A DNA stretch of 64,000 nt. Source: Kordia periserrulae (GTDB taxonomy: Bacteria > Bacteroidota > Bacteroidia > Flavobacteriales > Flavobacteriaceae). The notes below the pieces were generated by a model. The model saw only the letters and a program-made list of their open reading frames with translations. It was not told where the DNA came from and did not search any database. The stretch lies in contig NZ_QBKT01000001.1 of NCBI RefSeq assembly GCF_003054265.1, forward strand, positions 682,001 to 746,000, given 5' to 3'. Made by a program: the position numbers and the translations under genes. This document shows, piece after piece, positions 1 through 64,000 of the stretch; position 1 is the first letter of the stretch; each line of letters opens with the position of its first letter.

Positions 1-1
1 T

Positions 2-814
2 GACTTAACACGATTGCGAAACGTTGCCAATCCGCCACAAATATTTACTACCGATGGTTGGTATAACGGTTTTGGAAGCGCGCATAATGTTGTCATTAAT
101 GAACAAAGTGGATTTGCCTATGCTGTCGGCGCCATGACTTTAGACGATTCTATGTTTTCCTATAGTGGCGGACCTCATTTTGTAAACATTCAAAATCCGA
201 CAAATCCTGTAGCGGCTGGCGGTTATGCTAACGATGCCTATTCGCACGATGCACAAGTCATTACGTATAATGGTCCAGATACAGAACATATTGGGAAAGA
301 AATTTTAATTGGAAGCAACACCAACGAAGTTGTCATTATTGACATTACAGACAAAAACAATCCTGTACAATTATCCACTACTGGCTATGGAAACATTGGC
401 TACACACATCAAGGTTGGTTTACCGAAGATCAACGCTATTTTATTGTAGGCGACGAATTGGATGAATTGAATTTCGGTTTCAATTCGCGTAGTATTATCT
501 TTGATTTGCAAGATTTGGACAATCCGAGTGTACAAGCTTCGTACAACGGTCCAACTGGAGCAATTGACCACAACGGATATGTAAAAGGTGACACATTTTT
601 CTTGGCAAATTACACGGCTGGTGTTCGCATTTTAGACATTTCTAATATTGGTGCTGGTATAATGCAGGAAGAAGGTTTTTTTGACACCTATCCTGAAAAT
701 GACGATACTGTTTTTAGAGGTGCCTGGAACATCTATCCATATTTTGAAAGTGGAAATATTATTGTGAGTGATATCAACTCAGGATTATTTATCATCCGAA
801 AAAACAACGAATAA
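2..814 (+). CDS. choice-of-anchor B family protein, 5' end outside the window
   Basis: The reading frame is open from base 2, so the start of the gene and any signal peptide lie upstream of the window. The visible 270 residues show LVIVD-type repeats: short blades in which a named event is reported and placed beside 'DI(T/S)' segments, such as VVIIDITDKNNPVQL and VRILDISNIGAG, as in the choice-of-anchor B family of predicted beta-propellers. Histidine-rich spots (SHDAQ, YTHQGWF, DHNGY) recur at blade starts, which is typical of that family. It ends in TAA three bases before the next gene, so the two are probably co-transcribed. Such proteins are usually exported; the exact role is unknown. 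A TTG at 14 is not a credible start because the frame is open upstream. Confidence 0.75.
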   Translation, partial: DLTRLRNVANPPQIFTTDGWYNGFGSAHNVVINEQSGFAYAVGAMTLDDSMFSYSGGPHFVNIQNPTNPVAAGGYANDAYSHDAQVITYNGPDTEHIGKEILIGSNTNEVVIIDITDKNNPVQLSTTGYGNIGYTHQGWFTEDQRYFIVGDELDELNFGFNSRSIIFDLQDLDNPSVQASYNGPTGAIDHNGYVKGDTFFLANYTAGVRILDISNIGAGIMQEEGFFDTYPENDDTVFRGAWNIYPYFESGNIIVSDINSGLFIIRKNNE

Positions 815-817
815 TTC

Positions 818-2203
818 ATGCAAAAAAATAATATATACTACCTATTTACTCTGTTGATGCTTCTCGTAAGTTGTGCTTCCGATGATGGAAACGCACCACT
901 AGATTCAACAGACACCGAAGATCCGATTGTATTTTTAGGAGAAATCAATTGGATAACAACGCTTGGCGGTACGCAAGAAGATACTGCACAAGACATCACT
1001 TTGACGGCGGACGGCGGAACGGCAATTGTTGGTTACACCGAAAGTATCAACGGCGACATTACCGATAATGCTTCTGAACAAAACAACTATTGGGTAGCAC
1101 GCTTGGATGCGGATGGAAATTTACTGTGGAGCAAAACCTACGGCGGTACAGCTGACGACCGTGGCGAAGCCATCAAAGCCACTGCTGATGGTGGATTTAT
1201 CATCACAGGATACAGTCGTAGCGCGGATGAAGATGTAAGCCAAAACAATGGTTTTTATGATCAATGGATTGTAAAATTGGATGCTGCTGGAAACATTCAG
1301 TGGGAAAAAAGCATCGGATATTCAGGAAGTGATCAAGCATTTGACATTATTCAAACGAGCGACGGCGGTTATTTTACTACAGGATTTTTAGACATTACCG
1401 CTTCTGGCGGACAAGGAAATTTTGGGCGAAATGGCACTTCAAATCAAGAAGAAATTAATTTTGAACATGGTGTTGGCGAATTTTGGTGTCACAAATTAGA
1501 CGCTAATGGAAACATTACTTGGAGTCGCTATTTCGGCGGAAGCAACAACGACCGTTCGTATGCTGCTTTGGAAACGGATGATGGTAATTTTATCATTGCA
1601 GGCTCTTCGGAAAGTGATGATTTTGACATTACTAACAGCAAAGGAAGTTATGATTTTTGGGTGGTAAAACTTAGCAATACTGGCGATTTAATTTGGCAAG
1701 AATCCTATGGTGGAAGTGGCATTGACATCGGTTATGACATTGCCAAAACTAACGACGGAAATTATATTGTGGTGGGCGATACGCGAAGCAGTGACGGAGA
1801 TGTTTCCAACTTAAAAGGCGCTGCCGATTTTTGGGTGCTAAAAATTTCAGACACGGATGGTTCGTTACTTTGGGAACGCACGTATGGCGGCACTGATTTT
1901 GATTCCGCACGTGGCATCACAGCATTACAAGAAGGCGGATTTGCCATTGTGGGAAGCTCTAAAAGTGATACTGTAGATGTCAATTCCAATTATGGTCAAA
2001 ATGATTTTTGGGTGGTGAAAATTTCTGATTCGGGTACTATCACTTGGGAGAAAAACTTTGGTGGTTCACAATTGGATATTGCTTTTGGCATTGTAGAAAC
2101 GATGGACAAAAAACTAATTGTCGCGGGAAGCACACAAAGCAACGATGGCGATATTGTAGAAAATAAAGGTATCAAAGACGCATTTATCATCAACATCAAA
2201 TAA
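818..2203 (+). CDS. propeller-like repeat lipoprotein
   Basis: This 461-residue protein begins with a lipoprotein signal peptide whose lipobox is LLVSC (Cys near residue 19), followed by an acidic stretch, so it is probably anchored in a membrane and surface-exposed. The rest is about seven copies of a roughly 55-residue unit. Each unit carries a W..(T/S)YGG(T/S)..D motif, then 'DGG(F/Y)II.G.(T/S)(R/E)S.DGD', then 'DFWVVK(L/I)'. Such units are predicted to form a beta-propeller or similar all-beta solenoid. No catalytic motif is visible. The gene starts 3 bases after its upstream neighbour and stops 2 bases before the MbnP-family gene, which points to one transcript. The substrate or ligand cannot be named. 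Confidence 0.75.
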   Translation: MQKNNIYYLFTLLMLLVSCASDDGNAPLDSTDTEDPIVFLGEINWITTLGGTQEDTAQDITLTADGGTAIVGYTESINGDITDNASEQNNYWVARLDADGNLLWSKTYGGTADDRGEAIKATADGGFIITGYSRSADEDVSQNNGFYDQWIVKLDAAGNIQWEKSIGYSGSDQAFDIIQTSDGGYFTTGFLDITASGGQGNFGRNGTSNQEEINFEHGVGEFWCHKLDANGNITWSRYFGGSNNDRSYAALETDDGNFIIAGSSESDDFDITNSKGSYDFWVVKLSNTGDLIWQESYGGSGIDIGYDIAKTNDGNYIVVGDTRSSDGDVSNLKGAADFWVLKISDTDGSLLWERTYGGTDFDSARGITALQEGGFAIVGSSKSDTVDVNSNYGQNDFWVVKISDSGTITWEKNFGGSQLDIAFGIVETMDKKLIVAGSTQSNDGDIVENKGIKDAFIINIK

Positions 2204-2205
2204 TT

Positions 2206-2961
2206 ATGAAAAAGATTGTTTATCTATTTTCTTTGAGTTTATCAATACTAGTATTATCGTGTAATAGCGATGCTGATGTAATAGAAACTTCAACAGTAGA
2301 AATTACGTTTGACAATCGTATTTCTGCCAATCAAAATTTGACATTGGGCACAACTGTATATGTAAACCAAAACAACGAAAGTGTGGTCACCAATGAACTA
2401 AAATATATCATTTCCAACATCCAATTGACGCAAGACAACGGAACTATTTTTGAGTATCCAAAAGCGGATTCTTATTTTGTAATCAACGAAGCAGATTTGA
2501 GCAGTTTAACACTGAATTTGGATGGAATTCCTGTTGGAAATTATACACACATTTCGTTTGGAATTGGCGTCGACCAATCAGAATATCCGTTGGACGGAAT
2601 GCTCAATTTTATTCCTACCGCAGAAGAAGCACAAATGATTTGGAATTGGGCAGCAGGCTATATTTTTATCAAGTTTGAAGGCACATTTACACCGCAAGGT
2701 GGCACGGAAAGTCCGTTTGTAATTCACGTGGGAAGTCATGGACAAAACTTAGACAATTACAAATTTGTCACACTTCCACTCGCAAATACCATGAATGTCA
2801 ATGCAGGAACTACTGCTTCCGTAATGGTTGAAGCATATATTGAACGTATCATTGATGCCACCAATCAAATCAAGTTAGAAGACACTAACAACATTCAAGT
2901 AGATCCTGTGAATGCGCCGCGAATCGCTACGAACTTGGAAAGCATGTTCAGCGCACAGTAA
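2206..2961 (+). CDS. MbnP-family lipoprotein
   Basis: This 251-residue protein has a lipoprotein signal (lipobox LVLSC), then the signature of the MbnP family: an N-terminal EITFDNRI.. strand, 'LKYIISNIQL', 'Y.(V/L)I(N/D)', 'GIPVGNYTHISFGIGVD', and the tryptophan-containing core IWNWAAGYIFIKFEG. In studied MbnP proteins a conserved tryptophan is oxidised by the partner di-heme enzyme MbnH, and the product binds copper. A candidate MbnH-type di-heme protein is encoded at 7092-8162, about 4 kb downstream, with a two-component system between. The gene follows the propeller lipoprotein by 2 bases. Metal binding and Trp modification in this protein are inference. Confidence 0.8.
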   Translation: MKKIVYLFSLSLSILVLSCNSDADVIETSTVEITFDNRISANQNLTLGTTVYVNQNNESVVTNELKYIISNIQLTQDNGTIFEYPKADSYFVINEADLSSLTLNLDGIPVGNYTHISFGIGVDQSEYPLDGMLNFIPTAEEAQMIWNWAAGYIFIKFEGTFTPQGGTESPFVIHVGSHGQNLDNYKFVTLPLANTMNVNAGTTASVMVEAYIERIIDATNQIKLEDTNNIQVDPVNAPRIATNLESMFSAQ

Positions 2962-3003
2962 ATTCTGATTACATAAATAACGTGAGTTTGAGATAAGAAA
3001 AAA

Positions 3004-3126
3004 TGACAATGCTTGTAATTACACTTGTCAGTTCAGGAGCATTATCGTAGATACCGAGCATAGCTCACGAGAACAGCTAAGAAAATATGTATTTCAATTG
3101 AATCTCGACTGCGCTCGATTTGACAT
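3004..3126. repeat. degenerate interspersed inverted repeat in an intergenic region
   Basis: The 293-base gap between the MbnP gene and the kinase holds no gene. It contains TGACAA/TTGTCA arms (3004-3009 and 3025-3030). Further on there is a TCTCGACTGCGCTCG stretch (from about 3102) followed by TGACA, roughly mirrored by TGTCAGTTC...GAGC at 3026-3040. Elements of this composition recur between genes in Flavobacteriaceae genomes. The copy seen here is imperfect, and the assignment is from memory of similar sequences. Confidence 0.35.
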
Positions 3127-3187
3127 TAGGTATAAAATCATGTAAATCAAATATATACCGAAATTATTATATCAAACTCACATTAAA

Positions 3188-3253
3188 TACTACAAAATGT
3201 AGTACTACAACTTCAACAGAATGCTTACATTTAAGGAAACGTACGTTTCCTTA
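3188..3253 (+). promoter_or_regulatory. two inverted repeats upstream of the sensor kinase
   Basis: There is an inverted repeat with arms TACTACA and TGTAGTA around AAA (3188-3204). A perfect 22-base palindrome at 3232-3253, centred on ACGTACGT, ends one base before the GTG start codon. A TACATTTA sequence at 3226-3233 is one base from the Bacteroidota -7 consensus, so the palindrome would lie at the start of the transcript. It could be an operator or an mRNA hairpin that hides the start codon. No upstream -33 TTG is evident, so the promoter itself is uncertain. Confidence 0.5.
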
Positions 3254-3254
3254 G

Positions 3255-6044
3255 GTGAAAAAAATCATACTCCATACCATTTTTCTATTGAGTTGTGTTC
3301 AATTGTATGCGCAATATTGGACACAGCAACACTACAATGTTGAAAATGGCTTGCCCGACAATTACACCTTTGCTATTGAAAAATTTCAAGATGAATTGTA
3401 TATCGCTACTGATGGCGGATTGACAACTTTTGACGGTGTCGATTTTAAAATTCATCATCGGAAAGAAGTACGCTATCCTGTGTGTTTGGTCAATAAAAAT
3501 GACAGCATTTTATACATCAGTTCGTGGTTGGATGGCATTATCGCAAAGCAAAAACAAGAATTTACCAATGTATATGCTGAGCGTGTCAACAGAGCATTGC
3601 AATATCAAGACAAAGTACTTTTTTACAATGTATATCAACGAAATGCTTTTTTAACTTTTAACAAAGAGTACGTTGTTGACACGCTTGTTTCTGAAAATTA
3701 CACAAATAGAAATCGTCGCATTGCCATTGATATTGATGCTATTTATATTGCTGAAGGACAAACTATCAAAACCTACGATTGGAACGGCAATCAACAAACA
3801 CCGTTTCCGTACCAACCTACAGCACCTGTAGAAGCGATTCGCAGTATAAATTCATTGTTATTTTTTGGAGACCAGCACGGCAACCTAACTTGGATTTCAA
3901 AGAAAAATCCTGAACAAAAACAAAGTTATCATTTCAAAAACTCCTATACTATTCAGCATATTGAACCGTATAAAAAACAGCAAATTATAGTGCAATTCAA
4001 GCATCGTGCGGAATACAGCAGTTTGTGTATTGTAACATTTTCAGACGATTTTTCTAAAATTGTAAACACCGAGTGCATTCTCACTATAAAATACGGCATC
4101 AGCGATATTTTTGTGGATGACAATATCATTTATGTAGCGAGTTATGGCAATGGTATTTACAAGCTTTTCCCGTCACTTTTTAAATCGTATCAAAAAAATG
4201 ATTACCAAATTCCTGTGCCTAAATTTTGTTATGAAAATGATGCTGGAAATATGGTGTTTGCCACAGAAAACGTTTCATACACCCTACAAGAAGACAATAC
4301 TTTTACACCACAAAAAAATAAATTTCGACTCAATACCATTTTCGAATTTCAAAACGAACGCTATTTCTCTTCACACGAGGGTTTGTACAATTCCAAATTA
4401 GAAGAAATTAGTGGTTGCCGTGCTAACAACTTTCTGTATGCCGCAGAAAAAGACACAATTTTTTATTCCAAATATTGGCTGAGTCGTTTTCATCGCGGGG
4501 AACGAGAAGATTTGTTTTGTATTCAATACAACCGAAAAGCTAAAAAAATAAACACCGGAATTTTTACCAACAATACCATACATATTGGCACGCAAGCTGG
4601 CATTCGAAAATTTAGCAAAAGTGGAGCAGATACATGGGCAGAAGAAATAGATACTGTTTTACAACAAACGTTTGCACAACGTGTAGTTCGGAAGTTGCTC
4701 AAACATAAAAATCAAATCATTATTACCACGCCGTACGAAGCGTTTACGTATAAAGAAAATGCAGTTTCAACATTGCAATTTACCGATAAAAACATTTATA
4801 TCAATGATACTTTTGTCGATTCGGATGATAGAATTTACATAGCTTCTAACAAAGGGCTTTGGATTTTGACAGATGATTTCACGTATCATTTCAACACTAA
4901 AAACGGCACCAATTCCGATAATATTTATAGTTTTTATCAAGATTCCAAAGGCATTGTTTGGATAACCACTGGTAACGGAATTATGGAATTCAATCCACAG
5001 CGACTTCAAGTAATGGAAGCTCCAAAAATCGACATTCATCAAACCACCATTAAAGACGACCAAGTGCATATTCAGTTTAAAAATAGCACACAATATTTTG
5101 CCGAAGACGTACTTTTTGAATACAACATCAACAATTCTGAATGGCGCAAAAGAAACCTGCAGCAACTCCACATGAGCAATTTAAAACCCGGAACCTATTC
5201 TGTTTCGTTTCGCGGAAAACATCTCAACAGTAACTGGTCTGCACCTGTAACAACAACGTTCACCATTGCGCCAAAATGGTATCAACTTACGGTGATTAAA
5301 ATATTTATTTTTATTGTAATTGTACTGTTATTGTTAGGATTTTTATGGTTTCGCTTACGCGTGATTAAACGCAGAAACGCTATTTTATCCAATGAAATTG
5401 ACCGACGGATTTTTTTAGAACACAAAGTAGAGCATTTGCGAGAAGAAGTCGCGCGTGACTTTCACGACGAAATCGGGAATAAAATTGCTTCCGTCATCGG
5501 TTTGTCTAACAATTTAAAACACAGCGAAAAAATAACGTCACCCAAAGTGGATAAAATTACGTCGCTTTCTAAGGAAATTTATCATACGGCGAAAGATTTT
5601 GTATGGTCGTTAAATCCCAAAAACAACAACATTGAAAGTCTTTGCAAATACCTAAGAGATTATGGCGAAAACTTTTTTGATCTTTTTGACGAAATTGACT
5701 TTTTGTATCAAGAAATAGACATTTTTCCTATTGACATTTCATACACCAAAAGCAGAAACATCATTTTGGCATACAAAGAAATTTTGGCGAATATCATCAA
5801 ACATTCGCAAGCGACAAAAGTTACGTTTAAGGCATATTTGTATGAAAATACATTTACCATTCAAATTCAAGACAATGGCATCGGAATTGAAGCGGCGATT
5901 TCCGACAACGGAAACGGACTCAAAAATATCCAAAAACGTATGGAAATGATTGATGCCGAGATGAGCATTGAAAAATCGGATGGTGTTTGCTATACGTTTG
6001 TGTTAGATGTGGAAGAAGAACTTATAAAATATATAGAATCATGA
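3255..6044 (+). CDS. propeller-sensor histidine kinase (HisKA_3 type)
   Basis: This 929-residue sensor has a signal peptide (residues 1-20, ending LYAQ). A long periplasmic region follows with propeller-type repeats ('F.DELYIATDGGLTTFDG', 'IYIASNKGLWIL', 'GIVWITTGNGI'), then a Y_Y_Y-like domain at about 600-670, and one membrane helix at about 680-700. The cytoplasmic part has the phospho-acceptor FHDEIGNKIAS with His737 and a C-terminal ATPase domain with 'DNGIGI' and 'GNGLKNIQKRM', as in NarL-partner kinases. The GTG at 3255 is chosen because TAG immediately precedes it in frame and a clean signal peptide follows. The stop overlaps the regulator start (ATGA). The stimulus is unknown; flanking MbnP and MbnH-type genes suggest a metal or redox link, which is only inference. 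Confidence 0.85.
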   Translation: MKKIILHTIFLLSCVQLYAQYWTQQHYNVENGLPDNYTFAIEKFQDELYIATDGGLTTFDGVDFKIHHRKEVRYPVCLVNKNDSILYISSWLDGIIAKQKQEFTNVYAERVNRALQYQDKVLFYNVYQRNAFLTFNKEYVVDTLVSENYTNRNRRIAIDIDAIYIAEGQTIKTYDWNGNQQTPFPYQPTAPVEAIRSINSLLFFGDQHGNLTWISKKNPEQKQSYHFKNSYTIQHIEPYKKQQIIVQFKHRAEYSSLCIVTFSDDFSKIVNTECILTIKYGISDIFVDDNIIYVASYGNGIYKLFPSLFKSYQKNDYQIPVPKFCYENDAGNMVFATENVSYTLQEDNTFTPQKNKFRLNTIFEFQNERYFSSHEGLYNSKLEEISGCRANNFLYAAEKDTIFYSKYWLSRFHRGEREDLFCIQYNRKAKKINTGIFTNNTIHIGTQAGIRKFSKSGADTWAEEIDTVLQQTFAQRVVRKLLKHKNQIIITTPYEAFTYKENAVSTLQFTDKNIYINDTFVDSDDRIYIASNKGLWILTDDFTYHFNTKNGTNSDNIYSFYQDSKGIVWITTGNGIMEFNPQRLQVMEAPKIDIHQTTIKDDQVHIQFKNSTQYFAEDVLFEYNINNSEWRKRNLQQLHMSNLKPGTYSVSFRGKHLNSNWSAPVTTTFTIAPKWYQLTVIKIFIFIVIVLLLLGFLWFRLRVIKRRNAILSNEIDRRIFLEHKVEHLREEVARDFHDEIGNKIASVIGLSNNLKHSEKITSPKVDKITSLSKEIYHTAKDFVWSLNPKNNNIESLCKYLRDYGENFFDLFDEIDFLYQEIDIFPIDISYTKSRNIILAYKEILANIIKHSQATKVTFKAYLYENTFTIQIQDNGIGIEAAISDNGNGLKNIQKRMEMIDAEMSIEKSDGVCYTFVLDVEEELIKYIES

Positions 6045-6670
6045 CGAAAAAATATATCTCTATTATTGAAGACAATGTCATTTTTCGCGAAAATATGACA
6101 AGTTACGTGCAGCAGCTTGACAACTATATTTTGTTAGGCGTGTACGAAGATTTTGAAACTGCTTTTGACGATTTAACGTCTGGAAATCTTCCCGATATTA
6201 TCTTAATGGATATAGGATTACCAGGCATCAACGGCATTGAAGGCACCAAACGCATCAAGCAACAATTTCCTAATATCGAATTGATTATTGTGACGGTTTT
6301 TGAAGATAGCAATATGGTATTTGAAGCTTTAAAAGCGGGCGCTTGTGGGTATTTAACCAAAAGTTTGGGCGTTCCCGAATTGAACAAAGCGTTGGCAGAT
6401 TTGGAAAAAGGTGGCGCACCGATGAGTAATAAAATTGCCAAAATGGTGGTGGAATCGTTTCAATTAAATCATCAAGATAATACCTTATCCAAACGAGAAA
6501 AAGAAGTGTTGACCTTGCTGGCAAAAGGAAAAACCTATAGCAATATTGCGGAAGAGTTGTTCATTTCAAAAACTACGGTTCGCACGCACATTCGGAACAT
6601 TTACCAAAAACTGCATGTCAATTCCAAAGCAGAGGCAATTCAATTGGCAAATGAAAAGAAAATGATTTAA
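6041..6670 (+). CDS. LuxR/NarL-family response regulator
   Basis: This 209-residue regulator has an N-terminal receiver domain with acidic residues E10-D11, phospho-acceptor Asp57 in 'IILMDIGLPG', and the conserved Thr/Lys positions 'VTVFED' and 'YLTKS'. Its C-terminal LuxR-type helix-turn-helix (about 145-209) reads 'LSKREKEVLTLLAKGKTYSNIA' in two adjoining parts, followed by SKTTVRTHIRNIYQKL. The ATG at 6041 overlaps the kinase stop codon by four bases, which indicates translational coupling. A longer frame upstream exists, but it would run into the kinase gene and add no domain. It should bind DNA as a dimer when phosphorylated by the kinase. The targets are unknown; the flanking MbnP and peroxidase genes are candidates. 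Confidence 0.93.
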   Translation: MTKKYISIIEDNVIFRENMTSYVQQLDNYILLGVYEDFETAFDDLTSGNLPDIILMDIGLPGINGIEGTKRIKQQFPNIELIIVTVFEDSNMVFEALKAGACGYLTKSLGVPELNKALADLEKGGAPMSNKIAKMVVESFQLNHQDNTLSKREKEVLTLLAKGKTYSNIAEELFISKTTVRTHIRNIYQKLHVNSKAEAIQLANEKKMI

Positions 6671-6726
6671 AAAAACTCACAATGCAACACTATAAACCTA
6701 AAAACATGAGTGTCGACTGTGAGTTT
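6669..6726. terminator. possible bidirectional terminator
   Basis: Arms AAACTCACA (6673-6681) and TGTGAGTTT (6718-6726) are perfect complements. An A-run at 6669-6675 gives a U-run for transcripts on the minus strand. The 36-base loop is long, so confidence is limited. It lies between the response regulator and the minus-strand peptide gene, which converge here. Confidence 0.4.
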
Positions 6727-6748
6727 GAGTGATATTTCTACTAACTAT

Positions 6749-6934
6749 CTAGCAATACCATGAATTACAACCTGCGCATTGGGTATACGTTAATTCAGTT
6801 GCACAATTAACTTTATTCGTTCTTGTGCAGGCGAAATTTCCCGACAATGCGCCTCCGGTCACTTCTTTTCCGTTCAAGCTTGAAACTGTTTTTCTTGCGA
6901 ACACTAAGTTTTTCTTCAAATTTTGTTTTTTCAT
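6749..6934 (-). CDS. cysteine-rich GG-leader peptide (RiPP-precursor-like)
   Basis: This is a 61-residue peptide. Residues 1-28 are a basic leader: NLKKNLVFARKTVSSLNG, then KEVTGG. This matches the 'LKKLxLxKKxVSxL...GG' leaders of Bacteroidota class I lanthipeptide-like precursors, seven of which occur in this window. The core after GG has five Cys (the last residue is Cys) and many Thr and Ser, the raw material for thioether rings or disulfides. A convincing promoter (6965-6993) lies just upstream on the same strand, which argues for a real gene. No modifying enzyme or peptidase-transporter is nearby. It is antisense to nothing known and sits between the regulator and the peroxidase gene. 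It could also be an unmodified secreted Cys-rich peptide. Confidence 0.7.
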   Translation of the reverse strand: MKKQNLKKNLVFARKTVSSLNGKEVTGGALSGNFACTRTNKVNCATELTYTQCAGCNSWYC

Positions 6935-6964
6935 CGTTTTTGAATTTTGTGATTAATACTATTC

Positions 6965-6993
6965 CAAAGCTATCGGAAATAAAAGTCGTACAA
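6965..6993 (-). promoter_or_regulatory. Bacteroidota-type promoter for the Cys-rich peptide
   Basis: On the minus strand this reads TTG (6993-6991), an 18-base spacer, then TAGCTTTG (6972-6965), a full match to TTG-N17-20-TAnnTTTG. It would start transcription near 6958, about 25 bases before the ATG at 6934. Confidence 0.65.
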
Positions 6994-7091
6994 GTCATGC
7001 AATTTGTAGGATTTTAAATCATTCATAAAATATCATACAATTTGCAGTACTATTGTCTAATCGACTAACATTTGGTATTTTAGCCACAGCT

Positions 7092-8162
7092 ATGAAACTT
7101 TTGAAACTCACATATCTACTCATTGCGTTGGTGTTTTTTTCTTGTAAAAACGAACCTTACGAAGAAATTCCAACACAAGCTGCGGGCGAATACCAAAACG
7201 TACCGTTAAGTTTTGAAGTGCCTTCGAATTTTCCACCATTGCAATATGATATAGAAAACAATCCACCAACGGAAACGGGTTTTGAATTGGGAAGACGCTT
7301 ATTCTATGAAGGTCGTATGGCATCAGACAATATTGTGGCGTGCGGTTTTTGCCATATTCAAGAATTTGCTTTTACACATCACACGCACATTGTAAGTCAC
7401 GGTGTAGATGGTGCCTTGGGAAGCCGAAATGCGCAACCGTTGCAAAATTTAGCCTTTCAGAACGAATTTAATTGGGATGGTGCCGCCATTCATTTAGACA
7501 TGCAACCGATTATTCCCATTACGAACGAAGTGGAAATGAACGAATCGTTTACGAGTATCATTGCCAAATTGCAAGCACATCCCGATTATCCGCGATTGTT
7601 CAGAGAAGCATTTGAAAATGGGGAAATCAATTCGGAAAATATCTTAAAAGCCTTGTCGCAATTTATGGTAATGATGGTTTCTTCGAATAGCAAATACGAC
7701 AAATTCCGCAGAAACGAAGGAAATGTCACACTCACCGCAAACGAACTGCAAGGCATGGAATTGTTCAATCAGAAATGTGCTTCGTGTCATGCTGGCGAAT
7801 TGTTTACTGACCAAACATATCGAAACAACGGTTTGGCAATTGATCCGCAATACAACGATATTGGTCGCGAGCGCGTCACAGGATTTCCAGAAGATCGATA
7901 CAAATTCAAAGTGCCAAATCTCAGAAATGTTGAAGTTACCTTTCCATACATGCACGACGGTCGTTTTGCAAACTTAGAAGCTGTGTTGGAACATTACCGA
8001 AGCGGCATTCAAGACACGGAAAATGTAGATGAAAGCTTGCGTCAAACCGACGGCACATTGGGAATTCCGATGACCGACGAAGAAAAAGCACGTATCATCG
8101 ATTTCCTAAAAACCTTAACCGATACCGACTTTATTTTTGACCAGCGTTTTTCGGAGTTTTAA
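7092..8162 (+). CDS. di-heme cytochrome c peroxidase / MbnH-type (MauG family) lipoprotein
   Basis: This 356-residue protein starts at the ATG at 7092. An upstream TTG would precede the signal peptide by 13 residues without purpose. It has a lipobox (VFFSC) and two c-type heme sites, C84GFCH88 and C229ASCH233, as in bacterial di-heme peroxidases and MauG. 'RNAQPLQNLAFQNEFNWDG' and 'FKVPNLRNVEVTFPYMHDG' are typical family segments. In this superfamily MbnH enzymes oxidise a tryptophan of MbnP, and an MbnP-family gene lies at 2206-2961, so this is a likely pair. A general H2O2-reducing cytochrome c peroxidase is the alternative. It acts in the periplasm and needs the cytochrome c maturation system, which is not in the window. 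Confidence 0.85.
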   Translation: MKLLKLTYLLIALVFFSCKNEPYEEIPTQAAGEYQNVPLSFEVPSNFPPLQYDIENNPPTETGFELGRRLFYEGRMASDNIVACGFCHIQEFAFTHHTHIVSHGVDGALGSRNAQPLQNLAFQNEFNWDGAAIHLDMQPIIPITNEVEMNESFTSIIAKLQAHPDYPRLFREAFENGEINSENILKALSQFMVMMVSSNSKYDKFRRNEGNVTLTANELQGMELFNQKCASCHAGELFTDQTYRNNGLAIDPQYNDIGRERVTGFPEDRYKFKVPNLRNVEVTFPYMHDGRFANLEAVLEHYRSGIQDTENVDESLRQTDGTLGIPMTDEEKARIIDFLKTLTDTDFIFDQRFSEF

Positions 8163-8315
8163 AGCGCTTCAAAATAGTGATATTCGCTAATGTTCCGACT
8201 CACTTCTGTGCATTATATATCCTACATTATCAGTCTTTTGTATCATAAATTGCATGCGACTTCTCCATCATCAACAAATTCTATCATACAATTTGTTATA
8301 TAAATGTTAGGTTTC

Positions 8316-8346
8316 TTCAATAAGAACGGCAAATAGCCTATCTTTG
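8316..8346 (+). promoter_or_regulatory. promoter of the suf operon
   Basis: TATCTTTG at 8339-8346 matches the Bacteroidota -7 consensus TAnnTTTG. A TTC (8316-8318) stands 20 bases upstream in the -33 position. Transcription would begin about 20 bases before sufA. The rest of the 212-base gap shows no gene. Confidence 0.55.
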
Positions 8347-8374
8347 CACGTACAATTTAAACGTAATTAAAAAA

Positions 8375-8704
8375 ATGATAACAGTTTCAGACACAGCTCG
8401 TAAAAAAGTAGTCGAACTCATGACAGATGATGGTTTTGACGCTACTACTGATTTTGTTCGTGTTGGTGTGAAAAGTGGTGGATGTTCTGGACTCTCTTAC
8501 GATTTATCATTTGACAAAAGTCACGCAGCAGAAGATAAAGTTTTTGAAGACAATGGTGTCAAAATCATTGTAGACAAAAAAAGCTTCTTGTATCTCGTAG
8601 GAACTATTTTGGAATATTCAGGTGGATTGAATGGAAAAGGATTTGTTTTCAACAACCCAAATGCACAACGCACTTGTGGATGTGGGGAGTCGTTCTCGCT
8701 GTAA
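8375..8704 (+). CDS. sufA: SufA/IscA-type Fe-S cluster carrier
   Basis: This 109-residue protein of the HesB/IscA/ErpA family has the three conserved cysteines: Cys37 in 'SGGCSGL' and Cys101 and Cys103 in the C-terminal 'CGCGESF' motif. Together they hold a [2Fe-2S] or [4Fe-4S] cluster for delivery to client proteins. The length is usual for the family. It is the first gene of the SUF operon here, followed by a non-suf gene and then sufB. The name sufA rather than iscA rests on the context. Confidence 0.92.
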   Translation: MITVSDTARKKVVELMTDDGFDATTDFVRVGVKSGGCSGLSYDLSFDKSHAAEDKVFEDNGVKIIVDKKSFLYLVGTILEYSGGLNGKGFVFNNPNAQRTCGCGESFSL

Positions 8705-8748
8705 AGCGCATTCAATGTTCAATGTTTTTGATTCAAGGTTAATTTCTA

Positions 8749-9150
8749 ATGGCAACTATAAAACAGTTTGAAGATTTAGAAATCTGGAAACTAGCCAGAA
8801 CACTTTGTCAAGATATTTTTGAACTCGCAAACACCACCGAATTAAAAAGTGATTATAAGCTTTATCACCAAATAAATGCTTCTTCAGGTTCTATTATGGA
8901 CAATATTGCAGAAGGATTTGAACGAAATGGAAATAAAGAATTTATACAATTCTTGTCAATTGCAAAAGCATCTTGTGGAGAAACAAGGTCACAATTGTAT
9001 AGAATTTTAGACAGAAAGTACATTACAAGTGAAGCTTTTGACACATTGAAAATGAAAACACTTGTATTGAATAAGAAAATTAGCGCATTTATAAATTATT
9101 TGTCAAAAAGTGACCTAAAAGGAAGTAAGTATAAGAACAAGCAACCTTGA
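8749..9150 (+). CDS. four-helix-bundle protein (S23 / 23S rRNA intervening-sequence protein family)
   Basis: This 133-residue all-helical protein has family landmarks: '[11 protein letters not shown]' near the N terminus, '[15 protein letters not shown]' in the middle, '[20 protein letters not shown]', and a basic C terminus. Family members form pentamers and are often encoded within rRNA intervening sequences or as scattered single genes. Their function is not established, though one relative acts in diversity-generating retroelements. No such element is visible here. It sits between sufA and sufB in the same direction, with 44 and 33 bases of spacing, so it should be transcribed with the suf genes. 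It looks like an insertion into that operon rather than a SUF component. Confidence 0.88.
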
Positions 9151-9183
9151 ACGTGGAACTTTAAACTTTGAACAAACAAGAAA

Positions 9184-10632
9184 ATGAGTAAATATACCGA
9201 AGAAGAATTACAGAAAGAACTGGAAACGAAAGAGTATGAGTACGGTTTTTATACCGATTTGAAAAGTGATACGTTTCCCAAAGGTCTGAATGAAGATATT
9301 ATTCGAGCGATTTCTGCAAAGAAGAATGAACCCGAGTGGATGACGGAATGGCGCTTGGATGCATTTCGAATTTGGTCGGAAATGGAAGAACCCGATTGGG
9401 CAAATGTCAATTATGAAAAACCAGACTTTCAAGCCATTTCGTACTATTCTGCTCCTAAAAAAGCCGATCCCAACAAAACACTAGACGATGTTGACCCAGA
9501 GTTGCTGGAAATGTATAAGAAACTCGGAATTTCTGTTGATGAACAAAAGAAATTGCAAGGAGTTGCGATTGATGTCGTAGTGGATTCGGTTTCTGTGGCG
9601 ACGACTTTTAAAAAGACACTTGCCGAAAAAGGCATCATCTTCTGCCCTATTTCGGAAGCCATTCAGGAACATCCAGAATTGGTGAAAAAATATTTAGGAA
9701 CTGTTGTTCCGAAAAAAGATAACTTTTACGCCGCGCTGAATTCTGCGGTATTTACCGATGGTTCTTTTTGTTATATTCCAAAAGGCGTTCGTTGTCCGAT
9801 GGAATTATCAACCTATTTCCGAATCAATGAAGCGGGAACAGGACAGTTTGAGCGTACGTTGGTGATTGCAGACGAAGGCAGCTATGTGAGTTATTTGGAA
9901 GGTTGTACAGCACCATCGCGTGATGAAAATCAATTGCATGCTGCGGTCGTAGAATTGATTGCTTTGGACGATGCAGAAATCAAATATTCTACGGTACAAA
10001 ACTGGTTTCCAGGAAATGCTGAAGGAAAAGGTGGTGTGTACAATTTCGTAACCAAGCGTGGATTGTGCGAAACCAACTCTAAAATTTCGTGGACGCAAGT
10101 AGAAACAGGTTCGGCAGTAACGTGGAAATATCCAAGTTGTGTATTGAAAGGAGACAATTCGGTAGGAGAATTTTATTCTATCGCGGTAACCAATAATTAC
10201 CAGCAAGCAGATACAGGAACGAAGATGATTCATTTGGGAAAAAACACCAAAAGCACTATTATTTCTAAAGGAATTTCGGCAGGAAAATCACAAAATAGCT
10301 ATCGCGGATTGGTACAAATTTCGCCACGAGCAGAAAATGCGCGTAACTTCTCGCAGTGTGATTCACTCTTGATGGGAAATAAATGTGGCGCACATACTTT
10401 TCCGTATATCGAAGCAAAAAATAAAACAGCACAAGTAGAACACGAAGCTACCACTAGTAAAATTGGGGAAGATCAAATTTTTTACTGCAATCAACGAGGA
10501 ATTGACACTGAAAAAGCCATCGCTTTGATTGTAAATGGTTTTAGCAAAGACGTGTTGAACAAGTTACCAATGGAATTTGCCATAGAGGCACAAAAATTAT
10601 TAGAAATTTCCTTAGAAGGTTCTGTTGGATAA
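9184..10632 (+). CDS. sufB: SufB, scaffold of the SufBCD complex
   Basis: This 482-residue protein is highly similar in pattern to SufB: '[15 protein letters not shown]' near the N terminus, '[20 protein letters not shown]', '[26 protein letters not shown]', '[12 protein letters not shown]', and the C-terminal '[17 protein letters not shown]' with its conserved Cys. It ends with '[16 protein letters not shown]'. SufB assembles Fe-S clusters in complex with SufC and SufD in the cytoplasm. The start codon ATG at 9184 is preceded by an AAGAAA stretch rather than a strong Shine-Dalgarno site, as is common in this phylum. Confidence 0.97.
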
Positions 10633-10652
10633 GCAATCAAAAAAACTATACA

Positions 10653-11087
10653 ATGAAAAAAATCTATTTCATCCTTGCATTCGGACTTTTGCTAGTAAGT
10701 TGTAAAAACGAAACAAAAACAACAGATAAAGCCGCAAGCGAAACAGAAAAAAAAGAAGGTTTTACCGCAACAAAAACAGTTGGTGATGCGTATGACACGT
10801 TTTCCGGAATGTTTTTATACTTGGAAAATGAAAATGCTGCGGTGTTGAAAACATCAAACAGTCAAATGTATGCTGTGGTGATTGACGAAAAAATGCACGA
10901 ACTCAACAAGCAATGCGATCAGTTTAAACAAAACGAACACGATATGGTTCCTGTAGTTATTAGAGGAACTACGATGCCAAATCCTGTTAAAGACGGATGG
11001 CCAGAAGCTGTTGAAATTAAAGAAATTCTTTCCGTACAAAAACCAAGCGGAAATGATGGCACCATCATTATCACCAACAATCAATAA
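10653..11087 (+). CDS. lipoprotein of unknown function within the suf operon
   Basis: This 144-residue protein has a lipoprotein signal (lipobox LLVSC, Cys17). A Lys/Thr/Glu-rich linker follows, and then a small domain with 'YDTFSGMFLYLENENAAVLKT', 'MYAVVIDEKMHELNKQC' and 'VPVVIRGTTMPNPVKDGWPEAVEIKEIL'. The 'V.IRGT...EIKEI' pattern resembles small OB-fold-like lipoproteins, but I do not recognise a named family with certainty. It lies 20 bases after sufB and 34 before sufC, so it is co-transcribed. A periplasmic or outer-membrane lipoprotein has no known place in cytoplasmic Fe-S assembly, so its position may be accidental. Confidence 0.8.
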   Translation: MKKIYFILAFGLLLVSCKNETKTTDKAASETEKKEGFTATKTVGDAYDTFSGMFLYLENENAAVLKTSNSQMYAVVIDEKMHELNKQCDQFKQNEHDMVPVVIRGTTMPNPVKDGWPEAVEIKEILSVQKPSGNDGTIIITNNQ

Positions 11088-11121
11088 TTCGATTTACAAA
11101 AAATAGAAAACATAGTTTACC

Positions 11122-11874
11122 ATGTTACACATAAAAAATTTACACGCAGGTATTGAAGAAAAAGGAATTCTGAAAGGAATCAACCTTGAAGTAAAAGCAG
11201 GAGAAGTACATGCGATTATGGGACCAAACGGTTCTGGAAAAAGTACCTTATCATCTGTTATTGCAGGAAAAGAAGAATACGAAGTAACGGAAGGAGAAAT
11301 TTTCCTTAACGGAGAAAATATTGAAGAACTAGGACCTGAAGAGCGTGCGCATGAAGGTGTATTTTTATCATTCCAATATCCTGTAGAAATTCCTGGTGTT
11401 ACGGTAACCAACTTCATCAAAACGGCTATCAACGAAACGCGCAAAGCAAAAGGTTTGGAAGAAATGTCGGCAAGCGAAATGCTTAAAAAGATTCGTGAAA
11501 AAGCTGAATTACTCGAAATTGACCGTAAATTTTTATCGCGCTCGTTGAATGAAGGATTTTCTGGCGGAGAAAAAAAGCGTAATGAAATTTTTCAAATGGC
11601 AATGCTAGAGCCAAAATTAGCCATCTTAGACGAAACCGATTCTGGATTGGATATTGACGCGTTGCGAATTGTTGCCAATGGTGTGAATAAATTACGTAGC
11701 AAAGACAACGCTGTTATCGTCATTACGCACTATCAGCGTTTATTAGAATATATTGTGCCTGATTATGTTCACGTATTGCACGATGGAAAAATTGTAAAAT
11801 CAGGAACCAAAGAACTTGCTTTAGAGTTAGAAGAAAAAGGATACGATTGGATTAAGCAAGAAGCAACTATTTAA
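11122..11874 (+). CDS. sufC: SufC, ATPase of the SufBCD complex
   Basis: This 250-residue ABC-type ATPase carries Walker [10 protein letters not shown] (34-42) and the SUF-specific signature '[14 protein letters not shown]'. Walker B is '[16 protein letters not shown]', and the switch histidine is in '[14 protein letters not shown]'. These are the standard SufC motifs and the length is normal. ATP binding drives structural change in SufB-SufD during cluster assembly. It is followed 11 bases later by sufD. Confidence 0.97.
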
Positions 11875-11885
11875 GGAAGTACCAC

Positions 11886-13205
11886 ATGGAATTAAAAGAT
11901 AAATTATTGTCATCATTTATGGTTTTTGAAGATCGTGTTCACGATGAATCAAAGCATATTCATGACATTAGAAATCACGCAATAAAGACCTTTCAACAAA
12001 AAGGATTTCCTACAAAAAAAGACGAAGATTGGAAATATACGTCGCTAAATTCCATATTGAAGCACGATTATGTTATTTCGCCACGTCACGAATCAGCAAT
12101 TGAATTTAAGGAAGTTAAAAAGTATTTTATTCACGATATTGATACGTACAAAATTGTATTTATCGACGGAAAATACAGTTCGTTTCTATCCGAAACAACA
12201 CATGACGGCATTGATGTTTGCTTGATGAGTGCAGCGTTGAATCAGCCTAAGTATAAAGTGATTATAGATTCATACTATAACAAAGCTGCCAAAGACACAC
12301 ACAGTTTAACGTCGTTAAATACCGCGTTTGCTTCGGAAGGTGCGTACATTCACATTCCACGAAATAACGTAGTGAAAAAACCGATACAAATTATTCACTT
12401 TTCTACAGGAAGCGAAGCATCTGTGATGTTGCAACCGCGCAATTTGATTGTAGTTGATGAAAATTCACATGTGCAAATTATTGAGCGTCATCAAAGTTTA
12501 ACATCGAATGTTGTGTTGACAAATTCGGTTACAGAAATATTTGCCAATAAGCGTGCGATTGTCGATTATTACAAAATTCAAAACGACAACCAAGAAGCGT
12601 CGTTAATTGATAATACGTTTGTTTCTCAAAAGCAAAGCAGTAATGTTTCGGTGCATACCTTTTCTTTTGGCGGAAAGTTGGTGCGAAACAATTTGCAGTT
12701 TTTTCAAAAAGGAGAACGCATTGATTCTACCATGAAAGGTGTGACCATTATTGATGACAAACAACACGTTGACCACAACACATTGGTACATCATATTGAG
12801 CCAAATTGTGAAAGTCATCAAGATTATAAAGGAATTTTTGGCGGACGTTCTACAGGTGTTTTCAATGGAAAAGTAATTGTAGAAAAGGAAGCACAAAAGA
12901 CGAATGCGTTTCAAGCAAATAATAATATTTTGGTAGATGATAAAGCAACCATCAACACCAAACCACAACTTGAAATTTTTGCAGATGATGTAAAATGCTC
13001 GCACGGTTGTACCATTGGTCAGTTGGACAAAGATGCTTTATTTTATCTGCGTTCGCGCGGAATTCCCGAGAAGGAAGCAAAAGCATTGTTAATGTACGCG
13101 TTTGCAAATAACGTTTTAGCAAGCGTGAAAATAAACGCTATCAAAACGCGAATCACCAAGTTAATCGCACAAAAATTAGGTGTGAATTTAGGATTCGAAC
13201 TATAA
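11886..13205 (+). CDS. sufD: SufD, SufB partner
   Basis: This 439-residue protein has the SufD N-terminal part ('GFPTKKDEDWKYTSLNSILKHD') and the beta-helical core ending in 'FADDVKCSHGCTIGQLDKDALFYLRSRGI', with the conserved Cys-His. The family forms the SufBC2D complex and helps iron entry. It is the last gene of the forward suf operon. A rho-independent terminator begins 23 bases after the stop. In many flavobacteria sufS and sufE follow directly; here they are about 24-27 kb away on the other strand. Confidence 0.96.
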   Translation: MELKDKLLSSFMVFEDRVHDESKHIHDIRNHAIKTFQQKGFPTKKDEDWKYTSLNSILKHDYVISPRHESAIEFKEVKKYFIHDIDTYKIVFIDGKYSSFLSETTHDGIDVCLMSAALNQPKYKVIIDSYYNKAAKDTHSLTSLNTAFASEGAYIHIPRNNVVKKPIQIIHFSTGSEASVMLQPRNLIVVDENSHVQIIERHQSLTSNVVLTNSVTEIFANKRAIVDYYKIQNDNQEASLIDNTFVSQKQSSNVSVHTFSFGGKLVRNNLQFFQKGERIDSTMKGVTIIDDKQHVDHNTLVHHIEPNCESHQDYKGIFGGRSTGVFNGKVIVEKEAQKTNAFQANNNILVDDKATINTKPQLEIFADDVKCSHGCTIGQLDKDALFYLRSRGIPEKEAKALLMYAFANNVLASVKINAIKTRITKLIAQKLGVNLGFEL

Positions 13206-13228
13206 AAAATAGGACAAAAAAGAGAGAT

Positions 13229-13264
13229 AAAATCCCGAAGCGTTCATGCTTTGGGATTTTTTTT
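13229..13264. terminator. terminator after sufD (works in both directions)
   Basis: Arms AAAATCCCGAAGC (13229-13241) and GCTTTGGGATTTT (13248-13260) pair with one G-T mismatch around a 6-base loop, followed by a T-run to 13264. The converging minus-strand gene ends at 13268, so the A-run on the left can serve it as well. Confidence 0.85.
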
Positions 13265-13267
13265 GGC

Positions 13268-13804
13268 TTAAAGTTCAATTTCTTCTGCAATAATTCTGTA
13301 AATATCAACTTCAGGAAGCAGTGTTTGTAATTGCATTGCGACAGCTGTAAATTGAGAATCTTGTCGCAAACGCTTCCAAGTATTTTTTACGTATTGATTA
13401 AAGTTTTCCTGCGGTGATTGTTGATATGCTGGGTTTTCTTTGACCATCATTAAAATTTGCTGAATGGTTTCTCTTCCATTTGTCAACTTTGTTTTGATAG
13501 GCTCGTGCAATCCTGTCAACACACTATGCGCGGATTCTAAGCAATTGGCGCCAACCATTAACACGTGTCTTCTTTTTTGAGGAACATCATTTGTTTTTGC
13601 CACAAACAACTGATTTTGCAAAATGCTCATACGACTCGATTCTACCAATCCAAACTGCTTTAATGCTTGTTGATTTTCAGAAAGCCAACGCTCAATCTCC
13701 GCTAAAAAGCGAGAAGATTTGGAACGAAGCAATTCAGAAATCAATTCAACTTTGTAAATGGAAGCTTCAAAGAAGTTGTTTTTTTCTATGATACTTGTTT
13801 TCAT
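13268..13804 (-). CDS. hypothetical protein, third gene of the DUF2589 operon
   Basis: This 178-residue protein has no signal peptide and is predicted to be mostly helical. It begins 'KNNFFEASIYKVELISELL' and contains 'RFLAEIERWLSENQQALKQFG' and 'QYVKNTWKRLRQDSQF'. I do not recognise a family. It lies 46 bases downstream of the 246-residue gene and is the last of a three-gene minus-strand operon, ending at the terminator shared with sufD. Cytoplasmic location is inferred from the absence of a signal or membrane segment. Confidence 0.75.
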   Translation of the reverse strand: MKTSIIEKNNFFEASIYKVELISELLRSKSSRFLAEIERWLSENQQALKQFGLVESSRMSILQNQLFVAKTNDVPQKRRHVLMVGANCLESAHSVLTGLHEPIKTKLTNGRETIQQILMMVKENPAYQQSPQENFNQYVKNTWKRLRQDSQFTAVAMQLQTLLPEVDIYRIIAEEIEL

Positions 13805-13850
13805 TTGTTGCTGTTTTTGTTATTTTCACTTACGTGTGAAAACCATGGGT

Positions 13851-14591
13851 TTATAGATAATCTAATCGTTGTACGGTATTACCGTTTTCGTCTACATCAG
13901 TTGTCCATTCCATAGCGTCGTCCGTAATGTTTATTTTAATACTGATAAGATTCGTAGGATCGTTGATGGCTTCCAAACGTTGCGTTTCTACGATGACAGG
14001 AAGATCTTGAATTTCTGGCGTTCGTGGTTGTAAATTTTGTTCAATTTCTTGCACCATTGCTGTACGGAATACAGGCTCTTCAATATTCAAATCTGTCAAA
14101 AAGCCAAAAGAAACATCCACAAATTTATTTGCTGATATATTTAAAGCGTTGGCATATTCTGCGGAAGTAGTTCCGTCAGCAGATTCGCCTTCTGGTGCGG
14201 CAGTAGCTTCTGCTTGTTGTAAACGGGAAACTGTTGCGGTTGCTTCTACTTGTGCTTTAGTTGCCAATTCTGGTTGAATACTTTGTAAGTAGGCATTATG
14301 TTCATCAGCTCTATCTGCTAGTGAATCAGTAGTTACTTTGGTAAAAGCATCTTCATATACTTTTTGCACTTCGCTTTCCGTATAACTGCGTGCAACCGTT
14401 TGTGTAGTATCAACAGCAACTGGAATTGTTAACTGCATGTCTTTGATGCGTATGTTTGGCACGGCAAAATGTTTCAACATTGGATTTTCCACATATTCTT
14501 GGGCGATTGCTAAGGTTTCAATATCTGATTGTACTTTGGCATTGGTAACCTCTTTATAAATCTTTCCGATATAATCTTTTAAGGTAATCAT
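13851..14591 (-). CDS. hypothetical protein paired with a DUF2589 protein
   Basis: This 246-residue acidic protein has no signal peptide. Its N-terminal half is helical ('MITLKDYIGKIYKEVTNAKV') with a segment 'NIRIKDMQLTIPVAVDTT', which resembles the beta-edge statements of DUF2589-like proteins. An Ala/Glu/Thr-rich middle (about 105-150) is followed by a C-terminal part ending in 'SIKINITDDAMEWTTDVDENG'. I do not recognise a named family. It lies between the DUF2589 gene (68 bases upstream) and the 178-residue gene, so the three products may act together. Confidence 0.75.
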   Translation of the reverse strand: MITLKDYIGKIYKEVTNAKVQSDIETLAIAQEYVENPMLKHFAVPNIRIKDMQLTIPVAVDTTQTVARSYTESEVQKVYEDAFTKVTTDSLADRADEHNAYLQSIQPELATKAQVEATATVSRLQQAEATAAPEGESADGTTSAEYANALNISANKFVDVSFGFLTDLNIEEPVFRTAMVQEIEQNLQPRTPEIQDLPVIVETQRLEAINDPTNLISIKINITDDAMEWTTDVDENGNTVQRLDYL

Positions 14592-14659
14592 GATTTTTTT
14601 GTTTTTTTAAGTGGAAGAAACCTCCGAAGAGGCTTCTTCAATTGTTAATGAAATACGTT

Positions 14660-15196
14660 TTAAGATTCAATAATAGACTCTTCAAGCATGTCTAACACAC
14701 GACTCATTCCTGCTGGAAGTTCGTCTTGTACTGCATGAATTCTAACATTCATACTATAAGAACGCTTCGATTCGTCAGAGTACGTATTTTTCTTTTGGTA
14801 CGAGTAACTTCCTTTAAAGTCAAAACGTCCCCAAGCCCAACGTAAACTCAATTCAGCACTTAAATCTAATTTGTGAGAAGTTGTCGTGGTCACTTTGGTC
14901 ACACTAGAAATTTTAGCATTAAAATCGATAGTGGTATCGGCAACTCTCATGAATGGAATTGGCACAATGGTTAATAACGGTGTGGTTAATGTAACTTCTG
15001 TACTGATTCCGTCAATTAATTTGGAGTAAATAAATGATACATTTTTTACTTTCCCCAAATCATCTAAACCTACTTCGTTGATAAAATCAACCGTAGACAG
15101 TGCTGCTGCTGCTTGCGCATCAATAACTGCTGTTAATGGCTTTCCTAACATCGCACTAAAGTTGATGTTAGCAATCTCATTTGGATTAACTGGCAT
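14660..15196 (-). CDS. DUF2589 domain-containing protein
   Basis: This 178-residue protein has the DUF2589 opening, 'LGKPLTAVIDAQAAAALSTVDFINEVG', after which come 'VSFIYSKLID', 'TLTTPLLTIVPIPFMRVADTTIDFNAKISS' and a C-terminal strand-rich segment with 'GSYSYQKKNTYSDESKRSYSMNVRIHA'. The function of this family is not established. Sequences of this kind often occur as small gene groups. It is the first gene of a three-gene operon with its own promoter and a palindrome at the predicted transcript start. Confidence 0.82.
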   Translation of the reverse strand: MPVNPNEIANINFSAMLGKPLTAVIDAQAAAALSTVDFINEVGLDDLGKVKNVSFIYSKLIDGISTEVTLTTPLLTIVPIPFMRVADTTIDFNAKISSVTKVTTTTSHKLDLSAELSLRWAWGRFDFKGSYSYQKKNTYSDESKRSYSMNVRIHAVQDELPAGMSRVLDMLEESIIES

Positions 15197-15311
15197 AATT
15201 GTAATTTTTTAAAATTTTGTGCCTACTCTTTTTCAAAGGCTTTTCGGCTTTCTCCTTTTGTGCAAAAAATAGTCGCGAACAATTTCTTACGGATTTTAAG
15301 CTTAAAAAGAT

Positions 15312-15327
15312 ATTCTTTCGAAAGAAT
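15312..15327. promoter_or_regulatory. perfect 16-base palindrome at the transcript start of the DUF2589 operon
   Basis: The sequence ATTCTTTCGAAAGAAT is its own reverse complement. It lies 8 bases downstream of the predicted -7 box on the minus strand, right where transcription should begin. That position suits an operator for a dimeric repressor. No regulator gene is adjacent. The surrounding gap (15197-15556) otherwise shows no gene. Confidence 0.45.
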
Positions 15328-15334
15328 TACGGCG

Positions 15335-15364
15335 CAAACATACAACATTTGTTGTTTTACACAA
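15335..15364 (-). promoter_or_regulatory. promoter of the DUF2589 operon
   Basis: On the minus strand: TTG (15364-15362), a 19-base spacer and TATGTTTG (15342-15335), a full match to the Bacteroidota consensus. The 5' leader would be about 130 bases long. Confidence 0.6.
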
Positions 15365-15485
15365 ACATATTACAATATTTAATCCTGTAATTTCACATTA
15401 TAATAAGTAATATGTTTTAAAATGTATTGTTTAAAGTTGAAGTAAAGCGATTTCAAATTATGCTAGAATACACATATCACAAGAA

Positions 15486-15525
15486 AAAGAGCTGCAATGT
15501 ACCACGATGTACATTGCAGCTCTTT
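15486..15525. terminator. strong hairpin terminator of the serine hydrolase gene
   Basis: A perfect 17-base stem (arms 15486-15502 and 15509-15525, beginning AAAGAGCTGC) encloses the loop CACGAT. On the minus strand it is followed by a T-rich run, so it should end the transcript of the hydrolase gene. Confidence 0.85.
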
Positions 15526-15556
15526 GTAAAATTTTTGATTTTGTAGTTGCAGTTAC

Positions 15557-16900
15557 TTATTCAACCGCATTGCATATTTCACTTAGAAAACGATTAAAGT
15601 CGAGCGCATCTTTTCCAACCAATCCAAAACGCACTACTACCAAGTTTTTTGAAGGAATGATGTACACTCGCTGTCCTTGATATCCATTTGCCGAATACAT
15701 ATCTTTTGGTACATCTTTGTGAAATCCGCCAGCATTGAGCCAAAAATGACCGCCGTAACGTCCTTCTGATGTTGGTGTTGGTTTGGTAATATAATCTACC
15801 CAAGAATCGTCAAAAATACGTGTGCCGTTCCAGTCGCCTCTGTGTAAATACAACAAGCCAAATTTTGCCCAATCGCGCGGCGTTGCCCAACCATACGACG
15901 AACCTACATAGTTTCCATCCATGTCAGCTTCAATCAGCATAGAGTGCATGCCGATTTTATCGATAAAATTTGTGTACGGAAAATCTAAGTATTCTTGATG
16001 ACTGTTGAACTGTTGTCGCAAGATTCCCGATAGTAAATTAGACGTTCCAGAAGAGTAATTCCATGTTTCGTTTGGTTTTCCAACTAACGGTTTGTCTATT
16101 TGAGAAGCGGTCATGTCTTTGTCTAAAAAGAGCATTTTGGTGACATCAGAGATAGTATTGTAGTTTTCATCCCACTCCAAACCGCTGTTCATTTGCAATA
16201 AATTGTGAATGGTAATTTCTTTTCGTTCATCATTTTTCCAAGCTTCAATAGGTGCGTTGTCCAACACGCTCAATTTCCCTTGATATTCTAGTATTCCATA
16301 CATCGTGCTTACTAAGCTCTTCGTCATGGACCAACCTAAGATTTTGGAGTCTTTGTCAAACCCTTTTGCATATTTTTCAGCAATAATTTGGTCTTTATAG
16401 ATGACTAAAACCGCTCTTGTTTTTTTAACATCTTCACCGTCTACTTTTTCAAAAGCGTATTGTACTGCTTTGTTTACTTTTTCGTAATTGATATTAGAAA
16501 ACGTAGTGTCTTTTTGCGGCATGTTTCCATACGGATATGGCAACATTCGTATAGTAGTATCTCGTTGCGGAATTGGCGTTTTTTGAGTTACATCGTACTC
16601 ATCATCAATTAAAACACTACCTAAGCCTTTTCGATAGATGGCAGTACGTTCCATAAGTCCGTACACAGAAGCCGAAGCATATTTTTTTTGCTGATCTACA
16701 AAATCACGAGCAAATTTAATTGGTGAAAATCCATTATCTGTTGTATCGGTAAAAGCGGGCGCTCTTCCGGCAACAAAAACAGAAGAACTCATGTTTTTGG
16801 CAGAATATCCAGAAATGATATTCAGTTTAGAGTAATTGAATGCAATTAGCACTACAATTACTGCAATTATAACTCCTAGAATTTTTAAAGCTTTTTTCAT
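15557..16900 (-). CDS. serine hydrolase, beta-lactamase class C / penicillin-binding-like family
   Basis: This 447-residue protein has one N-terminal membrane helix (about 5-22), so the catalytic part faces the periplasm. The nucleophile motif S191-M-T-K194 sits in 'LGWSMTKSLVST', and the second motif is Y282-S-S rather than the usual Y-x-N. 'DWAKFGLLYLHRGDW' and 'GGHFWLNAGG' (in place of the K-T-G or H-x-G triad) follow. This is the layout of the class C beta-lactamase fold used by esterases, D-peptidases and beta-lactamases; the substrate cannot be told. The gene stands alone, with a strong terminator downstream. A CAAAGATA (16954-16961, TATCTTTG on the minus strand) may be its -7 box, but no -33 TTG is evident. 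Confidence 0.87.
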   Translation of the reverse strand: MKKALKILGVIIAVIVVLIAFNYSKLNIISGYSAKNMSSSVFVAGRAPAFTDTTDNGFSPIKFARDFVDQQKKYASASVYGLMERTAIYRKGLGSVLIDDEYDVTQKTPIPQRDTTIRMLPYPYGNMPQKDTTFSNINYEKVNKAVQYAFEKVDGEDVKKTRAVLVIYKDQIIAEKYAKGFDKDSKILGWSMTKSLVSTMYGILEYQGKLSVLDNAPIEAWKNDERKEITIHNLLQMNSGLEWDENYNTISDVTKMLFLDKDMTASQIDKPLVGKPNETWNYSSGTSNLLSGILRQQFNSHQEYLDFPYTNFIDKIGMHSMLIEADMDGNYVGSSYGWATPRDWAKFGLLYLHRGDWNGTRIFDDSWVDYITKPTPTSEGRYGGHFWLNAGGFHKDVPKDMYSANGYQGQRVYIIPSKNLVVVRFGLVGKDALDFNRFLSEICNAVE

Positions 16901-17193
16901 CTTTTTGTGGGCATTTAATGCTTGCTACGTTGATATTAGCAAACGACTGTCTTCAAAGATATTAAAATTAAAGTGATTTGTACTATGGTAGATTTTAGAC
17001 TTTTAGGCCTCAATTTTTATTGCGAAAAAAGTTAGTTTTAAAACATCTGTCAGAAAGCACAGTGTTTTTCCTATTTTAAAAAAAGGAAAAACACCTCTTA
17101 AAAGTATCTATAAAGCTGTTTTCCAATTAAGTAATTAAATACATATTTGTAAGTATGTTACGTAACAAAACTATAATTTAAAACTAGAAAACC

Positions 17194-17478
17194 ATGAAAA
17201 AAAAGAAAGCCAATTTAAAAAAGCTCTCGCTTAACAAGAAGGTTGTTTCTAATTTAGAAAGCCAACAAGCAAATGGAGGAGCGCCGTATTCGGTAAACAT
17301 TTGTCCAATCAATACGTTTTACAACTGCCCGATTAATACGCTCGCTTGTCCAAATACGCTAATTTGTCCGATTGACACGCGTTTACAATGTCCGATAGAT
17401 ACGCTGGTTTGCCCAATTGAAACTATTGAATGTCCTACGCTTGCATGTCCAATTGACACCGTAGGCTGTCCTTATTAA
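17194..17478 (+). CDS. CPxxT-repeat GG-leader peptide (RiPP-precursor-like)
   Basis: This 94-residue peptide has the leader NLKKLSLNKKVVSNLESQQA followed by NGG, matching Bacteroidota class I lanthipeptide-type leaders that are cleaved after GG. The core of about 63 residues contains nine Cys, each followed directly by Pro. Most units read C-P-(I)-(N/D/E)-T, with Cys spacing of 5-8 residues: CPINT, CPINT, CPNT, CPIDT, CPIDT, CPIET, CPT, CPIDT, and a final CPY. Cys and Thr thus alternate, as in peptides with thioether rings, but a Cys-Pro register of this sort is unusual. The next gene, 20 bases on, encodes a sister peptide. No synthetase, cyclase or transporter lies nearby. Confidence 0.78.
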   Translation: MKKKKANLKKLSLNKKVVSNLESQQANGGAPYSVNICPINTFYNCPINTLACPNTLICPIDTRLQCPIDTLVCPIETIECPTLACPIDTVGCPY

Positions 17479-17497
17479 TCCATTAAATACTTAAATC

Positions 17498-17758
17498 ATG
17501 AAAAAAAAGAAAACCAATTTGAAGAAGTTGACACTTAACAAAAAGGTCGTGTCAAAATTAGAAGAAGGTCAAGTAAACGGTGGAACCTTGATTACCTTGG
17601 CGTGTCCAGTGACATTATTATGTCCAAGAACGTTGGCATGTCCAGACACTTGGTTATGTCCACAAACGTTAGACTGTCCATTAACATTGGATTGTAGCTT
17701 TAACGGATGTAATTCATTTATTGATGATTGCCCATCCGCATTGGCGTGTCCATATTAA
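17498..17758 (+). CDS. CPxT-repeat GG-leader peptide, sister of the preceding gene
   Basis: This 86-residue peptide has a leader nearly the same as that of the upstream gene (NLKKLTLNKKVVSKLEEGQV, then NGG), so the two arose by duplication. The core begins with five CPxT units at a strict 6-residue period (CPVTLL, CPRTLA, CPDTWL, CPQTLD, CPLTLD). Then come CSFNG and CNSFIDD, and it closes with CPSALA and CPY. It shares the C-terminal CPY with its neighbour. The repeated six-residue period could build a regular coil or series of rings. The hairpin terminator 27 bases on closes the pair. Confidence 0.78.
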   Translation: MKKKKTNLKKLTLNKKVVSKLEEGQVNGGTLITLACPVTLLCPRTLACPDTWLCPQTLDCPLTLDCSFNGCNSFIDDCPSALACPY

Positions 17759-17784
17759 GAACAATTAGTATATACTATAGTATG

Positions 17785-17811
17785 AAAGCTGCTGTAAAAG
17801 GCAGCTTTTTT
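17785..17811 (+). terminator. terminator of the CP-repeat peptide pair
   Basis: Arms AAAGCTGC (17785-17792) and GCAGCTTT (17801-17808) enclose an 8-base loop, followed by a T-run to 17811. It overlaps the stop codon of the converging regulator gene by two bases. Confidence 0.85.
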
Positions 17812-18673
17812 AGTTTGCGAAGGTTTGTAAATAATTGCGCAAGTCTTGGTGTTTTTGCAGTACTAGTTTTTTTTTAAGCCTGTATTTGTGAGTGCGCACA
17901 CTTTCTTGATTGATTCCTAAAATGATGCGAATGTCTTCGTTAGACATGTTCATTTTTAGGTAACAGCAGTATTTTAAATCTTTTGCCGTAAGACAGGGAA
18001 ATTTAGTACTCAATTTTTTGATAAATTCTGGATTGATGTTTTCGAAATAATGTTTAAAATCGTCCCAATGTCTTTGGTCGCTATGCGTCATTTTGATGGT
18101 GTTTACGATGGACATTAAGCGCGTTTTGGTTGTTGCATCTACATCGCTATACAATTGTTTGATACGCTCTTTTATCTTATCTAGCACGGCTTTTTTTTGG
18201 TCGAGTTCCAACGTATATCGTGTTAAATCTTTGCTTTGATCTTGTGTGAATTTTCCTTTTGGCACAAACGATTTTGATGTTGAAATTATTTGTGTTTTTT
18301 GAATAAGTCGTAAAATCCCTAAGATATTTCCAACGAGGTTGTTGGATTGTATTCCATACTCAAAGGATTGACGAAATACCACTAAGTTTTCCCGAATTTT
18401 TAATTTTTGATGCTGTACGTTGGAATGCAAACACACTATAGGAATAGAAAAATCGCGGTTATAGGAAACTAGAGAATTAATCACATCTTGATTGTTTCTA
18501 AAACTAAGTACAATTAAAGTTGGTTGAATGGATGCTGATAATTGTACCATGTCTGACACGCGTGTAGCCGTAATGAAACTGTACTGATTCATCACTTGCA
18601 AACTTTTAAGGATTGCAGCTATTGAACTAGAAGTATCACTTCCTATGAGTATATTTTCATGCGTTGTCATCAC
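17810..18673 (-). CDS. LuxR-type helix-turn-helix regulator with a degenerate receiver-like N domain
   Basis: In this 287-residue protein the first 125 residues look like a receiver fold ('ILIGSDTSSSIAAILKSL', 'PTLIVLSFRN') but lack the Asp phospho-acceptor. A helical linker (about 150-200, 'LDQKKAVLDKIKERIKQLYSD') follows. The C-terminal part (about 225-287) has 'FPCLTAKDLKYCCYLKMNMSNEDIRIILGINQESVRTHKYRLKKKL', given here as adjoining parts of a LuxR-type helix-turn-helix. Regulators with this C-terminal form are common in Bacteroidota. It is transcribed toward the CP-repeat peptide genes and separated from them only by a terminator, so a regulatory link is possible but not shown. Confidence 0.8.
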   Translation of the reverse strand: MMTTHENILIGSDTSSSIAAILKSLQVMNQYSFITATRVSDMVQLSASIQPTLIVLSFRNNQDVINSLVSYNRDFSIPIVCLHSNVQHQKLKIRENLVVFRQSFEYGIQSNNLVGNILGILRLIQKTQIISTSKSFVPKGKFTQDQSKDLTRYTLELDQKKAVLDKIKERIKQLYSDVDATTKTRLMSIVNTIKMTHSDQRHWDDFKHYFENINPEFIKKLSTKFPCLTAKDLKYCCYLKMNMSNEDIRIILGINQESVRTHKYRLKKKLVLQKHQDLRNYLQTFAN

Positions 18674-18868
18674 TATAATATCGGTTGCAAATGTAATAGC
18701 GTATTTATGGGGAATCGCACAGTTATGAATACTTCAAATATATAGTTTAAACATTAAATAAAATACGGTAGAAATACTTGGTTTTAGTCGTTTTACTGTT
18801 AATTTATTACTGTGTTAGACCGCTTTTTGGAAACGAAAAATCTATGTGTAATTCACAAAAGCGCATAA

Positions 18869-18902
18869 AAAAACCTGTAACTTTTTACAGCTACAGGTTT
18901 TT
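18869..18902. terminator. terminator of the OmpA/T9SS operon
   Basis: Arms AAAAACCTGTA and TACAGGTTTTT (ending at 18902) enclose a 12-base loop. The A-run before it gives a T-run on the minus strand, where the OmpA-family gene ends at 18921. Confidence 0.8.
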
Positions 18903-18920
18903 AATATGATGTAAGATTGA

Positions 18921-20801
18921 TTAATCTTTGCTTACAATAATAAAGTCAGAACGACGATTTTGTTGGTGTTCTTCATCAGTACATTTCGTTCCGCAATCAA
19001 TCAACGGAGCTGCTTCTCCTTTTCCTTCACTGCTAAGGCGTGATGCATCAATTCCTTGTGAAATGATGTATTGTACCGTTGATTTAGCTCTTCTTTCTGA
19101 TAATTTTTGGTTGTATACTGCAGAACCTCTATTGTCTGTATGTGATTCTACTTTAATTACCATATTTGGATATTTGTTCATTGCATTTACTGCTTTATCC
19201 AATTCGAAAGCTGCTTCTTTGGTAATGTTGTGCTTGTCAAATTCAAAATAGATAGGATTTAACACAATCACATCTTCAATAATTTCTTCGATAGGCTCAA
19301 GTGCAATATCAATCGATTGTTCAGGATCGTCGCCACTATTCACTTCTACTCTTTGTGATACATAATCTTGGATAGAAGCTTCCAATACAGATGATTTGTC
19401 ACATTCTACTTTGAATACCACTTTTCCATCAGCATCGGTAGTTTTTGAACCTACATTGTTTCCTTGTGTATCAGCCAATATCACCATTGCTCCGCTTAAC
19501 GCTGCGCCAGTTTCTTTGTCTGTCACTGTAATTATATAATCAACATCACAAATTGGGTTGATTAAATCTACTTCGTAAATATCGTCACTTCCTTTTCCTC
19601 CTTCACGGTTAGAAGCTACAAATCCTTTTTTAGATTCTTCATCAAACGTAAAAGAGAAATCATCTGAGTTACTGTTTAACGGCGTTCCTAAGTTACGAAC
19701 CGCACCATACGAATCGTCTTTTATTTTTGCCGCAAATACGTCCAATCCTCCAATTCCTAAGTGTCCGTCAGAAGAAAAGTATAAGGTATTGTTGCTACTT
19801 ACATATGGGAAAAATTCTCTTCCTTCTGTATTGATGTCACCTCCTAAGTTTTCTGGCTCACCAAACGTTCCATCATCATTTATTGCCACTTTGTATAAGT
19901 CTGATTGACCTAATCCGCCTGGCATATCTGATGCAAAGTATAGTGTTTTTCCATCTGCACTTACGGCTGGATGTCCTACAGAATATTCGTCATTGTTGAA
20001 TGGAACTGGTTGCACATTTGTCCACTCACCACCAGACATTGTAGCTGTGTATAAGTTTAATGTTCCTTTTCCTTCTTCGTCTTTTTTGAATTTTCCATCG
20101 TAGTAACTCTCACGCGTGAAGTACATTGTTTTTCCATCTGGAGAGAAACTTACCGTTCCTTCGTGATATTTTGTATTGATATCGTCTGATAACGAAACGG
20201 CTTTTGACAATTCGCCATCTCCGCTATACGACGCCATGTAGATATCTAAATACGGTTGGTCGTTCCATCCGTATTTTCTTCCACCATCACGCGTAGACGT
20301 GAAATATACTGTGCTTCCTACTGCAAGTGCTCCAAAGTCAGAATTTTGCGTGTTGATTTCAGAATTCTTCACTTCAAACTTTGTCACTTTTGCTAAAATT
20401 TGCGGAATATAATTCGGGTTTTCATTGAATGCAATCGCTCTTTTATCATTTGGCTTCTTCGCGGCAAACTTTGCCATCCATTCGTTATGCTCTTGGTATT
20501 TTCCGTTTGCTTTTAGCATTTGTGCATATTTAAAATACACATCAGCACTGGTATTTCCTTCTGCAATGGTTTGTCGGTACCAACGTTCTGCTTCTTCCGT
20601 TTTAAAAAGATTGTAGTAACAGTTGGCTAACTGCTCATATACGTACGCGTCTGCTTCTTCAATAGCAATTTCTTGATATTCCTCAGCCGCTTTTACATAT
20701 TCAAGTCTGTTATATAACTTGTCTGCTTTTTTGGTTTTATCGTTCTGCGCAAATACATTTGAAGTAGCTAGAACGAGCAATAATATATATAATTTTTTCA
20801 T
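18921..20801 (-). CDS. OmpA-family protein with TPR and PD40 propeller, T9SS-associated
   Basis: This 626-residue protein is built as follows: signal peptide (1-18, ending VFAQ), TPR-like helices (about 20-110), and a propeller of PD40 repeats (about 140-410; 'SFSPDGKTMYFTRESYYDG', 'HPAVSADGKTLYFASDMPGG'). A carboxypeptidase-regulatory-like domain follows (about 420-510), then a C-terminal OmpA domain (about 510-626; 'YFEFDKHNITKEAAFELDK', 'VESHTDNRGS', 'NQKLSERRAKSTV') that binds peptidoglycan. Proteins of this layout accompany PorP/SprF proteins and gliding-motility substrates. It follows the PorP/SprF gene by 20 bases in the same operon and may anchor the surface machinery to the cell wall. 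Confidence 0.92.
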   Translation of the reverse strand: MKKLYILLLVLATSNVFAQNDKTKKADKLYNRLEYVKAAEEYQEIAIEEADAYVYEQLANCYYNLFKTEEAERWYRQTIAEGNTSADVYFKYAQMLKANGKYQEHNEWMAKFAAKKPNDKRAIAFNENPNYIPQILAKVTKFEVKNSEINTQNSDFGALAVGSTVYFTSTRDGGRKYGWNDQPYLDIYMASYSGDGELSKAVSLSDDINTKYHEGTVSFSPDGKTMYFTRESYYDGKFKKDEEGKGTLNLYTATMSGGEWTNVQPVPFNNDEYSVGHPAVSADGKTLYFASDMPGGLGQSDLYKVAINDDGTFGEPENLGGDINTEGREFFPYVSSNNTLYFSSDGHLGIGGLDVFAAKIKDDSYGAVRNLGTPLNSNSDDFSFTFDEESKKGFVASNREGGKGSDDIYEVDLINPICDVDYIITVTDKETGAALSGAMVILADTQGNNVGSKTTDADGKVVFKVECDKSSVLEASIQDYVSQRVEVNSGDDPEQSIDIALEPIEEIIEDVIVLNPIYFEFDKHNITKEAAFELDKAVNAMNKYPNMVIKVESHTDNRGSAVYNQKLSERRAKSTVQYIISQGIDASRLSSEGKGEAAPLIDCGTKCTDEEHQQNRRSDFIIVSKD

Positions 20802-20821
20802 TGTTATTGGCGTGTTAGGTT

Positions 20822-21739
20822 TTAGAAATATCTTGGCGAACGAGAAATTTTACGTGGGAAGTATAAATCGAATAGTAAAAATACTTCATGCGATGCATTG
20901 GCAACAGAAGAGATTTCTGAAGTTACTGCATCGTAGGCATATCCTATACGCAATCTCGGGTTAATCGCAAAGTTGACCATTCCACTGAAAGAGTCATCCA
21001 AACGGTACGAAGCTCCAATTTCAAATTTTTCATAAAACAAAGCATTCAAGTTCAAGTCAAATGATGTCGGTGCATCAAAAGCGGACTTTACTAAGAACGA
21101 TGGTTTTATTTTAGTATTTGGGCTAGCTTGGAATACATAACCACCTGTAAGGAAATAGTGTTGTACTTCCGAACCGAACGCTCTACCATTAACATCGAGG
21201 TGTTTTCCTTGTAAAAAGTTAGGCACCGATAATGCTAAATAGTAATTGTCGGAGTAGTAAAAAACTCCAGCTCCAATATTGAAAGTTGTTTCATTTACAT
21301 TACTAGAAAAGGCTTCATCTCCTTGGTCGATGAGTGTTGGGTTTACTTGTGATAGTAATCCTATATCGTGGAAGGTAAGTCCTCCTTTAATACCAAACGC
21401 CAATTTGTGAGCGCCTCCTAAGTTTAATGTATATGCAAAGTCTACGTAAGTGTTGGTTTCTTTTACAGGGCCAATTTGGTCTGAAATTAAAGAAAGTCCT
21501 AATCCTACGTTTTTACCGACTGGCGAATGCCCAAAGAACGTAAACGTTCTTGGGGCACCGTCAAATCCGGTCCATTGATTTCTGTATAGTGCACCTAAAG
21601 ATATTCCTTCTCTAGATCCTGCATACGCTGGATTAATAACTGCCATGTTGTACATATACTGAGTGTACTGAGGATCTTGCTGTGCAAATGATGGCAATGA
21701 AAAAAGTAATACAAATAGTGCGATATATAAGTTCTTCAT
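20822..21739 (-). CDS. PorP/SprF-family type IX secretion membrane protein
   Basis: This 305-residue protein has a signal peptide (1-19, ending SFAQ) and the family's opening 'QDPQYTQYMYNMAVINPAYAGSREGISLGALYRNQW'. A beta-rich barrel-like body follows, ending 'EVFLLFDLYFPRKI..SPRYF' with a terminal aromatic typical of outer-membrane barrels. SprF-type proteins are needed for export or surface attachment of particular T9SS cargo with a type B C-terminal domain, usually the protein encoded just upstream. That is the case here: the 1809-residue protein with a type B sorting domain precedes it by 53 bases. Confidence 0.95.
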   Translation of the reverse strand: MKNLYIALFVLLFSLPSFAQQDPQYTQYMYNMAVINPAYAGSREGISLGALYRNQWTGFDGAPRTFTFFGHSPVGKNVGLGLSLISDQIGPVKETNTYVDFAYTLNLGGAHKLAFGIKGGLTFHDIGLLSQVNPTLIDQGDEAFSSNVNETTFNIGAGVFYYSDNYYLALSVPNFLQGKHLDVNGRAFGSEVQHYFLTGGYVFQASPNTKIKPSFLVKSAFDAPTSFDLNLNALFYEKFEIGASYRLDDSFSGMVNFAINPRLRIGYAYDAVTSEISSVANASHEVFLLFDLYFPRKISRSPRYF

Positions 21740-21792
21740 GATATGATGTAATATTATTTTTAAGAATTTAGATGTTTAATGTAAGGGAAAAT

Positions 21793-24700
21793 CTATTTGT
21801 TAAGATAAATCCAACCGTTTTTAGATTCTCCATTTTCAAGTCTCAATACATAAAAATAAGTACCTACAGGTAATTCATCATTATCATTGGTTTGACCTCT
21901 CCATTCGTTTGTATAGTTATTCTTCTTATATACAGAACGACCATGAGAATTAAATATCTCTAATTCTTGTACTCTGAATGCTCTTAAATCCCATGTATCA
22001 TTTAGGTTATCTCCGTTTGGTGAAATTCCTTGCGGGAATGAACACATTGCGTTGATTACTGTAAATGTTTGTGAACTAGAACAACCATCGGCAGTAGTTA
22101 CTGTTACGGTATAATCTCCATCATCTGTTGCAACGAATTGTGCTCCATCGTTATCTAATGATGAACCTCCAGACCATTCGTATGTTACTGTTGCTGCGTC
22201 ATATCCACCATTGAGTGGAGTTACTGTAATGGTATATTCTCCATTAACACATTCGCCTTCAAGACCAATGTTTGTTGGATCAATTTGCATTAACACAACT
22301 ACTTCGAAACTATCTGTTGAGTAACAACCAGTAATATCATTTTGAATGCGGAGATATACTGTTCCACCTGCAGTACTGTATGCTGTTGGGTCTGCAAGCA
22401 TATTCATACCTGCTTCAGCATCTGCCAAGGTTTCATAATAGGTAACTGAAACGTCTGTTTGTGTCCCTATAACGTTGGCATCTTGTACTGTTAAGTCAAA
22501 TTCAGCAACTCCATCTAAGTCATCATCACAAGCTTCTAATGTTTGGGTTCCAACCACATCTGGATTGCTTTCAACTGTTACCGTAACATCATCTGTTAAT
22601 GTAACAAGGTTTCCATTTGCTAACGCATAGGTTATAGAAGCTGTGTATGTTGTTGTTTCCGTTGGTGATACCGTAATATCGGTATCATTACTGATAACGT
22701 TACCATCTTCATCTAACCATTCAAACGTGTAGTTAGGGTTTCCATCTGGAACAAATCTCCAAATTTCTTGCTCTGTAACTGTCCAAACTCCATTGTTTCG
22801 GTTTGCTGGTGCATATCCAACAGAACCTGCTCCATTTTGGATACCTACAATAGCAATTCCTCCATCATTCCAAGTTGTACAAACTGGCTTTTCAATTAAC
22901 AGTACATCAATCACATTAGATGATTCGTGTAATATAATTTGCTGTGTTGTCGTAATATTATTACATCCAAAATGTGGCACTTCGAAGAACGTTACTTTAA
23001 ATTGACGCTCTGGTGCAGTTCCTACAACAGCATATTCAATATAACCGCCAACACTTGGATCAATATCATGGAAAGCTCCGTGAATTGCATTGGTTGGTAC
23101 TGCTGGCGTAGGTAATAAATCACCTGGCGCAAAGTTCCAAGGACAGAAGTTTCCTGCATCAGATATATCAAATGATACCAAACCGTTTGCTCCAATAATT
23201 ACTTGCGTATATGTATTTCCAAAATATTCGAATTCAAAATCAATATTAATTGCAGAAGACCATCTATCATCTAGAGTAATAGAAGTTGGATCTCCTGTCA
23301 AGTTATCTGGCGGACATTGTAATTCACTTACTGAATACACACTTGTATCAGTTGTGATAGAACTTGACATGAATGTTGCCGATAAATCTGTAGACGTTAC
23401 ATCACAGGTTTGCAATTGATCATATCCTGCATTAATAATTCTACATTCTTGATCTGGACAGAATGCCTGTGTTTGTGGCTCACTTGTTAATACACAATTG
23501 TTATCATCGGTATCGGCAACTGTAATCACTACTGGCGTTGTATTTGGATACGGTCCAAATGTTAAAATACCAGGTGCACTAACCACTTGTGGTGCACTAC
23601 CGAAGTCATCACTAACTGTGATAGAAACTGCATCTCCCGTTGATAAGATTTCAACATCAATTAAGAATTGTTCTCCTGCTGCACAGTCATCAACAATTGT
23701 ATAGGTTGCCGTTGGTTTGAAACATGTCAAACATTCTGCAGTCCAATCCCAAGGAGTACCATTTCCGTTAGCACAACTTGTAAATCCGTCACTTTCTACT
23801 ACCATAAATAAGTTACCGCCTGTAGATTCGATTATCAATCCTGATAAATCTCCTGCGTTATTTGTTGTAGTAATAAGAGTAGCTGGATCGGCTGTTGAAC
23901 CGTCATAGAACGAAATAACATCATCATCATCTATAATAGTTCCTGAGTTGAATGTCAATCTTACAGGGAAACCTGAATCACTTGTAAATAAAAATGTATT
24001 ATCATCATTGTTGGTGTAACAATGGTTTACATTGATTGGTCCGTTTGCACAAACCAAGTTAAATATTTGATTTGGGTCAGGTCTAGTTGTAAAGCTTTCT
24101 TCAATACATCCTGTTGCAAGTCCATTAGCATTATATGGTAATATTGTTATATAATAAGTAGTTAAATAGTCTGTATCTAAAGGATATGTATTTACGTTTC
24201 CTACATCTATTCCATTCACAATATCCGAGCCGCCTGGCGTAGTTCCAACTATTAAAATATATCCTGCTGGATTTCCAATGGCAGAACCCCAAGTGATATT
24301 TTGATCTATTTCAATACCTGTTGCACCATCCGTAGGGAATGTTAACGACACACATGTTGGTGGCGCTGTTGGATCTATACATGCAACGCTGAAGTCAAGT
24401 GGTGTATATCCTTGTGACTGACAAGAAAATATTCCATCCGATTGTACGGTAACAGAAATTGAAGGACCTGAAGATTCAAATACCAATCCTGCTACGTTTC
24501 CTGCGTTTCCATATCCGTTGTATAATTGTGTAACTCCATCTGAATCAAACACAATCAGTTCGTCCCAGTTGTTCTCTACTTGTCCTGCATTGAAAACGAT
24601 TCCTAATGTTGAAACACCGTCTGAGCTGTAAAATGTAAATACAGTAGTATCGTTATCAGTATAACAGTACGTTGTATTTACTGGACCAGCAGCACAATCT

Positions 24701-27222
24701 ACCTCAGTAAACGTTGTAAAGTTAACTGGTCCTGTCCATATACTTTCATTACTTGGCCCACAAATTGCTCTAACATATACTTCGTAATCTGTATCACCCA
24801 TTAATCCTGTTACTGTCGTTGGATTTGTAGTTGTAGCAGTTCCTGGTCCTGTTGGTGTCCCGGTTCCAGCTGGTTGTACTACATATTCCCACGCTGTTTC
24901 TCCACTGTTAGCTGTCCAGCTAATTTCAGCACTGTTATTAGTAATATTAGATATTGCTATAGCTGATGGGGCTATACAGAACGAACCACACGCTTCAACA
25001 CGCATAAAGTCGATGGATAAATCACCTTCGAATCCTGTTCCTGCACCTCCATAGCTAAATTCTATATAGATGGTTTGTCCTAAATACGCACTCAAATCTA
25101 CTCCAACTGCTTGCCAAGGATCTGAATCTGCTGTTTGTAATTCACCACTATAGGTGAACTCAGTTGTAAATGGTCCTGTAGCAGAGGTTCCTACACCTAC
25201 ATTTAACGTTCCTATATCAGCACCAAAAGCATGGATATAGAATGACAATTCTGCACCATCAACTGCTGTTGATAAATCGATAGCCGGACTAATTGCAGAT
25301 GCTGTTGTTGTGGAGCTTCCTGATGCTTCATATTCTAAGTGATTTCCACCACTGAAAGAAGCTGATGGACCAGTACCTCCAGAGTTTGCAGCTCCTGGGG
25401 TAATGTCCCAATTTCCATTAGAACCATCAAAACCAGTTCCTGTCCAGCCCAAAGGCGGATCTACTTCAAAATCTTCTGTAAATATAAAGGAAGAAGTTCC
25501 TCCAGACGCACAATTGACACCTGATGGACCTGCTAATGCCGTTGTGAAGTTGATTGGACCTGACCAGACGCTAAATCCGTTAGCTCCACAGTCAGCTCTT
25601 AGATAAATTTCATACGCTGTATTAGGAGTTAATCCTGTAGCCGTGTATGGATTTGTGGTAATCGCAGTTCCTGAACCTGCCGGAGCTCCAGTTCCTGCTG
25701 GTTGTACCACAATTTCCCATGCAGTTTCACCACTGTTAGTAGTCCAACTAATGTCTGCTGAAGTCCCTGTAATATTTGCTGTTGCAATTGCTGATGGAGC
25801 AATACAGAACGAACCACACGCTTCAACACGCATTAAATCGATAGATAAATCTCCTTCAAATCCTGTTCCTGCACCTCCATAGCTAAATTCTACATAAATA
25901 ACTTGTCCGAGATATGCATCTAGGTTAATTCCGATTGGTACCCAAGCATCTGAATCGGCTGTTTGCAAATCACCATTCCAAGAGTACACATTAGTAAATG
26001 GTCCTGTTGCTGATGTTCCAACATTTACATTCAACGTTCCTATATCATCACCAAAAGCATGTAAATAAAATGATAATTCTGCGCCGTCTGTTGCTGTTGA
26101 TAAATCGATAGCCGGGCTAATTGCAGAAGCTATTGCTGTTGAGTTTCCTGAAGCTTCATATTCTAAGTGATTTCCTCCACTGAAAGAAGCAGATGGACCA
26201 GTTCCTAAAGAGTTTGCACCTCCTGCGGTAATGTCCCAATTTCCATTTGAACCATCAAAACCAGTTCCTGTCCAACCTGCTGGTGGATCATCTTCAAAAT
26301 CTTCCACAAAAATAAAAGACGAAGTTCCTGTAGCACAGGTTACACCAACTGGAGCTGGCGGCGGAGCATTCAATGTTGTAAATGTAATTGGACCAATCCA
26401 GTTACTGAATCCGTCCACGGCGCCACAATCAGCTCTTACATATACTTCATAACTTGTACTTCCTGTAAGTCCTGTAGCCATGTATGGAGCGTTGTTAGTA
26501 ATTGCAGTTCCTGAACCTGTTGGAACTCCTGTTCCTGCTGGTTGAATTACGATTTCCCAAGCAGTTTCACCACTGTTGGCATCCCAGCTTAAATCTGCTG
26601 TAGTTTCGGTGATATTCGCTACGGCTAGGTTTGAAATATCAAAACAAGAAGGTGGTGTTGCCGAAGCAATTGTTGGAGAGTCAAAACAAAATCCCCACTG
26701 CCATGCATCATCGTCATCGTACGCTAAACGGTAGCGGAATCCAGATTGTTGTGTTGCGGTAAATCCTGCAATGTTTAATGGATCACTTGTAAAAGCATCC
26801 TTGTTTGCCGTACAAAAGGCATTGTTTGGTTGCGTGCTTGATGCTACAAATTGTTGCCAAACAACCCATGCGGCAGCATCTGCATCCCAATATTCTAAAT
26901 TTAACATGTCGTTACCATTGTCATTGTAAACGTAATCAACTGTAACGGTAAGCCATGTTTCTCCAGCAGTAAATGCTGCGGTAATATCAATTACAGGAGA
27001 CTCTGCTGCGATATCATCATCGCTTGTTCCTCCTGCATCGTCATCATCGAAGGCGAAGTTTGCCGTCAATGTCGGATCTGCTTCAAAAGCAGCTGGATCT
27101 GTATTATATGTTCCTACAACCGACCAATTCGTGTTTGGCCAATTGGCAGGCTGATTCAATACTTGTGAATATGCAAACGTACAGAATAACGTTAGCATAC
27201 ATAACAAGGTAATTTTTTTCAT
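21793..27222 (-). CDS. large secreted T9SS type B cargo with FN3, MAM-like and CUB-like domains
   Basis: This 1809-residue protein has a signal peptide (1-19, ending AYSQ). An N-terminal jelly-roll-like segment and three fibronectin type III domains ('WEIV(I/V)QPAGTG', 'YE(V/I)Y(V/L)RADCG') alternate with two MAM-like domains ('FVEDFEDDPPAGWTG', 'LSFYLHAFGDDIGTLNV'). Two CUB-like domains with paired Cys come next, then Ig-like segments. The C-terminal 85 residues ('CSFPQGISPNGDNLNDTWDL' and 'YFYVLRLENGESKNGWIYL') are the gliding motility-associated type B sorting signal. It should be exported by T9SS and displayed or released as an adhesin-like protein. Adjacent MAM+FN3 units are nearly the same at DNA level (period 828 bases). 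Confidence 0.92.
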   Translation of the reverse strand: MKKITLLCMLTLFCTFAYSQVLNQPANWPNTNWSVVGTYNTDPAAFEADPTLTANFAFDDDDAGGTSDDDIAAESPVIDITAAFTAGETWLTVTVDYVYNDNGNDMLNLEYWDADAAAWVVWQQFVASSTQPNNAFCTANKDAFTSDPLNIAGFTATQQSGFRYRLAYDDDDAWQWGFCFDSPTIASATPPSCFDISNLAVANITETTADLSWDANSGETAWEIVIQPAGTGVPTGSGTAITNNAPYMATGLTGSTSYEVYVRADCGAVDGFSNWIGPITFTTLNAPPPAPVGVTCATGTSSFIFVEDFEDDPPAGWTGTGFDGSNGNWDITAGGANSLGTGPSASFSGGNHLEYEASGNSTAIASAISPAIDLSTATDGAELSFYLHAFGDDIGTLNVNVGTSATGPFTNVYSWNGDLQTADSDAWVPIGINLDAYLGQVIYVEFSYGGAGTGFEGDLSIDLMRVEACGSFCIAPSAIATANITGTSADISWTTNSGETAWEIVVQPAGTGAPAGSGTAITTNPYTATGLTPNTAYEIYLRADCGANGFSVWSGPINFTTALAGPSGVNCASGGTSSFIFTEDFEVDPPLGWTGTGFDGSNGNWDITPGAANSGGTGPSASFSGGNHLEYEASGSSTTTASAISPAIDLSTAVDGAELSFYIHAFGADIGTLNVGVGTSATGPFTTEFTYSGELQTADSDPWQAVGVDLSAYLGQTIYIEFSYGGAGTGFEGDLSIDFMRVEACGSFCIAPSAIAISNITNNSAEISWTANSGETAWEYVVQPAGTGTPTGPGTATTTNPTTVTGLMGDTDYEVYVRAICGPSNESIWTGPVNFTTFTEVDCAAGPVNTTYCYTDNDTTVFTFYSSDGVSTLGIVFNAGQVENNWDELIVFDSDGVTQLYNGYGNAGNVAGLVFESSGPSISVTVQSDGIFSCQSQGYTPLDFSVACIDPTAPPTCVSLTFPTDGATGIEIDQNITWGSAIGNPAGYILIVGTTPGGSDIVNGIDVGNVNTYPLDTDYLTTYYITILPYNANGLATGCIEESFTTRPDPNQIFNLVCANGPINVNHCYTNNDDNTFLFTSDSGFPVRLTFNSGTIIDDDDVISFYDGSTADPATLITTTNNAGDLSGLIIESTGGNLFMVVESDGFTSCANGNGTPWDWTAECLTCFKPTATYTIVDDCAAGEQFLIDVEILSTGDAVSITVSDDFGSAPQVVSAPGILTFGPYPNTTPVVITVADTDDNNCVLTSEPQTQAFCPDQECRIINAGYDQLQTCDVTSTDLSATFMSSSITTDTSVYSVSELQCPPDNLTGDPTSITLDDRWSSAINIDFEFEYFGNTYTQVIIGANGLVSFDISDAGNFCPWNFAPGDLLPTPAVPTNAIHGAFHDIDPSVGGYIEYAVVGTAPERQFKVTFFEVPHFGCNNITTTQQIILHESSNVIDVLLIEKPVCTTWNDGGIAIVGIQNGAGSVGYAPANRNNGVWTVTEQEIWRFVPDGNPNYTFEWLDEDGNVISNDTDITVSPTETTTYTASITYALANGNLVTLTDDVTVTVESNPDVVGTQTLEACDDDLDGVAEFDLTVQDANVIGTQTDVSVTYYETLADAEAGMNMLADPTAYSTAGGTVYLRIQNDITGCYSTDSFEVVVLMQIDPTNIGLEGECVNGEYTITVTPLNGGYDAATVTYEWSGGSSLDNDGAQFVATDDGDYTVTVTTADGCSSSQTFTVINAMCSFPQGISPNGDNLNDTWDLRAFRVQELEIFNSHGRSVYKKNNYTNEWRGQTNDNDELPVGTYFYVLRLENGESKNGWIYLNK
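24960..26620 (-). repeat. tandem duplication within the T9SS cargo gene
   Basis: Two neighbouring units of about 828 bases (276 codons, one MAM-like plus one FN3 domain) line up with few differences. For example, the stretch at 24974 recurs at 25802 and the one at 25401 at 26229. A 9-base indel appears toward the end (25587 versus 26424). The close match points to a recent duplication or gene conversion. A further, more diverged FN3 copy lies at about 24720-24950. Confidence 0.85.
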
Positions 27223-27313
27223 AAAAAAGTTGGTTAATAGTTAGTAGCCCTAAAAATAGTAAAAAAATATAAACTTAACTTTACTTTAACATTTAAGTTG
27301 AAAAAAATAAAGC

Positions 27314-28276
27314 TTAGTCATTGAATTTCAGTTGAATATATACAGGGAAGTGATCACTGTAGCCTCCTAAGTATTTTCTCCCAGCATACGTCCTAAAAGG
27401 GTTTCCTTTGTATCTTCCTTTCCATTGTGTTAAGAAGTATTCGTCAAAAATATCGGCAGAAGCAAAGCTGTGCGTACGCTTTTTATAGTCGAAAAAGTTG
27501 GTGGAAAATATGATTTGGTCAAATAGGTTCCATTCGCCTTTGTAGTTTAAACTTCCCGAATATAACGTCAACAGTTTTTCCATCGGATTGTATAAATCTG
27601 TATCCATTAAATAATCGCTGATGCTTGTACTGGTTGGATCATCGTTGAAATCGCCCATAATAATGATATGCGGATCGTCTTCTTGAAGCTGAATGTAGTT
27701 TATTTTTTCTCTAACCGTTTCTGCAGCTTTGATACGTTTGTAGGCTGTTTCATCCGCGCCATCTCGACGAGACGACCAATGATTTACAAAAACATGAATT
27801 GGCTCATTGTTGAGTAAGCCTTTTACATACAATGTATCACGCGTAAAATCGCGTTGTCCTTCTTCATTATATAATAGTATAGGAATGGATTCTGATTCTA
27901 GCACTTCAAAATATTCGGTTTGATAGAGCAAACCCACGTCTATTCCACGCTCGTCAGGCGAATTGTAATGCACGAAATCATACTCGAATTCCGCAAGTTT
28001 TTTTGACGCAATCAAATCTCTCAACACTTTTTTGTTTTCTACCTCAGCCACACCTAAAATTACCGGTGCATTTTGTGCTTCTTCTGGTCCTAAACTCGCA
28101 ATCGCAGCACCCAATTTATAGATTTTCTTTTCATAACGCTTCGGAGTCCAATTTCGATCAGAGTTTGGCAAAAAATCATCATCAAGCACATATTTATCAT
28201 CTTCAGTATCAAATAAATTTTCAAGATTGTAAAATGCTATGGTATGATATTTTCGGATGTTCTTTTTTGGCGTCAT
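27314..28276 (-). CDS. endonuclease/exonuclease/phosphatase-family protein
   Basis: This 320-residue protein has the family motifs: 'TIAFYNLENLFDTEDD' (N-terminal metal-binding Asn/Glu), 'VILGVAEVENKKVL', 'VFVNHWSSRRDG', 'IIMGDFNDDPTSTS' and the C-terminal 'GGYSDHFPVYIQL', with the catalytic Asp-His. It therefore uses a divalent metal to cut phosphodiester or phosphomonoester bonds; nuclease or phospholipid phosphatase activity cannot be told apart. No signal peptide is evident. The gene is transcribed away from hflX, with an 83-base shared gap between the two starts. Confidence 0.88.
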   Translation of the reverse strand: MTPKKNIRKYHTIAFYNLENLFDTEDDKYVLDDDFLPNSDRNWTPKRYEKKIYKLGAAIASLGPEEAQNAPVILGVAEVENKKVLRDLIASKKLAEFEYDFVHYNSPDERGIDVGLLYQTEYFEVLESESIPILLYNEEGQRDFTRDTLYVKGLLNNEPIHVFVNHWSSRRDGADETAYKRIKAAETVREKINYIQLQEDDPHIIIMGDFNDDPTSTSISDYLMDTDLYNPMEKLLTLYSGSLNYKGEWNLFDQIIFSTNFFDYKKRTHSFASADIFDEYFLTQWKGRYKGNPFRTYAGRKYLGGYSDHFPVYIQLKFND

Positions 28277-28335
28277 AAAGTCGTATAAAGTTGATTTCTC
28301 CCCATAAAAGTACTAAAATCAACAAAGGAAATGCG

Positions 28336-28343
28336 TAACTTTG
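28336..28343 (+). promoter_or_regulatory. -7 box of the hflX promoter
   Basis: TAACTTTG matches the TAnnTTTG consensus and lies 16 bases before the hflX start. No clear -33 TTG is seen at the usual distance. Confidence 0.45.
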
Positions 28344-28359
28344 CTTTTTAATTTAATCT

Positions 28360-29571
28360 ATGCTAGAGAAGAAATCCATTGCGTATGAGCGCGCTGTCCT
28401 TATCGGAATCATTTCAAAAGAACAAGATGAAGCCAAATCAAAAGAGTATTTGGACGAGCTTGAATTTTTGACGTACACTGCAGGCGGCGAAGTCGTGAAA
28501 CGCTTTACACAGAAGATTGATATTCCAAATCCGAAAACGTTTATCGGAACTGGAAAAATGGAAGAAGTAGAAGAATTTGTAAAATCGAATGATATTGGCT
28601 CTGTCATTTTTGATGATGAATTATCGCCATCACAACAAAAAAATATTGAACGTTTATTGCGTTGTAAGATTATTGACAGAACAGGATTGATTTTAGATAT
28701 TTTTGCACAGCGTGCCAAAACGAGTTACGCTCGCACACAAGTAGAATTGGCGCAATATCAATATTTATTACCGCGACTAACAGGTTTGTGGACACACTTG
28801 GAGCGTCAACGAGGTGGAATTGGAATGCGCGGTCCTGGGGAAACGGAAATTGAAACGGATAGACGTATTGTACGTGATAAGATTGCCTTGTTGCGTAAAA
28901 AGATGGAAACGATTGATAAGCAAATGGCGGTTCAGCGTGGAAATAGAGGCGCTTTGGTGCGCGTGGCATTGGTGGGTTATACCAACGTTGGAAAATCTAC
29001 GTTGATGAATGTGATTAGTAAAAGTGACGTTTTTGCCGAAAATAAATTGTTTGCTACGCTTGATACTACCGTGCGCAAAGTGGTGATTGGAAATTTACCG
29101 TTTTTATTGAGTGACACGGTTGGATTTATCCGAAAGTTGCCAACACAGTTGGTTGATTCTTTTAAAAGTACGCTTGATGAAGTGCGCGAAGCAGATTTGT
29201 TATTGCACGTCGTAGATATTTCACATCCAAATTTTGAAGACCATATTGCTTCGGTCAATCAGATTTTGGGTGAAATAAACAGCGCCGACAAACCTACCGT
29301 GATGGTTTTTAACAAAATTGACGCCTATACGCACGAAACGATTGACAACGACGATTTGGTAACTGAAAAAACCAAAGCACATTATACATTAGAAGATTGG
29401 AAAAAAACATGGATGGGTTCTTCTGCAGAAGATGTCTTGTTTATTTCTGCCATCAACAAAGAAAACTTAGACGATTTTAAACGAAAGGTATATAACGTAG
29501 TTCGCGAAATTCACATAACGCGTTTTCCGTATAATAATTTTCTGTATCCTGATTACGAAGACTTATCGTAA
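28360..29571 (+). CDS. hflX: HflX, ribosome-splitting GTPase
   Basis: This 403-residue protein has the HflX-specific N domain ('NPKTFIGTGKMEEVEEFV', 'VIFDDELSPSQQKNIERLL', 'AQRAKTSYARTQVELAQYQYLLPRLTGLWTHLERQRGGIGMRGPGE' in adjoining pieces). The G domain follows: G1 'GYTNVGKST', G3 'DTVGFIRKLP', G4 'NKID'. HflX binds stalled ribosomes and separates the subunits under stress. The length and motifs are normal. It stands alone, with a -7 box upstream and a hairpin terminator downstream. Confidence 0.96.
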   Translation: MLEKKSIAYERAVLIGIISKEQDEAKSKEYLDELEFLTYTAGGEVVKRFTQKIDIPNPKTFIGTGKMEEVEEFVKSNDIGSVIFDDELSPSQQKNIERLLRCKIIDRTGLILDIFAQRAKTSYARTQVELAQYQYLLPRLTGLWTHLERQRGGIGMRGPGETEIETDRRIVRDKIALLRKKMETIDKQMAVQRGNRGALVRVALVGYTNVGKSTLMNVISKSDVFAENKLFATLDTTVRKVVIGNLPFLLSDTVGFIRKLPTQLVDSFKSTLDEVREADLLLHVVDISHPNFEDHIASVNQILGEINSADKPTVMVFNKIDAYTHETIDNDDLVTEKTKAHYTLEDWKKTWMGSSAEDVLFISAINKENLDDFKRKVYNVVREIHITRFPYNNFLYPDYEDLS

Positions 29572-29582
29572 TTTTTAAGAAT

Positions 29583-29617
29583 AAAAAAGGAGATACATGC
29601 AAGTATTTCCTTTTTTT
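29583..29617 (+). terminator. terminator of hflX
   Basis: AAAAAAGGAGATAC and GTATTTCCTTTTTTT pair around ATGCAA with one mismatch and end in a T-run. The following 218 bases up to the first small peptide gene hold no gene. A TAACTTTA at 29812-29819 (7 of 8 matches to the -7 consensus, with a TTC 18 bases upstream) may be the peptide operon's promoter. Confidence 0.8.
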
Positions 29618-29835
29618 AGTATATTTAAAAACTGAATGGCAATTTTCACGTAGTAATTGTCATTTTTCTCCCCTAACAATCCCCTAGTTTTAGAAACTGT
29701 TACAATGCGACATTGTGTTTTTATTAAAATATGATGTTTAAAAGAATGTACCTATTGCTTAAAGTCCTACCAAAAAAACAAGCAACATTCTTCAAAAAAA
29801 GTAATGAATAGTAACTTTAATTAAATATGTAAATC

Positions 29836-30000
29836 ATGAAAAGAAATTTAAAAAAACTAGCATTGAACAAAAAGGCAGTAAGCCATTTAAGTGACATCGT
29901 AAAAGGTGGATTGGATAAAGTAAGTCACGGAATTACTACGACAAATGATCCTACAGCAAACACAGGATGTTTTGATTGTCCTCCAACAACAATACGATAA
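29836..30000 (+). CDS. GG-leader peptide 1 of 4 (RiPP-precursor-like)
   Basis: This 54-residue peptide is too short for most gene finders. Its leader NLKKLALNKKAVSHLSDIV followed by KGG is almost the same as those of the next three genes, and the GG at residues 24-25 is the likely cleavage site. The 29-residue core is rich in Thr and Ser and has two Cys in a C45-F-D-C48-P-P motif near the C terminus. Such leaders are found on class I lanthipeptide-type precursors of Bacteroidota. No maturation enzyme is in the neighbourhood. The four genes lie head to tail with 31-38 base gaps and share one downstream terminator. Confidence 0.75.
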   Translation: MKRNLKKLALNKKAVSHLSDIVKGGLDKVSHGITTTNDPTANTGCFDCPPTTIR

Positions 30001-30031
30001 ATTATTATTCCCAAACAAAAAACTTAAAATC

Positions 30032-30205
30032 ATGAAGAAAAATTTAAAAAAACTAGCTTTAAACAAAAAAGAAGTGTCTAATTTATCTGTAAGATTAAAA
30101 GGTGGATTGCGCCGACAAGACGATGATACTTCCGATACGTTCACTACAGGACCAACTGGACCAACAGCGCAAACATTGTGCTTTATTTGCCCAGCCGAAC
30201 GTTAA
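30032..30205 (+). CDS. GG-leader peptide 2 of 4 (RiPP-precursor-like)
   Basis: This 57-residue peptide starts at the ATG at 30032. The frame is open further upstream, but the leader motif begins here. The leader is NLKKLALNKKEVSNLSVRL, then KGG (24-25). The core is acidic and Thr-rich, with 'TTGPTGPT', and ends in a C50-F-I-C53-P-A-E-R tail. The C-x-x-C-P tail is shared by all four peptides, while the middle of the core varies. This is the pattern expected for a family of precursors with one processing route and different products. Confidence 0.78.
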   Translation: MKKNLKKLALNKKEVSNLSVRLKGGLRRQDDDTSDTFTTGPTGPTAQTLCFICPAER

Positions 30206-30242
30206 TACTTAGCACATACTAATCACTCAAAACTTAATAATT

Positions 30243-30413
30243 ATGAAAAAAAGTATCAAAAAACTTTCGTTGAACAAGAAAGCAGTTTCTAGTTTATCAT
30301 CAGAAATTACAGGAGGATTGCGCAGAGCAGATAATACTGGCGGACCTTTAACTTGTACTGATCCAACATTGTTAACACACTGCTATCATTGTCCTCCACA
30401 AGAACAGCGATAA
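30243..30413 (+). CDS. GG-leader peptide 3 of 4 (RiPP-precursor-like)
   Basis: This 56-residue peptide has the leader SIKKLSLNKKAVSSLSSEIT followed by GG (24-25). The core LRRADNTGG is followed by PLTCTDPTLLTHCYHCPPQEQR split over the end. It has three Cys, of which the last two form C-Y-H-C-P-P. The 'CTDPT' segment is also present in peptide 4, so these two are the closest pair. Start ATG at 30243 follows the previous stop by 37 bases. Confidence 0.77.
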   Translation: MKKSIKKLSLNKKAVSSLSSEITGGLRRADNTGGPLTCTDPTLLTHCYHCPPQEQR

Positions 30414-30451
30414 TTCATTTAAGTTTAGTTAAAAACTAAAATCATAGAATT

Positions 30452-30634
30452 ATGAAAAAAAGTCTGAAAAAATTAGCTTTAAACAAAAAAGCAGTTTCCA
30501 ATTTGAGTTTGGAAAAAATTGGAGGAAGAGCTGCACAATCTAACGATATTTTAAGTTGTACAGATCCTACAAAATTAACTTGGTGTTATTACTGCCCAAA
30601 GGATCCAATTGATGTTCCGTCGGAAGAACGATAA
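30452..30634 (+). CDS. GG-leader peptide 4 of 4 (RiPP-precursor-like)
   Basis: This 60-residue peptide has the leader SLKKLALNKKAVSNLSLEKI followed by GG (24-25). The core has 'ILSCTDPTKLTWCYYCP' and ends 'DVPSEER'. The tail has the shared C-x-x-C-P motif (C-Y-Y-C-P) and, as in peptides 2 and 3, a closing arginine after an acidic residue or Gln. The gene is the last in the run and is followed by a good terminator at 30656. Confidence 0.78.
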   Translation: MKKSLKKLALNKKAVSNLSLEKIGGRAAQSNDILSCTDPTKLTWCYYCPKDPIDVPSEER

Positions 30635-30655
30635 TCCAAGTATGAAGAAAGCGAT

Positions 30656-30688
30656 AAGAGTCTGTATTTTACAGGCTCTTTTTTTTTA
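30656..30688 (+). terminator. terminator of the four-peptide operon
   Basis: Arms AAGAGTCTGTA (30656-30666) and TACAGGCTCTT (30670-30680) pair with one T-G pair around TTT, followed by a T-run. The converging gene ends at 30686 within it. Confidence 0.85.
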
Positions 30689-31969
30689 TCTATCTTCTTC
30701 AATCCAAGTACCCACAATGCCATTGGTATCCAAACTGTAGCCCAAACGATAGCTTCCCGCTTTTTTCATTTCTATATACTTTCCTGGTGCCGGAATGATG
30801 CCGTTGTCACGAAGAATCGCATTATACGAAGCGACTTTACTTGTCGTTAATTTTTCTCCGTTTTGCGTGATGCTTACACCATTTATTTGCAATTTTATAG
30901 CTTCATCTGTAGAAGCAATAAATCCTTTTTTGTGTAAATCGCTGAATACTTTTTTAATTTTTGCATTGTGTCCAATAATCACAATATGATTGTCTTTTTT
31001 ATAGAATGAAAAATCTGCATTGGGTTGAATTCCAGCCGCACGAAACATGCGACTGTACTTTTCATATTTCGCTTTGCTGAGCTCGTTACCGTTGACATAC
31101 ATGCGGTCTTTTTCGCTGGTAAACATCACATCAGAAGCCGAAGAAATCAACTCGTCTTTTAACAAAGCTGCCAATAAATTTTCTTGCACTTCTGGCCAAA
31201 TCCAATTTAGATTTGACCCAGAAGTTGCTGTATATGTTGTTTTCGGATTGTCTAATAAGCGTTTGATATAGCTACTTACGCCGCCTTTGTGGCGCGCTTG
31301 CTCTTCCAAACGTTTGGCTTCACGCTCAACACGCTTGGCTTCTTCTTCTATACGCTGTGCATCGCGTTTTATACGCGCTTGTTCACGCTTCATTCGCGCC
31401 ACTTCTCGTTCTGCTTGTCTTTTAATACGCTCTTTGTCTCGCATCGATTGACGTTCCAAACGCTCGGCTTCACGTTGCATTCTATCTGCTTCTCGGCGCA
31501 TTCTGTCAGCTTCGCGTTGCATGATTTCGCGTTCTACTTTGATATCGCTTCCTGATATGATAATTTTCGCATCGTTTCCAAGCGCTTCCACTTTTTCTGC
31601 CAAATCGGGCGAAGCCACATTTAAATCAACTTCCATACGTAGGCTTTTTTCCGTAAGTTTTACCGAATACACTTTTTCATCGTTACTCCATTTAGAATAG
31701 CCTTTCCCGATGTCCATATTTTTTCCACCGAGCGTTTCTTCGATTAAATTTTTCAGCTTGCCATATCTATTTTTAGGAAAACGTGCTCTAAATTTATAAT
31801 CGTCGTCTGTTTTACTTACCGAAACCGAAGTACTTTCGTTGGTACTTCTACTTTTTGAAGAACTGCTATAGGTTGAATTTTTTGGTGTTGCTGGCGGTTC
31901 TGGAGTTACTTGTGCATTTGCTAGTTGAAATGCCAATGCTAACATGATGAATATGCTTATATTTTTCAT
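30686..31969 (-). CDS. secreted coiled-coil protein downstream of a two-component system
   Basis: This 427-residue protein has a signal peptide (1-20, ending ANAQ) and a Ser/Thr-rich linker (about 25-55). A domain with 'RARFPKNRYGKLKNLIEETLG' follows (about 60-140). A long charged coiled coil (about 148-225) is made of repeats like 'READRMRREADRMQREAERLE', and the C-terminal domain has two similar halves ('LSKAKYEKYSRMFRAAGI', 'TSKVASYNAILRDNGIIP'). I do not recognise a named family. The gene follows the response regulator by 35 bases, so it is the third gene of that operon. It may be a periplasmic partner or a target of the two-component system; this is inference. Confidence 0.8.
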   Translation of the reverse strand: MKNISIFIMLALAFQLANAQVTPEPPATPKNSTYSSSSKSRSTNESTSVSVSKTDDDYKFRARFPKNRYGKLKNLIEETLGGKNMDIGKGYSKWSNDEKVYSVKLTEKSLRMEVDLNVASPDLAEKVEALGNDAKIIISGSDIKVEREIMQREADRMRREADRMQREAERLERQSMRDKERIKRQAEREVARMKREQARIKRDAQRIEEEAKRVEREAKRLEEQARHKGGVSSYIKRLLDNPKTTYTATSGSNLNWIWPEVQENLLAALLKDELISSASDVMFTSEKDRMYVNGNELSKAKYEKYSRMFRAAGIQPNADFSFYKKDNHIVIIGHNAKIKKVFSDLHKKGFIASTDEAIKLQINGVSITQNGEKLTTSKVASYNAILRDNGIIPAPGKYIEMKKAGSYRLGYSLDTNGIVGTWIEEDR

Positions 31970-32004
31970 TTGTTCGTTTTTTTTAATTTTTGATGATTTT
32001 TAAT

Positions 32005-32721
32005 TTACTCTGTGACGATTTTAAAGGTCAATCCTACACCGCGCGTGCTTTCAATAGCTATTGAAGAATCTTTTTTAAAGTATTTCCGAAGTCGGCTAAT
32101 GAATACATCCATACTTCTTCCAGAAAAGAAATCGTCGGTTCCCCACACATTTTCGAGAACGTCTTCTCGTTTGATGAGTTGGTTTTTGTGGTCGTAGAAA
32201 TACTGAATAAGTTGCGCTTCTTTTTCAGTAATTCGCTGGGTTTCTCCATTGAATTTCAATTGATAGTTTACCGTGTCAAAAACATATTTCCCGATTGCGA
32301 ATTGCTGTCCGTTTTTTGATGATTTGTTCGTTTTTTGCGTTCGTTTCAATATGTTTTGCAAGCGTAATACTAAAATATCAGCTTCAAAGGGTTTGACGAT
32401 ATAATCGTCGGCTCCGAGTTTTAATCCTCGTATTTTGTCTTCTTTCATCTTCTTGGCTGTCAAAAAGATAAAGGGAATTTCAGGGTTATGTTGTAGTACT
32501 TTTTCCGCCAATGTAAAACCGTCCAACTTTGGCATCATCACATCAAACACACAGATATCAAACGCATGTTCTGCTTGATGTTCGTCTGACGTAAATTGCG
32601 CAAAAGCTTCTGCCCCATCAAGTGCCCACACGACTTCAAAGTTGTGAATTTGCAAGTATTGCTGTAAAATACTTCCAAAATCATAATCGTCTTCCGCTAG
32701 TAATATTTTGGTTTTTTGCAT
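32005..32721 (-). CDS. OmpR-family response regulator
   Basis: This 238-residue protein has a receiver domain with E10-D11-D12, phospho-acceptor Asp60 in 'ICVFDVMMPKLDG', Thr in 'IFLTAKK', and Lys110 in 'DDYIVKPF'. Its C-terminal winged helix (about 140-238) has 'ITEKEAQLIQYFYDHKNQLIKREDVLENVWG' (split motif) and 'RSMDVFISRLRKYF'. It is the partner of the kinase whose stop codon overlaps its start (TAATG). In Bacteroidota such pairs (RprXY-like) respond to envelope stress; the stimulus here is unknown. Confidence 0.94.
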   Translation of the reverse strand: MQKTKILLAEDDYDFGSILQQYLQIHNFEVVWALDGAEAFAQFTSDEHQAEHAFDICVFDVMMPKLDGFTLAEKVLQHNPEIPFIFLTAKKMKEDKIRGLKLGADDYIVKPFEADILVLRLQNILKRTQKTNKSSKNGQQFAIGKYVFDTVNYQLKFNGETQRITEKEAQLIQYFYDHKNQLIKREDVLENVWGTDDFFSGRSMDVFISRLRKYFKKDSSIAIESTRGVGLTFKIVTE

Positions 32722-34115
32722 TAGTGAATCGGTATTATAATGGTAAATGTGGTTCCTTTTTCGAGTTCGCTGTACACAGAAATTTTTCCATCATGCGCAT
32801 TTACAATTTGACTCGTATAGTATAAGCCCAATCCGAGTCCTTTGACATTGTGTACATTTCCGTGACTTACTCTGTAAAATTTATCAAATATTTGCGCTTG
32901 ATCTTCTTCCGCAATTCCGATACCATTGTCTGTGATTTCAATACCATATTCCTTGCCTTTAACAGCAGTTTCTATAAGGATTTCTGTTTGCGGATTGCCA
33001 TATTTTACAGCATTTTCCAAAATATTAAAAAGTGCTGTGGTAAAATGAAAGGTATCAATTCGCAATACTACTTCTTCTTCACATACATGGTTTACAATTG
33101 TCAAATCGCGTTGTTGTGCGGAAAGTTTGAAATCGGCAATTAAGTCTTCAAAATACACATTATCCACAACAGAATCTTTCGACAATACAATGTCATTCGC
33201 GCTTAAACTATTGGTCAAAACTTGGTCTATGAGTTTTTGCAAGCGTGTATTTTGGCGGTCTACAATGTTTAGGGTATGATTAAATGCTTCTTCGGAGTTT
33301 CGAATTTCGGTATTTTTTAAACTTTTTGATGCGACGCTTAAGGTTGCCAACGGCGTTTTTAATTCGTGCGTAATATTGTTGATGAAATCCGTTTTGATTT
33401 CGGTGATTTTTTTCTGTTGGATTAGGTTTTTGATGGAATAATAGAGCAATCCTACCACAAAAAGAAAGAGCAACACCGAAAAAATAAGCAACATTGCCAT
33501 ACGACGGAATACAATACTTTTCCAATCGACAATTAGAATGACATCGCGCATTTTCAATTCTACATCGACACTTTTTGTAAACACGCTGTCATTTTCTTGC
33601 GCTACATAATCAAACTCCGAAAACGTACGCGAGGTTTTAATCACTCGCAAATCTTTGTCGTTAAAAGTATCACCTAACAGTTTTAGATATTTTTCTTTTG
33701 CATACGGGAAAACACTATCACTTTTTTGCTCGTCGTACACCACAATGCTCGTTATTTGTCGTTGATAGCGGATTTTATAACCAAGATTAATCGCAGCCAA
33801 TTCTTTGTTGTACCGTTTCATATACGGTGCATTTAAGCTATCACTTTTTAGTTGAAGTCTGCGTATGACTTCCGCTTTGGTGATGCGATTGTTGAGATAA
33901 TCTGCCAAGTGAGTGCGCATATTTTCCCCAATCAAATCTACCAACGAATCCAATTCTGGGTGATTGTCTATGTCAGAAATCGCATTGTCTGTTTCTTGTA
34001 TAAATGCGCGCTTTTTGAGTTGATATGCATTTTCCACCAAATACGCTTGAATGGCAGAAAGCGCAATCAACGTTGCAATAGAGGCTATAATTAATATGGT
34101 GATTTTGTTTTTCAT
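32721..34115 (-). CDS. sensor histidine kinase (two membrane helices)
   Basis: This 464-residue protein has two membrane helices (about 6-26 and 206-226) around a roughly 180-residue periplasmic domain. The HisKA domain has phospho-acceptor His250 in 'NNITHELKTPLATLS'. The ATPase domain carries 'NILENAVKYG', 'DNGIGI' and 'GLGLGLYY'. No HAMP domain is evident. It leads a three-gene operon with the OmpR-type regulator and the coiled-coil protein. A CAAAAGTA at 34158-34165 (TACTTTTG on the minus strand) could be a -7 box, without a clear -33. Confidence 0.93.
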   Translation of the reverse strand: MKNKITILIIASIATLIALSAIQAYLVENAYQLKKRAFIQETDNAISDIDNHPELDSLVDLIGENMRTHLADYLNNRITKAEVIRRLQLKSDSLNAPYMKRYNKELAAINLGYKIRYQRQITSIVVYDEQKSDSVFPYAKEKYLKLLGDTFNDKDLRVIKTSRTFSEFDYVAQENDSVFTKSVDVELKMRDVILIVDWKSIVFRRMAMLLIFSVLLFLFVVGLLYYSIKNLIQQKKITEIKTDFINNITHELKTPLATLSVASKSLKNTEIRNSEEAFNHTLNIVDRQNTRLQKLIDQVLTNSLSANDIVLSKDSVVDNVYFEDLIADFKLSAQQRDLTIVNHVCEEEVVLRIDTFHFTTALFNILENAVKYGNPQTEILIETAVKGKEYGIEITDNGIGIAEEDQAQIFDKFYRVSHGNVHNVKGLGLGLYYTSQIVNAHDGKISVYSELEKGTTFTIIIPIH

Positions 34116-34333
34116 TGAATGATTGGTTATTGAAAGCGATGAGGAGTTTCAACAATTCAAAAGTAGTCATTCAACGATTTTTAGCCATAAAAAATAATAG
34201 CGTTAACCGATTATTAACCTAAAAAACGCTGTAAAGCATTGTATTTACTAGGTTTTGAATTTTGTGTTAACAAAAACGCTACCGCGAATATACAACTGTA
34301 TTAACGCAATTGTTAACGTGTAAAGATGATTTT

Positions 34334-35254
34334 TTAAAACCCATAATTGACACCAATTCCCAATACTTCGCGTGTTTGGAAACCTTTGAACGCATTGTCG
34401 TCGTAAATGGTTTGAAAGTTGATGTTTGCCGTAAAATATTCGTTGATGGTCATGATGATGTTTACCGTGTAATCAATGTCCACATTTTCAGGATTTTCCA
34501 AGTAATTGGAATAGAGATTTATCACATTTTCCATCACCATGTTTTTAAACATGCCAAACTTGTAATAACCAGACGCATACATTCCCAACTCGTAGCGAAT
34601 GCGTTCGCCTTCAGCAACGCCAAAATATTTTTCATCGGGCAAGGTAAAATCTTCATCTACAATGGTCATTTTGGACGTTCCTGGAGCGATGTTGAAATTG
34701 AAATGATCGCTTTTTTTCCACAATACGCCAGGTCCGAACGAAAGATATGCTGGCGACAAAATATTGGTGTGCAACATGCGAATTTCACGACCGTTTTCAT
34801 CAGTTTCATACCGAAATCCTTTGGTCATTTGGGTTCTAAAGTTTACAAACGCGGAGTAAAACCAGTGATTTTTTCCTTTTTTCCCTATCACCGAATTGAT
34901 TTCAAACCGATCGTCAGTTTTTTTCGTGAATTCGCTATTGCGTGTTTGTATCAAACCATACGCAGCTACAATTCTTGTGTCCCAATCCCAATTTGTTTGA
35001 TGATAATTTAAATCGTACGTCACACCTAAAGTTCCAGAAATGGTATTTTCGCCACCAGCAGTCCAATTGGCAAATGCTGCTTGGTTAAAAAGAAAGGAAA
35101 CATTTCCTTTAGAACGCCAACCTTTCGGGATAGGATCTCTTGCAGGAATAATGGAATTGCGAATAGCAGCTTTGATGACTTTTATTCTCTTAAGGTCTTG
35201 TGCTGTAACAAGTGAGCATATACAAAATAAGCAAATAGTTAGTACATGTTTCAT
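34334..35254 (-). CDS. DUF3078 domain-containing protein (outer-membrane-type)
   Basis: This 306-residue protein has a signal peptide (1-18, ending VTAQ) and a beta-rich body. Family marks are 'GNVSFLFNQAAFANWTAGGENTISGTLGV' and 'LNYHQTNWDWDTRIVAAYGLIQT'; the sequence closes with an aromatic residue (GVNYGF), as in outer-membrane beta-barrels. The function of DUF3078 proteins is not established. A second DUF3078 gene lies just upstream at 35393-36316 with its own promoter. In flavobacterial genomes DUF3078 genes often follow sufE, the DUF59 gene and DUF2480, as here. Confidence 0.85.
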   Translation of the reverse strand: MKHVLTICLFCICSLVTAQDLKRIKVIKAAIRNSIIPARDPIPKGWRSKGNVSFLFNQAAFANWTAGGENTISGTLGVTYDLNYHQTNWDWDTRIVAAYGLIQTRNSEFTKKTDDRFEINSVIGKKGKNHWFYSAFVNFRTQMTKGFRYETDENGREIRMLHTNILSPAYLSFGPGVLWKKSDHFNFNIAPGTSKMTIVDEDFTLPDEKYFGVAEGERIRYELGMYASGYYKFGMFKNMVMENVINLYSNYLENPENVDIDYTVNIIMTINEYFTANINFQTIYDDNAFKGFQTREVLGIGVNYGF

Positions 35255-35289
35255 AGGGGTAACAATGCGTTTTACGAAAAAATTAGTCG

Positions 35290-35320
35290 CAAAAATAAAA
35301 GGTTGTGGTATTTAAGGCAA
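35290..35320 (-). promoter_or_regulatory. promoter of the first DUF3078 gene
   Basis: On the minus strand: TTG (35320-35318), a 20-base spacer, and TATTTTTG (35297-35290). It lies 36 bases before the gene start at 35254. Confidence 0.55.
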
Positions 35321-35341
35321 ATTTGAGTTTTAAAAATTAAA

Positions 35342-35371
35342 AAAGCCGTTCCAAAATATATTGAAACGGCT
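35342..35371 (-). terminator. terminator of the second DUF3078 gene
   Basis: Arms AAGCCGTTCCAA and TTGAAACGGCT pair with one mismatch around a short AT loop. On the minus strand the hairpin is followed by a T-run. Confidence 0.8.
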
Positions 35372-35392
35372 GTGTATGAAGTGGATTTTTGA

Positions 35393-36316
35393 TTAGAATT
35401 TGTAGCTCAAACCAAGTGTCCAGTATGATTGTAATTTGTTATCAACGTTATCAAACGTTGTTCCTGTATTTCCGTTAGCAAGGTTAAACGCCACCGCTTC
35501 TTGCTTGTTTTGACGCAATCCGAAATCGAATCCGACACCAATCATTTTCCAAAGTGTGTAGCTAAATGAGTTTGTCCACGTCCAGTTAGATAAGTCACTG
35601 CTTTCATAGCTTTGGAACATTGATAAGTTGGTTTTAAAGTTGATAGCTCCGATGTTTCGTGTATAATCTGCTACAATTTTAGCACCTAACGAAGACTCAA
35701 ATACCGTATCGTTATCACTAAATACAAAGTTGTAGTTTAATGGATGAATCACCACAATTAAGTTTTTAATTGGCGTCCACGTAGCACCTACACCAACGTC
35801 TAAATAACCAGGATCGTTAAAGTTGCTCAACAAGGTAGTTCTGTATTCCATCAATCCAGAAATGGCAAATTTCTCACTCAGTTTTCGTCCGTATAAGGAG
35901 CTAAGATTGAATACGTCTGTTGCTTCTCTAAAATCGTCACTATCGGTTGGATCGTCTGTATTGTCAAGTTTTACCCAAGCTAAGTTGACATTGGCACTGT
36001 TCAACCAGAAAAATTTCTCTTGTTGTAAATTTGCAAACGCATTTACTGTAAAACCAATATTTCCTGAGGAGTTGTTTGGAATTCCTTGCGCGTACCAGTT
36101 GTTGAATTTAGAAATATTTCCTCCAATAACACCAAATGCGCCAACTCTCCATCCTGGAAGGGCATCAATTTGTGCTTGAATAGCGTTTGCTTCTGCTTGA
36201 AACTTATCCGCTTCTGCTTGCTTTTCTTTTTTCTGTGCTTTTAACTCTTCTACTGTTTGAGCGTTCATTGCCTGTATTCCGAAACATAATGCAATGACAA
36301 ATACAATTTTTTTCAT
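35393..36316 (-). CDS. DUF3078 domain-containing protein with an N-terminal coiled coil
   Basis: This 307-residue protein has a signal peptide (1-19, ending MNAQ), then a short Lys/Glu/Ala-rich coiled coil (about 22-52, 'ELKAQKKEKQAEADKFQAEA') and a DUF3078 beta-rich body ('VGAFGVIGGNISKFNNWYAQG', 'WLNSANVNLAWVKLDN'). It ends in a terminal aromatic (LGLSYKF), as in outer-membrane barrels. It has its own promoter and terminator, so it is separate from the neighbouring DUF3078 gene although the two are related. The coiled coil may bind the cell wall or a partner; that is inference. Confidence 0.85.
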   Translation of the reverse strand: MKKIVFVIALCFGIQAMNAQTVEELKAQKKEKQAEADKFQAEANAIQAQIDALPGWRVGAFGVIGGNISKFNNWYAQGIPNNSSGNIGFTVNAFANLQQEKFFWLNSANVNLAWVKLDNTDDPTDSDDFREATDVFNLSSLYGRKLSEKFAISGLMEYRTTLLSNFNDPGYLDVGVGATWTPIKNLIVVIHPLNYNFVFSDNDTVFESSLGAKIVADYTRNIGAINFKTNLSMFQSYESSDLSNWTWTNSFSYTLWKMIGVGFDFGLRQNKQEAVAFNLANGNTGTTFDNVDNKLQSYWTLGLSYKF

Positions 36317-36419
36317 GTGTTCGTTTTTATTAGGTTCTCAGTTTTTAAATAGTATTCTTATTCCTTTCTGTTATCATAACTAAGGTAAGAATTATTTATA
36401 TACCTATTTTTTGCGAGCG

Positions 36420-36448
36420 CAAATATAAAATTTACACCGAAGTTCACA
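36420..36448 (-). promoter_or_regulatory. promoter of the coiled-coil DUF3078 gene
   Basis: On the minus strand: TTG (36448-36446), an 18-base spacer, and TATATTTG (36427-36420). It matches the Bacteroidota consensus and gives a 5' leader of about 95 bases. Confidence 0.6.
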
Positions 36449-36499
36449 AAAATATTATGATTTACCCAACTAAATGATAATCAGTTAATCAATGTATTT

Positions 36500-37015
36500 T
36501 TAGGAAGTTTTTTTCTTTTTGTAGAGTGGAACTGACGAGCATGCCTCACCGTACATGATACTTTTGGCAACACCGTGCAATTTGGCAATCATCATCGTGT
36601 AGGCGTTGTCTGGTATAGGTTTGTTAGCACATCCTTTGATGATGACAGGCTTGTCTTGATACTCAGAAACGTCTAAATTGTAAATGATTTCTTGATAAAT
36701 GACTGTTTCTAAATTTTCCAAAGAGCCAATTACGACTTTTTCGACAAAAGGTGCCAAATGTACGCTAATCAACATAAAAGCCCATCCAGGAATGATGGCA
36801 TCGGTACTGCAATGCAGTGCAACGTACGTTCCTTGGTATTGTGACCAATCATGAGTGGCTACGTGGTTTCGGAATTCTTTTTCGCGAAGTATCAAGCCTT
36901 CTAACAGCCATTGTGAAATATCAAATTGCACACGCTCGCCCGCTGGATAATAGTCTTCCAAATCGAACGTAACAAGCTTGCTTTGCGCAACTCTATTGAT
37001 GATTTCGTCCGCCAT
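36500..37015 (-). CDS. DUF2480 family protein
   Basis: This 171-residue cytoplasmic protein has the pattern of DUF2480: 'LVTFDLEDYYPAGERVQFDIS', 'GLILREKEFRNHVATHDWS', 'YVALHCSTDAIIPGWAFMLI', and the C-terminal 'KGCANKPIPDNAYTMMIAKL'. Cys residues in 'ALHCS' and 'IKGCAN' are conserved in the family. The function is unknown, but the gene regularly stands after the DUF59 SUF gene in Flavobacteriaceae, as here (11 bases downstream), which suggests a role near Fe-S assembly. Confidence 0.88.
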   Translation of the reverse strand: MADEIINRVAQSKLVTFDLEDYYPAGERVQFDISQWLLEGLILREKEFRNHVATHDWSQYQGTYVALHCSTDAIIPGWAFMLISVHLAPFVEKVVIGSLENLETVIYQEIIYNLDVSEYQDKPVIIKGCANKPIPDNAYTMMIAKLHGVAKSIMYGEACSSVPLYKKKKTS

Positions 37016-37026
37016 AATCTTTACAT

Positions 37027-37353
37027 TTAGAGTAAGCCTAGTTCTAGTTTTGCTTCTTCACTCATCAAATCTTTGTCCCACGGTGGATCAAAGGTGATTT
37101 CGACCGTTGCATTGTTGATTTCTTTGAGCGATTTTACTTTTTCTTCTATTTCTAGCGGAAGCGTTTCTGCTACAGGACAGTTTGGCGACGTCAATGTCAT
37201 TAAGATTTTTACATCGTTTTCTTCATTGACGAAAACATCGTAAATCAATCCCAATTCGTAAATATCTACAGGAATTTCTGGATCGTAGATGGTTTTTAAA
37301 ACGCGTACTATTTTTTCGCCTAAAGCTTCTGTATCTATTGTAGTTTCTGACAT
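37027..37353 (-). CDS. sufT: DUF59 / MIP18-family Fe-S assembly protein (SufT-type)
   Basis: This 108-residue protein starts at the ATG at 37353. An upstream in-frame ATG at 37380 would overlap sufE by 26 bases and adds no domain. Family marks are 'VLKTIYDPEIPVDIYELGLIYDV', 'MTLTSPNCPVAE' with its conserved Cys, and 'VEITFDPPWDKDLMSEEAKLELG'. Proteins of this family help mature Fe-S proteins. The gene lies one base after sufE and 11 before DUF2480. The symbol follows usage for single-domain DUF59 proteins of SUF loci. Confidence 0.9.
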   Translation of the reverse strand: MSETTIDTEALGEKIVRVLKTIYDPEIPVDIYELGLIYDVFVNEENDVKILMTLTSPNCPVAETLPLEIEEKVKSLKEINNATVEITFDPPWDKDLMSEEAKLELGLL

Positions 37354-37354
37354 G

Positions 37355-37777
37355 TTAATTGAGTTGTGTTTGATACGCAATTGCGTATAATTTAAGTTGT
37401 TTAATCATACTTACCAATCCGTTGGCTCTTGTGGGAGATAAATGCTCTTTTAAGCCAATTTCATCAATAAAATCAGTATTTGCATCAATAATTGCCGCAG
37501 GTGGCTGATTGGAAAAAGCACGAATTAAAATGGCAATGATTCCTTTGGTAATGATGGCATCACTATCAGCCGTAAAAACGAGTTTATCTCCGTTCATTTC
37601 CCCGTGAACCCACACTTTACTTTGACAACCTTTGATAAGGTTTTCGTCTTTTTTAAGACGTTCGTCAATTAAAGGCAGTGATTTTCCCAAATCAATCATG
37701 TATTCATAGCGCTGCATCCAATCGTCAAACATGCTAAATTCGTCTACAATTTCGTTTTGTATTTCTTGTATCGTCAT
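37355..37777 (-). CDS. sufE: SufE, sulfur acceptor for SufS
   Basis: This 140-residue protein has the sulfur-accepting Cys51 in 'DENLIKGCQSKVWVHGE' and 'ISIIKGIIAILIRAFSNQPP'-type helices (here 'ITKGIIAILIRAFSNQPP'), the marks of SufE. It takes persulfide sulfur from SufS and passes it to SufB. Its start is 48 bases after the upstream lipoprotein gene, and a consensus promoter lies in that gap. The SUF genes here may thus be expressed apart from the M43 protease and lipoprotein genes that precede them. Confidence 0.95.
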   Translation of the reverse strand: MTIQEIQNEIVDEFSMFDDWMQRYEYMIDLGKSLPLIDERLKKDENLIKGCQSKVWVHGEMNGDKLVFTADSDAIITKGIIAILIRAFSNQPPAAIIDANTDFIDEIGLKEHLSPTRANGLVSMIKQLKLYAIAYQTQLN

Positions 37778-37808
37778 TTCTTCTTTCTTTATACAATGAT
37801 TTTAGACG

Positions 37809-37839
37809 CAAAAATACAATAACTATTACGGTTTATCAA
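37809..37839 (-). promoter_or_regulatory. promoter of the sufE-sufT-DUF2480 operon
   Basis: On the minus strand: TTG (37839-37837), a 20-base spacer, and TATTTTTG (37816-37809). The -33 element lies inside the end of the upstream lipoprotein gene. Transcription would start about 25-30 bases before sufE. Confidence 0.6.
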
Positions 37840-38281
37840 CTGCATTGACCATTGCTTCTATTTTTGTGAGTAATGCAGCCAATTCTTCTGGCGGATTTCC
37901 ATGACCAAATTCCACGTTGGTCACCACATTTTCTTTGTAACTGATGGTTAATTTTGCAGGAATTGCCGCATCTCTTCGCAAGTCGTCAGGGTTTACATAG
38001 TTTTTTTCGAGTTTTTCGGCATCAATCTTATCAAGAATATCCACAAGTTCGCTCCAATCGCTGTTGGATATTTGTTTTGTCAATGCTTCTCCGCCTCTAG
38101 CATTTGTAAGCGAAAATTGTTCTTTCTTAATGTTTACTTTTTGATAAAATCCACGCGAAGACGCTTCATAATCGATTGAAATTTCATCTTGCGCAGTTTT
38201 TACGGCATTTTTATCAGGTTTATTGTCATTACAACCTTTCGTAAATAGCGTGACAGAAAACAGAATCAGTATATATTTCAT
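37826..38281 (-). CDS. small lipoprotein of unknown function
   Basis: This 151-residue protein has a lipoprotein signal with lipobox 'FTKGC' (Cys17) and then a charged linker. The domain that follows has 'IDYEASSRGFYQKVNIKKEQFSLTNARGGE' and 'SDWSELVDILDKIDAEKLEKNYVNPDDLRRDAAIPAKLTISYK' (two adjoining parts). The C-terminal 'GHGNPPEELAALLTKIEAM' is also notable. I do not recognise a named family, although proteins with 'FGHGNPP.EL..L..KI' ends occur in other flavobacteria. It lies between the M43 protease and sufE, with a terminator upstream of it. Confidence 0.8.
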   Translation of the reverse strand: MKYILILFSVTLFTKGCNDNKPDKNAVKTAQDEISIDYEASSRGFYQKVNIKKEQFSLTNARGGEALTKQISNSDWSELVDILDKIDAEKLEKNYVNPDDLRRDAAIPAKLTISYKENVVTNVEFGHGNPPEELAALLTKIEAMVNAVDKP

Positions 38282-38320
38282 TGCAGTTTGTGTTTTAAAG
38301 TTATCACATAATAATACAAA

Positions 38321-38348
38321 AAAAAGACGTCAATATTGACGTCTTTTT
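38321..38348 (-). terminator. terminator of the M43 protease gene
   Basis: Arms AAAAAGACGTCA and TGACGTCTTTTT form a perfect 12-base stem around ATAT, with flanking A-runs that give a T-run on the minus strand. Confidence 0.88.
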
Positions 38349-38374
38349 CAATTTAAATTTAGCACTATGTGAGG

Positions 38375-39409
38375 TTAGTTCACTAAGCTTTCTCTAGCTC
38401 CGCCTGGTACTAATACGCCACGCATTCTAGCTTTTTGTCCTGCACTGAACATGTTCATACAAGCATCGTTTGTATAATCCATATAGTTCATTGTCATGTC
38501 TGTTGAACGACAGTGCGTTGTTGGGAATGAAGGACATCCGTAGTTTGGTCTGTCAGACGTTGGAGTATCAGAAACAAAATCATCTCTGTTACATCTTCCG
38601 TCTCCCCAAATGTGACGTAAGTTTAAGTAGTGTCCAACTTCATGCGTTGTAGTTCTACCTTCGTCAAATGGAGCAGCAACATATCCTGTTGACCCAAAAT
38701 ATTGTGGTCCTACTACAACTCCGTCAGTTGCTGAGTTTCCACCTGGGAATTGTGCATATCCTAAGATACCACCACCAATGTTACATACCCAAATGTTTAA
38801 GTGAGTTGAAGGTGTTACAGGTGGATACGTAGCTTTTACTAGGTCATTTGTTCCCCAAGAAGTTCTTGAGTTTGCATATCTGAAAGTTCCCGCTAATGTA
38901 AACTGAATTTCAGTATCAGCAGCTACAGGAGCAAATAATGAAGGTGTTTGGTTCGCATCATTGTTTGTTCTTCTAAAGTCATCATTTAACACTGCCATTT
39001 GCGAGTTAATTTGCGCATCACTGATGTTTTCGTTACTGTTGCTGTATACAACATGTACATATACAGGAATTGTAACTACACCTAAGTTATCTGTTGGTGG
39101 CTGAGGATCTCCGCCGCCGTTTCCGCCGCCGCCGTTACCATTTCCTGGCTTCTGCGCTACAGAACTTCTGTATCTTTTCTCAATTTCATACATATTGTTG
39201 TAAAGATCTTTGTCTTTGTCAAGCTGCGCATTCAATCGTTGCATCGTATAACATCCGCCAGCTGCTTTTTCGCCATTATCAGTGTACAGGTAAAAGTCGC
39301 TCATATCGACTTGTTGCTCGTCTAGGTTGGTTGTGTTTGCAGTTTGGTCATCACTACAAGACACCATGATTGCTCCAACAGCAACCATGCTTAATAGAAG
39401 TTTTCTCAT
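38375..39409 (-). CDS. M43-type zinc metalloprotease lipoprotein
   Basis: This 344-residue protein has a lipobox 'AIMVSC' (Cys18), a propeptide-like helical region and a Gly-rich linker (about 88-105, runs of G and N). The catalytic domain carries the zinc motif H256-EVGH-YLNL-R-H266 and the Met-turn 'MNYMDYTND' (307-315). The Gly at position 8 of the usual HExxHxxGxxH motif is Asn here. Several Cys pairs ('GRCNRDD', 'YGCPSFPTTHC', 'DACMNMF') suggest disulfides. The family includes cytophagalysin and pappalysin-like secreted proteases. It is likely surface-anchored by its lipid rather than by a T9SS domain, since no C-terminal sorting domain is seen. It interrupts the sufS-sufE pair. Confidence 0.9.
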   Translation of the reverse strand: MRKLLLSMVAVGAIMVSCSDDQTANTTNLDEQQVDMSDFYLYTDNGEKAAGGCYTMQRLNAQLDKDKDLYNNMYEIEKRYRSSVAQKPGNGNGGGGNGGGDPQPPTDNLGVVTIPVYVHVVYSNSNENISDAQINSQMAVLNDDFRRTNNDANQTPSLFAPVAADTEIQFTLAGTFRYANSRTSWGTNDLVKATYPPVTPSTHLNIWVCNIGGGILGYAQFPGGNSATDGVVVGPQYFGSTGYVAAPFDEGRTTTHEVGHYLNLRHIWGDGRCNRDDFVSDTPTSDRPNYGCPSFPTTHCRSTDMTMNYMDYTNDACMNMFSAGQKARMRGVLVPGGARESLVN

Positions 39410-39447
39410 AATTTGTGTATTATGTTTTTTGGTTAAAAAAATTCTGT

Positions 39448-39477
39448 CAAAGCTACTTTTTTTTAGATATATATCAA
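39448..39477 (-). promoter_or_regulatory. promoter of the M43 protease gene
   Basis: On the minus strand: TTG (39477-39475), a 19-base spacer and TAGCTTTG (39455-39448), a full match to the consensus. The 5' leader is about 30-35 bases. Confidence 0.7.
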
Positions 39478-39613
39478 TGTTTCTGCTAAATTTTTAGATA
39501 AATGACATTTTTAGATTTTAATTGTTGTATTTATAACATTTAGTTAATTTTAGCTACAAGTGAAGAATAGTGTTTTTATCGACGAAATACATCCTGTTTT
39601 TTCATTTTAACAC

Positions 39614-39644
39614 AAAAAAAAGAATCGACCAATGGACCGATTCT
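39614..39644 (-). terminator. terminator of sufS
   Basis: Arms AGAATCG (39621-39627) and CGATTCT (39638-39644) enclose a 10-base loop. An A-run at 39614-39620 gives a U-run on the minus strand. Confidence 0.75.
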
Positions 39645-39675
39645 GTAGACGAGCTGTTTTTATTTTATGTTTTTC

Positions 39676-40905
39676 TTAAGAAAGCATCATTTTTGCCTTT
39701 TTGATAGCTTCTATAAACGTATCGATTTCTTTTTTGGTGTTGTAGAACGAAAAGGAAGCTCTCACCGTTCCTGGAATTTTATAGAAATCCATAATAGGTT
39801 GCGCACAGTGATGTCCTGTCCGTACGGCAATACCGAGTTTATCAACAATAGTCCCAATGTCATACGGATGAATGTTGTCAATATTGAACGAAATGACAGA
39901 AACTTTTTTGCCCGTACCATATATGGTTACATCACCAACTGCCAATAGCTTTTCTGTGGCGTAGTGCAATAATTCGTTTTCGTAAGCTGCAATTGTTTCA
40001 AAGCCAATGTTGTTCATATAGTCCAATGCTGCTCCAAAAGCAATGACACCACAAATATTAGGCGTTCCTGCTTCAAATTTATGTGGTAAGCCTGCGTAGG
40101 TTGTTTTTTCAAACGTTACTTGATCAATCATTTCTCCGCCACCTTTGTATGGTGGTAATTTTAGCAACCATTCTTCTTTTCCATATAAAACGCCCACGCC
40201 CGTTGGTCCACAAATTTTATGTGCGGATGTTACGTAGAAATCGACATCCAATGCTTGTACGTCAGCTTTGATATGTGGAGACGCTTGCGCGCCGTCAATC
40301 AAAACAGCAGCACCAACTTCGTGTGCTTTTTCAATGATAAACGCAATAGGATTGATCACGCCAAGTGCATTTGACACATGATTACAAAAGACTAATTTTG
40401 TTCTTTCATTCAACAACGACGTGTACGTTTCCATATCTAACTGTCCACTTTCGAACATTGGAATCACTTTTAAGATTGCGCCTGTTTGTTCGCACAACAT
40501 TTGCCACGGTACTATATTAGAATGGTGTTCTAACGCAGAAACTAAAATTTCGTCTCCTTTTGTCAAAATCGCACTAAAACCATTTGCCACCAAGTTAATA
40601 CTGTCGGTTGTGCCCGACGTCATAATGATTTCATACGGTTTGGCAGCGTTGAAATGTTGTTGGACTTTGATACGCGCTTCTTCATACGCATTCGTTGCTT
40701 CTTGACTCAAGGTATGCACGCCACGATGAATGTTGGCATTGTATCGGGAATAATAATCTACAATACAATCAATCACTTGTTGTGGCGTTTGCGACGTTGC
40801 GGCATTGTCAAAATATATCAGCGGTTTTCCGTTTACTTCTCGGTGAAGAATTGGAAAATCTTTGCGAATCTTTTCTACATCAAACATGAGTTCTTTTTCT
40901 ATCAT
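39676..40905 (-). CDS. sufS: SufS, cysteine desulfurase
   Basis: This 409-residue PLP enzyme has the marks of group II desulfurases: 'YFDNAATSQTPQQVIDCI', 'NIHRGVHTLSQEAT', PLP-binding Lys230 in 'YVTSAHKICGPTGVG', and the active-site Cys367 in 'RTGHHCAQPIMDFYK'. It removes sulfur from cysteine and passes it to SufE. The ATG at 40887 is an alternative start. Its terminator and the M43 protease promoter separate it from the sufE operon. A TATCTTTG -7 box lies 20 bases upstream. Confidence 0.95.
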   Translation of the reverse strand: MIEKELMFDVEKIRKDFPILHREVNGKPLIYFDNAATSQTPQQVIDCIVDYYSRYNANIHRGVHTLSQEATNAYEEARIKVQQHFNAAKPYEIIMTSGTTDSINLVANGFSAILTKGDEILVSALEHHSNIVPWQMLCEQTGAILKVIPMFESGQLDMETYTSLLNERTKLVFCNHVSNALGVINPIAFIIEKAHEVGAAVLIDGAQASPHIKADVQALDVDFYVTSAHKICGPTGVGVLYGKEEWLLKLPPYKGGGEMIDQVTFEKTTYAGLPHKFEAGTPNICGVIAFGAALDYMNNIGFETIAAYENELLHYATEKLLAVGDVTIYGTGKKVSVISFNIDNIHPYDIGTIVDKLGIAVRTGHHCAQPIMDFYKIPGTVRASFSFYNTKKEIDTFIEAIKKAKMMLS

Positions 40906-40924
40906 AGTCTTTTTTCTAAGAGTA

Positions 40925-40932
40925 CAAAGATA
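40925..40932 (-). promoter_or_regulatory. -7 box of the sufS promoter
   Basis: TATCTTTG on the minus strand matches the consensus and has the same sequence as the sufA -7 box. No -33 TTG is seen at the usual distance, so the assignment is partial. Confidence 0.4.
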
Positions 40933-41118
40933 CTAACTATTCACAACACCGCATGTCACTTTTTATGAGAAATCAGTTGTAGTTTTAACAGCAAACAACG
41001 CTGTTTTTTGCGTTTAATCGGCTTTTGATGAAGCTTTTAAAAAACAGCGACGCTATTTTCAAGATTTTTCTTTTTATTTGTTTTGCAAGTCATGTACCTC
41101 ATCAATTTGATTTGCGTT

Positions 41119-41151
41119 TTGAAAATTAGTACTTTTCATGACATAAATTTG
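41119..41151 (+). promoter_or_regulatory. possible promoter giving a leaderless transcript
   Basis: TTG (41119-41121) and TAAATTTG (41144-41151) match the consensus with a rather long 22-base spacer. The -7 box ends only 5 bases before the ATG, so the mRNA would start at or near the start codon. Confidence 0.4.
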
Positions 41152-41156
41152 AAGCA

Positions 41157-43643
41157 ATGCCAAAAAACAAGTCTACAAAGAAATCCGTTTCTTCCTTTAA
41201 CCAATTGCCTAATCAACTTATTATTGCGCATATTTTTTTGTTGTTGTATATGATTTCGTGTTTTGTGCCTTTGCTCAATGCAATGGATTACGACGCGCCG
41301 CAATGGTTGTACTTTTCATTATTGAATATTGCTTCTTTAATCTTTCTTTTTAAGAATAACAGCTTTTTTCAAGCATTTCAACTCTCAAAAAAAGCGAAAC
41401 TGTTTTTCGGTGTAATGACAGGTTTTTTTGTTGTTGGTTGTGTATCGATGCTAGTCGCTATTAATGTTAGTGAAAGTTTGGTGCATTTGTCGCGATTATT
41501 GAATATGGTAGTTGCTACTTTTTGCGTGTTCACTTACGTGAGAAAAAACCCGAAAGTCTTTTTCTATTTTGCAGGTAAAGTTTCTATCTTTTTAGTTGCT
41601 TTCTATGGTTGGCGCGCGATTAGTTATTTTGTGGGAAACGCTACAGTTGCTAGAACAAACGAGTTTCTTCTTGGATTTCAAAGTGGTTTTTCCAGCATTA
41701 ATATTTACACAGCGTTTTTAGTAATTCAGATACCTTTACTAATATTTGGCTTTCTTTATTTTTCTAAAGTATGGAAATATGCCTCAGGAATTTCGCTGTT
41801 TATCGGAATATTTGCTTTGTTACTATCGGGTTCAAGAACTGCATCTTTATCACTCGTTTTAATCTTAATAAGTGTTTTAGGTTTTTTATTGTATGGTTTG
41901 ATAAGACAAAAAAAGACATTTCAACCAAAGCTAGAATTTTTATCCATATTGTTAATTCCTATCGCCTTAGGATTTTTAGTTTTAAATATCAATAGAGTGG
42001 ACAAAACGATGATGAATTCGCCTTCTGTTATTTTAAACACAAAGCCGAGTGATTATTACAAAGGGAAAAAGGCCGTTACCAGAAATTCGTCTGCTCAAGA
42101 AAAACTACCTACGAATACGATTAAAATTCAAAAACCTGCTAGTTTAAGTTCTGGACGTTTTTCTTTATGGGAATTGGCGTTTCGCAACTTTAAAAAAAGT
42201 CCCGTACTAGGAATTGGCTATGGAAATTACAAAGCTGTCGGCAAAAAAGAGCATTATCAAAATTTTGCTAATAGTAGAGGAACTTTTGCCAATCCGAGAC
42301 GTGCACATAGTGATTTTATAGAAAAACTTGCCGAAACAGGAATCATTGGTTTTGTATTATATGTTTCGCTGTTTGTGTTGCCATTGTTTTGGTTTGTTCG
42401 GCTACTTGTAAAAGAAAAAGAATATCGCATACAATTTTTGTACTTCACTATATTTTTAGTCGCTGCGGCATATACACTCGATGCTTTGTTAAACTTTCCA
42501 TTAGAAAGACCGCCAATTCAATTGTATTTTATGTTGAGTGCAAGTTTGATTATTGCGTTTGCGGAGAAAAAAGTGGGAAATCCAACAACAGAATCTCCTA
42601 AAAAACCATCACTCATACTATTTGGTGTAGTGTTTTTGTTTAGTATTGCGAGTACAGCTTCTAATTATGCTGTATTGAGTGCGTATCAACTACAACGAAA
42701 TTTACGAACTGATTTGATGGGAAAAACACTCTTCTCTGAAGAAAAGTTAAAAAACAATTTTGAAAGCGTTAAAAAACAATGGACAAACTATCCGCAGTTG
42801 AGTTATGTAGGTACTGTAAACAATGTCTTTTTAGCAAACTATGCCATCAAAGCAAAACAATATGATGAAGCGTTAAAAATTTTAGACAAGTCAAAATCGT
42901 ACAATGTAGATGCTTTATTGGTAAAAGCGTTTAAAGCAGAAATCTTTTTAAATGCCAAGGAAAACTTAGATAGCGCACGCTATTATTCGGAGCAAGTATT
43001 TGATATTTATCCAGCGTTTAAAACTAATTATTACATGCTGAAGAAGATTTATGCAACACAAAAAGATACGGCAAGTTTGATAAAAGCCATGCATCGCTAT
43101 TCTAAACACAATTTCCGAGATATCGCCGAATGGCAAACCAAAGCCAATACGATTTACGAGTTTACAAAAGACAGTGACCTAATGTTAAAAGTGCTAGACA
43201 CTGCTTTGGCATACAACACCTATAGTCAGAAATTACTCGATGCGAAAAAAGAAATAAAAGAAAAAGTCGGATTCAAATCGTATTTGAGCAAAGCAGAAGT
43301 GAAAGCAAAACACCAAGAAGCATACAATTTCTTTGTAAAACAACAATACGAAAAAGCACGTGCGGTGTATTTGGAAATTTTAAAAACAAATCCGAAAGAC
43401 TTTCTTTCCATTCAAAATATTGGTATTATTGATTTGATACAGAAAAATTATGAAGCTGCTATAAAAAATCTATCACGCGTTATCAAAGCACGTGCTTTTA
43501 CAGATGGAAAAGCAGAATACAGTCGCGGATATTGCTATGAACAATTAGGAAAACTAGAAAAATCCAAAGAAGATTACAGAGCAAGTAGAGCGAAAAATTA
43601 TCCACAAGCCATCAGTTTGCCGCCATCAAAGTACGAGGAGTAA
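41157..43643 (+). CDS. O-antigen ligase-family membrane protein with TPR domain
   Basis: This 828-residue protein has about 10-12 membrane helices in the first 480 residues. The Wzy/WaaL-type periplasmic loop segment includes 'SSGRFSLWELAFRNFKKSPVLGIGYGNY' and 'RRAHSDFIEKLAETGIIGF'. The latter 330 residues form TPR-like helical pairs ('YDEALKILDKSKSYNVDALLVKA', 'QYEKARAVYLEILKTNPKDF', 'NYEAAIKNLSRVIKARAF'). Such proteins transfer lipid-linked glycans to lipid A or to protein; a fused TPR domain could recognise a partner. No polysaccharide gene cluster surrounds it, so the substrate is unknown. The 306 bases after it lead into the eCIS operon. Confidence 0.87.
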   Translation: MPKNKSTKKSVSSFNQLPNQLIIAHIFLLLYMISCFVPLLNAMDYDAPQWLYFSLLNIASLIFLFKNNSFFQAFQLSKKAKLFFGVMTGFFVVGCVSMLVAINVSESLVHLSRLLNMVVATFCVFTYVRKNPKVFFYFAGKVSIFLVAFYGWRAISYFVGNATVARTNEFLLGFQSGFSSINIYTAFLVIQIPLLIFGFLYFSKVWKYASGISLFIGIFALLLSGSRTASLSLVLILISVLGFLLYGLIRQKKTFQPKLEFLSILLIPIALGFLVLNINRVDKTMMNSPSVILNTKPSDYYKGKKAVTRNSSAQEKLPTNTIKIQKPASLSSGRFSLWELAFRNFKKSPVLGIGYGNYKAVGKKEHYQNFANSRGTFANPRRAHSDFIEKLAETGIIGFVLYVSLFVLPLFWFVRLLVKEKEYRIQFLYFTIFLVAAAYTLDALLNFPLERPPIQLYFMLSASLIIAFAEKKVGNPTTESPKKPSLILFGVVFLFSIASTASNYAVLSAYQLQRNLRTDLMGKTLFSEEKLKNNFESVKKQWTNYPQLSYVGTVNNVFLANYAIKAKQYDEALKILDKSKSYNVDALLVKAFKAEIFLNAKENLDSARYYSEQVFDIYPAFKTNYYMLKKIYATQKDTASLIKAMHRYSKHNFRDIAEWQTKANTIYEFTKDSDLMLKVLDTALAYNTYSQKLLDAKKEIKEKVGFKSYLSKAEVKAKHQEAYNFFVKQQYEKARAVYLEILKTNPKDFLSIQNIGIIDLIQKNYEAAIKNLSRVIKARAFTDGKAEYSRGYCYEQLGKLEKSKEDYRASRAKNYPQAISLPPSKYEE

Positions 43644-43710
43644 TTTTCAACTAAACGATGCTATCAAATTTCAATAGCGTTCGGTAATTGCTACACAAAA
43701 TTTTCCTAAC

Positions 43711-43799
43711 TTTTCAGCAAGAAGTATTGCTGAAAACTTCCCACCTCAAATTTTAAAAAACAGATTTCAAATCGTAAATGACCGTGTGTTTATTTACGA
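43711..43799 (+). promoter_or_regulatory. structured leader upstream of the eCIS operon
   Basis: The 306-base gap (43644-43949) holds no gene but has two inverted repeats. One has arms TTTTCAGCAA (43711-43720) and TTGCTGAAAA (43727-43736) and could be the terminator of the ligase gene, although no T-run follows. The other has arms TCGTAAAT and ATTTACGA (43772-43799). A direct repeat TTGTCTACG...TTGTCTACGG (about 43814-43833) comes next. No clear TAnnTTTG box is seen, so the promoter of the eCIS operon is not located. Confidence 0.45.
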
Positions 43800-43949
43800 G
43801 TAATTGTATGTTGTCTACGATTTGTCTACGGAAAATTTCCTGTAAAGACTGCTTGTACATGAATCGTACACGCCTACTTCACTATGCGCATGTATTGTAT
43901 TACTAATTTTAGCATGCTACAAGCGAGCTAATACCAATTTGTATTTATT

Positions 43950-44528
43950 ATGATTGAAAAAGCACTTCAATTTACAGGAAAAGCACTCAACCAATTTGTC
44001 AAAAAGAAATTTGGCATTGACGACGATGTAGTGATTATGAATCCGATTATTGATCAAACAGGTACGGTTCCGAAAGAGAATCAAAACAAAATCATTATTT
44101 CATTGATTCACGTTGAACAAGAAAACACCAAACAATTTTACAACAACAACCAACCATTGGGCAATGGCAACTATGCGCGCGTGCCACTGAGTCATCGGTA
44201 TAATTTGTTTACGCTCATTACACCCAATTTTGACAATTATATAGAAGCATTAAAGTTTTTGGACGCGGCGATTCAGTTTTTTCAAATCAATCAAACGGTT
44301 GACGCAACAAAGAACGCCGAAATTCCGTCCGAATTGAAACGCCTCGATTACGAATTTCAAAAAGGAGAAAATTATATGCAAATGCAAAACCTTTGGCAAG
44401 CATTGGGTGCAAAATACCAGCCTTCGGTCATTTACAAACTTCGCTTAGTAACCATTGTTTCTGATGAAGTTACAGGATTTGACCAAGCTGTTATACAAAT
44501 CAACACGCAAACAGAAGAAAAGCCATGA
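43950..44528 (+). CDS. eCIS cap-type protein, Pvc16-like (DUF4255)
   Basis: This 192-residue protein matches the DUF4255 (Pvc16 N) pattern: 'MIEKALQFTGKALNQFVKKKF', 'DDDVVIMNPIID', 'IIISLIHVEQENTKQF' and 'HRYNLFTLITPNFDNYIEALKFLDAAIQFFQ'. Pvc16 caps or terminates the inner tube and sheath at the far end of the injection particle. It is the first gene of a long eCIS operon. Its stop overlaps the next start (ATGA), so translation is likely coupled. Confidence 0.9.
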   Translation: MIEKALQFTGKALNQFVKKKFGIDDDVVIMNPIIDQTGTVPKENQNKIIISLIHVEQENTKQFYNNNQPLGNGNYARVPLSHRYNLFTLITPNFDNYIEALKFLDAAIQFFQINQTVDATKNAEIPSELKRLDYEFQKGENYMQMQNLWQALGAKYQPSVIYKLRLVTIVSDEVTGFDQAVIQINTQTEEKP

Positions 44529-45343
44529 ATGTAGTGTATACATCGTTGTTCAAAGTAGCTGTATCGCATTCGTATTATGCGTCCAATATTTGCGAATGTA
44601 TGTCATACAAAGCAAGTGCAACTACTGAAAAGATACTTTCCAAATACGGAATTGTGCTGCGTAATGAACACGATGGTTTCGAAATATACACTACAGCGAA
44701 TCAATCCATAGAAACATTTTTAACATACATTACCAACGTTGCAGGACATACTGCTTTTGAGTTTGAGGGTGTCGCAAACGACCAAAATTTTTACAATTTC
44801 ACCAACATTCCTATAAACAACGTTGGTGTGCTTACGTACGAAAGCAATCAAACTATTGCGGAAGCTTCAAGCACAACCATACAGCTTCAAGAAACTTTTG
44901 TGCCATCAAACACCGCAGCAAACGCACTCAAAGTTACCATTTACTTTGATGATATCATTCGTTTGCAACAAACAAACGACCACGTTCAATTCGGAATTCA
45001 ATTGCAAGCGCGAAAAACGCAATGGAATTATTACATCATCAACAATTCCAATCAAGAATACAATCAATTAGAAATACAAAGTACTGACGAAAATATCCAA
45101 TTTTCTGATGCTACGGAAGTTACCTTACAAAACAATCAAAAAGCATTGCGCTTTACCTCAAATACCAGCCAAATACCTTTGAAAAATGAAGTCACCTATC
45201 AATTTAATCTAATCAACACTCGAAAAACCATTGCCGGCGAACGAAAAGAAATCATCATTAAAGGATTGCCCATACCCAATCCACAAAATATAAGCATACA
45301 AAACGACCATACAATAGCATCACTAATGTACGTGTACATTTAG
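44525..45343 (+). CDS. eCIS operon protein of unknown function
   Basis: This 272-residue protein has no signal peptide. An N-terminal part with 'FKVAVSHSYYASNICECMSYKASATTEKILSKYGIVL' is followed by beta-rich sequence ('FVPSNTAANALKVTIYFDDIIRL', 'TVNSNQEYNQLEIQSTD'-type strands) and ends '..ASLMYVYI'. I do not recognise a family. It overlaps the cap gene by four bases and precedes the sheath gene by 51, so it is an integral part of the operon. The beta-rich makeup suits a structural adaptor, for instance between cap and tube; a role as receptor or cargo adaptor is also open. Confidence 0.7.
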   Translation: MNVVYTSLFKVAVSHSYYASNICECMSYKASATTEKILSKYGIVLRNEHDGFEIYTTANQSIETFLTYITNVAGHTAFEFEGVANDQNFYNFTNIPINNVGVLTYESNQTIAEASSTTIQLQETFVPSNTAANALKVTIYFDDIIRLQQTNDHVQFGIQLQARKTQWNYYIINNSNQEYNQLEIQSTDENIQFSDATEVTLQNNQKALRFTSNTSQIPLKNEVTYQFNLINTRKTIAGERKEIIIKGLPIPNPQNISIQNDHTIASLMYVYI

Positions 45344-45394
45344 ATGCCTTATTTGATATCTATAAAAATTATTACAAACTAATAACTCTATTTT

Positions 45395-46975
45395 ATGAAT
45401 CTATCAACCATTAAATCTCCAGGGGTTTATATCAATGAAATAAATGGTTTTGGAAATTCAGTTGTTCCTGTAGCAACGGCAGTTCCCGCATTTATCGGAT
45501 ATACACCACAAGCCATGTACGAAGGGAAATCATACACCAACGTACCGACTAAAATTTCGTCCTTTACAGACTTTAAGGCGATTTTTATGATACCCGATCC
45601 ACCAGCACCAGCCGATCCTGCAAAACAATACAGTCCGCAGTATTACTTGGTCGCTGAAAAAAGTCAGCCTGAAAAAGGTGACTATCTATTAATTGATGGA
45701 ACCTACTACTCTATCGTTCCTGATCCAAACACAATTTATTACTTATACAACAGCATTCGCTTATTCTATGAAAATGGTGGCGGTGATGCGTATATTGTTT
45801 CTGTAGGAAGTTATGGTGCCGCTTCTGGAAAAGCCATGACGCCAGGCGACCAAATTGTGAACCCGAATGTACAGTTGAACGACTTAACCAACGGATTGGC
45901 ATTGCTAAAAAACGAGCAAGAGCCAACCATGTATATTTGTCCTGAAGCTACGTTACTTTCGGTAGAAAACAACGGAACGCTTATGCAATCTATGTTGTTA
46001 CAAGCTGAAGAAATGCAAACTGCCGTAGCTATTTTTGATGTGATTGGGGGAAGAAATCCTGATCCAGTAATGTGGATGGACGATATCACAAACTTCCGCG
46101 ACAATACAGGCGCTAACGGACTCAACTACGGAACTGCGTATTATCCGTTTGTGGGAACCACCATTATGCAAACTTCGGATATTGATTATACCAATCTTTT
46201 TGGTGGCGATGTAAAACAATTACAACCTTTGTTAAGTCCAGCAGATAACCCAAATCAGACAGTAGATACGATTATCGGAAACATTGAAAATCCGTCAGGA
46301 ACGCCGTTAACAGTAAGCCAGTACAACAACTCATTAATTACCGCGAGTAAAACGTATAGTTCTATCATCAATCATGTATTGAATGATGCCAATATGTTAC
46401 CGCCAAGCGGTGGAATGGCAGGTGTGATTACCACAACTGATAACGAGGTTGGTCCATGGCAAGCACCTGCAAACACCTCTATGGTTGGCGCGGCTTCCTT
46501 ACCAATAAAATTATCAGAATCGCAGCAAGCCAACTTAAACGTTGATGCAGTTTCTGGAAAATCAATCAATGCGATTCGTTTTTTCAATGGATTGGGAATT
46601 TTAATTTGGGGCGCACGAACTTTGGATGGAAACAGTCAAGATTGGCGCTACCTTTCAGTAAGAAGAACGATGAACTTTTTAGAGCAATCGTGTAAACTGG
46701 CTGCGCAAGCGTATGTATTCGCACCAAATGACAAAAATACGTGGGAAGCTGTAAAAACCATGATTGGAAGCTTCTTAACAAGTGTTTGGAAAGAAGGAGG
46801 ATTGCAAGGAGCTACCGCTGCTGCTGCCTTCTCAGTAGAATGCGGATTGGGAACCACCATGACGTCTGACGATATTCTTAACGGATTTATGAACGTAACG
46901 GTAAAAGTTGCCGTAGTTCGTCCAGCAGAATTCATTGTACTGACATTCCAACAGCAACAAGCAACTTCTAGTTAA
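45395..46975 (+). CDS. contractile sheath protein (Pvc2/Afp2-like)
   Basis: This 526-residue protein has the tail sheath pattern: 'TIKSPGVYINEINGF', 'ATAVPAFIGYTPQA', 'SIRLFYENGGGDAYIVSVG', and the C-terminal 'AIRFFNGLGILIWGARTLDGNSQDWRYLSVRRTMNFLEQS' in adjoining parts, ending '..VRPAEFIVLTFQQQ'. The sheath contracts to drive the inner tube through a target membrane. There is one sheath gene here, whereas the Photorhabdus type has three. The C-terminal handshake strands of the family are intact. It follows the unknown 272-residue gene. Confidence 0.95.
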   Translation: MNLSTIKSPGVYINEINGFGNSVVPVATAVPAFIGYTPQAMYEGKSYTNVPTKISSFTDFKAIFMIPDPPAPADPAKQYSPQYYLVAEKSQPEKGDYLLIDGTYYSIVPDPNTIYYLYNSIRLFYENGGGDAYIVSVGSYGAASGKAMTPGDQIVNPNVQLNDLTNGLALLKNEQEPTMYICPEATLLSVENNGTLMQSMLLQAEEMQTAVAIFDVIGGRNPDPVMWMDDITNFRDNTGANGLNYGTAYYPFVGTTIMQTSDIDYTNLFGGDVKQLQPLLSPADNPNQTVDTIIGNIENPSGTPLTVSQYNNSLITASKTYSSIINHVLNDANMLPPSGGMAGVITTTDNEVGPWQAPANTSMVGAASLPIKLSESQQANLNVDAVSGKSINAIRFFNGLGILIWGARTLDGNSQDWRYLSVRRTMNFLEQSCKLAAQAYVFAPNDKNTWEAVKTMIGSFLTSVWKEGGLQGATAAAAFSVECGLGTTMTSDDILNGFMNVTVKVAVVRPAEFIVLTFQQQQATSS

Positions 46976-47045
46976 TTTGTACGCTATAGAAGTACACAAA
47001 ATCAATTCATTAAATAAAAAAATAACTCATTAAAAACATACTATT

Positions 47046-47507
47046 ATGGCAGATGATGGAAGTAAAGAAGGCGCAACATGGCCCATGCCTAAGTTTCGAT
47101 TTGAAGTAGACTTAGGAACCGAACTAAAAGGAGTTGCATTTCAGGAAGTATCTGGAATGGACGTAGAAAATCAAATCATAGAATACCGTAAAAGTAACAG
47201 TACATTATTCTCTACTGAAAAAATGCCAGGCATTGTAAAGTATGGAAATGTAACCATGAAACGCGGTGTATTTGTCAACGACAATACATTTTGGGATTGG
47301 CATGCTGAAATTTCTATGAATACCATCAAACGTAGAACAGTCATTATAAAACTGTTAGATGAAAACGGAAAAGTAACCATGCAATGGACACTCAACAATG
47401 CGTGGCCAACAAAAATTACGAGTACCGATTTAAAATCTGATGGAAATGAAGTTGCGATTGATACGCTAGAAATTGCACATGAACAACTAATTATATCGAA
47501 TGGCTAG
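47046..47507 (+). CDS. inner tube protein (Pvc1-like, gp19 family)
   Basis: This 153-residue protein has the tube fold: 'WPMPKFRFEVDLGTELKGVAFQEVSGMDVENQIIEYRKSNS' in parts, 'MPGIVKYGNVTMKRGVFVNDN', 'VTMQWTLNNAWPTKITSTDL' and 'VAIDTLEIAHEQL'. Rings of this protein stack to form the tube that carries the cargo. The next gene overlaps by eight bases and encodes a paralogue. Confidence 0.93.
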   Translation: MADDGSKEGATWPMPKFRFEVDLGTELKGVAFQEVSGMDVENQIIEYRKSNSTLFSTEKMPGIVKYGNVTMKRGVFVNDNTFWDWHAEISMNTIKRRTVIIKLLDENGKVTMQWTLNNAWPTKITSTDLKSDGNEVAIDTLEIAHEQLIISNG

Positions 47508-47946
47508 TAGCAATTATCCTGTTGGATTTTACTTTTCACTTTCGTTTGAAGGTGGAGATGCCGCTTTTAAAGAAGTCTCTGGAATCAGCAAAGAACTTGG
47601 CGTAGAAGAAGTTGCGGGTGGCGGTGAAAACCGTTTCAAATACCGACTACCTACTACAAGTTCAAGCAAAAATCTAGTACTCAAAAGAGCCATTGTTCCC
47701 ACAGGATCAAATCTCATAGCGTGGTGTGCTGATACACTTGACAATGGATTGGCTTCCGCCATACAAACCCAAGATGTGTCGGTAGACTTGCTAGATAATG
47801 AAGGAAAAGTGTTGATGAAATGGACGTTTTACAATGCTTATCCTGTAAGCTATGCCGTATCCGATTTAAAATCGCAAGAAAGTGAAATACTCATAGAAAC
47901 CATTGAATTGGCGTATACCTATTTCAATATACAATCAAACTCATAA
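47500..47946 (+). CDS. second tube protein (Pvc5-like)
   Basis: This 148-residue protein has the same fold as its upstream neighbour: 'YPVGFYFSLSFEGGDAAFKEVSGISKELGVEEVAGGGENRFKYRLP' in parts, 'NLVLKRAIV' and 'VLMKWTFYNAYPVSYAVSDL'. In Pvc/Afp systems the second tube protein (Pvc5) starts the tube on the baseplate. The gene starts eight bases inside the first tube gene. Divergence between the two in the loops suggests different ring positions. Confidence 0.9.
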   Translation: MASSNYPVGFYFSLSFEGGDAAFKEVSGISKELGVEEVAGGGENRFKYRLPTTSSSKNLVLKRAIVPTGSNLIAWCADTLDNGLASAIQTQDVSVDLLDNEGKVLMKWTFYNAYPVSYAVSDLKSQESEILIETIELAYTYFNIQSNS

Positions 47947-47948
47947 TT

Positions 47949-48119
47949 ATGCCGATAGAAATCAGAGAATTAGTAATCAAAACAGAAATAAAAACTGTTC
48001 ACGAAAACGTACACACCAAACGCAACGCATACGACACTTCACAATTAAAAAATGAAGTGTTGGAAAGTTGCCGACGCATGATTTCTGAAGCAAAAAAGCG
48101 AGAAAAGTATAATAGATAA
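47949..48119 (+). CDS. DUF5908 family small eCIS protein
   Basis: This 56-residue protein is easily missed by size. It begins 'MPIEIRELVIKTEIKTVHE' and has a basic helical C-terminal half ('VLESCRRMISEAKKREK'). The N-terminal motif is the family signature of DUF5908, small proteins that regularly accompany eCIS tube and LysM genes (Pvc6/Afp6 position). It starts two bases after the second tube gene. Its role is unknown; its constant position suggests help in baseplate or tube start. Confidence 0.87.
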   Translation: MPIEIRELVIKTEIKTVHENVHTKRNAYDTSQLKNEVLESCRRMISEAKKREKYNR

Positions 48120-48128
48120 ATTACGATT

Positions 48129-48809
48129 ATGGCATTGGAATACATGAAAATAACAGGGTACAAAGATGAAGACTTCACACAAGCGGTCTCAGGCGATCCG
48201 TATAATCTCATGATCAATCCAGAGTCTATCAAATGGAGTCGTAGTATTGAATACAATGAACAACAACCTATTGATACAAGTTCAACGTCACAAAAATACA
48301 AACATACACCAAGCGACAATCTCAGTTTTGACATTGTAATTGATTGTACAGGTATTGTAGACAACAAACGAACCGATCTCAACAAGGAAATTCAAGCACT
48401 TGAAGACATTGTGTACACGTACAACGGTGACATTCATAGACCTAATTTCGTAAAAATTCAATGGGGAAGCGATTTGGTATTTTACAGCGTATTAAAATCA
48501 TTTGATACCACGTACACACTATTCAAACCCGATGGAAGCCCGCTGAGAGCAAAAATTTCATTAAGCTTCGGAAAATACATTTCGGCTGACAAGCGAAAAA
48601 AAGAAGACAATGAAAGCTCTCCCGACATTTCACATTTGGTAGAAGTTGTACAAGGCGATAGCTTGCCGCAATTATCAAACAAAGTTTGGAACACACCTTA
48701 CTATTACGTTCAAGTAGCGCAATACAACGATTTAAACAAATTCAGACAATTAAAAGGTGGACAACAATTACTATTTCCACCCATCATTAAACCCACAGAA
48801 AATTCATGA
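48129..48809 (+). CDS. LysM-containing tube/baseplate adaptor (Pvc7-like)
   Basis: This 226-residue protein has an N-terminal eCIS tube-adaptor domain ('ALEYMKITGYKDEDF', 'YNLMINPESIKWSRSIEYNEQQP'). The C-terminal LysM-type domain (about 172-222) has 'HLVEVVQGDSLPQLSNKVWNTPYYYVQVAQYNDL' in parts and 'LKGGQQLLFPP'. In Pvc/Afp particles the Pvc7 protein sits between spike hub and tube. Its stop overlaps the start of the VgrG gene (ATGA). Confidence 0.9.
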   Translation: MALEYMKITGYKDEDFTQAVSGDPYNLMINPESIKWSRSIEYNEQQPIDTSSTSQKYKHTPSDNLSFDIVIDCTGIVDNKRTDLNKEIQALEDIVYTYNGDIHRPNFVKIQWGSDLVFYSVLKSFDTTYTLFKPDGSPLRAKISLSFGKYISADKRKKEDNESSPDISHLVEVVQGDSLPQLSNKVWNTPYYYVQVAQYNDLNKFRQLKGGQQLLFPPIIKPTENS

Positions 48810-50605
48810 GTGCATCCACAAACATAGATAGTGGCGGAGTAGTCACATTTGACATTAAAACCAACGGAAGTGTTATTCCCGACGCGATGGACATACAATC
48901 TGTTGAAGTCGAAAAAGGCGTCAACCGAATCTCCACAGCAAGAGTCGTCGTCATTGATGGAAATCCTGGCAAAGAAACGTTTGAGGCAAGTTCGTCAAGC
49001 ACGTTTGTTCCTGGCAATACGATTACCATTGAAGCAGGATACGATTCCAGCAACAAAACCATTTTTAAAGGCATCATTACCAAACAAAGCATTCGTATTC
49101 ATGGCGCAGAAGGTTCAGTGTTGGTTGTAGAATGTCGTGATGAAGCGGTAAAAATGATTGTGGGACGTAAAAGTGTTACCTATTCCAAACAAAAAGACAG
49201 CGACATCATTAGCACTATTATTGGGAATTACAGCGGATTATCAGCAGACGTTACCGCAACAAGCACGCAATGGGACGAACAAGTACAATACTATACAACC
49301 GATTGGGATTTTGTGCTTTCACGAGCAGAAACCAATGGCATGATTGTAACCACGCTAAATGGAAAAGTTTCTGTATTTCCGCCTGATAATGACACGAGTT
49401 CTGTGTTAGAAATTGCTTATGGAAACAATCTGTTGGAATTTAACGCATCATTGGATTCGGTGACGCAATTGGGTTCAGCAAAAGCCACTTCTTGGGATTA
49501 TACGCAACAACAAACTGCTTCGGGAGAAGCAACGGTAAGTTATGCAGGACCTGGAAACTTATCGTCCAAAAAACTCTCGGAAGTTGTGGGTTTATCAGAA
49601 TATGATTTGCAAACCACCACACCTTTGGAAAGCAGCGATTTGACCAATTGGTCCAAAGCAGCATTGGTAAAAAGTGCCTATTCCAAAATTAGAGGCGATG
49701 TAAAATTTCAGGGAAGTGACTTGGTTGATCCAGGAAAATACATCACACTCGCAGGTTTGGGTGACCGTTTTAACGGCGATCACATCATTTCCAATGTGCA
49801 TCACTTGATTGGGCATGGAAACTGGATTACGGAAGTAGGCATTGGATTGTCGCCTGTATGGTTTACTGAAGAACCCGATGTCATGTCGCCACCAGCATCA
49901 GGTTTATTGCCTGGCGTACAAGGCTTGTTCAACGCAACGGTAAAGAAAATGTATGAAGATCCAGACAGTCAATACCGAGTATTGGTTGATATTCCATTAT
50001 TTGATCCGAATGGAGAAGGTTTATGGGCGCGATTGACCAACTTCTACTCCACTTCAGGCGCAGGAACGTTTTTTATGCCAGAAGTGGGCGATGAAGTCGT
50101 GGTAGGCTTTTTGAATGAAGATCCTCGTTTTCCGATTATTTTGGGAAGCATGTACAGCAGTAGCAACAACAAACCGTTTGAAGGTTTAGACCCGAATGAA
50201 AACAATACTATTAAGGCTTTTGTGTCTAAATCGGGAATCAACATTCAGTTTGATGATGAAAATAAGATTCTTACGCTACAAACACCAAGCAAAAACACGG
50301 CAATTTTTAGCGATGAAGACAAGCAAATCACCATCCAAGATCAAAATGACAACAGTATTGTCATGTCTGAAAGTGGCATCACTATCAAAAGTCCAAAAGA
50401 CATTACGATAGAAGCAACGCAGAATTTAACCCTAAAAGGAAATACGGGCGTTACCATTGAATCTTCTGGCGGCGATGTGCAAATCAAAGGAATGAACATT
50501 AAACAATCAGCCGATATGGAATATTCCGCAGAAGGAAGCATGACAGCGTCGCTTCAAGGCGGTACACAAACGACCATTAAAGGCGCGATGGTGATGATTA
50601 ATTAG
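48806..50605 (+). CDS. VgrG-type spike protein (Pvc8-like)
   Basis: This 599-residue protein has an N-terminal gp27-like hub region ('MDIQSVEVEKGVNRISTARVVV', 'FKGIITKQSIRIHG'). The gp5-type OB fold (about 380-470) has 'YRVLVDIPLFDPNGEGLWARL' and 'GTFFMPEVGDEVVVGFLNEDP' in parts. A C-terminal beta-helix of short repeats (about 500-590) includes 'SGITIKSPKDITIEATQNLTL' in parts. It forms the trimeric spike that carries the PAAR tip. No lysozyme domain or C-terminal effector extension is seen. A 291-base gap with heptad repeats separates it from the PAAR gene. Confidence 0.94.
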   Translation: MSASTNIDSGGVVTFDIKTNGSVIPDAMDIQSVEVEKGVNRISTARVVVIDGNPGKETFEASSSSTFVPGNTITIEAGYDSSNKTIFKGIITKQSIRIHGAEGSVLVVECRDEAVKMIVGRKSVTYSKQKDSDIISTIIGNYSGLSADVTATSTQWDEQVQYYTTDWDFVLSRAETNGMIVTTLNGKVSVFPPDNDTSSVLEIAYGNNLLEFNASLDSVTQLGSAKATSWDYTQQQTASGEATVSYAGPGNLSSKKLSEVVGLSEYDLQTTTPLESSDLTNWSKAALVKSAYSKIRGDVKFQGSDLVDPGKYITLAGLGDRFNGDHIISNVHHLIGHGNWITEVGIGLSPVWFTEEPDVMSPPASGLLPGVQGLFNATVKKMYEDPDSQYRVLVDIPLFDPNGEGLWARLTNFYSTSGAGTFFMPEVGDEVVVGFLNEDPRFPIILGSMYSSSNNKPFEGLDPNENNTIKAFVSKSGINIQFDDENKILTLQTPSKNTAIFSDEDKQITIQDQNDNSIVMSESGITIKSPKDITIEATQNLTLKGNTGVTIESSGGDVQIKGMNIKQSADMEYSAEGSMTASLQGGTQTTIKGAMVMIN

Positions 50606-50614
50606 GTGATGGAT

Positions 50615-50691
50615 GTTGGGTGTTGGGTGTTGGGTTTTAGGTGTTAGGTGTTAGGTTTTAGGGATTAGGGATTAGGGATTAGGGATTAGAA
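50615..50691. repeat. eleven tandem 7-base units (GTTGGGT to ATTAGGG series)
   Basis: From 50615 the sequence reads in exact 7-base steps: GTTGGGT three times, TTTAGGT, GTTAGGT twice, TTTAGGG, ATTAGGG three times, ATTAGAA. The unit changes gradually along the array. It lies 9 bases after the VgrG stop codon. Confidence 0.9.
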
Positions 50692-50719
50692 AGTACCGTT
50701 AAAACCTTTTGAAAACCTA

Positions 50720-50765
50720 ACGTCACTTCGAGTGTTTTAGGCTTTGCCTGAAATGTATCGAGAAG
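50720..50765. repeat. hairpin element between two heptad arrays
   Basis: TTTTAGGC (50735-50742) and GCCTGAAA (50746-50753) form an 8-base stem with one T-G pair around TTT, flanked by CACTTCGAGTG and GTATCGAGAAGT. Elements of this composition occur widely between genes in Flavobacteriaceae, which I recall from experience and cannot check here. Confidence 0.5.
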
Positions 50766-50812
50766 TACTTGGAAACTAAAAACACAAAATCAAAACATCT
50801 CAATACTTAATA

Positions 50813-50889
50813 CTAACAGCTAACAGCTAACAGCTAACAGCTAACAAAGAACAAAGAACAAAGAACAAAAAACGAATAACAAAAAACAA
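50813..50889. repeat. eleven tandem 7-base units (CTAACAG to AAAACAA series)
   Basis: From 50813: CTAACAG four times, CTAACAA, AGAACAA three times, AAAACGA, ATAACAA, AAAACAA. It ends 7 bases before the PAAR start. The core CTAAC is the complement of GTTAG in the first array, so the two arrays could pair at long range. Confidence 0.9.
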
Positions 50890-50896
50890 CAAAACC

Positions 50897-51199
50897 ATGC
50901 CACCAGCAGCACGATTAACCGATTTTCACGAATGTCCGATGCAAACACCCGCGGTTCCGGCGCCAATTCCGCACGTAGGCGGACCCATTATTGGTCCTGG
51001 AGAACCCACTGTTTTAATCGGCAAATTGCCTGCCGCACGCGTAGGTGATATGCTTACCTGTGTTGGACCACCAGATTCTATTGTCAAAGGTTCAGCAACG
51101 GTGCTCATTGGCGGAATGCCCGCTGCACGCGTAGGCGACACTACCGCACACGGCGGATCAATTGTTTTGGGAGATTTTACAGTAATGATTGGTGGATAG
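50897..51199 (+). CDS. PAAR-domain spike tip (Pvc10-like)
   Basis: This 100-residue protein has the PAAR repeats: 'PPAARLTDFHECP' at the N terminus, 'GPGEPTVLIGKLPAARVGDML', 'GSATVLIGGMPAARVGDTTAHGG', and the closing 'VLGDFTVMIGG'. Conserved His and Cys hold a metal at the sharp tip of the spike. No effector domain is attached. The gp25-like gene starts within its last codons. Confidence 0.93.
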   Translation: MPPAARLTDFHECPMQTPAVPAPIPHVGGPIIGPGEPTVLIGKLPAARVGDMLTCVGPPDSIVKGSATVLIGGMPAARVGDTTAHGGSIVLGDFTVMIGG

Positions 51200-51620
51200 A
51201 ACAAGCAACATACAAAAAGAGTTTCTCGGTTCAGGATGGTCATTTCCCGTAACATTTTCTGCGGAAAATCGCCAATTGCAACTCACGAAATACGAAACCA
51301 ATATCAATGAAATGATCAATTTGATAATGCAAACGACTTTTGGGGAACGACCATTTTCGCCACAATTCGGTTCAGGGTTACAGACGTTTTTCTTTAAAGA
51401 AATGCGTCCCACATTGCAAGGAGAAATTAGAGAAGCCATTAAAACTTCGCTCCTGAATAATGAGCCGAGAATCAAAGTCATGGCTGTTGAGGTTGTTTTT
51501 GCCGATTTACAAAGTGGTTTGGTAGAAGTAACCATCGATTATATATACAATCAAACCAATACAAGACATAACTATGTATATCCTTTTTACATAAAAGAAG
51601 GTACCAATTTACAACGATAA
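51192..51620 (+). CDS. gp25-like baseplate wedge protein (Pvc9-like)
   Basis: This roughly 143-residue protein has 'FLGSGWSFPVTFSAENRQLQL', 'INLIMQTTFGERPFSPQFGSGLQTFFF' in parts, 'IREAIKTSLLNNEPRI' and 'VTIDYIYNQTNTRHNYVYPFY'. These are marks of the GPW/gp25 family, whose members link wedge and sheath in baseplates. The start is GTG at 51192 or TTG at 51189; GTG is preferred as the commoner codon. Either way it overlaps the PAAR stop. Confidence 0.9.
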   Translation: MDRTSNIQKEFLGSGWSFPVTFSAENRQLQLTKYETNINEMINLIMQTTFGERPFSPQFGSGLQTFFFKEMRPTLQGEIREAIKTSLLNNEPRIKVMAVEVVFADLQSGLVEVTIDYIYNQTNTRHNYVYPFYIKEGTNLQR

Positions 51621-51627
51621 CGAACAA

Positions 51628-54600
51628 ATGAGTCCATTTAATCAACATACCGCATTACTGTCACTAGAGAACGCTTTGGTGCCAAATTCGCGTTTGGTTG
51701 ATAGCAGAACCGAAATGGACAATCTACGCTTACTGGTTGACTTTGCCTCATTATTTAATTTTTACGATCAAAACAATAAAATCAACGGAACTTGGTCACC
51801 ATTTTTACTGAAAGATCCTGTTTTTTTAGTGGCTTCTATTGCCAAAACAACGTTTCAAAAAGCCTATTCATTGTTTATCAATACGTGTTTGCAATTGGAA
51901 AAAGCCTTGCAAACCGATGTGAATACGTCGTTTATTTCCAACGGATTCAATCAATTGTTCAATCAGCTTACCTATGTGTTTCGCACGATTGAGCGCTGGA
52001 CGTATTATATGCAGCAATCGGACATGACATACAATTTAAAAACCTATGTCATTCAGCAAGTAAAAGAAAAACAAAGTGCCTTGCTTTGGGCAGTTTTGGC
52101 ATTGCAAACCGATTTGAATCTCAACAAGATAATTCCAAATATGGCACCTGTTGACACGTATCTTTATAAAGATTACGACCAAAAAATTTGGAAAGACAGC
52201 AAAGGAAAAGAACCGTATTGGAAATTGTTGAACTTACAATTTTCGCCTGAACATGATGTTGTGTATTATTTCTTTAAGGATGTTATCATCCTCGTAAAAG
52301 AGCTTTGGACTGTATTAAAAGAGCCTTTTTCAAAAATTACAGAAGCTGTTTTTTCGCTTATCAAAAAAGTATTTACAGCACTTGTAAGCACGTTGAAAAT
52401 TATGTTTGAAAAAGCAACTACGATTTTTGAAAAAGTTGTGAAGCTAGTTGATGAAGTCTTCGCATTTTTGGATAATATCATTCAAAAAATAATCCATTCG
52501 CTCAAAGAAAAGTTGCAAAATTTCAAAGCTTCTAGTCAAGAAACGGACACAATTTCAACGCTTGTTTCCAATCTTCAAACCGTACAAAATTCTTTAAAGA
52601 ATGAAACAGACAGCGTATCGTTCGAAAACATTCAAACCGTTATACAAAAGATAGAAGCATTGGTCACAAAAGTTGCCGCATTTGTCTTAAAATTTGGAAA
52701 ATGGTTTTTTGAAATTGTTGTAGAACTTGTGGAAATTATCGCAAATACGATTGCTGATACTGTAAAAGAAATTTATAAACTTCTCAAAGAAATCATTCAA
52801 ACTATTAGCACCAAACAAGTGCGTCTTGATATTTTTAATGGCTTGAAAGGAACTGGAAAATCGCTGTTTACCTTTTACAGCAAATGTATCTCCTATGCGG
52901 GAACAGAATTGAAAACCTTACAAGAAGTGCCAGGACATTTTCCAGATACGATTTTATTGCGAACGTTTACCAATTTGATGAAAATTTACCAGAAGCAATT
53001 CAATTCGTTAGCTGAAAAGCATTTACATTTTTACTACCACGACATTTTAAAACAAACACCCAATAGTGTATCACCTGATTCGGTTTTTGCATGTAGCAAT
53101 TTGGCAAAAAAAACAGCGACGTATCAATTAAACGAAAACACGATTTTCCTTGCGGGAACGGACGCCAATAAACAACCGATTTTATTTGAAACTACAAATA
53201 AAACTTCGTTAAATCCTGCAAAAATTGTGAATTCGTATGTGCTTTCACAACCAACAATTGCAGATAATACACAGCTTTATTTGGAAAAATTAGCGCCTGT
53301 CAATGTGGTTGCGAAAAACGAAGCTGGCGCGATTGCTTCGTGGAAAACGTTTGGTTCTTCCCTAACGCCACAAGGAACTCCACAAGAGTTGGCAATGACC
53401 TTTGGCTCGCCAATGTTTTATATGACAGAAGCAAAAAAACGAACTATTACGTTGAGTTTTACATTTTCAAATTGTGAAGAAATAAATTTTTCACAACCTG
53501 ATTTTACGTTGTATCTCAGCACTAAAAAAGACTGGTTTAAAGTTCCTGTTCCTACCAATACTAGTGATGTTATTGTGGCAAATCAAATTCAGATTACATT
53601 GCAACCTACCGATCCTATCATAGAAGCATTTACTAAAAATCCTGACGGTTATTCCTGTGAATGGCCATTGCTGAAAATTGTATTTCCAAATTATGATTCG
53701 ACCTACGCATCTCTAGAAATTTCAACCTTAGACATTACCGTACATTCAGAAGAATTACAAAATTTCCAATTGTATAACGATTTTGGACAGCTAAACCCGA
53801 AAAAACCATTTCAGTTGCTCGGCGGCGCGCCAAAAGTGAACGAAAGTTTTATGATTGGAAATGCAGAAATTTTTAGCAAACCCTTACAAAATGTCAACAT
53901 ACAACTGACATGGAATCCGTTTGCGCCTAATTTCAATTTTGCGGATTATTACAAAGAATACAACGATTATTTAAAAGATAAATATTCAGGAGAACCGCTA
54001 GATGTTGAAGCGTTACTCAAAAAATTAAAGGCTATCGAAACCCCGCAAGATAACTTTATCACAACCATTATAAACAAAGAAAATACACTTTTTACTAGTT
54101 TAAAAAAAGCAGGAGTTAGCGTTTCCGATGCTACAAATTTAATTACTACAAATATTACTGAAATTACATCTGAAGTAAGCGCACAAACAAAAACGCTCAA
54201 CAAATCATCGAGTACTTTTCATACGCTAGTGACTGAAATTATTACAGACAACACGAACATGGAACGTTCAATTACAAGTGAATTGAACACGCTGAAAAAT
54301 ACGATTACTACTGCTAAGAAAATTGACGCTGCCACAGTAGATGCAACAGCACAAAGTATTACCAATAAAATTAACAGCACGAAAAATTCAGTAGACGAAC
54401 GTCTTTTAGAAAAAGAAAATTCCTTGCTTTCTTCGATGAATTCCCAAAAGAAATCATTGTTTCAAAAATTCACGTCACTTTTCAAAAAACATAAAAACAC
54501 TCCACTATTAGAAATAGATACTTTTCAGTTTTCAAACAACTCATTTTTTATCAATTTTCAACAACTAAAAAATGGCGTTTGGACGACTATCGAAACTGCC

Positions 54601-56334
54601 ATTACAAAGAAAAACCAAGAAGGAGAAGCTGTTACAAAAGAAATAACTTCTGTGCCACTTTTTTCTGTGACAGATTCCAAATTAGCTCCGACGAAAGAAT
54701 TACAGTTTTTAGAACTGAATACTAATCCAACAGCAGTAGACGCAACGTTACAAAAAGTACCATTGCAATTAACAGAAACTACCGCGACTGGTTTTATAAA
54801 AATGAAATTATTTGTTCCAAACTACGGTTTTGGCACAGATTTATACCCAAAAGTAGTCGCAGCAATTGCATTGTACAATGCTCAAATTATCGCTGAAAAA
54901 ATAAAAGATTCTGATGACAAACAAACGCTCGTTGCACCACCAAATATCCCTTTTGTACCAACGGTAAGTGCCTTTACAGGAAGTTATACCGCACAGGTGA
55001 GTTACGATTTTTCAAAAGCAACACAAGACTATCCGCTGCAATGTTTTTACAATACGCCTTTTGCGAATTTTAAGGTGTTTGATACGAATTTGGATGAAAA
55101 TATCCTTGCAGAAAATACAACGATTGGGGTTTCTCCAAAACGTGATGCTTCAGGCAAAATCATTCCATTAAAAACCTTGCCTTTTTTACCGACAATCGCG
55201 TACAAAGGAGCGCTATTTTTAGAATTGCAAGATGTGATTGCTCCTGCAAAAGTGAGTTTTTATGTTGAACTGGCACGCGCATACACGGAACAAAAACTAA
55301 CTCCAAACACAGTATCCTATTCGTATCTCAGTACAGATGGCTGGAAACTATTGACATCGATTGAAGATGGCACCAATAATTTTACCTGCTCAGGAATCAT
55401 CACGATAGCTATTCCTAGCGATATTACGACAAACCACGACACATTTTCTGGAACAAACTACTGGATTTCAATTGCCACGAATGACAATTTGGACAGTTTC
55501 CCTGAAACTTCTTTTTTAAACACCAACGGATTTACATTACAACGCATTCTTGCTGAAAAAGATTTCTCTACAAAAACACCTCAAATTGCAGCCAATACGA
55601 TTACGAGTCCACAAACTGCCATTCCTGCAATTGCAGCAACGATGCAGCCTTTTGCTTCCTTTGATGGAAAAGCGGCAGAAACCAATATGCAGATGAATTC
55701 GCGTGTAAGTACACGACTCAAAACGAAAGATCGATTGGTCACTTTTGAAGATTTTTTTAATGCGATTCGACTCGAATTTCCGTCTGTATATTATTCAAAA
55801 ACGGTGTATAACAAAAGTGAGAAACAAGCATATACCTATGTTGTAAAACGAGTAGCAGATGTCACGGATACGAATGCGTTTGAACCATTGTTAAGCGAAT
55901 GCAAAGAATTGAAAATTCAGGAATATATTACTGATAGAACATCGCCTTTTGTAACGGTTTCTGTTTCAAATTTTGAGTTGAAGTATGTGAAAATTACAGC
56001 GACGATTCAAGTACAGCCTGAAGAAGATGTGACGACGGTTGCAAAAGATGTCAACAACGGAATCAATTTGTTTTTAGCGCCTTGGATAACCAGCGCGCAA
56101 TCGCAAATCATCATTGATCAAGGATTGAATACGGCGCAATTGGCAACATTCATCAACAGTTATGCAACTGTGTTAGACGTGAACGATATTTCGTTTCAAA
56201 TTGGTACCAAAGATTTTTCAACAGGAGAAATTACCTATGGAGACGCCATGCAAGAAGTCGCTGCAACTGACGGAATTGTATTGGTTCCCTCATTAAATAA
56301 CACCACAAAAAATAGCACAATCACATACCAATAA
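51628..56334 (+). CDS. large baseplate protein, gpJ/gp47-type (Pvc11-like)
   Basis: In this 1568-residue protein the C-terminal part (about 1290-1560) has the baseplate J pattern: 'RVSTRLKTKDRLVTFEDFFNAIRLEFPSVYYSKTV' in parts, 'VSNFELKYVKITATIQV' and 'ILDVNDISFQIG'-type text (here 'VLDVNDISFQIG'). The N-terminal half holds long amphipathic helices (about 215-390, 'FSLIKKVFTALVSTLKIMFE'). A Thr/Ser/Lys-rich coiled-coil insert lies at about 775-955. The protein is larger than I expect for this family, and the two helical regions account for much of it. Its stop overlaps the next start (TAATG). Confidence 0.9.
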   Translation: MSPFNQHTALLSLENALVPNSRLVDSRTEMDNLRLLVDFASLFNFYDQNNKINGTWSPFLLKDPVFLVASIAKTTFQKAYSLFINTCLQLEKALQTDVNTSFISNGFNQLFNQLTYVFRTIERWTYYMQQSDMTYNLKTYVIQQVKEKQSALLWAVLALQTDLNLNKIIPNMAPVDTYLYKDYDQKIWKDSKGKEPYWKLLNLQFSPEHDVVYYFFKDVIILVKELWTVLKEPFSKITEAVFSLIKKVFTALVSTLKIMFEKATTIFEKVVKLVDEVFAFLDNIIQKIIHSLKEKLQNFKASSQETDTISTLVSNLQTVQNSLKNETDSVSFENIQTVIQKIEALVTKVAAFVLKFGKWFFEIVVELVEIIANTIADTVKEIYKLLKEIIQTISTKQVRLDIFNGLKGTGKSLFTFYSKCISYAGTELKTLQEVPGHFPDTILLRTFTNLMKIYQKQFNSLAEKHLHFYYHDILKQTPNSVSPDSVFACSNLAKKTATYQLNENTIFLAGTDANKQPILFETTNKTSLNPAKIVNSYVLSQPTIADNTQLYLEKLAPVNVVAKNEAGAIASWKTFGSSLTPQGTPQELAMTFGSPMFYMTEAKKRTITLSFTFSNCEEINFSQPDFTLYLSTKKDWFKVPVPTNTSDVIVANQIQITLQPTDPIIEAFTKNPDGYSCEWPLLKIVFPNYDSTYASLEISTLDITVHSEELQNFQLYNDFGQLNPKKPFQLLGGAPKVNESFMIGNAEIFSKPLQNVNIQLTWNPFAPNFNFADYYKEYNDYLKDKYSGEPLDVEALLKKLKAIETPQDNFITTIINKENTLFTSLKKAGVSVSDATNLITTNITEITSEVSAQTKTLNKSSSTFHTLVTEIITDNTNMERSITSELNTLKNTITTAKKIDAATVDATAQSITNKINSTKNSVDERLLEKENSLLSSMNSQKKSLFQKFTSLFKKHKNTPLLEIDTFQFSNNSFFINFQQLKNGVWTTIETAITKKNQEGEAVTKEITSVPLFSVTDSKLAPTKELQFLELNTNPTAVDATLQKVPLQLTETTATGFIKMKLFVPNYGFGTDLYPKVVAAIALYNAQIIAEKIKDSDDKQTLVAPPNIPFVPTVSAFTGSYTAQVSYDFSKATQDYPLQCFYNTPFANFKVFDTNLDENILAENTTIGVSPKRDASGKIIPLKTLPFLPTIAYKGALFLELQDVIAPAKVSFYVELARAYTEQKLTPNTVSYSYLSTDGWKLLTSIEDGTNNFTCSGIITIAIPSDITTNHDTFSGTNYWISIATNDNLDSFPETSFLNTNGFTLQRILAEKDFSTKTPQIAANTITSPQTAIPAIAATMQPFASFDGKAAETNMQMNSRVSTRLKTKDRLVTFEDFFNAIRLEFPSVYYSKTVYNKSEKQAYTYVVKRVADVTDTNAFEPLLSECKELKIQEYITDRTSPFVTVSVSNFELKYVKITATIQVQPEEDVTTVAKDVNNGINLFLAPWITSAQSQIIIDQGLNTAQLATFINSYATVLDVNDISFQIGTKDFSTGEITYGDAMQEVAATDGIVLVPSLNNTTKNSTITYQ

Positions 56335-59201
56335 TGACGCAAGAAAACTACATAAAAGATACACAACTTCCTTTAGAGCTCGATTTTAAAGCGCTAAAGG
56401 CCGCTGGTCTTGCGTACATTCAAAAGCATAGCAGTCAGGAATGGACCAACTTGAATCCGAGCGATCCTGGCGTGACCATTTTGGAGCAATTGTGCTATGC
56501 GTTTACCGAATTGGGCTATTGTGCGAACTTTTCTATCAAAGATATTTTGACCGATAAAAACGGTAACTTAATTGTTAACGACCAGTTTTTCCTTCCGCAA
56601 AATATCTTAACAATAACACCGATTACCATTGATGATTACACCAAATTCATCATTGACCAAGTTCCTAGTGTTAAAAATGTAATTATTACAACGGTTACTT
56701 GTGCAACTCCTTTTGTAAGTCGTTTGTATAAAGTGTATCTGTTATTAGATTCGAATGAAACGGATACGCTCACAGACATTACCGAATTCAATACCGAAAA
56801 AGAAAACGAAACATTCTACTTGTTGAATAGTTGTAGAAATGTGGGCGAATTGTTTTTGAAACCTAGTGTGTTCAAACCAAAACAATACACCATCAAAGGA
56901 AAATTGGTGCTCGAATCTGATGCAGATTTTGATACGGTGTTATCGCAAATTATTCAAAACATCAACGCGTATATTTTTCCAGAGGTGACACAAACTGGTT
57001 ATGACAAACTGAAAGAAGAAGGCGTTGCGACCAACGATATTTTTAACGGTCCTACTTTAGATAATGGCTGGATTACTTCTGAAAGTATTCAACCTAAAAA
57101 AGACAGCATTCAGCCTTTTGAAATCACCAAATTGATTCAGGAAGTGCAAGGCGTACAATCCATTTCGGGCGTTTCGCTTTGGCTTGATGGTGCAGCAGTA
57201 CAAACTGCCCACTGTAACACTGACGAAATTTTAATATTTAGTTTTTTACAAGCAACTACACCAGCAACGATTTCAAATTTTGAAATCAGTACACAAGGAA
57301 AAAGTTTAAACTCCGCCGTAAACTTGTCTTTAATAGACGAATTAGCAATGATGCAACAGGAAAACTCGCAAGTCAATGAAGTGGCTGCGGTACAAATGGC
57401 GCCTAAAGTTCCAACGGGAAAATATAGAGATATTGCGAGTTATTATTCTATTCAAAACACCTTTCCAGAAGCATTTGCTGTAGGTTTAAATGCTACCAAC
57501 GATTCCACGCCTGCCTATCAAATAGCACAATCGCGACAGCTAAAAGGCTATTTAAGTTTGTTTGACCAAGTGTTGAGCAATCAGTTTGCGCAATTGGCAA
57601 ATATTGATAAATTATTTTCCTTTAAAAACGCAATTACGGGCGCTACTGCAGATTTGGAACAGTATAACAACATCAGAACACCAGAAGAAAAAGCACATCC
57701 AACGTATCCTGCGCCGTTTGAAGTATTTTCACCAACGTATTTTTACCAATCGTTGTATAAAAGTGTACCGAATGTGTCTCCGCTGTTGCGAGATAATGAC
57801 ATTTTCGATTTTGGTCCAACTTCTGAATCGGATGTGATGTTGGCGCATAGAAGTTGGTTGGCATATCAAGATAATCCGTACAACTCGTACATGTATGGTT
57901 TGTTGCTTTTTAATGAAAACGACGATGTCAATTTACAACGCAGAAACGACTTGTTAGACCATTTATTAGCACGTCATGGAGAATCGCCTGCAATCATTGA
58001 TACGTTGATTTACGGTACGGTATATTCAGGTGATTATTTGAAAGATCGTGTCATTATTAAAAGCATCTATCTGCAAAACTTGGAACTACTATCGTACAAT
58101 CGCACCAAGGCGTACAACGTTATCGGCGCGCAATTGTTGAACGATTTTGTATTGACCATTACGCCGCAATTCATCAAACAACTCAAAAGTACAACGGCAA
58201 CAGAGTTCGCTCAAGAAATCCAAACGCAATTGACAACTACGCTAGAAGAAACGCAAGCGCAAAGAGCAACGGCGATTGCCAAAGCACATACGCTACAAAT
58301 TAGCTACGATATTGCTGCAAAAAGTTATAAAAACGAAGGTATTTTTAATATAAATCGTATCACGAAAGAAGAAAAAATATCGCAGCAAGACACATTAAAT
58401 TATACCACTATTTCCCTAAAATTAAGCATGTTGTTAACGCTGCAGCCGTTTTGCATCAACTTTATTCAAGAGGCATTTCATCAAGATGTAAGCGAAATTG
58501 ACCAAACTGAACTTTCAAAAATTTTGGAAGAGGTTGAAATGACCTTGTGGCTATTATCGCAGCGAAAAGGCATGATTGCATTGGAAACCGCTGTGCTATT
58601 ACAATCGGCAAATTATCAAGTGTACTTTAAAGATAGTTCAGAAAACATAGTTTATTATCGCTTAAATACGATATTAAATTACGAAGAATACACTGAACTC
58701 GCGACTTCGCTAGATGCTATCGGAACACAAGACATTTCTAGCTATTTAACAAGTATCAATCCAACCTATACACTTACAGAAACACAGAATACGCAAGTTG
58801 AAAATACCAGTTTTATAACTATTGACACCACAAAATACGCGTGGACAGCCAGTGTAGCATCTAACGATACCGAAGAGATATTTGTCACAAATCCGTTATT
58901 TGAAAACACCTTGCTTTGGGTATTTCCAAACTACCTTCCAGAAATTGTAACGACAGATTGGCAACATCGTCTCTCCTACTTTACGGAAACACAATTGCCT
59001 CTGCATATTTCAGCAGGTTCCTTCTATGCAACTGCGGACGATTTAAAAACGTTCATTCCTCAGTATGTACGTTGGTTTAATGCGAATATTTACAATACGT
59101 CCACTCAAAGTTATGATATCACAACGGCAGCAACTAGTGCTTCCGAAATCATCTTAACGCTTTCACAACTATCACAAAACATAACAGCCACACATGCATA
59201 G
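56334..59201 (+). CDS. baseplate wedge protein (Pvc12-like)
   Basis: This 955-residue protein begins with a domain typical of the Pvc12 group: 'LELDFKALKAAGLAYIQKHSSQEWTNLNPSDPGVTILEQLCYAFTELGYCANF' in parts, which is the repeated gp6/gp7-type wedge module. Its middle has 'QIAQSRQLKGYLSLFDQVLSNQFAQLANIDKLF' and a long helical region. It pairs with the preceding protein to build the baseplate ring. Start is one base inside the preceding stop codon; the end overlaps the tape-measure gene by eight bases. Confidence 0.9.
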   Translation: MTQENYIKDTQLPLELDFKALKAAGLAYIQKHSSQEWTNLNPSDPGVTILEQLCYAFTELGYCANFSIKDILTDKNGNLIVNDQFFLPQNILTITPITIDDYTKFIIDQVPSVKNVIITTVTCATPFVSRLYKVYLLLDSNETDTLTDITEFNTEKENETFYLLNSCRNVGELFLKPSVFKPKQYTIKGKLVLESDADFDTVLSQIIQNINAYIFPEVTQTGYDKLKEEGVATNDIFNGPTLDNGWITSESIQPKKDSIQPFEITKLIQEVQGVQSISGVSLWLDGAAVQTAHCNTDEILIFSFLQATTPATISNFEISTQGKSLNSAVNLSLIDELAMMQQENSQVNEVAAVQMAPKVPTGKYRDIASYYSIQNTFPEAFAVGLNATNDSTPAYQIAQSRQLKGYLSLFDQVLSNQFAQLANIDKLFSFKNAITGATADLEQYNNIRTPEEKAHPTYPAPFEVFSPTYFYQSLYKSVPNVSPLLRDNDIFDFGPTSESDVMLAHRSWLAYQDNPYNSYMYGLLLFNENDDVNLQRRNDLLDHLLARHGESPAIIDTLIYGTVYSGDYLKDRVIIKSIYLQNLELLSYNRTKAYNVIGAQLLNDFVLTITPQFIKQLKSTTATEFAQEIQTQLTTTLEETQAQRATAIAKAHTLQISYDIAAKSYKNEGIFNINRITKEEKISQQDTLNYTTISLKLSMLLTLQPFCINFIQEAFHQDVSEIDQTELSKILEEVEMTLWLLSQRKGMIALETAVLLQSANYQVYFKDSSENIVYYRLNTILNYEEYTELATSLDAIGTQDISSYLTSINPTYTLTETQNTQVENTSFITIDTTKYAWTASVASNDTEEIFVTNPLFENTLLWVFPNYLPEIVTTDWQHRLSYFTETQLPLHISAGSFYATADDLKTFIPQYVRWFNANIYNTSTQSYDITTAATSASEIILTLSQLSQNITATHA

Positions 59202-62200
59202 TCAAGAAGCACATATCGTCACGCGTTGCCAATGGAATACTGCTTTCGATTCCAAACAGTTGGCGCATCAATTGCAGACAGATATCAGTTCGTGGAGCGC
59301 TTATAAAATGAAGCGCGTGATGGATAGCGTTTTTGACAGTATTTGTCCAAAAGGGCAAACACTCAAAATACGGAAACTTGCGGTGGATTTGGGCGCAATT
59401 ACCTATGAAAATCTGTTGAGCGAATTGCCATTACGTTTGGAAGAAGCCTTGCGAAATGCATTGTACGACCTGATTTTATATCCGAAAAATGGCGACAAAA
59501 CCTTGGAAATAATTCACGAAGATGTGGCTCAAATTAGTGTGTTGCGCGATTTTCTTTTGCAAGGAATGTTACCATGGAATTATCAAGAAAGTTACGGAAC
59601 TGCGGTTCAAATTATGGATTCGCAATTACATCACAATCGCTTGGATGTAATCCAGATGATTCAAGAAATTGGTACGGCGAGCAACGTTCGCAAACGCATT
59701 GCTTGGCAATTTCCGGATGCACTTTTGAAAAAAATTATCGTTGGATTAGAGCCTAACAATCATCAACAAATCATTGATTTTTCGGATGAATTTGTAAAAG
59801 TTCAGGAAAAGGAAACTATTGTGCAAACTAGCACCAATGATCTCAAAAAGAATATTTGGCTATGGATTCTGAACTACTTATTCACTGAAAGAGGCACCAT
59901 TTTTAATCGCATCGCGTTTGTGCGAAGTACGGTGACGCAAATGGCGAGTCATTTCAATATTTCGTATGATGCGATGATTGAACTGATTGAAAATGCCATT
60001 GAACGCACCAATGAATATTCACAAGTAGACAAAGGCTTTATCGCAATTTTAAAATTATTATCTGAGGAAGTCAAAAACACTTCTTTTTCTCGTATCAAAA
60101 CTAAAAAACAAGAAGAAAATTATTGGTCGAAAGTGGAAACGTATTTTTATAACGCTTCCGCGAGAACTACGCATGTTGCGAAAAATGAGTTTAACGAATT
60201 GGTCATTAATTTGTCAAAACTTGATGCGAAACGTTTTCAAAACATCATCTTGAAAATAGAGCAAAAACAGACGATTTGGAAAAACATTGTAAAAGACTTA
60301 ATTCCTGCGGCGGTTGAAAATCTATTTTTAGCGCTGTCGCCTTCGGAATCGAAAAATGTATTGCAGCAAATTTCGTTTTTGTCCAAACTTCCACAAACAA
60401 CAAAAGTTCACATTGACACACTCGATTTGTATACGCTCGGAATTGACTTTTGCATCACGCATCAACATGCATCTGTTGGTAAAACAGCATTCCTCGATTT
60501 TGTCATTGAAAAATTAGTCCGACAAAAACAACAAAAGAAACTTGTTTTATTGGAGCATTTCATAAGTGGAAATAGCTCGCAAGAACAGAAAAGAGTGAGT
60601 TTTCTTCCTTTGTTTCAAGAATTACATTCACTCTATCAAAAAGAAATTAGCAATACCAAAAAGTACACTTCTGAATCCGTTTTGCAACAGGTACTATTTC
60701 GTTACGCAACCGAGTTACAACGCAGAAATTACGCAACAGCAGCATTCCAATCCGTTGAAAAAACACTTCAAAAATGGATGACAGCTTCGCCTGAAAAATT
60801 TTGGAATGCAGCACAGCAACTGGAAAAAACATCAACATTGACCAAGCATATTTCGGCGCTGGTAGCATCTTTTGGAACAGCACGATTTGTAAAAGCAAGT
60901 TCGCCAAACATCTATGCGTTGGTTGTAAAAATTCAGCAAGTTTTGGAGTTTTTAATTTCCAAACATCCAAAACAAGCAAGCGCATTCAGAACGATTAAAA
61001 ACGAATTGTTTTCACAGAGTTTTCAAGTCGTTTGGGAATTTCCAAAAGCAAGTGAAGCCGAATTTTTCACAAAACTTTTGCAACAATTAGCGCAAAAAAA
61101 TCTTCGAAGTGTTTCCCAAAAAGAAATCCTCGAAGCATTGAATTTATTGATAAAAACTCCAAAAATCAGAACACTTTCATGGTCAAATCGTGAGTTTGTT
61201 TCCATTCAAAAGCAGTACGGTGTACAGAAAATACAAACACCTTTAGAAGCGATTCTGAACTACACAAGTCAATCGAATCAGCAAATAAAAGTTGCAAAGA
61301 AACTTTCAACATTGGTCCGTCAAAAACAGACGACTACACACGAATTCAAAGAGAACGAAAACACGTTAATTTCCTATCTTTTAACAAGTGATTCACACCT
61401 CAAAACACGTTTGATTGCGAAGTTTTCAAAGAAGATTCTCGCTACAAAAACTACATTTAGTGAAACAAGAATTAAAGCACTGTTACACGAACTTTTTTGG
61501 CAAGTGTTGGCGCGTTATGAAAACTATCGCGGTGATGTTCAAAAATTTAGTGCTTTCTATAAAAAAACAGTATTTCAAACATTTCCTGAATTGGAAAAAC
61601 ATGCTACAAAAACAGCTTTTTTCAATGAAAATATTCATGAAAATCGAAGCTTACAAATGCCGTATCAAATCTCGGTAGCGAAATTGTTTGAAGCAATTCG
61701 TATCAATTTGGAAACAGCAACGCCACAATTTGAAATCGCGCAAAAAACCTATGATTTTACTACCATTTACAAACTTGGTTTGGAAACCTCGCCTGCGCAA
61801 ATGCGTGCGATACTGCGAGAAATAAACATCACCAAAAAACAGCGTGCATTTTTAAAGGAGCATGTTTCTTTTGAACTTTTTGTAGCATGTTTTGCAAACG
61901 ATGTTTCTGGAAAAGACAGAGACGCTTTTAAAGCCATTTATACCTTATTTCATCTTGCGAAGCAACTTGGAAATGCGCAAATTATCAATACATTACAAAC
62001 TACTTTTTGGAAACAAACCATTACGTTATTACAACAAAAACAAGCGGCGAAAGAAACCATCAAAATACTAGTAGACAGTACTTTTGAAGCACTTTCTAGC
62101 ATCGCTACTTTAGATCAAATCACTATTGTAAAACACATACAAAATAATCACATCGCAATTCCTGAATTGCTCAGAATTGTGCTAGTGGAACGTCATCAAA

Positions 62201-63396
62201 TTTTTGAATTGATTTATCAGCAAAAACCACAAATTTCACTTTCAAAGGCACTCAAAACCTATCAAAAAACTGGAAAAATTGAATCGTTGAGCAAGCATCT
62301 CATCACTCAACATGAAATTCCTGCGTGGTTTGTGCATGCGGAAGCGTACAATTATGCGCAACTTGTCAACGAATTGATGACACAACAACCATTTGTCATC
62401 TTAAAAACCATCCGCAGTGTACCTCTTTCGGAAGTTCAATCAACACGCTTTGTTCAAACCATAGATGTTGAAGTATTTATTTCCACATTACAGAAATTGT
62501 ACACAGCTCCGCAAAAGGATTTGACAAATGTGTTAACCTTGTATGAAGTCTTCGCTTTTGTGAATATACGTGGGATTTCAACCAAAAACATACAAGAAAT
62601 CATCCTTAGAAAAGTGGTGGTTGCTTGGCAAAATTCTAACTGGTCTTTGATTGCGAACGCCCAAATTTGGAACGAATTGTTATGGGAAATTTGCGGGAAG
62701 AAATCTGTGCACAAAAAAGACTTTTTCAACGCTGTAGATTCAATAAAAAGCATGTTACCAACAACACTGTTAGTCACCTATAAAAGCCTGCTTTCTATCG
62801 AAAAAGCCACACAACATATCTCTCAAAAAGACCATACAACAAACACTAAAAACAACGTGCTTATGGAACAAAAAGAAAATAACTTTCCCGAAGAAGGCGT
62901 GAGCATTCGCAATGCTGGTTTGGTACTCTTAAACAGCTACTTTTTGATGTTACTTGAGCGTTTGCAAATTGTCAAAGACAACGCTTTTATTTCGGAAGAA
63001 GTACAACTTGATGCTATTCATTACTTGCAGTACATCGTTACAGGACACACACAAACGGAAGAATCGCTCCTAGCACTCAATAAAATATTGGTGGGAATTT
63101 CGCCTGAAACACCTGTAAAAGACAGTGTGGAAATGACGGAAAGTCAAAAAGAACTCATCAATAGTTTGATACAAGCGGCTATCAATTATTGGCCAGAAAT
63201 TGGGCAAACTTCCGTAGATGGATTTCGAGGAAATTGGTTGGTTCGCGATGGCATTTTGCGAGAAACCGAAGATCGTTGGGAACTTTTGGTAGAAAAAAGA
63301 CCGTACGACGTTTTAATGATAAAATCACCGTTTTCATTTTCAATCATCAAATTACCATGGATGGAAAAACCACTGCATGTCACGTGGCCATTCTAA
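59194..63396 (+). CDS. contractile injection system tape-measure protein (Pvc14-like)
   Basis: This 1400-residue protein has a conserved N-terminal part ('IVTRCQWNTAFDSKQLAHQLQTDISSW', 'PKGQTLKIRKLAVDLGAITYENLLSELPLRLEEALRNAL' in parts). The C-terminal part ('AGLVLLNSYFLMLLERL', 'DAIHYLQYIVTGHTQTEESLLALNKILVGISPETPV', 'YDVLMIKSPF', 'LPWMEKPLHVTWPF') is characteristic of the eCIS tape-measure family. Between them lies a long, variable helical middle of about 1100 residues. In phage tails, length correlates with tape-measure length; the same may hold here. Start ATG overlaps the previous gene by eight bases. Confidence 0.92.
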   Translation: MHSQEAHIVTRCQWNTAFDSKQLAHQLQTDISSWSAYKMKRVMDSVFDSICPKGQTLKIRKLAVDLGAITYENLLSELPLRLEEALRNALYDLILYPKNGDKTLEIIHEDVAQISVLRDFLLQGMLPWNYQESYGTAVQIMDSQLHHNRLDVIQMIQEIGTASNVRKRIAWQFPDALLKKIIVGLEPNNHQQIIDFSDEFVKVQEKETIVQTSTNDLKKNIWLWILNYLFTERGTIFNRIAFVRSTVTQMASHFNISYDAMIELIENAIERTNEYSQVDKGFIAILKLLSEEVKNTSFSRIKTKKQEENYWSKVETYFYNASARTTHVAKNEFNELVINLSKLDAKRFQNIILKIEQKQTIWKNIVKDLIPAAVENLFLALSPSESKNVLQQISFLSKLPQTTKVHIDTLDLYTLGIDFCITHQHASVGKTAFLDFVIEKLVRQKQQKKLVLLEHFISGNSSQEQKRVSFLPLFQELHSLYQKEISNTKKYTSESVLQQVLFRYATELQRRNYATAAFQSVEKTLQKWMTASPEKFWNAAQQLEKTSTLTKHISALVASFGTARFVKASSPNIYALVVKIQQVLEFLISKHPKQASAFRTIKNELFSQSFQVVWEFPKASEAEFFTKLLQQLAQKNLRSVSQKEILEALNLLIKTPKIRTLSWSNREFVSIQKQYGVQKIQTPLEAILNYTSQSNQQIKVAKKLSTLVRQKQTTTHEFKENENTLISYLLTSDSHLKTRLIAKFSKKILATKTTFSETRIKALLHELFWQVLARYENYRGDVQKFSAFYKKTVFQTFPELEKHATKTAFFNENIHENRSLQMPYQISVAKLFEAIRINLETATPQFEIAQKTYDFTTIYKLGLETSPAQMRAILREINITKKQRAFLKEHVSFELFVACFANDVSGKDRDAFKAIYTLFHLAKQLGNAQIINTLQTTFWKQTITLLQQKQAAKETIKILVDSTFEALSSIATLDQITIVKHIQNNHIAIPELLRIVLVERHQIFELIYQQKPQISLSKALKTYQKTGKIESLSKHLITQHEIPAWFVHAEAYNYAQLVNELMTQQPFVILKTIRSVPLSEVQSTRFVQTIDVEVFISTLQKLYTAPQKDLTNVLTLYEVFAFVNIRGISTKNIQEIILRKVVVAWQNSNWSLIANAQIWNELLWEICGKKSVHKKDFFNAVDSIKSMLPTTLLVTYKSLLSIEKATQHISQKDHTTNTKNNVLMEQKENNFPEEGVSIRNAGLVLLNSYFLMLLERLQIVKDNAFISEEVQLDAIHYLQYIVTGHTQTEESLLALNKILVGISPETPVKDSVEMTESQKELINSLIQAAINYWPEIGQTSVDGFRGNWLVRDGILRETEDRWELLVEKRPYDVLMIKSPFSFSIIKLPWMEKPLHVTWPF

Positions 63397-63531
63397 AAAA
63401 TTATACAACCATGAACATTCATACAACCACCATCAAAATAGACAGTAGTTAAGGCTGTCGTCATACAGAACTGAAGCGTATAACCTGAAAAATGGTTACA
63501 AAAATTAATTAACAATCTAAAAATAAAATTT

Positions 63532-64000
63532 ATGAATTCTTACAATGAAAATCTACATTCGAGTGTCGTTTCGTCATTGAACGCACAAGAATTAGAACTG
63601 CAAAAATTGAAGTCGCAAAAAGACTCAGCCACGTTTTCTATGTATTATGCGCAAGGTGCGCGTATTACTGCAGCGGAAAAATTACAAATGACTACTTCGA
63701 AGTATAAATTCCAACAGCAAGTCAACAATCAGGCAGTAAGCGACAGTGATATGTCTACCAACGTATTGACCTCCGCCAATAATGTAAAAACGTATGTTGC
63801 CAAATCGGTAACCAATGCTTCGGTAGCTGCGGCGAATGTGCAAATTGCTACCAATGCTATTGTAAAACTAGCAAGCGATACAGGAAGTATTTTCAGTATT
63901 GTAAATGCTGCCGATTTTGGTACTGAAATTTACCGTCAGGCGGAAAAAGCAAAGCAGTACATGGATCAAACTGCGTATTTAGCAGAACGCACTTCACAAA
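63532..64000 (+). CDS. helical protein of the eCIS operon, cut by the window end
   Basis: The frame is open from the ATG at 63532 to the last base (156 codons), so the gene continues to the right. The visible part is Ala/Ser/Gln/Thr-rich and helical: 'SSLNAQELELQKLKSQKD', 'GARITAAEKLQMTTSKYKFQQQ', 'TYVAKSVTNASVAAANVQIATNAIVKLASD'. It looks like a long rod or bundle and I do not recognise a family. It lies 136 bases after the tape-measure gene in the same direction. Possibilities are a cargo, a carrier protein or a tail component; I cannot tell which. Confidence 0.7.
   Translation, partial: MNSYNENLHSSVVSSLNAQELELQKLKSQKDSATFSMYYAQGARITAAEKLQMTTSKYKFQQQVNNQAVSDSDMSTNVLTSANNVKTYVAKSVTNASVAAANVQIATNAIVKLASDTGSIFSIVNAADFGTEIYRQAEKAKQYMDQTAYLAERTSQ

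What the first reader, a model, noticed from the sequence alone, without database searches (positions are those of the whole stretch)
17194..17758. Two sister peptides made of Cys-Pro-x-x-Thr repeats behind a GG leader
Both peptides share a 'LKKLxLNKKVVSxL...NGG' leader and end in CPY, but their cores are regular repeats. The first has nine Cys, all followed by Pro, mostly as CPI(N/D/E)T. The second opens with five CPxTL(x) units at a strict six-residue period. If the Thr are dehydrated and joined to Cys, each repeat would give a small ring, but a Pro next to every Cys is unlike the lanthipeptides I know. An unmodified beta-solenoid held by disulfides or metal is also possible. Known: the leader type is associated with class I lanthipeptide-like precursors in Bacteroidota. 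Inferred: that these cores are modified.
Basis: partly seen in the sequence, partly recalled or inferred. Interest (0 to 1): 0.78.

Follow-up and report, generated by a model that had tools for sequence, protein, structure and literature searches.

The report
Kordia lanthipeptide pair with Cys-Pro repeats
Two neighbouring genes in a marine Kordia bacterium encode small peptides built from Thr-x-x-Cys-Pro repeats that most likely become chains of eight or nine tiny thioether rings, made by one enzyme set that appears to serve dozens of such peptides scattered around the genome.

Summary
Two adjacent ORFs (17194-17478, 17498-17758, +) carry a class I lanthipeptide leader (NF038153, above cut-off) and Cys-Pro repeat cores. 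The locus is in 11 of 11 Kordia genomes; peptide 1 is under purifying selection (dN 0.11, dS 0.96).

Best reading: a class I lanthipeptide pair. In type 1 peptides every Cys (91 of 91, 11 copies) has Ser/Thr 3-4 residues upstream. The first Cys does in 22 of 22 peptides of both types, and 19 of 22 have no Ser/Thr after the last Cys.

No modifying enzyme was seen beside the pair. Each Kordia genome has one LanB with LanC beside it; in this genome a C39 exporter lies nearby. Over-cut-off leaders occur in 6 of 149 family genomes, all with LanB. The own genome yielded 65 leader-motif ORFs: a class I parallel to prochlorosins.

Also found: a conserved 33-bp dyad and a palindrome upstream.

Chemistry and function are untested. 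Kordia's RiPP richness is published; my searches found no report of the CP pair.

The parts
17194..17478 (+). precursor peptide 1 (94 aa): leader 1-29 (17194-17280), core 30-94 (17281-17475) with 9 Cys and 9 Ser/Thr
17498..17758 (+). precursor peptide 2 (86 aa): leader 1-29 (17498-17584), core 30-86 (17585-17755) with 9 Cys and 10 Ser/Thr
17062..17094 (.). 33-bp dyad GTGTTTTTCCT-N11-AGGAAAAACAC; a loose form occurs exactly once, at this locus, in 9 of 11 genus genomes; with 1 and 3 mismatches at this locus in the other two
17157..17166 (.). palindrome GTTACGTAAC just upstream of the start codon; exact in 10 of 11 genomes
17784..17809 (+). intrinsic terminator-like hairpin after the two genes
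15557..16900 (-). beta-lactamase-family serine hydrolase (Pfam on the window copy only), divergent neighbour in 11 of 11 genomes by N-terminus; role in the system unknown
17810..18673 (-). LuxR/GerE-like regulator (Pfam match below cut-off), convergent neighbour in 6 of the 10 genomes where the contig reaches far enough; role unknown

Best explanation
The two ORFs are precursors of a pair of class I lanthipeptides. The LxLxKx5L leader is recognised in trans by the genome's single split LanB (glutamyl-transfer protein plus separate elimination protein). LanB dehydrates the core Thr/Ser. The adjacent LanC then adds each Cys to the dehydrobutyrine/dehydroalanine lying 3-4 residues before it. The result is a string of 8-9 non-overlapping small (methyl)lanthionine rings separated by short Pro-containing linkers. 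A C39 ABC exporter near LanB cuts after Gly-Gly and secretes the product. Shown: ORFs, leader family, conservation, selection on Cys/Pro/Thr, the Thr-before-Cys pattern, presence of LanB/LanC/C39, and leader-LanB co-occurrence. Inferred: which enzyme acts, the rings, their direction, the cut site and secretion. Function: a hydrophobic, mostly acidic or neutral structural or surface-active peptide pair rather than a cationic antibiotic (a guess from composition, about 30%).
For: Leader above the NF038153 cut-off in both and a letter match to the LxLxKx5L motif with GG and C39 peptidase published for Bacteroidetes class I precursors (passages of PMC7268733). One LanB in each of 11 of 11 genus genomes, frames of 753-770 aa, too short to hold the C domain; a LanC match beside it in 11 of 11; separate Lant_dehydr_C and C39 ABC exporter in the own genome. 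LanC aligns over the AWCYG and CHG motifs. Over-cut-off leaders occur in 6 of 149 family genomes, all 6 among the 15 of 149 with LanB (about 4e-7 by hand, own genome included); in 4 of the 5 others a leader lies 1.6-11 kb from LanB. LanM (PF13575) is in 2 of 149. G003 (one contig, 100% complete) has a single LanC match, the LanB-linked one, and keeps a CP peptide. Type 1: 91 of 91 Cys with Ser/Thr at -3/-4; type 2: 72 of 94, or 87 of 94 at -3 to -5. In 63 other own cores Ser/Thr is enriched at -5 and -4 (81 vs 58.3; 75 vs 58.6) and lower at +5 (35 vs 46.7). YcaO 0 of 11.
Against: No lanthipeptide enzyme was seen among the ORFs around the pair (listing of window 8000-28000, read by eye; Pfam only on five flanking ORFs). 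In type 2 the Cys-to-Thr spacing (2-3 residues in 74 of 77 single-Ser/Thr intervals) is tighter than the Thr-to-Cys spacing (3-6), so direction rests there on the N-terminal cap. In the 63 other cores -3 is not enriched (66 vs 61.5), and there is an unexplained Ser/Thr excess at +2 (84 vs 55.8). Three of 22 tails do carry Ser/Thr. Some type 2 orthologues lose most CP motifs (3 of 8 Cys in G001 and G009). Nine of the 15 LanB genomes have no over-cut-off leader, and weak leader matches (E up to 0.1) occur in 13 genomes without LanB. Other lanthionine enzymes exist in the own genome: LanM, a kinase/HopA1/LanC set and another LanC. No expression or mass data.
Confidence: 0.7

Rival explanations
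1. The peptides are lanthipeptides, but Cys joins the Thr that FOLLOWS it (ring within CPxxT), or rings overlap, or only some Thr are cyclised and the rest stay dehydrated.
For: In type 1, Thr at +4 from Cys is as regular (63 of 80) as Thr at -3 (59 of 91), and in type 2 Ser/Thr at +2 (52 of 90) and +3 (32 of 85) dominates. Reversed rings are known in cinnamycin-type lanthipeptides (recalled).
Against: The first Cys has a Ser/Thr 3-4 residues upstream in 22 of 22, and the last Cys has none downstream in 19 of 22. In type 1, Thr-to-Cys distance is 3 or 4 in 75 of 75 single-Ser/Thr intervals whereas Cys-to-Thr ranges 1-6.
Confidence: 0.13
2. The leader is used only for export; the Cys-Pro repeats stay unmodified and form disulfides, bind metal or fold as a small solenoid.
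For: The repeat is very regular, no enzyme was seen beside the genes, and core Cys are conserved. Most type 1 cores (8 of 11) have an even number of Cys.
Against: AlphaFold2 finds no fold (mean pLDDT 38.4, no strand, one leader helix), though the alignment is shallow. Nine of 22 cores have an odd number of Cys (9), including both in the window. Between the window and G010, Thr is kept as strictly as Cys (0 of 8 and 0 of 9 replaced). Over-cut-off leaders occur only in LanB genomes of the family sample.
Confidence: 0.1
3. Another lanthionine enzyme set of the genome (LanM, kinase/HopA1/LanC set, or lone LanC) modifies the pair.
For: These sets exist in the own genome, and several genus genomes hold further LanC-like frames of 340-654 aa that I did not identify.
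Against: LanC frames of LanM size (974-982 aa) occur in 3 of 11 Kordia genomes and of the C10 size (426-427 aa) in 10 of 11, whereas CP peptides and LanB are in 11 of 11; G003 has only the LanB-linked LanC match. DUF4135 was not searched across the genus.
Confidence: 0.05
4. Other Cys/Thr chemistry, such as azole formation or radical-SAM thioethers.
For: A survey lists radical-SAM RiPPs as well as lanthipeptides in Kordia (section 7 of PMC11118758).
Against: YcaO 0 of 11 genus genomes. Thr is kept as strictly as Cys in the pair compared. Radical-SAM enzymes were not searched.
Confidence: 0.05

Closest known systems
Class I lanthipeptides of Bacteroidota (LxLxKx5L leaders; family NF038153; pinensins are, per PMC7268733, the only ones isolated from the phylum by 2020)
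   Same: Leader motif, GG end, LanB plus LanC plus C39 exporter in the genome, Ser/Thr and Cys in the core.
   Different: The gene pair sits far from the enzymes. The core is a short tandem repeat predicting 8-9 consecutive small rings, with Pro after all nine (peptide 1) or seven of nine (peptide 2) Cys in the window.
Prochlorosins / synechococsins (class II, ProcM or SyncM)
   Same: Works like it: one synthetase set and dozens of genome-dispersed precursors with a shared leader and divergent cores (29 ProcA and 79 SyncA reported, passages of PMC10783134).
   Different: Class I split LanB/LanC instead of LanM, and an NF038153 leader instead of Nif11. Not a member.
Nisin ring B (recalled)
   Same: Thr-x-x-Cys methyllanthionine ring size.
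   Different: Eight or nine small rings in a row instead of one of five different rings.
SapT / morphogenetic class I lanthipeptides
   Same: Split LanB system (passages of PMC9486935); hydrophobic product (recalled).
   Different: Streptomyces product; no sequence link was tested.

Membership tests
class I lanthipeptide precursor | leader of a known class I family | tested here: met
   NF038153 over cut-off in both peptides
class I lanthipeptide precursor | cognate LanB dehydratase (both halves) in the genome | tested here: met
   PF04738 once per genome in 11 of 11; PF14028 protein next to it in the own genome
class I lanthipeptide precursor | LanC cyclase with metal-ligand motifs | tested here: met
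   PF05147 beside LanB in 11 of 11; in the own genome AWCYG and CHG aligned with a solved LanC-like protein
class I lanthipeptide precursor | enzymes encoded in the same gene cluster as the precursor | tested here: not met
   none seen in the ORF list 8000-28000 (by eye); LanB lies on contig C7, the pair on C1. Usual but not defining; remote precursors are known for prochlorosins
class I lanthipeptide precursor | Ser/Thr available for each Cys at ring distance | tested here: met
   91 of 91 Cys at -3/-4 in type 1; 87 of 94 at -3 to -5 in type 2
class I lanthipeptide precursor | (methyl)lanthionine in the product | not testable with these tools
   needs mass spectrometry or NMR
prochlorosin family | LanM (ProcM-type) synthetase | tested here: not met
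   the enzyme found in 11 of 11 is LanB with LanC; LanC frames of LanM size in 3 of 11 only
prochlorosin family | Nif11-type leader | tested here: not met
   only NF038153 in NCBIfam and no Pfam match at E up to 1
beta-solenoid / folded repeat protein | predicted regular strand fold | tested here: inconclusive
   AlphaFold2 mean pLDDT 38.4, no strands; shallow alignment of nine rows

The most novel reading that the evidence does not exclude
Kordia runs a class I counterpart of the prochlorosin system: one conserved split LanB/LanC machine modifies dozens of dispersed precursors. The CP pair is its genus-wide core product, a rod of 8-9 consecutive four- or five-residue methyllanthionine rings hinged by Cys-Pro, under its own operator (33-bp dyad plus palindrome), acting as a two-component structural or signalling peptide rather than an antibiotic.
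Probability: 0.35. Interest if true: 0.8.

Novelty: new variant of a known kind. Interest (0 to 1): 0.62.

Why it matters
Known lanthipeptides have a handful of mostly different rings (recalled). A uniform tandem array of small rings with Pro after nearly every Cys would be a new scaffold, genetically tunable in length: orthologues differ by whole repeat units. It would also give an easy test of whether a class I LanB/LanC pair can be as tolerant of its substrates as ProcM, which matters for peptide engineering. That CP peptides are kept at one locus in 11 of 11 Kordia genomes suggests a shared basic role.

Tried and rejected
Beta-solenoid: AlphaFold2 of peptide 1 with eight relatives gave no fold; no fold search was made because the model is of no use. 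Azole chemistry: no YcaO in 11 genomes. CP arrays outside Kordia: eight other genomes of the class scored E 6e-4 to 1e-2; of the 19 loci fetched from them I translated 16 (13 with Cys-rich frames, mostly low-complexity repeats, no leader seen; three with none). Regulatory elements shared with other precursors: at the time the exact palindrome was in 31 of 185 loci, all of them CP loci by origin, and the loose dyad was found once in each of 9 of 11 genomes, at the CP locus, so I reject these two elements as a common precursor regulon signal. The sigma-70 scan found no promoter-like site on the + strand in 16850-17900 (four on the - strand, 3.2 expected), and TAnnTTTG (recalled consensus) was at chance level in the window. 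Pfam search of the peptides: nothing. Literature on CP repeats or a class I prochlorosin-like system in Kordia: none seen in the listings (open-access library only).

Mended on re-check: Cys numbers of type 1 (eight cores with 8, three with 9), the missing enrichment at -3 in other cores, LanB genomes without leader, and the limits of the dyad and neighbour counts.

Full report
OBSERVATION. The two ORFs exist as described. Peptide 1 (17194-17478) has nine core Cys, all followed by Pro; peptide 2 (17498-17758) has nine, seven followed by Pro. Both leaders pass the curated cut-off of NCBIfam NF038153 'lant_leader_L1a, class I lanthipeptide' (24.2 and 26.3 bits, cut-off 22). A terminator-like hairpin follows at 17784-17809.

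CONSERVATION. The window lies in a Kordia genome: of its ten genus-mates in the held set, eight have a CP-locus contig whose length equals that of a named Kordia contig, for example K. algicida OT-1, K. zhangzhouensis, K. aestuariivivens and K. jejudonensis (compare). The CP locus is found in 11 of 11 genomes, in each beside a divergent gene whose product starts like the window's beta-lactamase-family hydrolase (N-termini compared by eye; Pfam on the window copy only). Sorting by eye, type 1 is in 10 genomes (11 copies, one duplicate) and type 2 in all 11; G003 keeps only a type 2 gene. Repeat number varies: eight type 1 cores have 8 Cys and three have 9. Between the window and G010, peptide 1 has dS 0.96 and dN 0.11; in the core 0 of 27 Cys, Pro and Thr are replaced while 12 of the 27 changed codon silently, and 12 of 37 other non-Ser residues are replaced. 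A core-only search of 395 class genomes gave eight further genomes at E 6e-4 to 1e-2. I translated 16 of the 19 loci fetched from them: 13 gave Cys-rich frames, mostly low-complexity repeats, where I saw no such leader by eye, and three gave none.

RING LOGIC. I counted, for each Cys, Ser/Thr since the previous Cys. In the 11 type 1 cores, 91 of 91 Cys have one at -3 or -4. In the 11 type 2 cores, 72 of 94 do, and 87 of 94 at -3 to -5. In the window's peptide 1 the count is 9 Cys to 9 Ser/Thr. Because the unit repeats, Thr is also regular relative to the preceding Cys (+4 in 63 of 80 type 1 cases), so the ends decide: the first Cys has a Ser/Thr at -3/-4 in 22 of 22 peptides although no repeat unit precedes it, and 19 of 22 tails after the last Cys hold no Ser/Thr. 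Where a type 1 interval holds a single Ser/Thr, Thr-to-Cys is 3 or 4 in 75 of 75 and Cys-to-Thr spreads over 1-6. Against this, type 2 shows the opposite tightness (Cys-to-Thr 2-3 in 74 of 77, Thr-to-Cys 3-6). These sequences are related, so the counts are not independent trials. In 63 other cores of the own genome, Ser/Thr is enriched upstream of Cys at -5 and -4 (81 vs 58.3 and 75 vs 58.6 in shuffles), less so at -6 (66 vs 52.6), and not at -3 (66 vs 61.5); it is lower at +5 (35 vs 46.7), but there is an unexplained excess at +2 (84 vs 55.8). The simplest reading for the CP pair is a chain of small Thr-to-Cys rings of about the size of nisin ring B (recalled).

MACHINERY. No RiPP enzyme was seen in the ORF list of 8000-28000 (read by eye; Pfam on five flanking ORFs). 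The genome has one LanB (PF04738) on another contig, in a row with LanC and a separate Lant_dehydr_C protein, preceded by a sigma factor and followed by regulators, another leader-bearing ORF, and an HlyD plus C39-peptidase ABC exporter. LanB matches solved lantibiotic dehydratases including NisB and entry 5ehk; LanC aligns over the AWCYG and CHG motifs with a solved LanC-like protein. All 11 Kordia genomes have exactly one LanB match, in frames of 753-770 aa, with a LanC match beside it. G003, on one contig, has only that one LanC match, yet keeps a CP peptide; a LanM half without LanC was not searched there. In 149 Flavobacteriaceae genomes, over-cut-off leaders occur in 6, and all 6 are among the 15 with LanB (about 4e-7 by hand calculation; the own genome is one of the six). 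In four of the other five a leader lies 1.6-11 kb from LanB on the same contig. Nine of the 15 LanB genomes have no over-cut-off leader, and 13 of the 22 genomes with any match at E up to 0.1 lack LanB. LanM is in 2 of 149. YcaO is in 0 of 11 Kordia.

DISPERSED PRECURSORS. NF038153 gives 85 matches at E up to 1 in the own genome, 15 marked over the cut-off; weak ones may be chance. In the fetched stretches around them my motif filter found 66 ORFs; one kinase-like fragment was dropped, leaving 65, of which 63 have two or more core Cys and 61 a GG. The two lists were not matched one to one, so some of the 85 were not captured. One LanB against some 65 candidate precursors is the prochlorosin arrangement with different enzymes. 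Another genus (G110) shows seven matches at E up to 0.1 with one LanB.

REGULATION. The intergenic region carries a dyad GTGTTTTTCCT-N11-AGGAAAAACAC at 17062-17094 and a palindrome GTTACGTAAC at 17157-17166. With a slightly loose pattern the dyad occurs exactly once in each of 9 of 11 genomes, each time at this locus, and with 1 and 3 mismatches at this locus in the other two, where only the 3.3-kb loci were searched at that looseness. The palindrome is exact in 10 of 11 CP loci and occurs at three places in the own genome. Changes in the dyad arms break symmetry instead of compensating (by eye), so I read it as a protein-binding site; the regulator is unknown. It could serve the divergent hydrolase as well.

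FUNCTION. Cores carry net charge -6 to +2 (16 of 22 negative), at most one Lys, and positive hydropathy, unlike cationic lantibiotics (recalled). A structural, surface-active or signalling role is my guess.

LITERATURE. PMC7268733 (passages) describes the LxLxKx5L leader with GG and C39 in Bacteroidetes class I clusters. PMC11118758 (passages; section 7) already calls Kordia an example of a RiPP-rich genus and reports up to 176 precursors in a Bacteroidota genome. PMC10734526 (passages) and PMC7477175 (passages) mention Kordia RiPP or lanthipeptide clusters. PMC10783134 (passages) gives the prochlorosin numbers, PMC9486935 (passages) the split-LanB note. I saw no report of the CP pair or of a class I prochlorosin-like system in the listings.

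Noticed in passing
L159 (G000:C10:20000-39000), 8856-15554 minus strand: A LanC (420 aa), a HopA1-domain protein, an APH-type kinase and a nearby subtilase lie around a 313-aa ORF made of GPTGTQGCT-like repeats (P0001) with no Pfam match: it looks like a class V-type lanthionine set (class label recalled) with a giant multi-repeat precursor.
   Followed up: partly
window 6749-6934 (-), 29836-30000, 30032-30205, 30243-30413, 30452-30634 (+): Five further ORFs with the same leader type (four of them's list); the four at 29.8-30.6 kb form a tandem of sister peptides with short cores of two or three Cys and a CxxCP near the end.
   Followed up: no
L161 (G000:C1:230000-246000), 6120-8844: A LanC (412 aa) beside a transglutaminase-fold protein and leader-bearing precursors; no dehydratase was seen in the short ORF list.
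   Followed up: no
G000:C2:127984-130857 (L160) and G000:C3:264513-265649: A 957-aa LanM-like protein (DUF4135 plus LanC) and a second, shorter DUF4135 frame (518 aa) on another contig.
   Followed up: no
window 13268-15196 (-): Three ORFs in a row: a DUF2589 protein and two with no Pfam match.
   Followed up: no
63 other own-genome cores: Ser/Thr excess two residues after Cys (84 vs 55.8 in shuffles) and Cys-Pro excess (43 vs 20.6), unexplained by simple rings.
   Followed up: partly
whole own genome: The palindrome GTTACGTAAC occurs 3 times per strand against 18 for its reversed control, so it may be avoided elsewhere.
   Followed up: no
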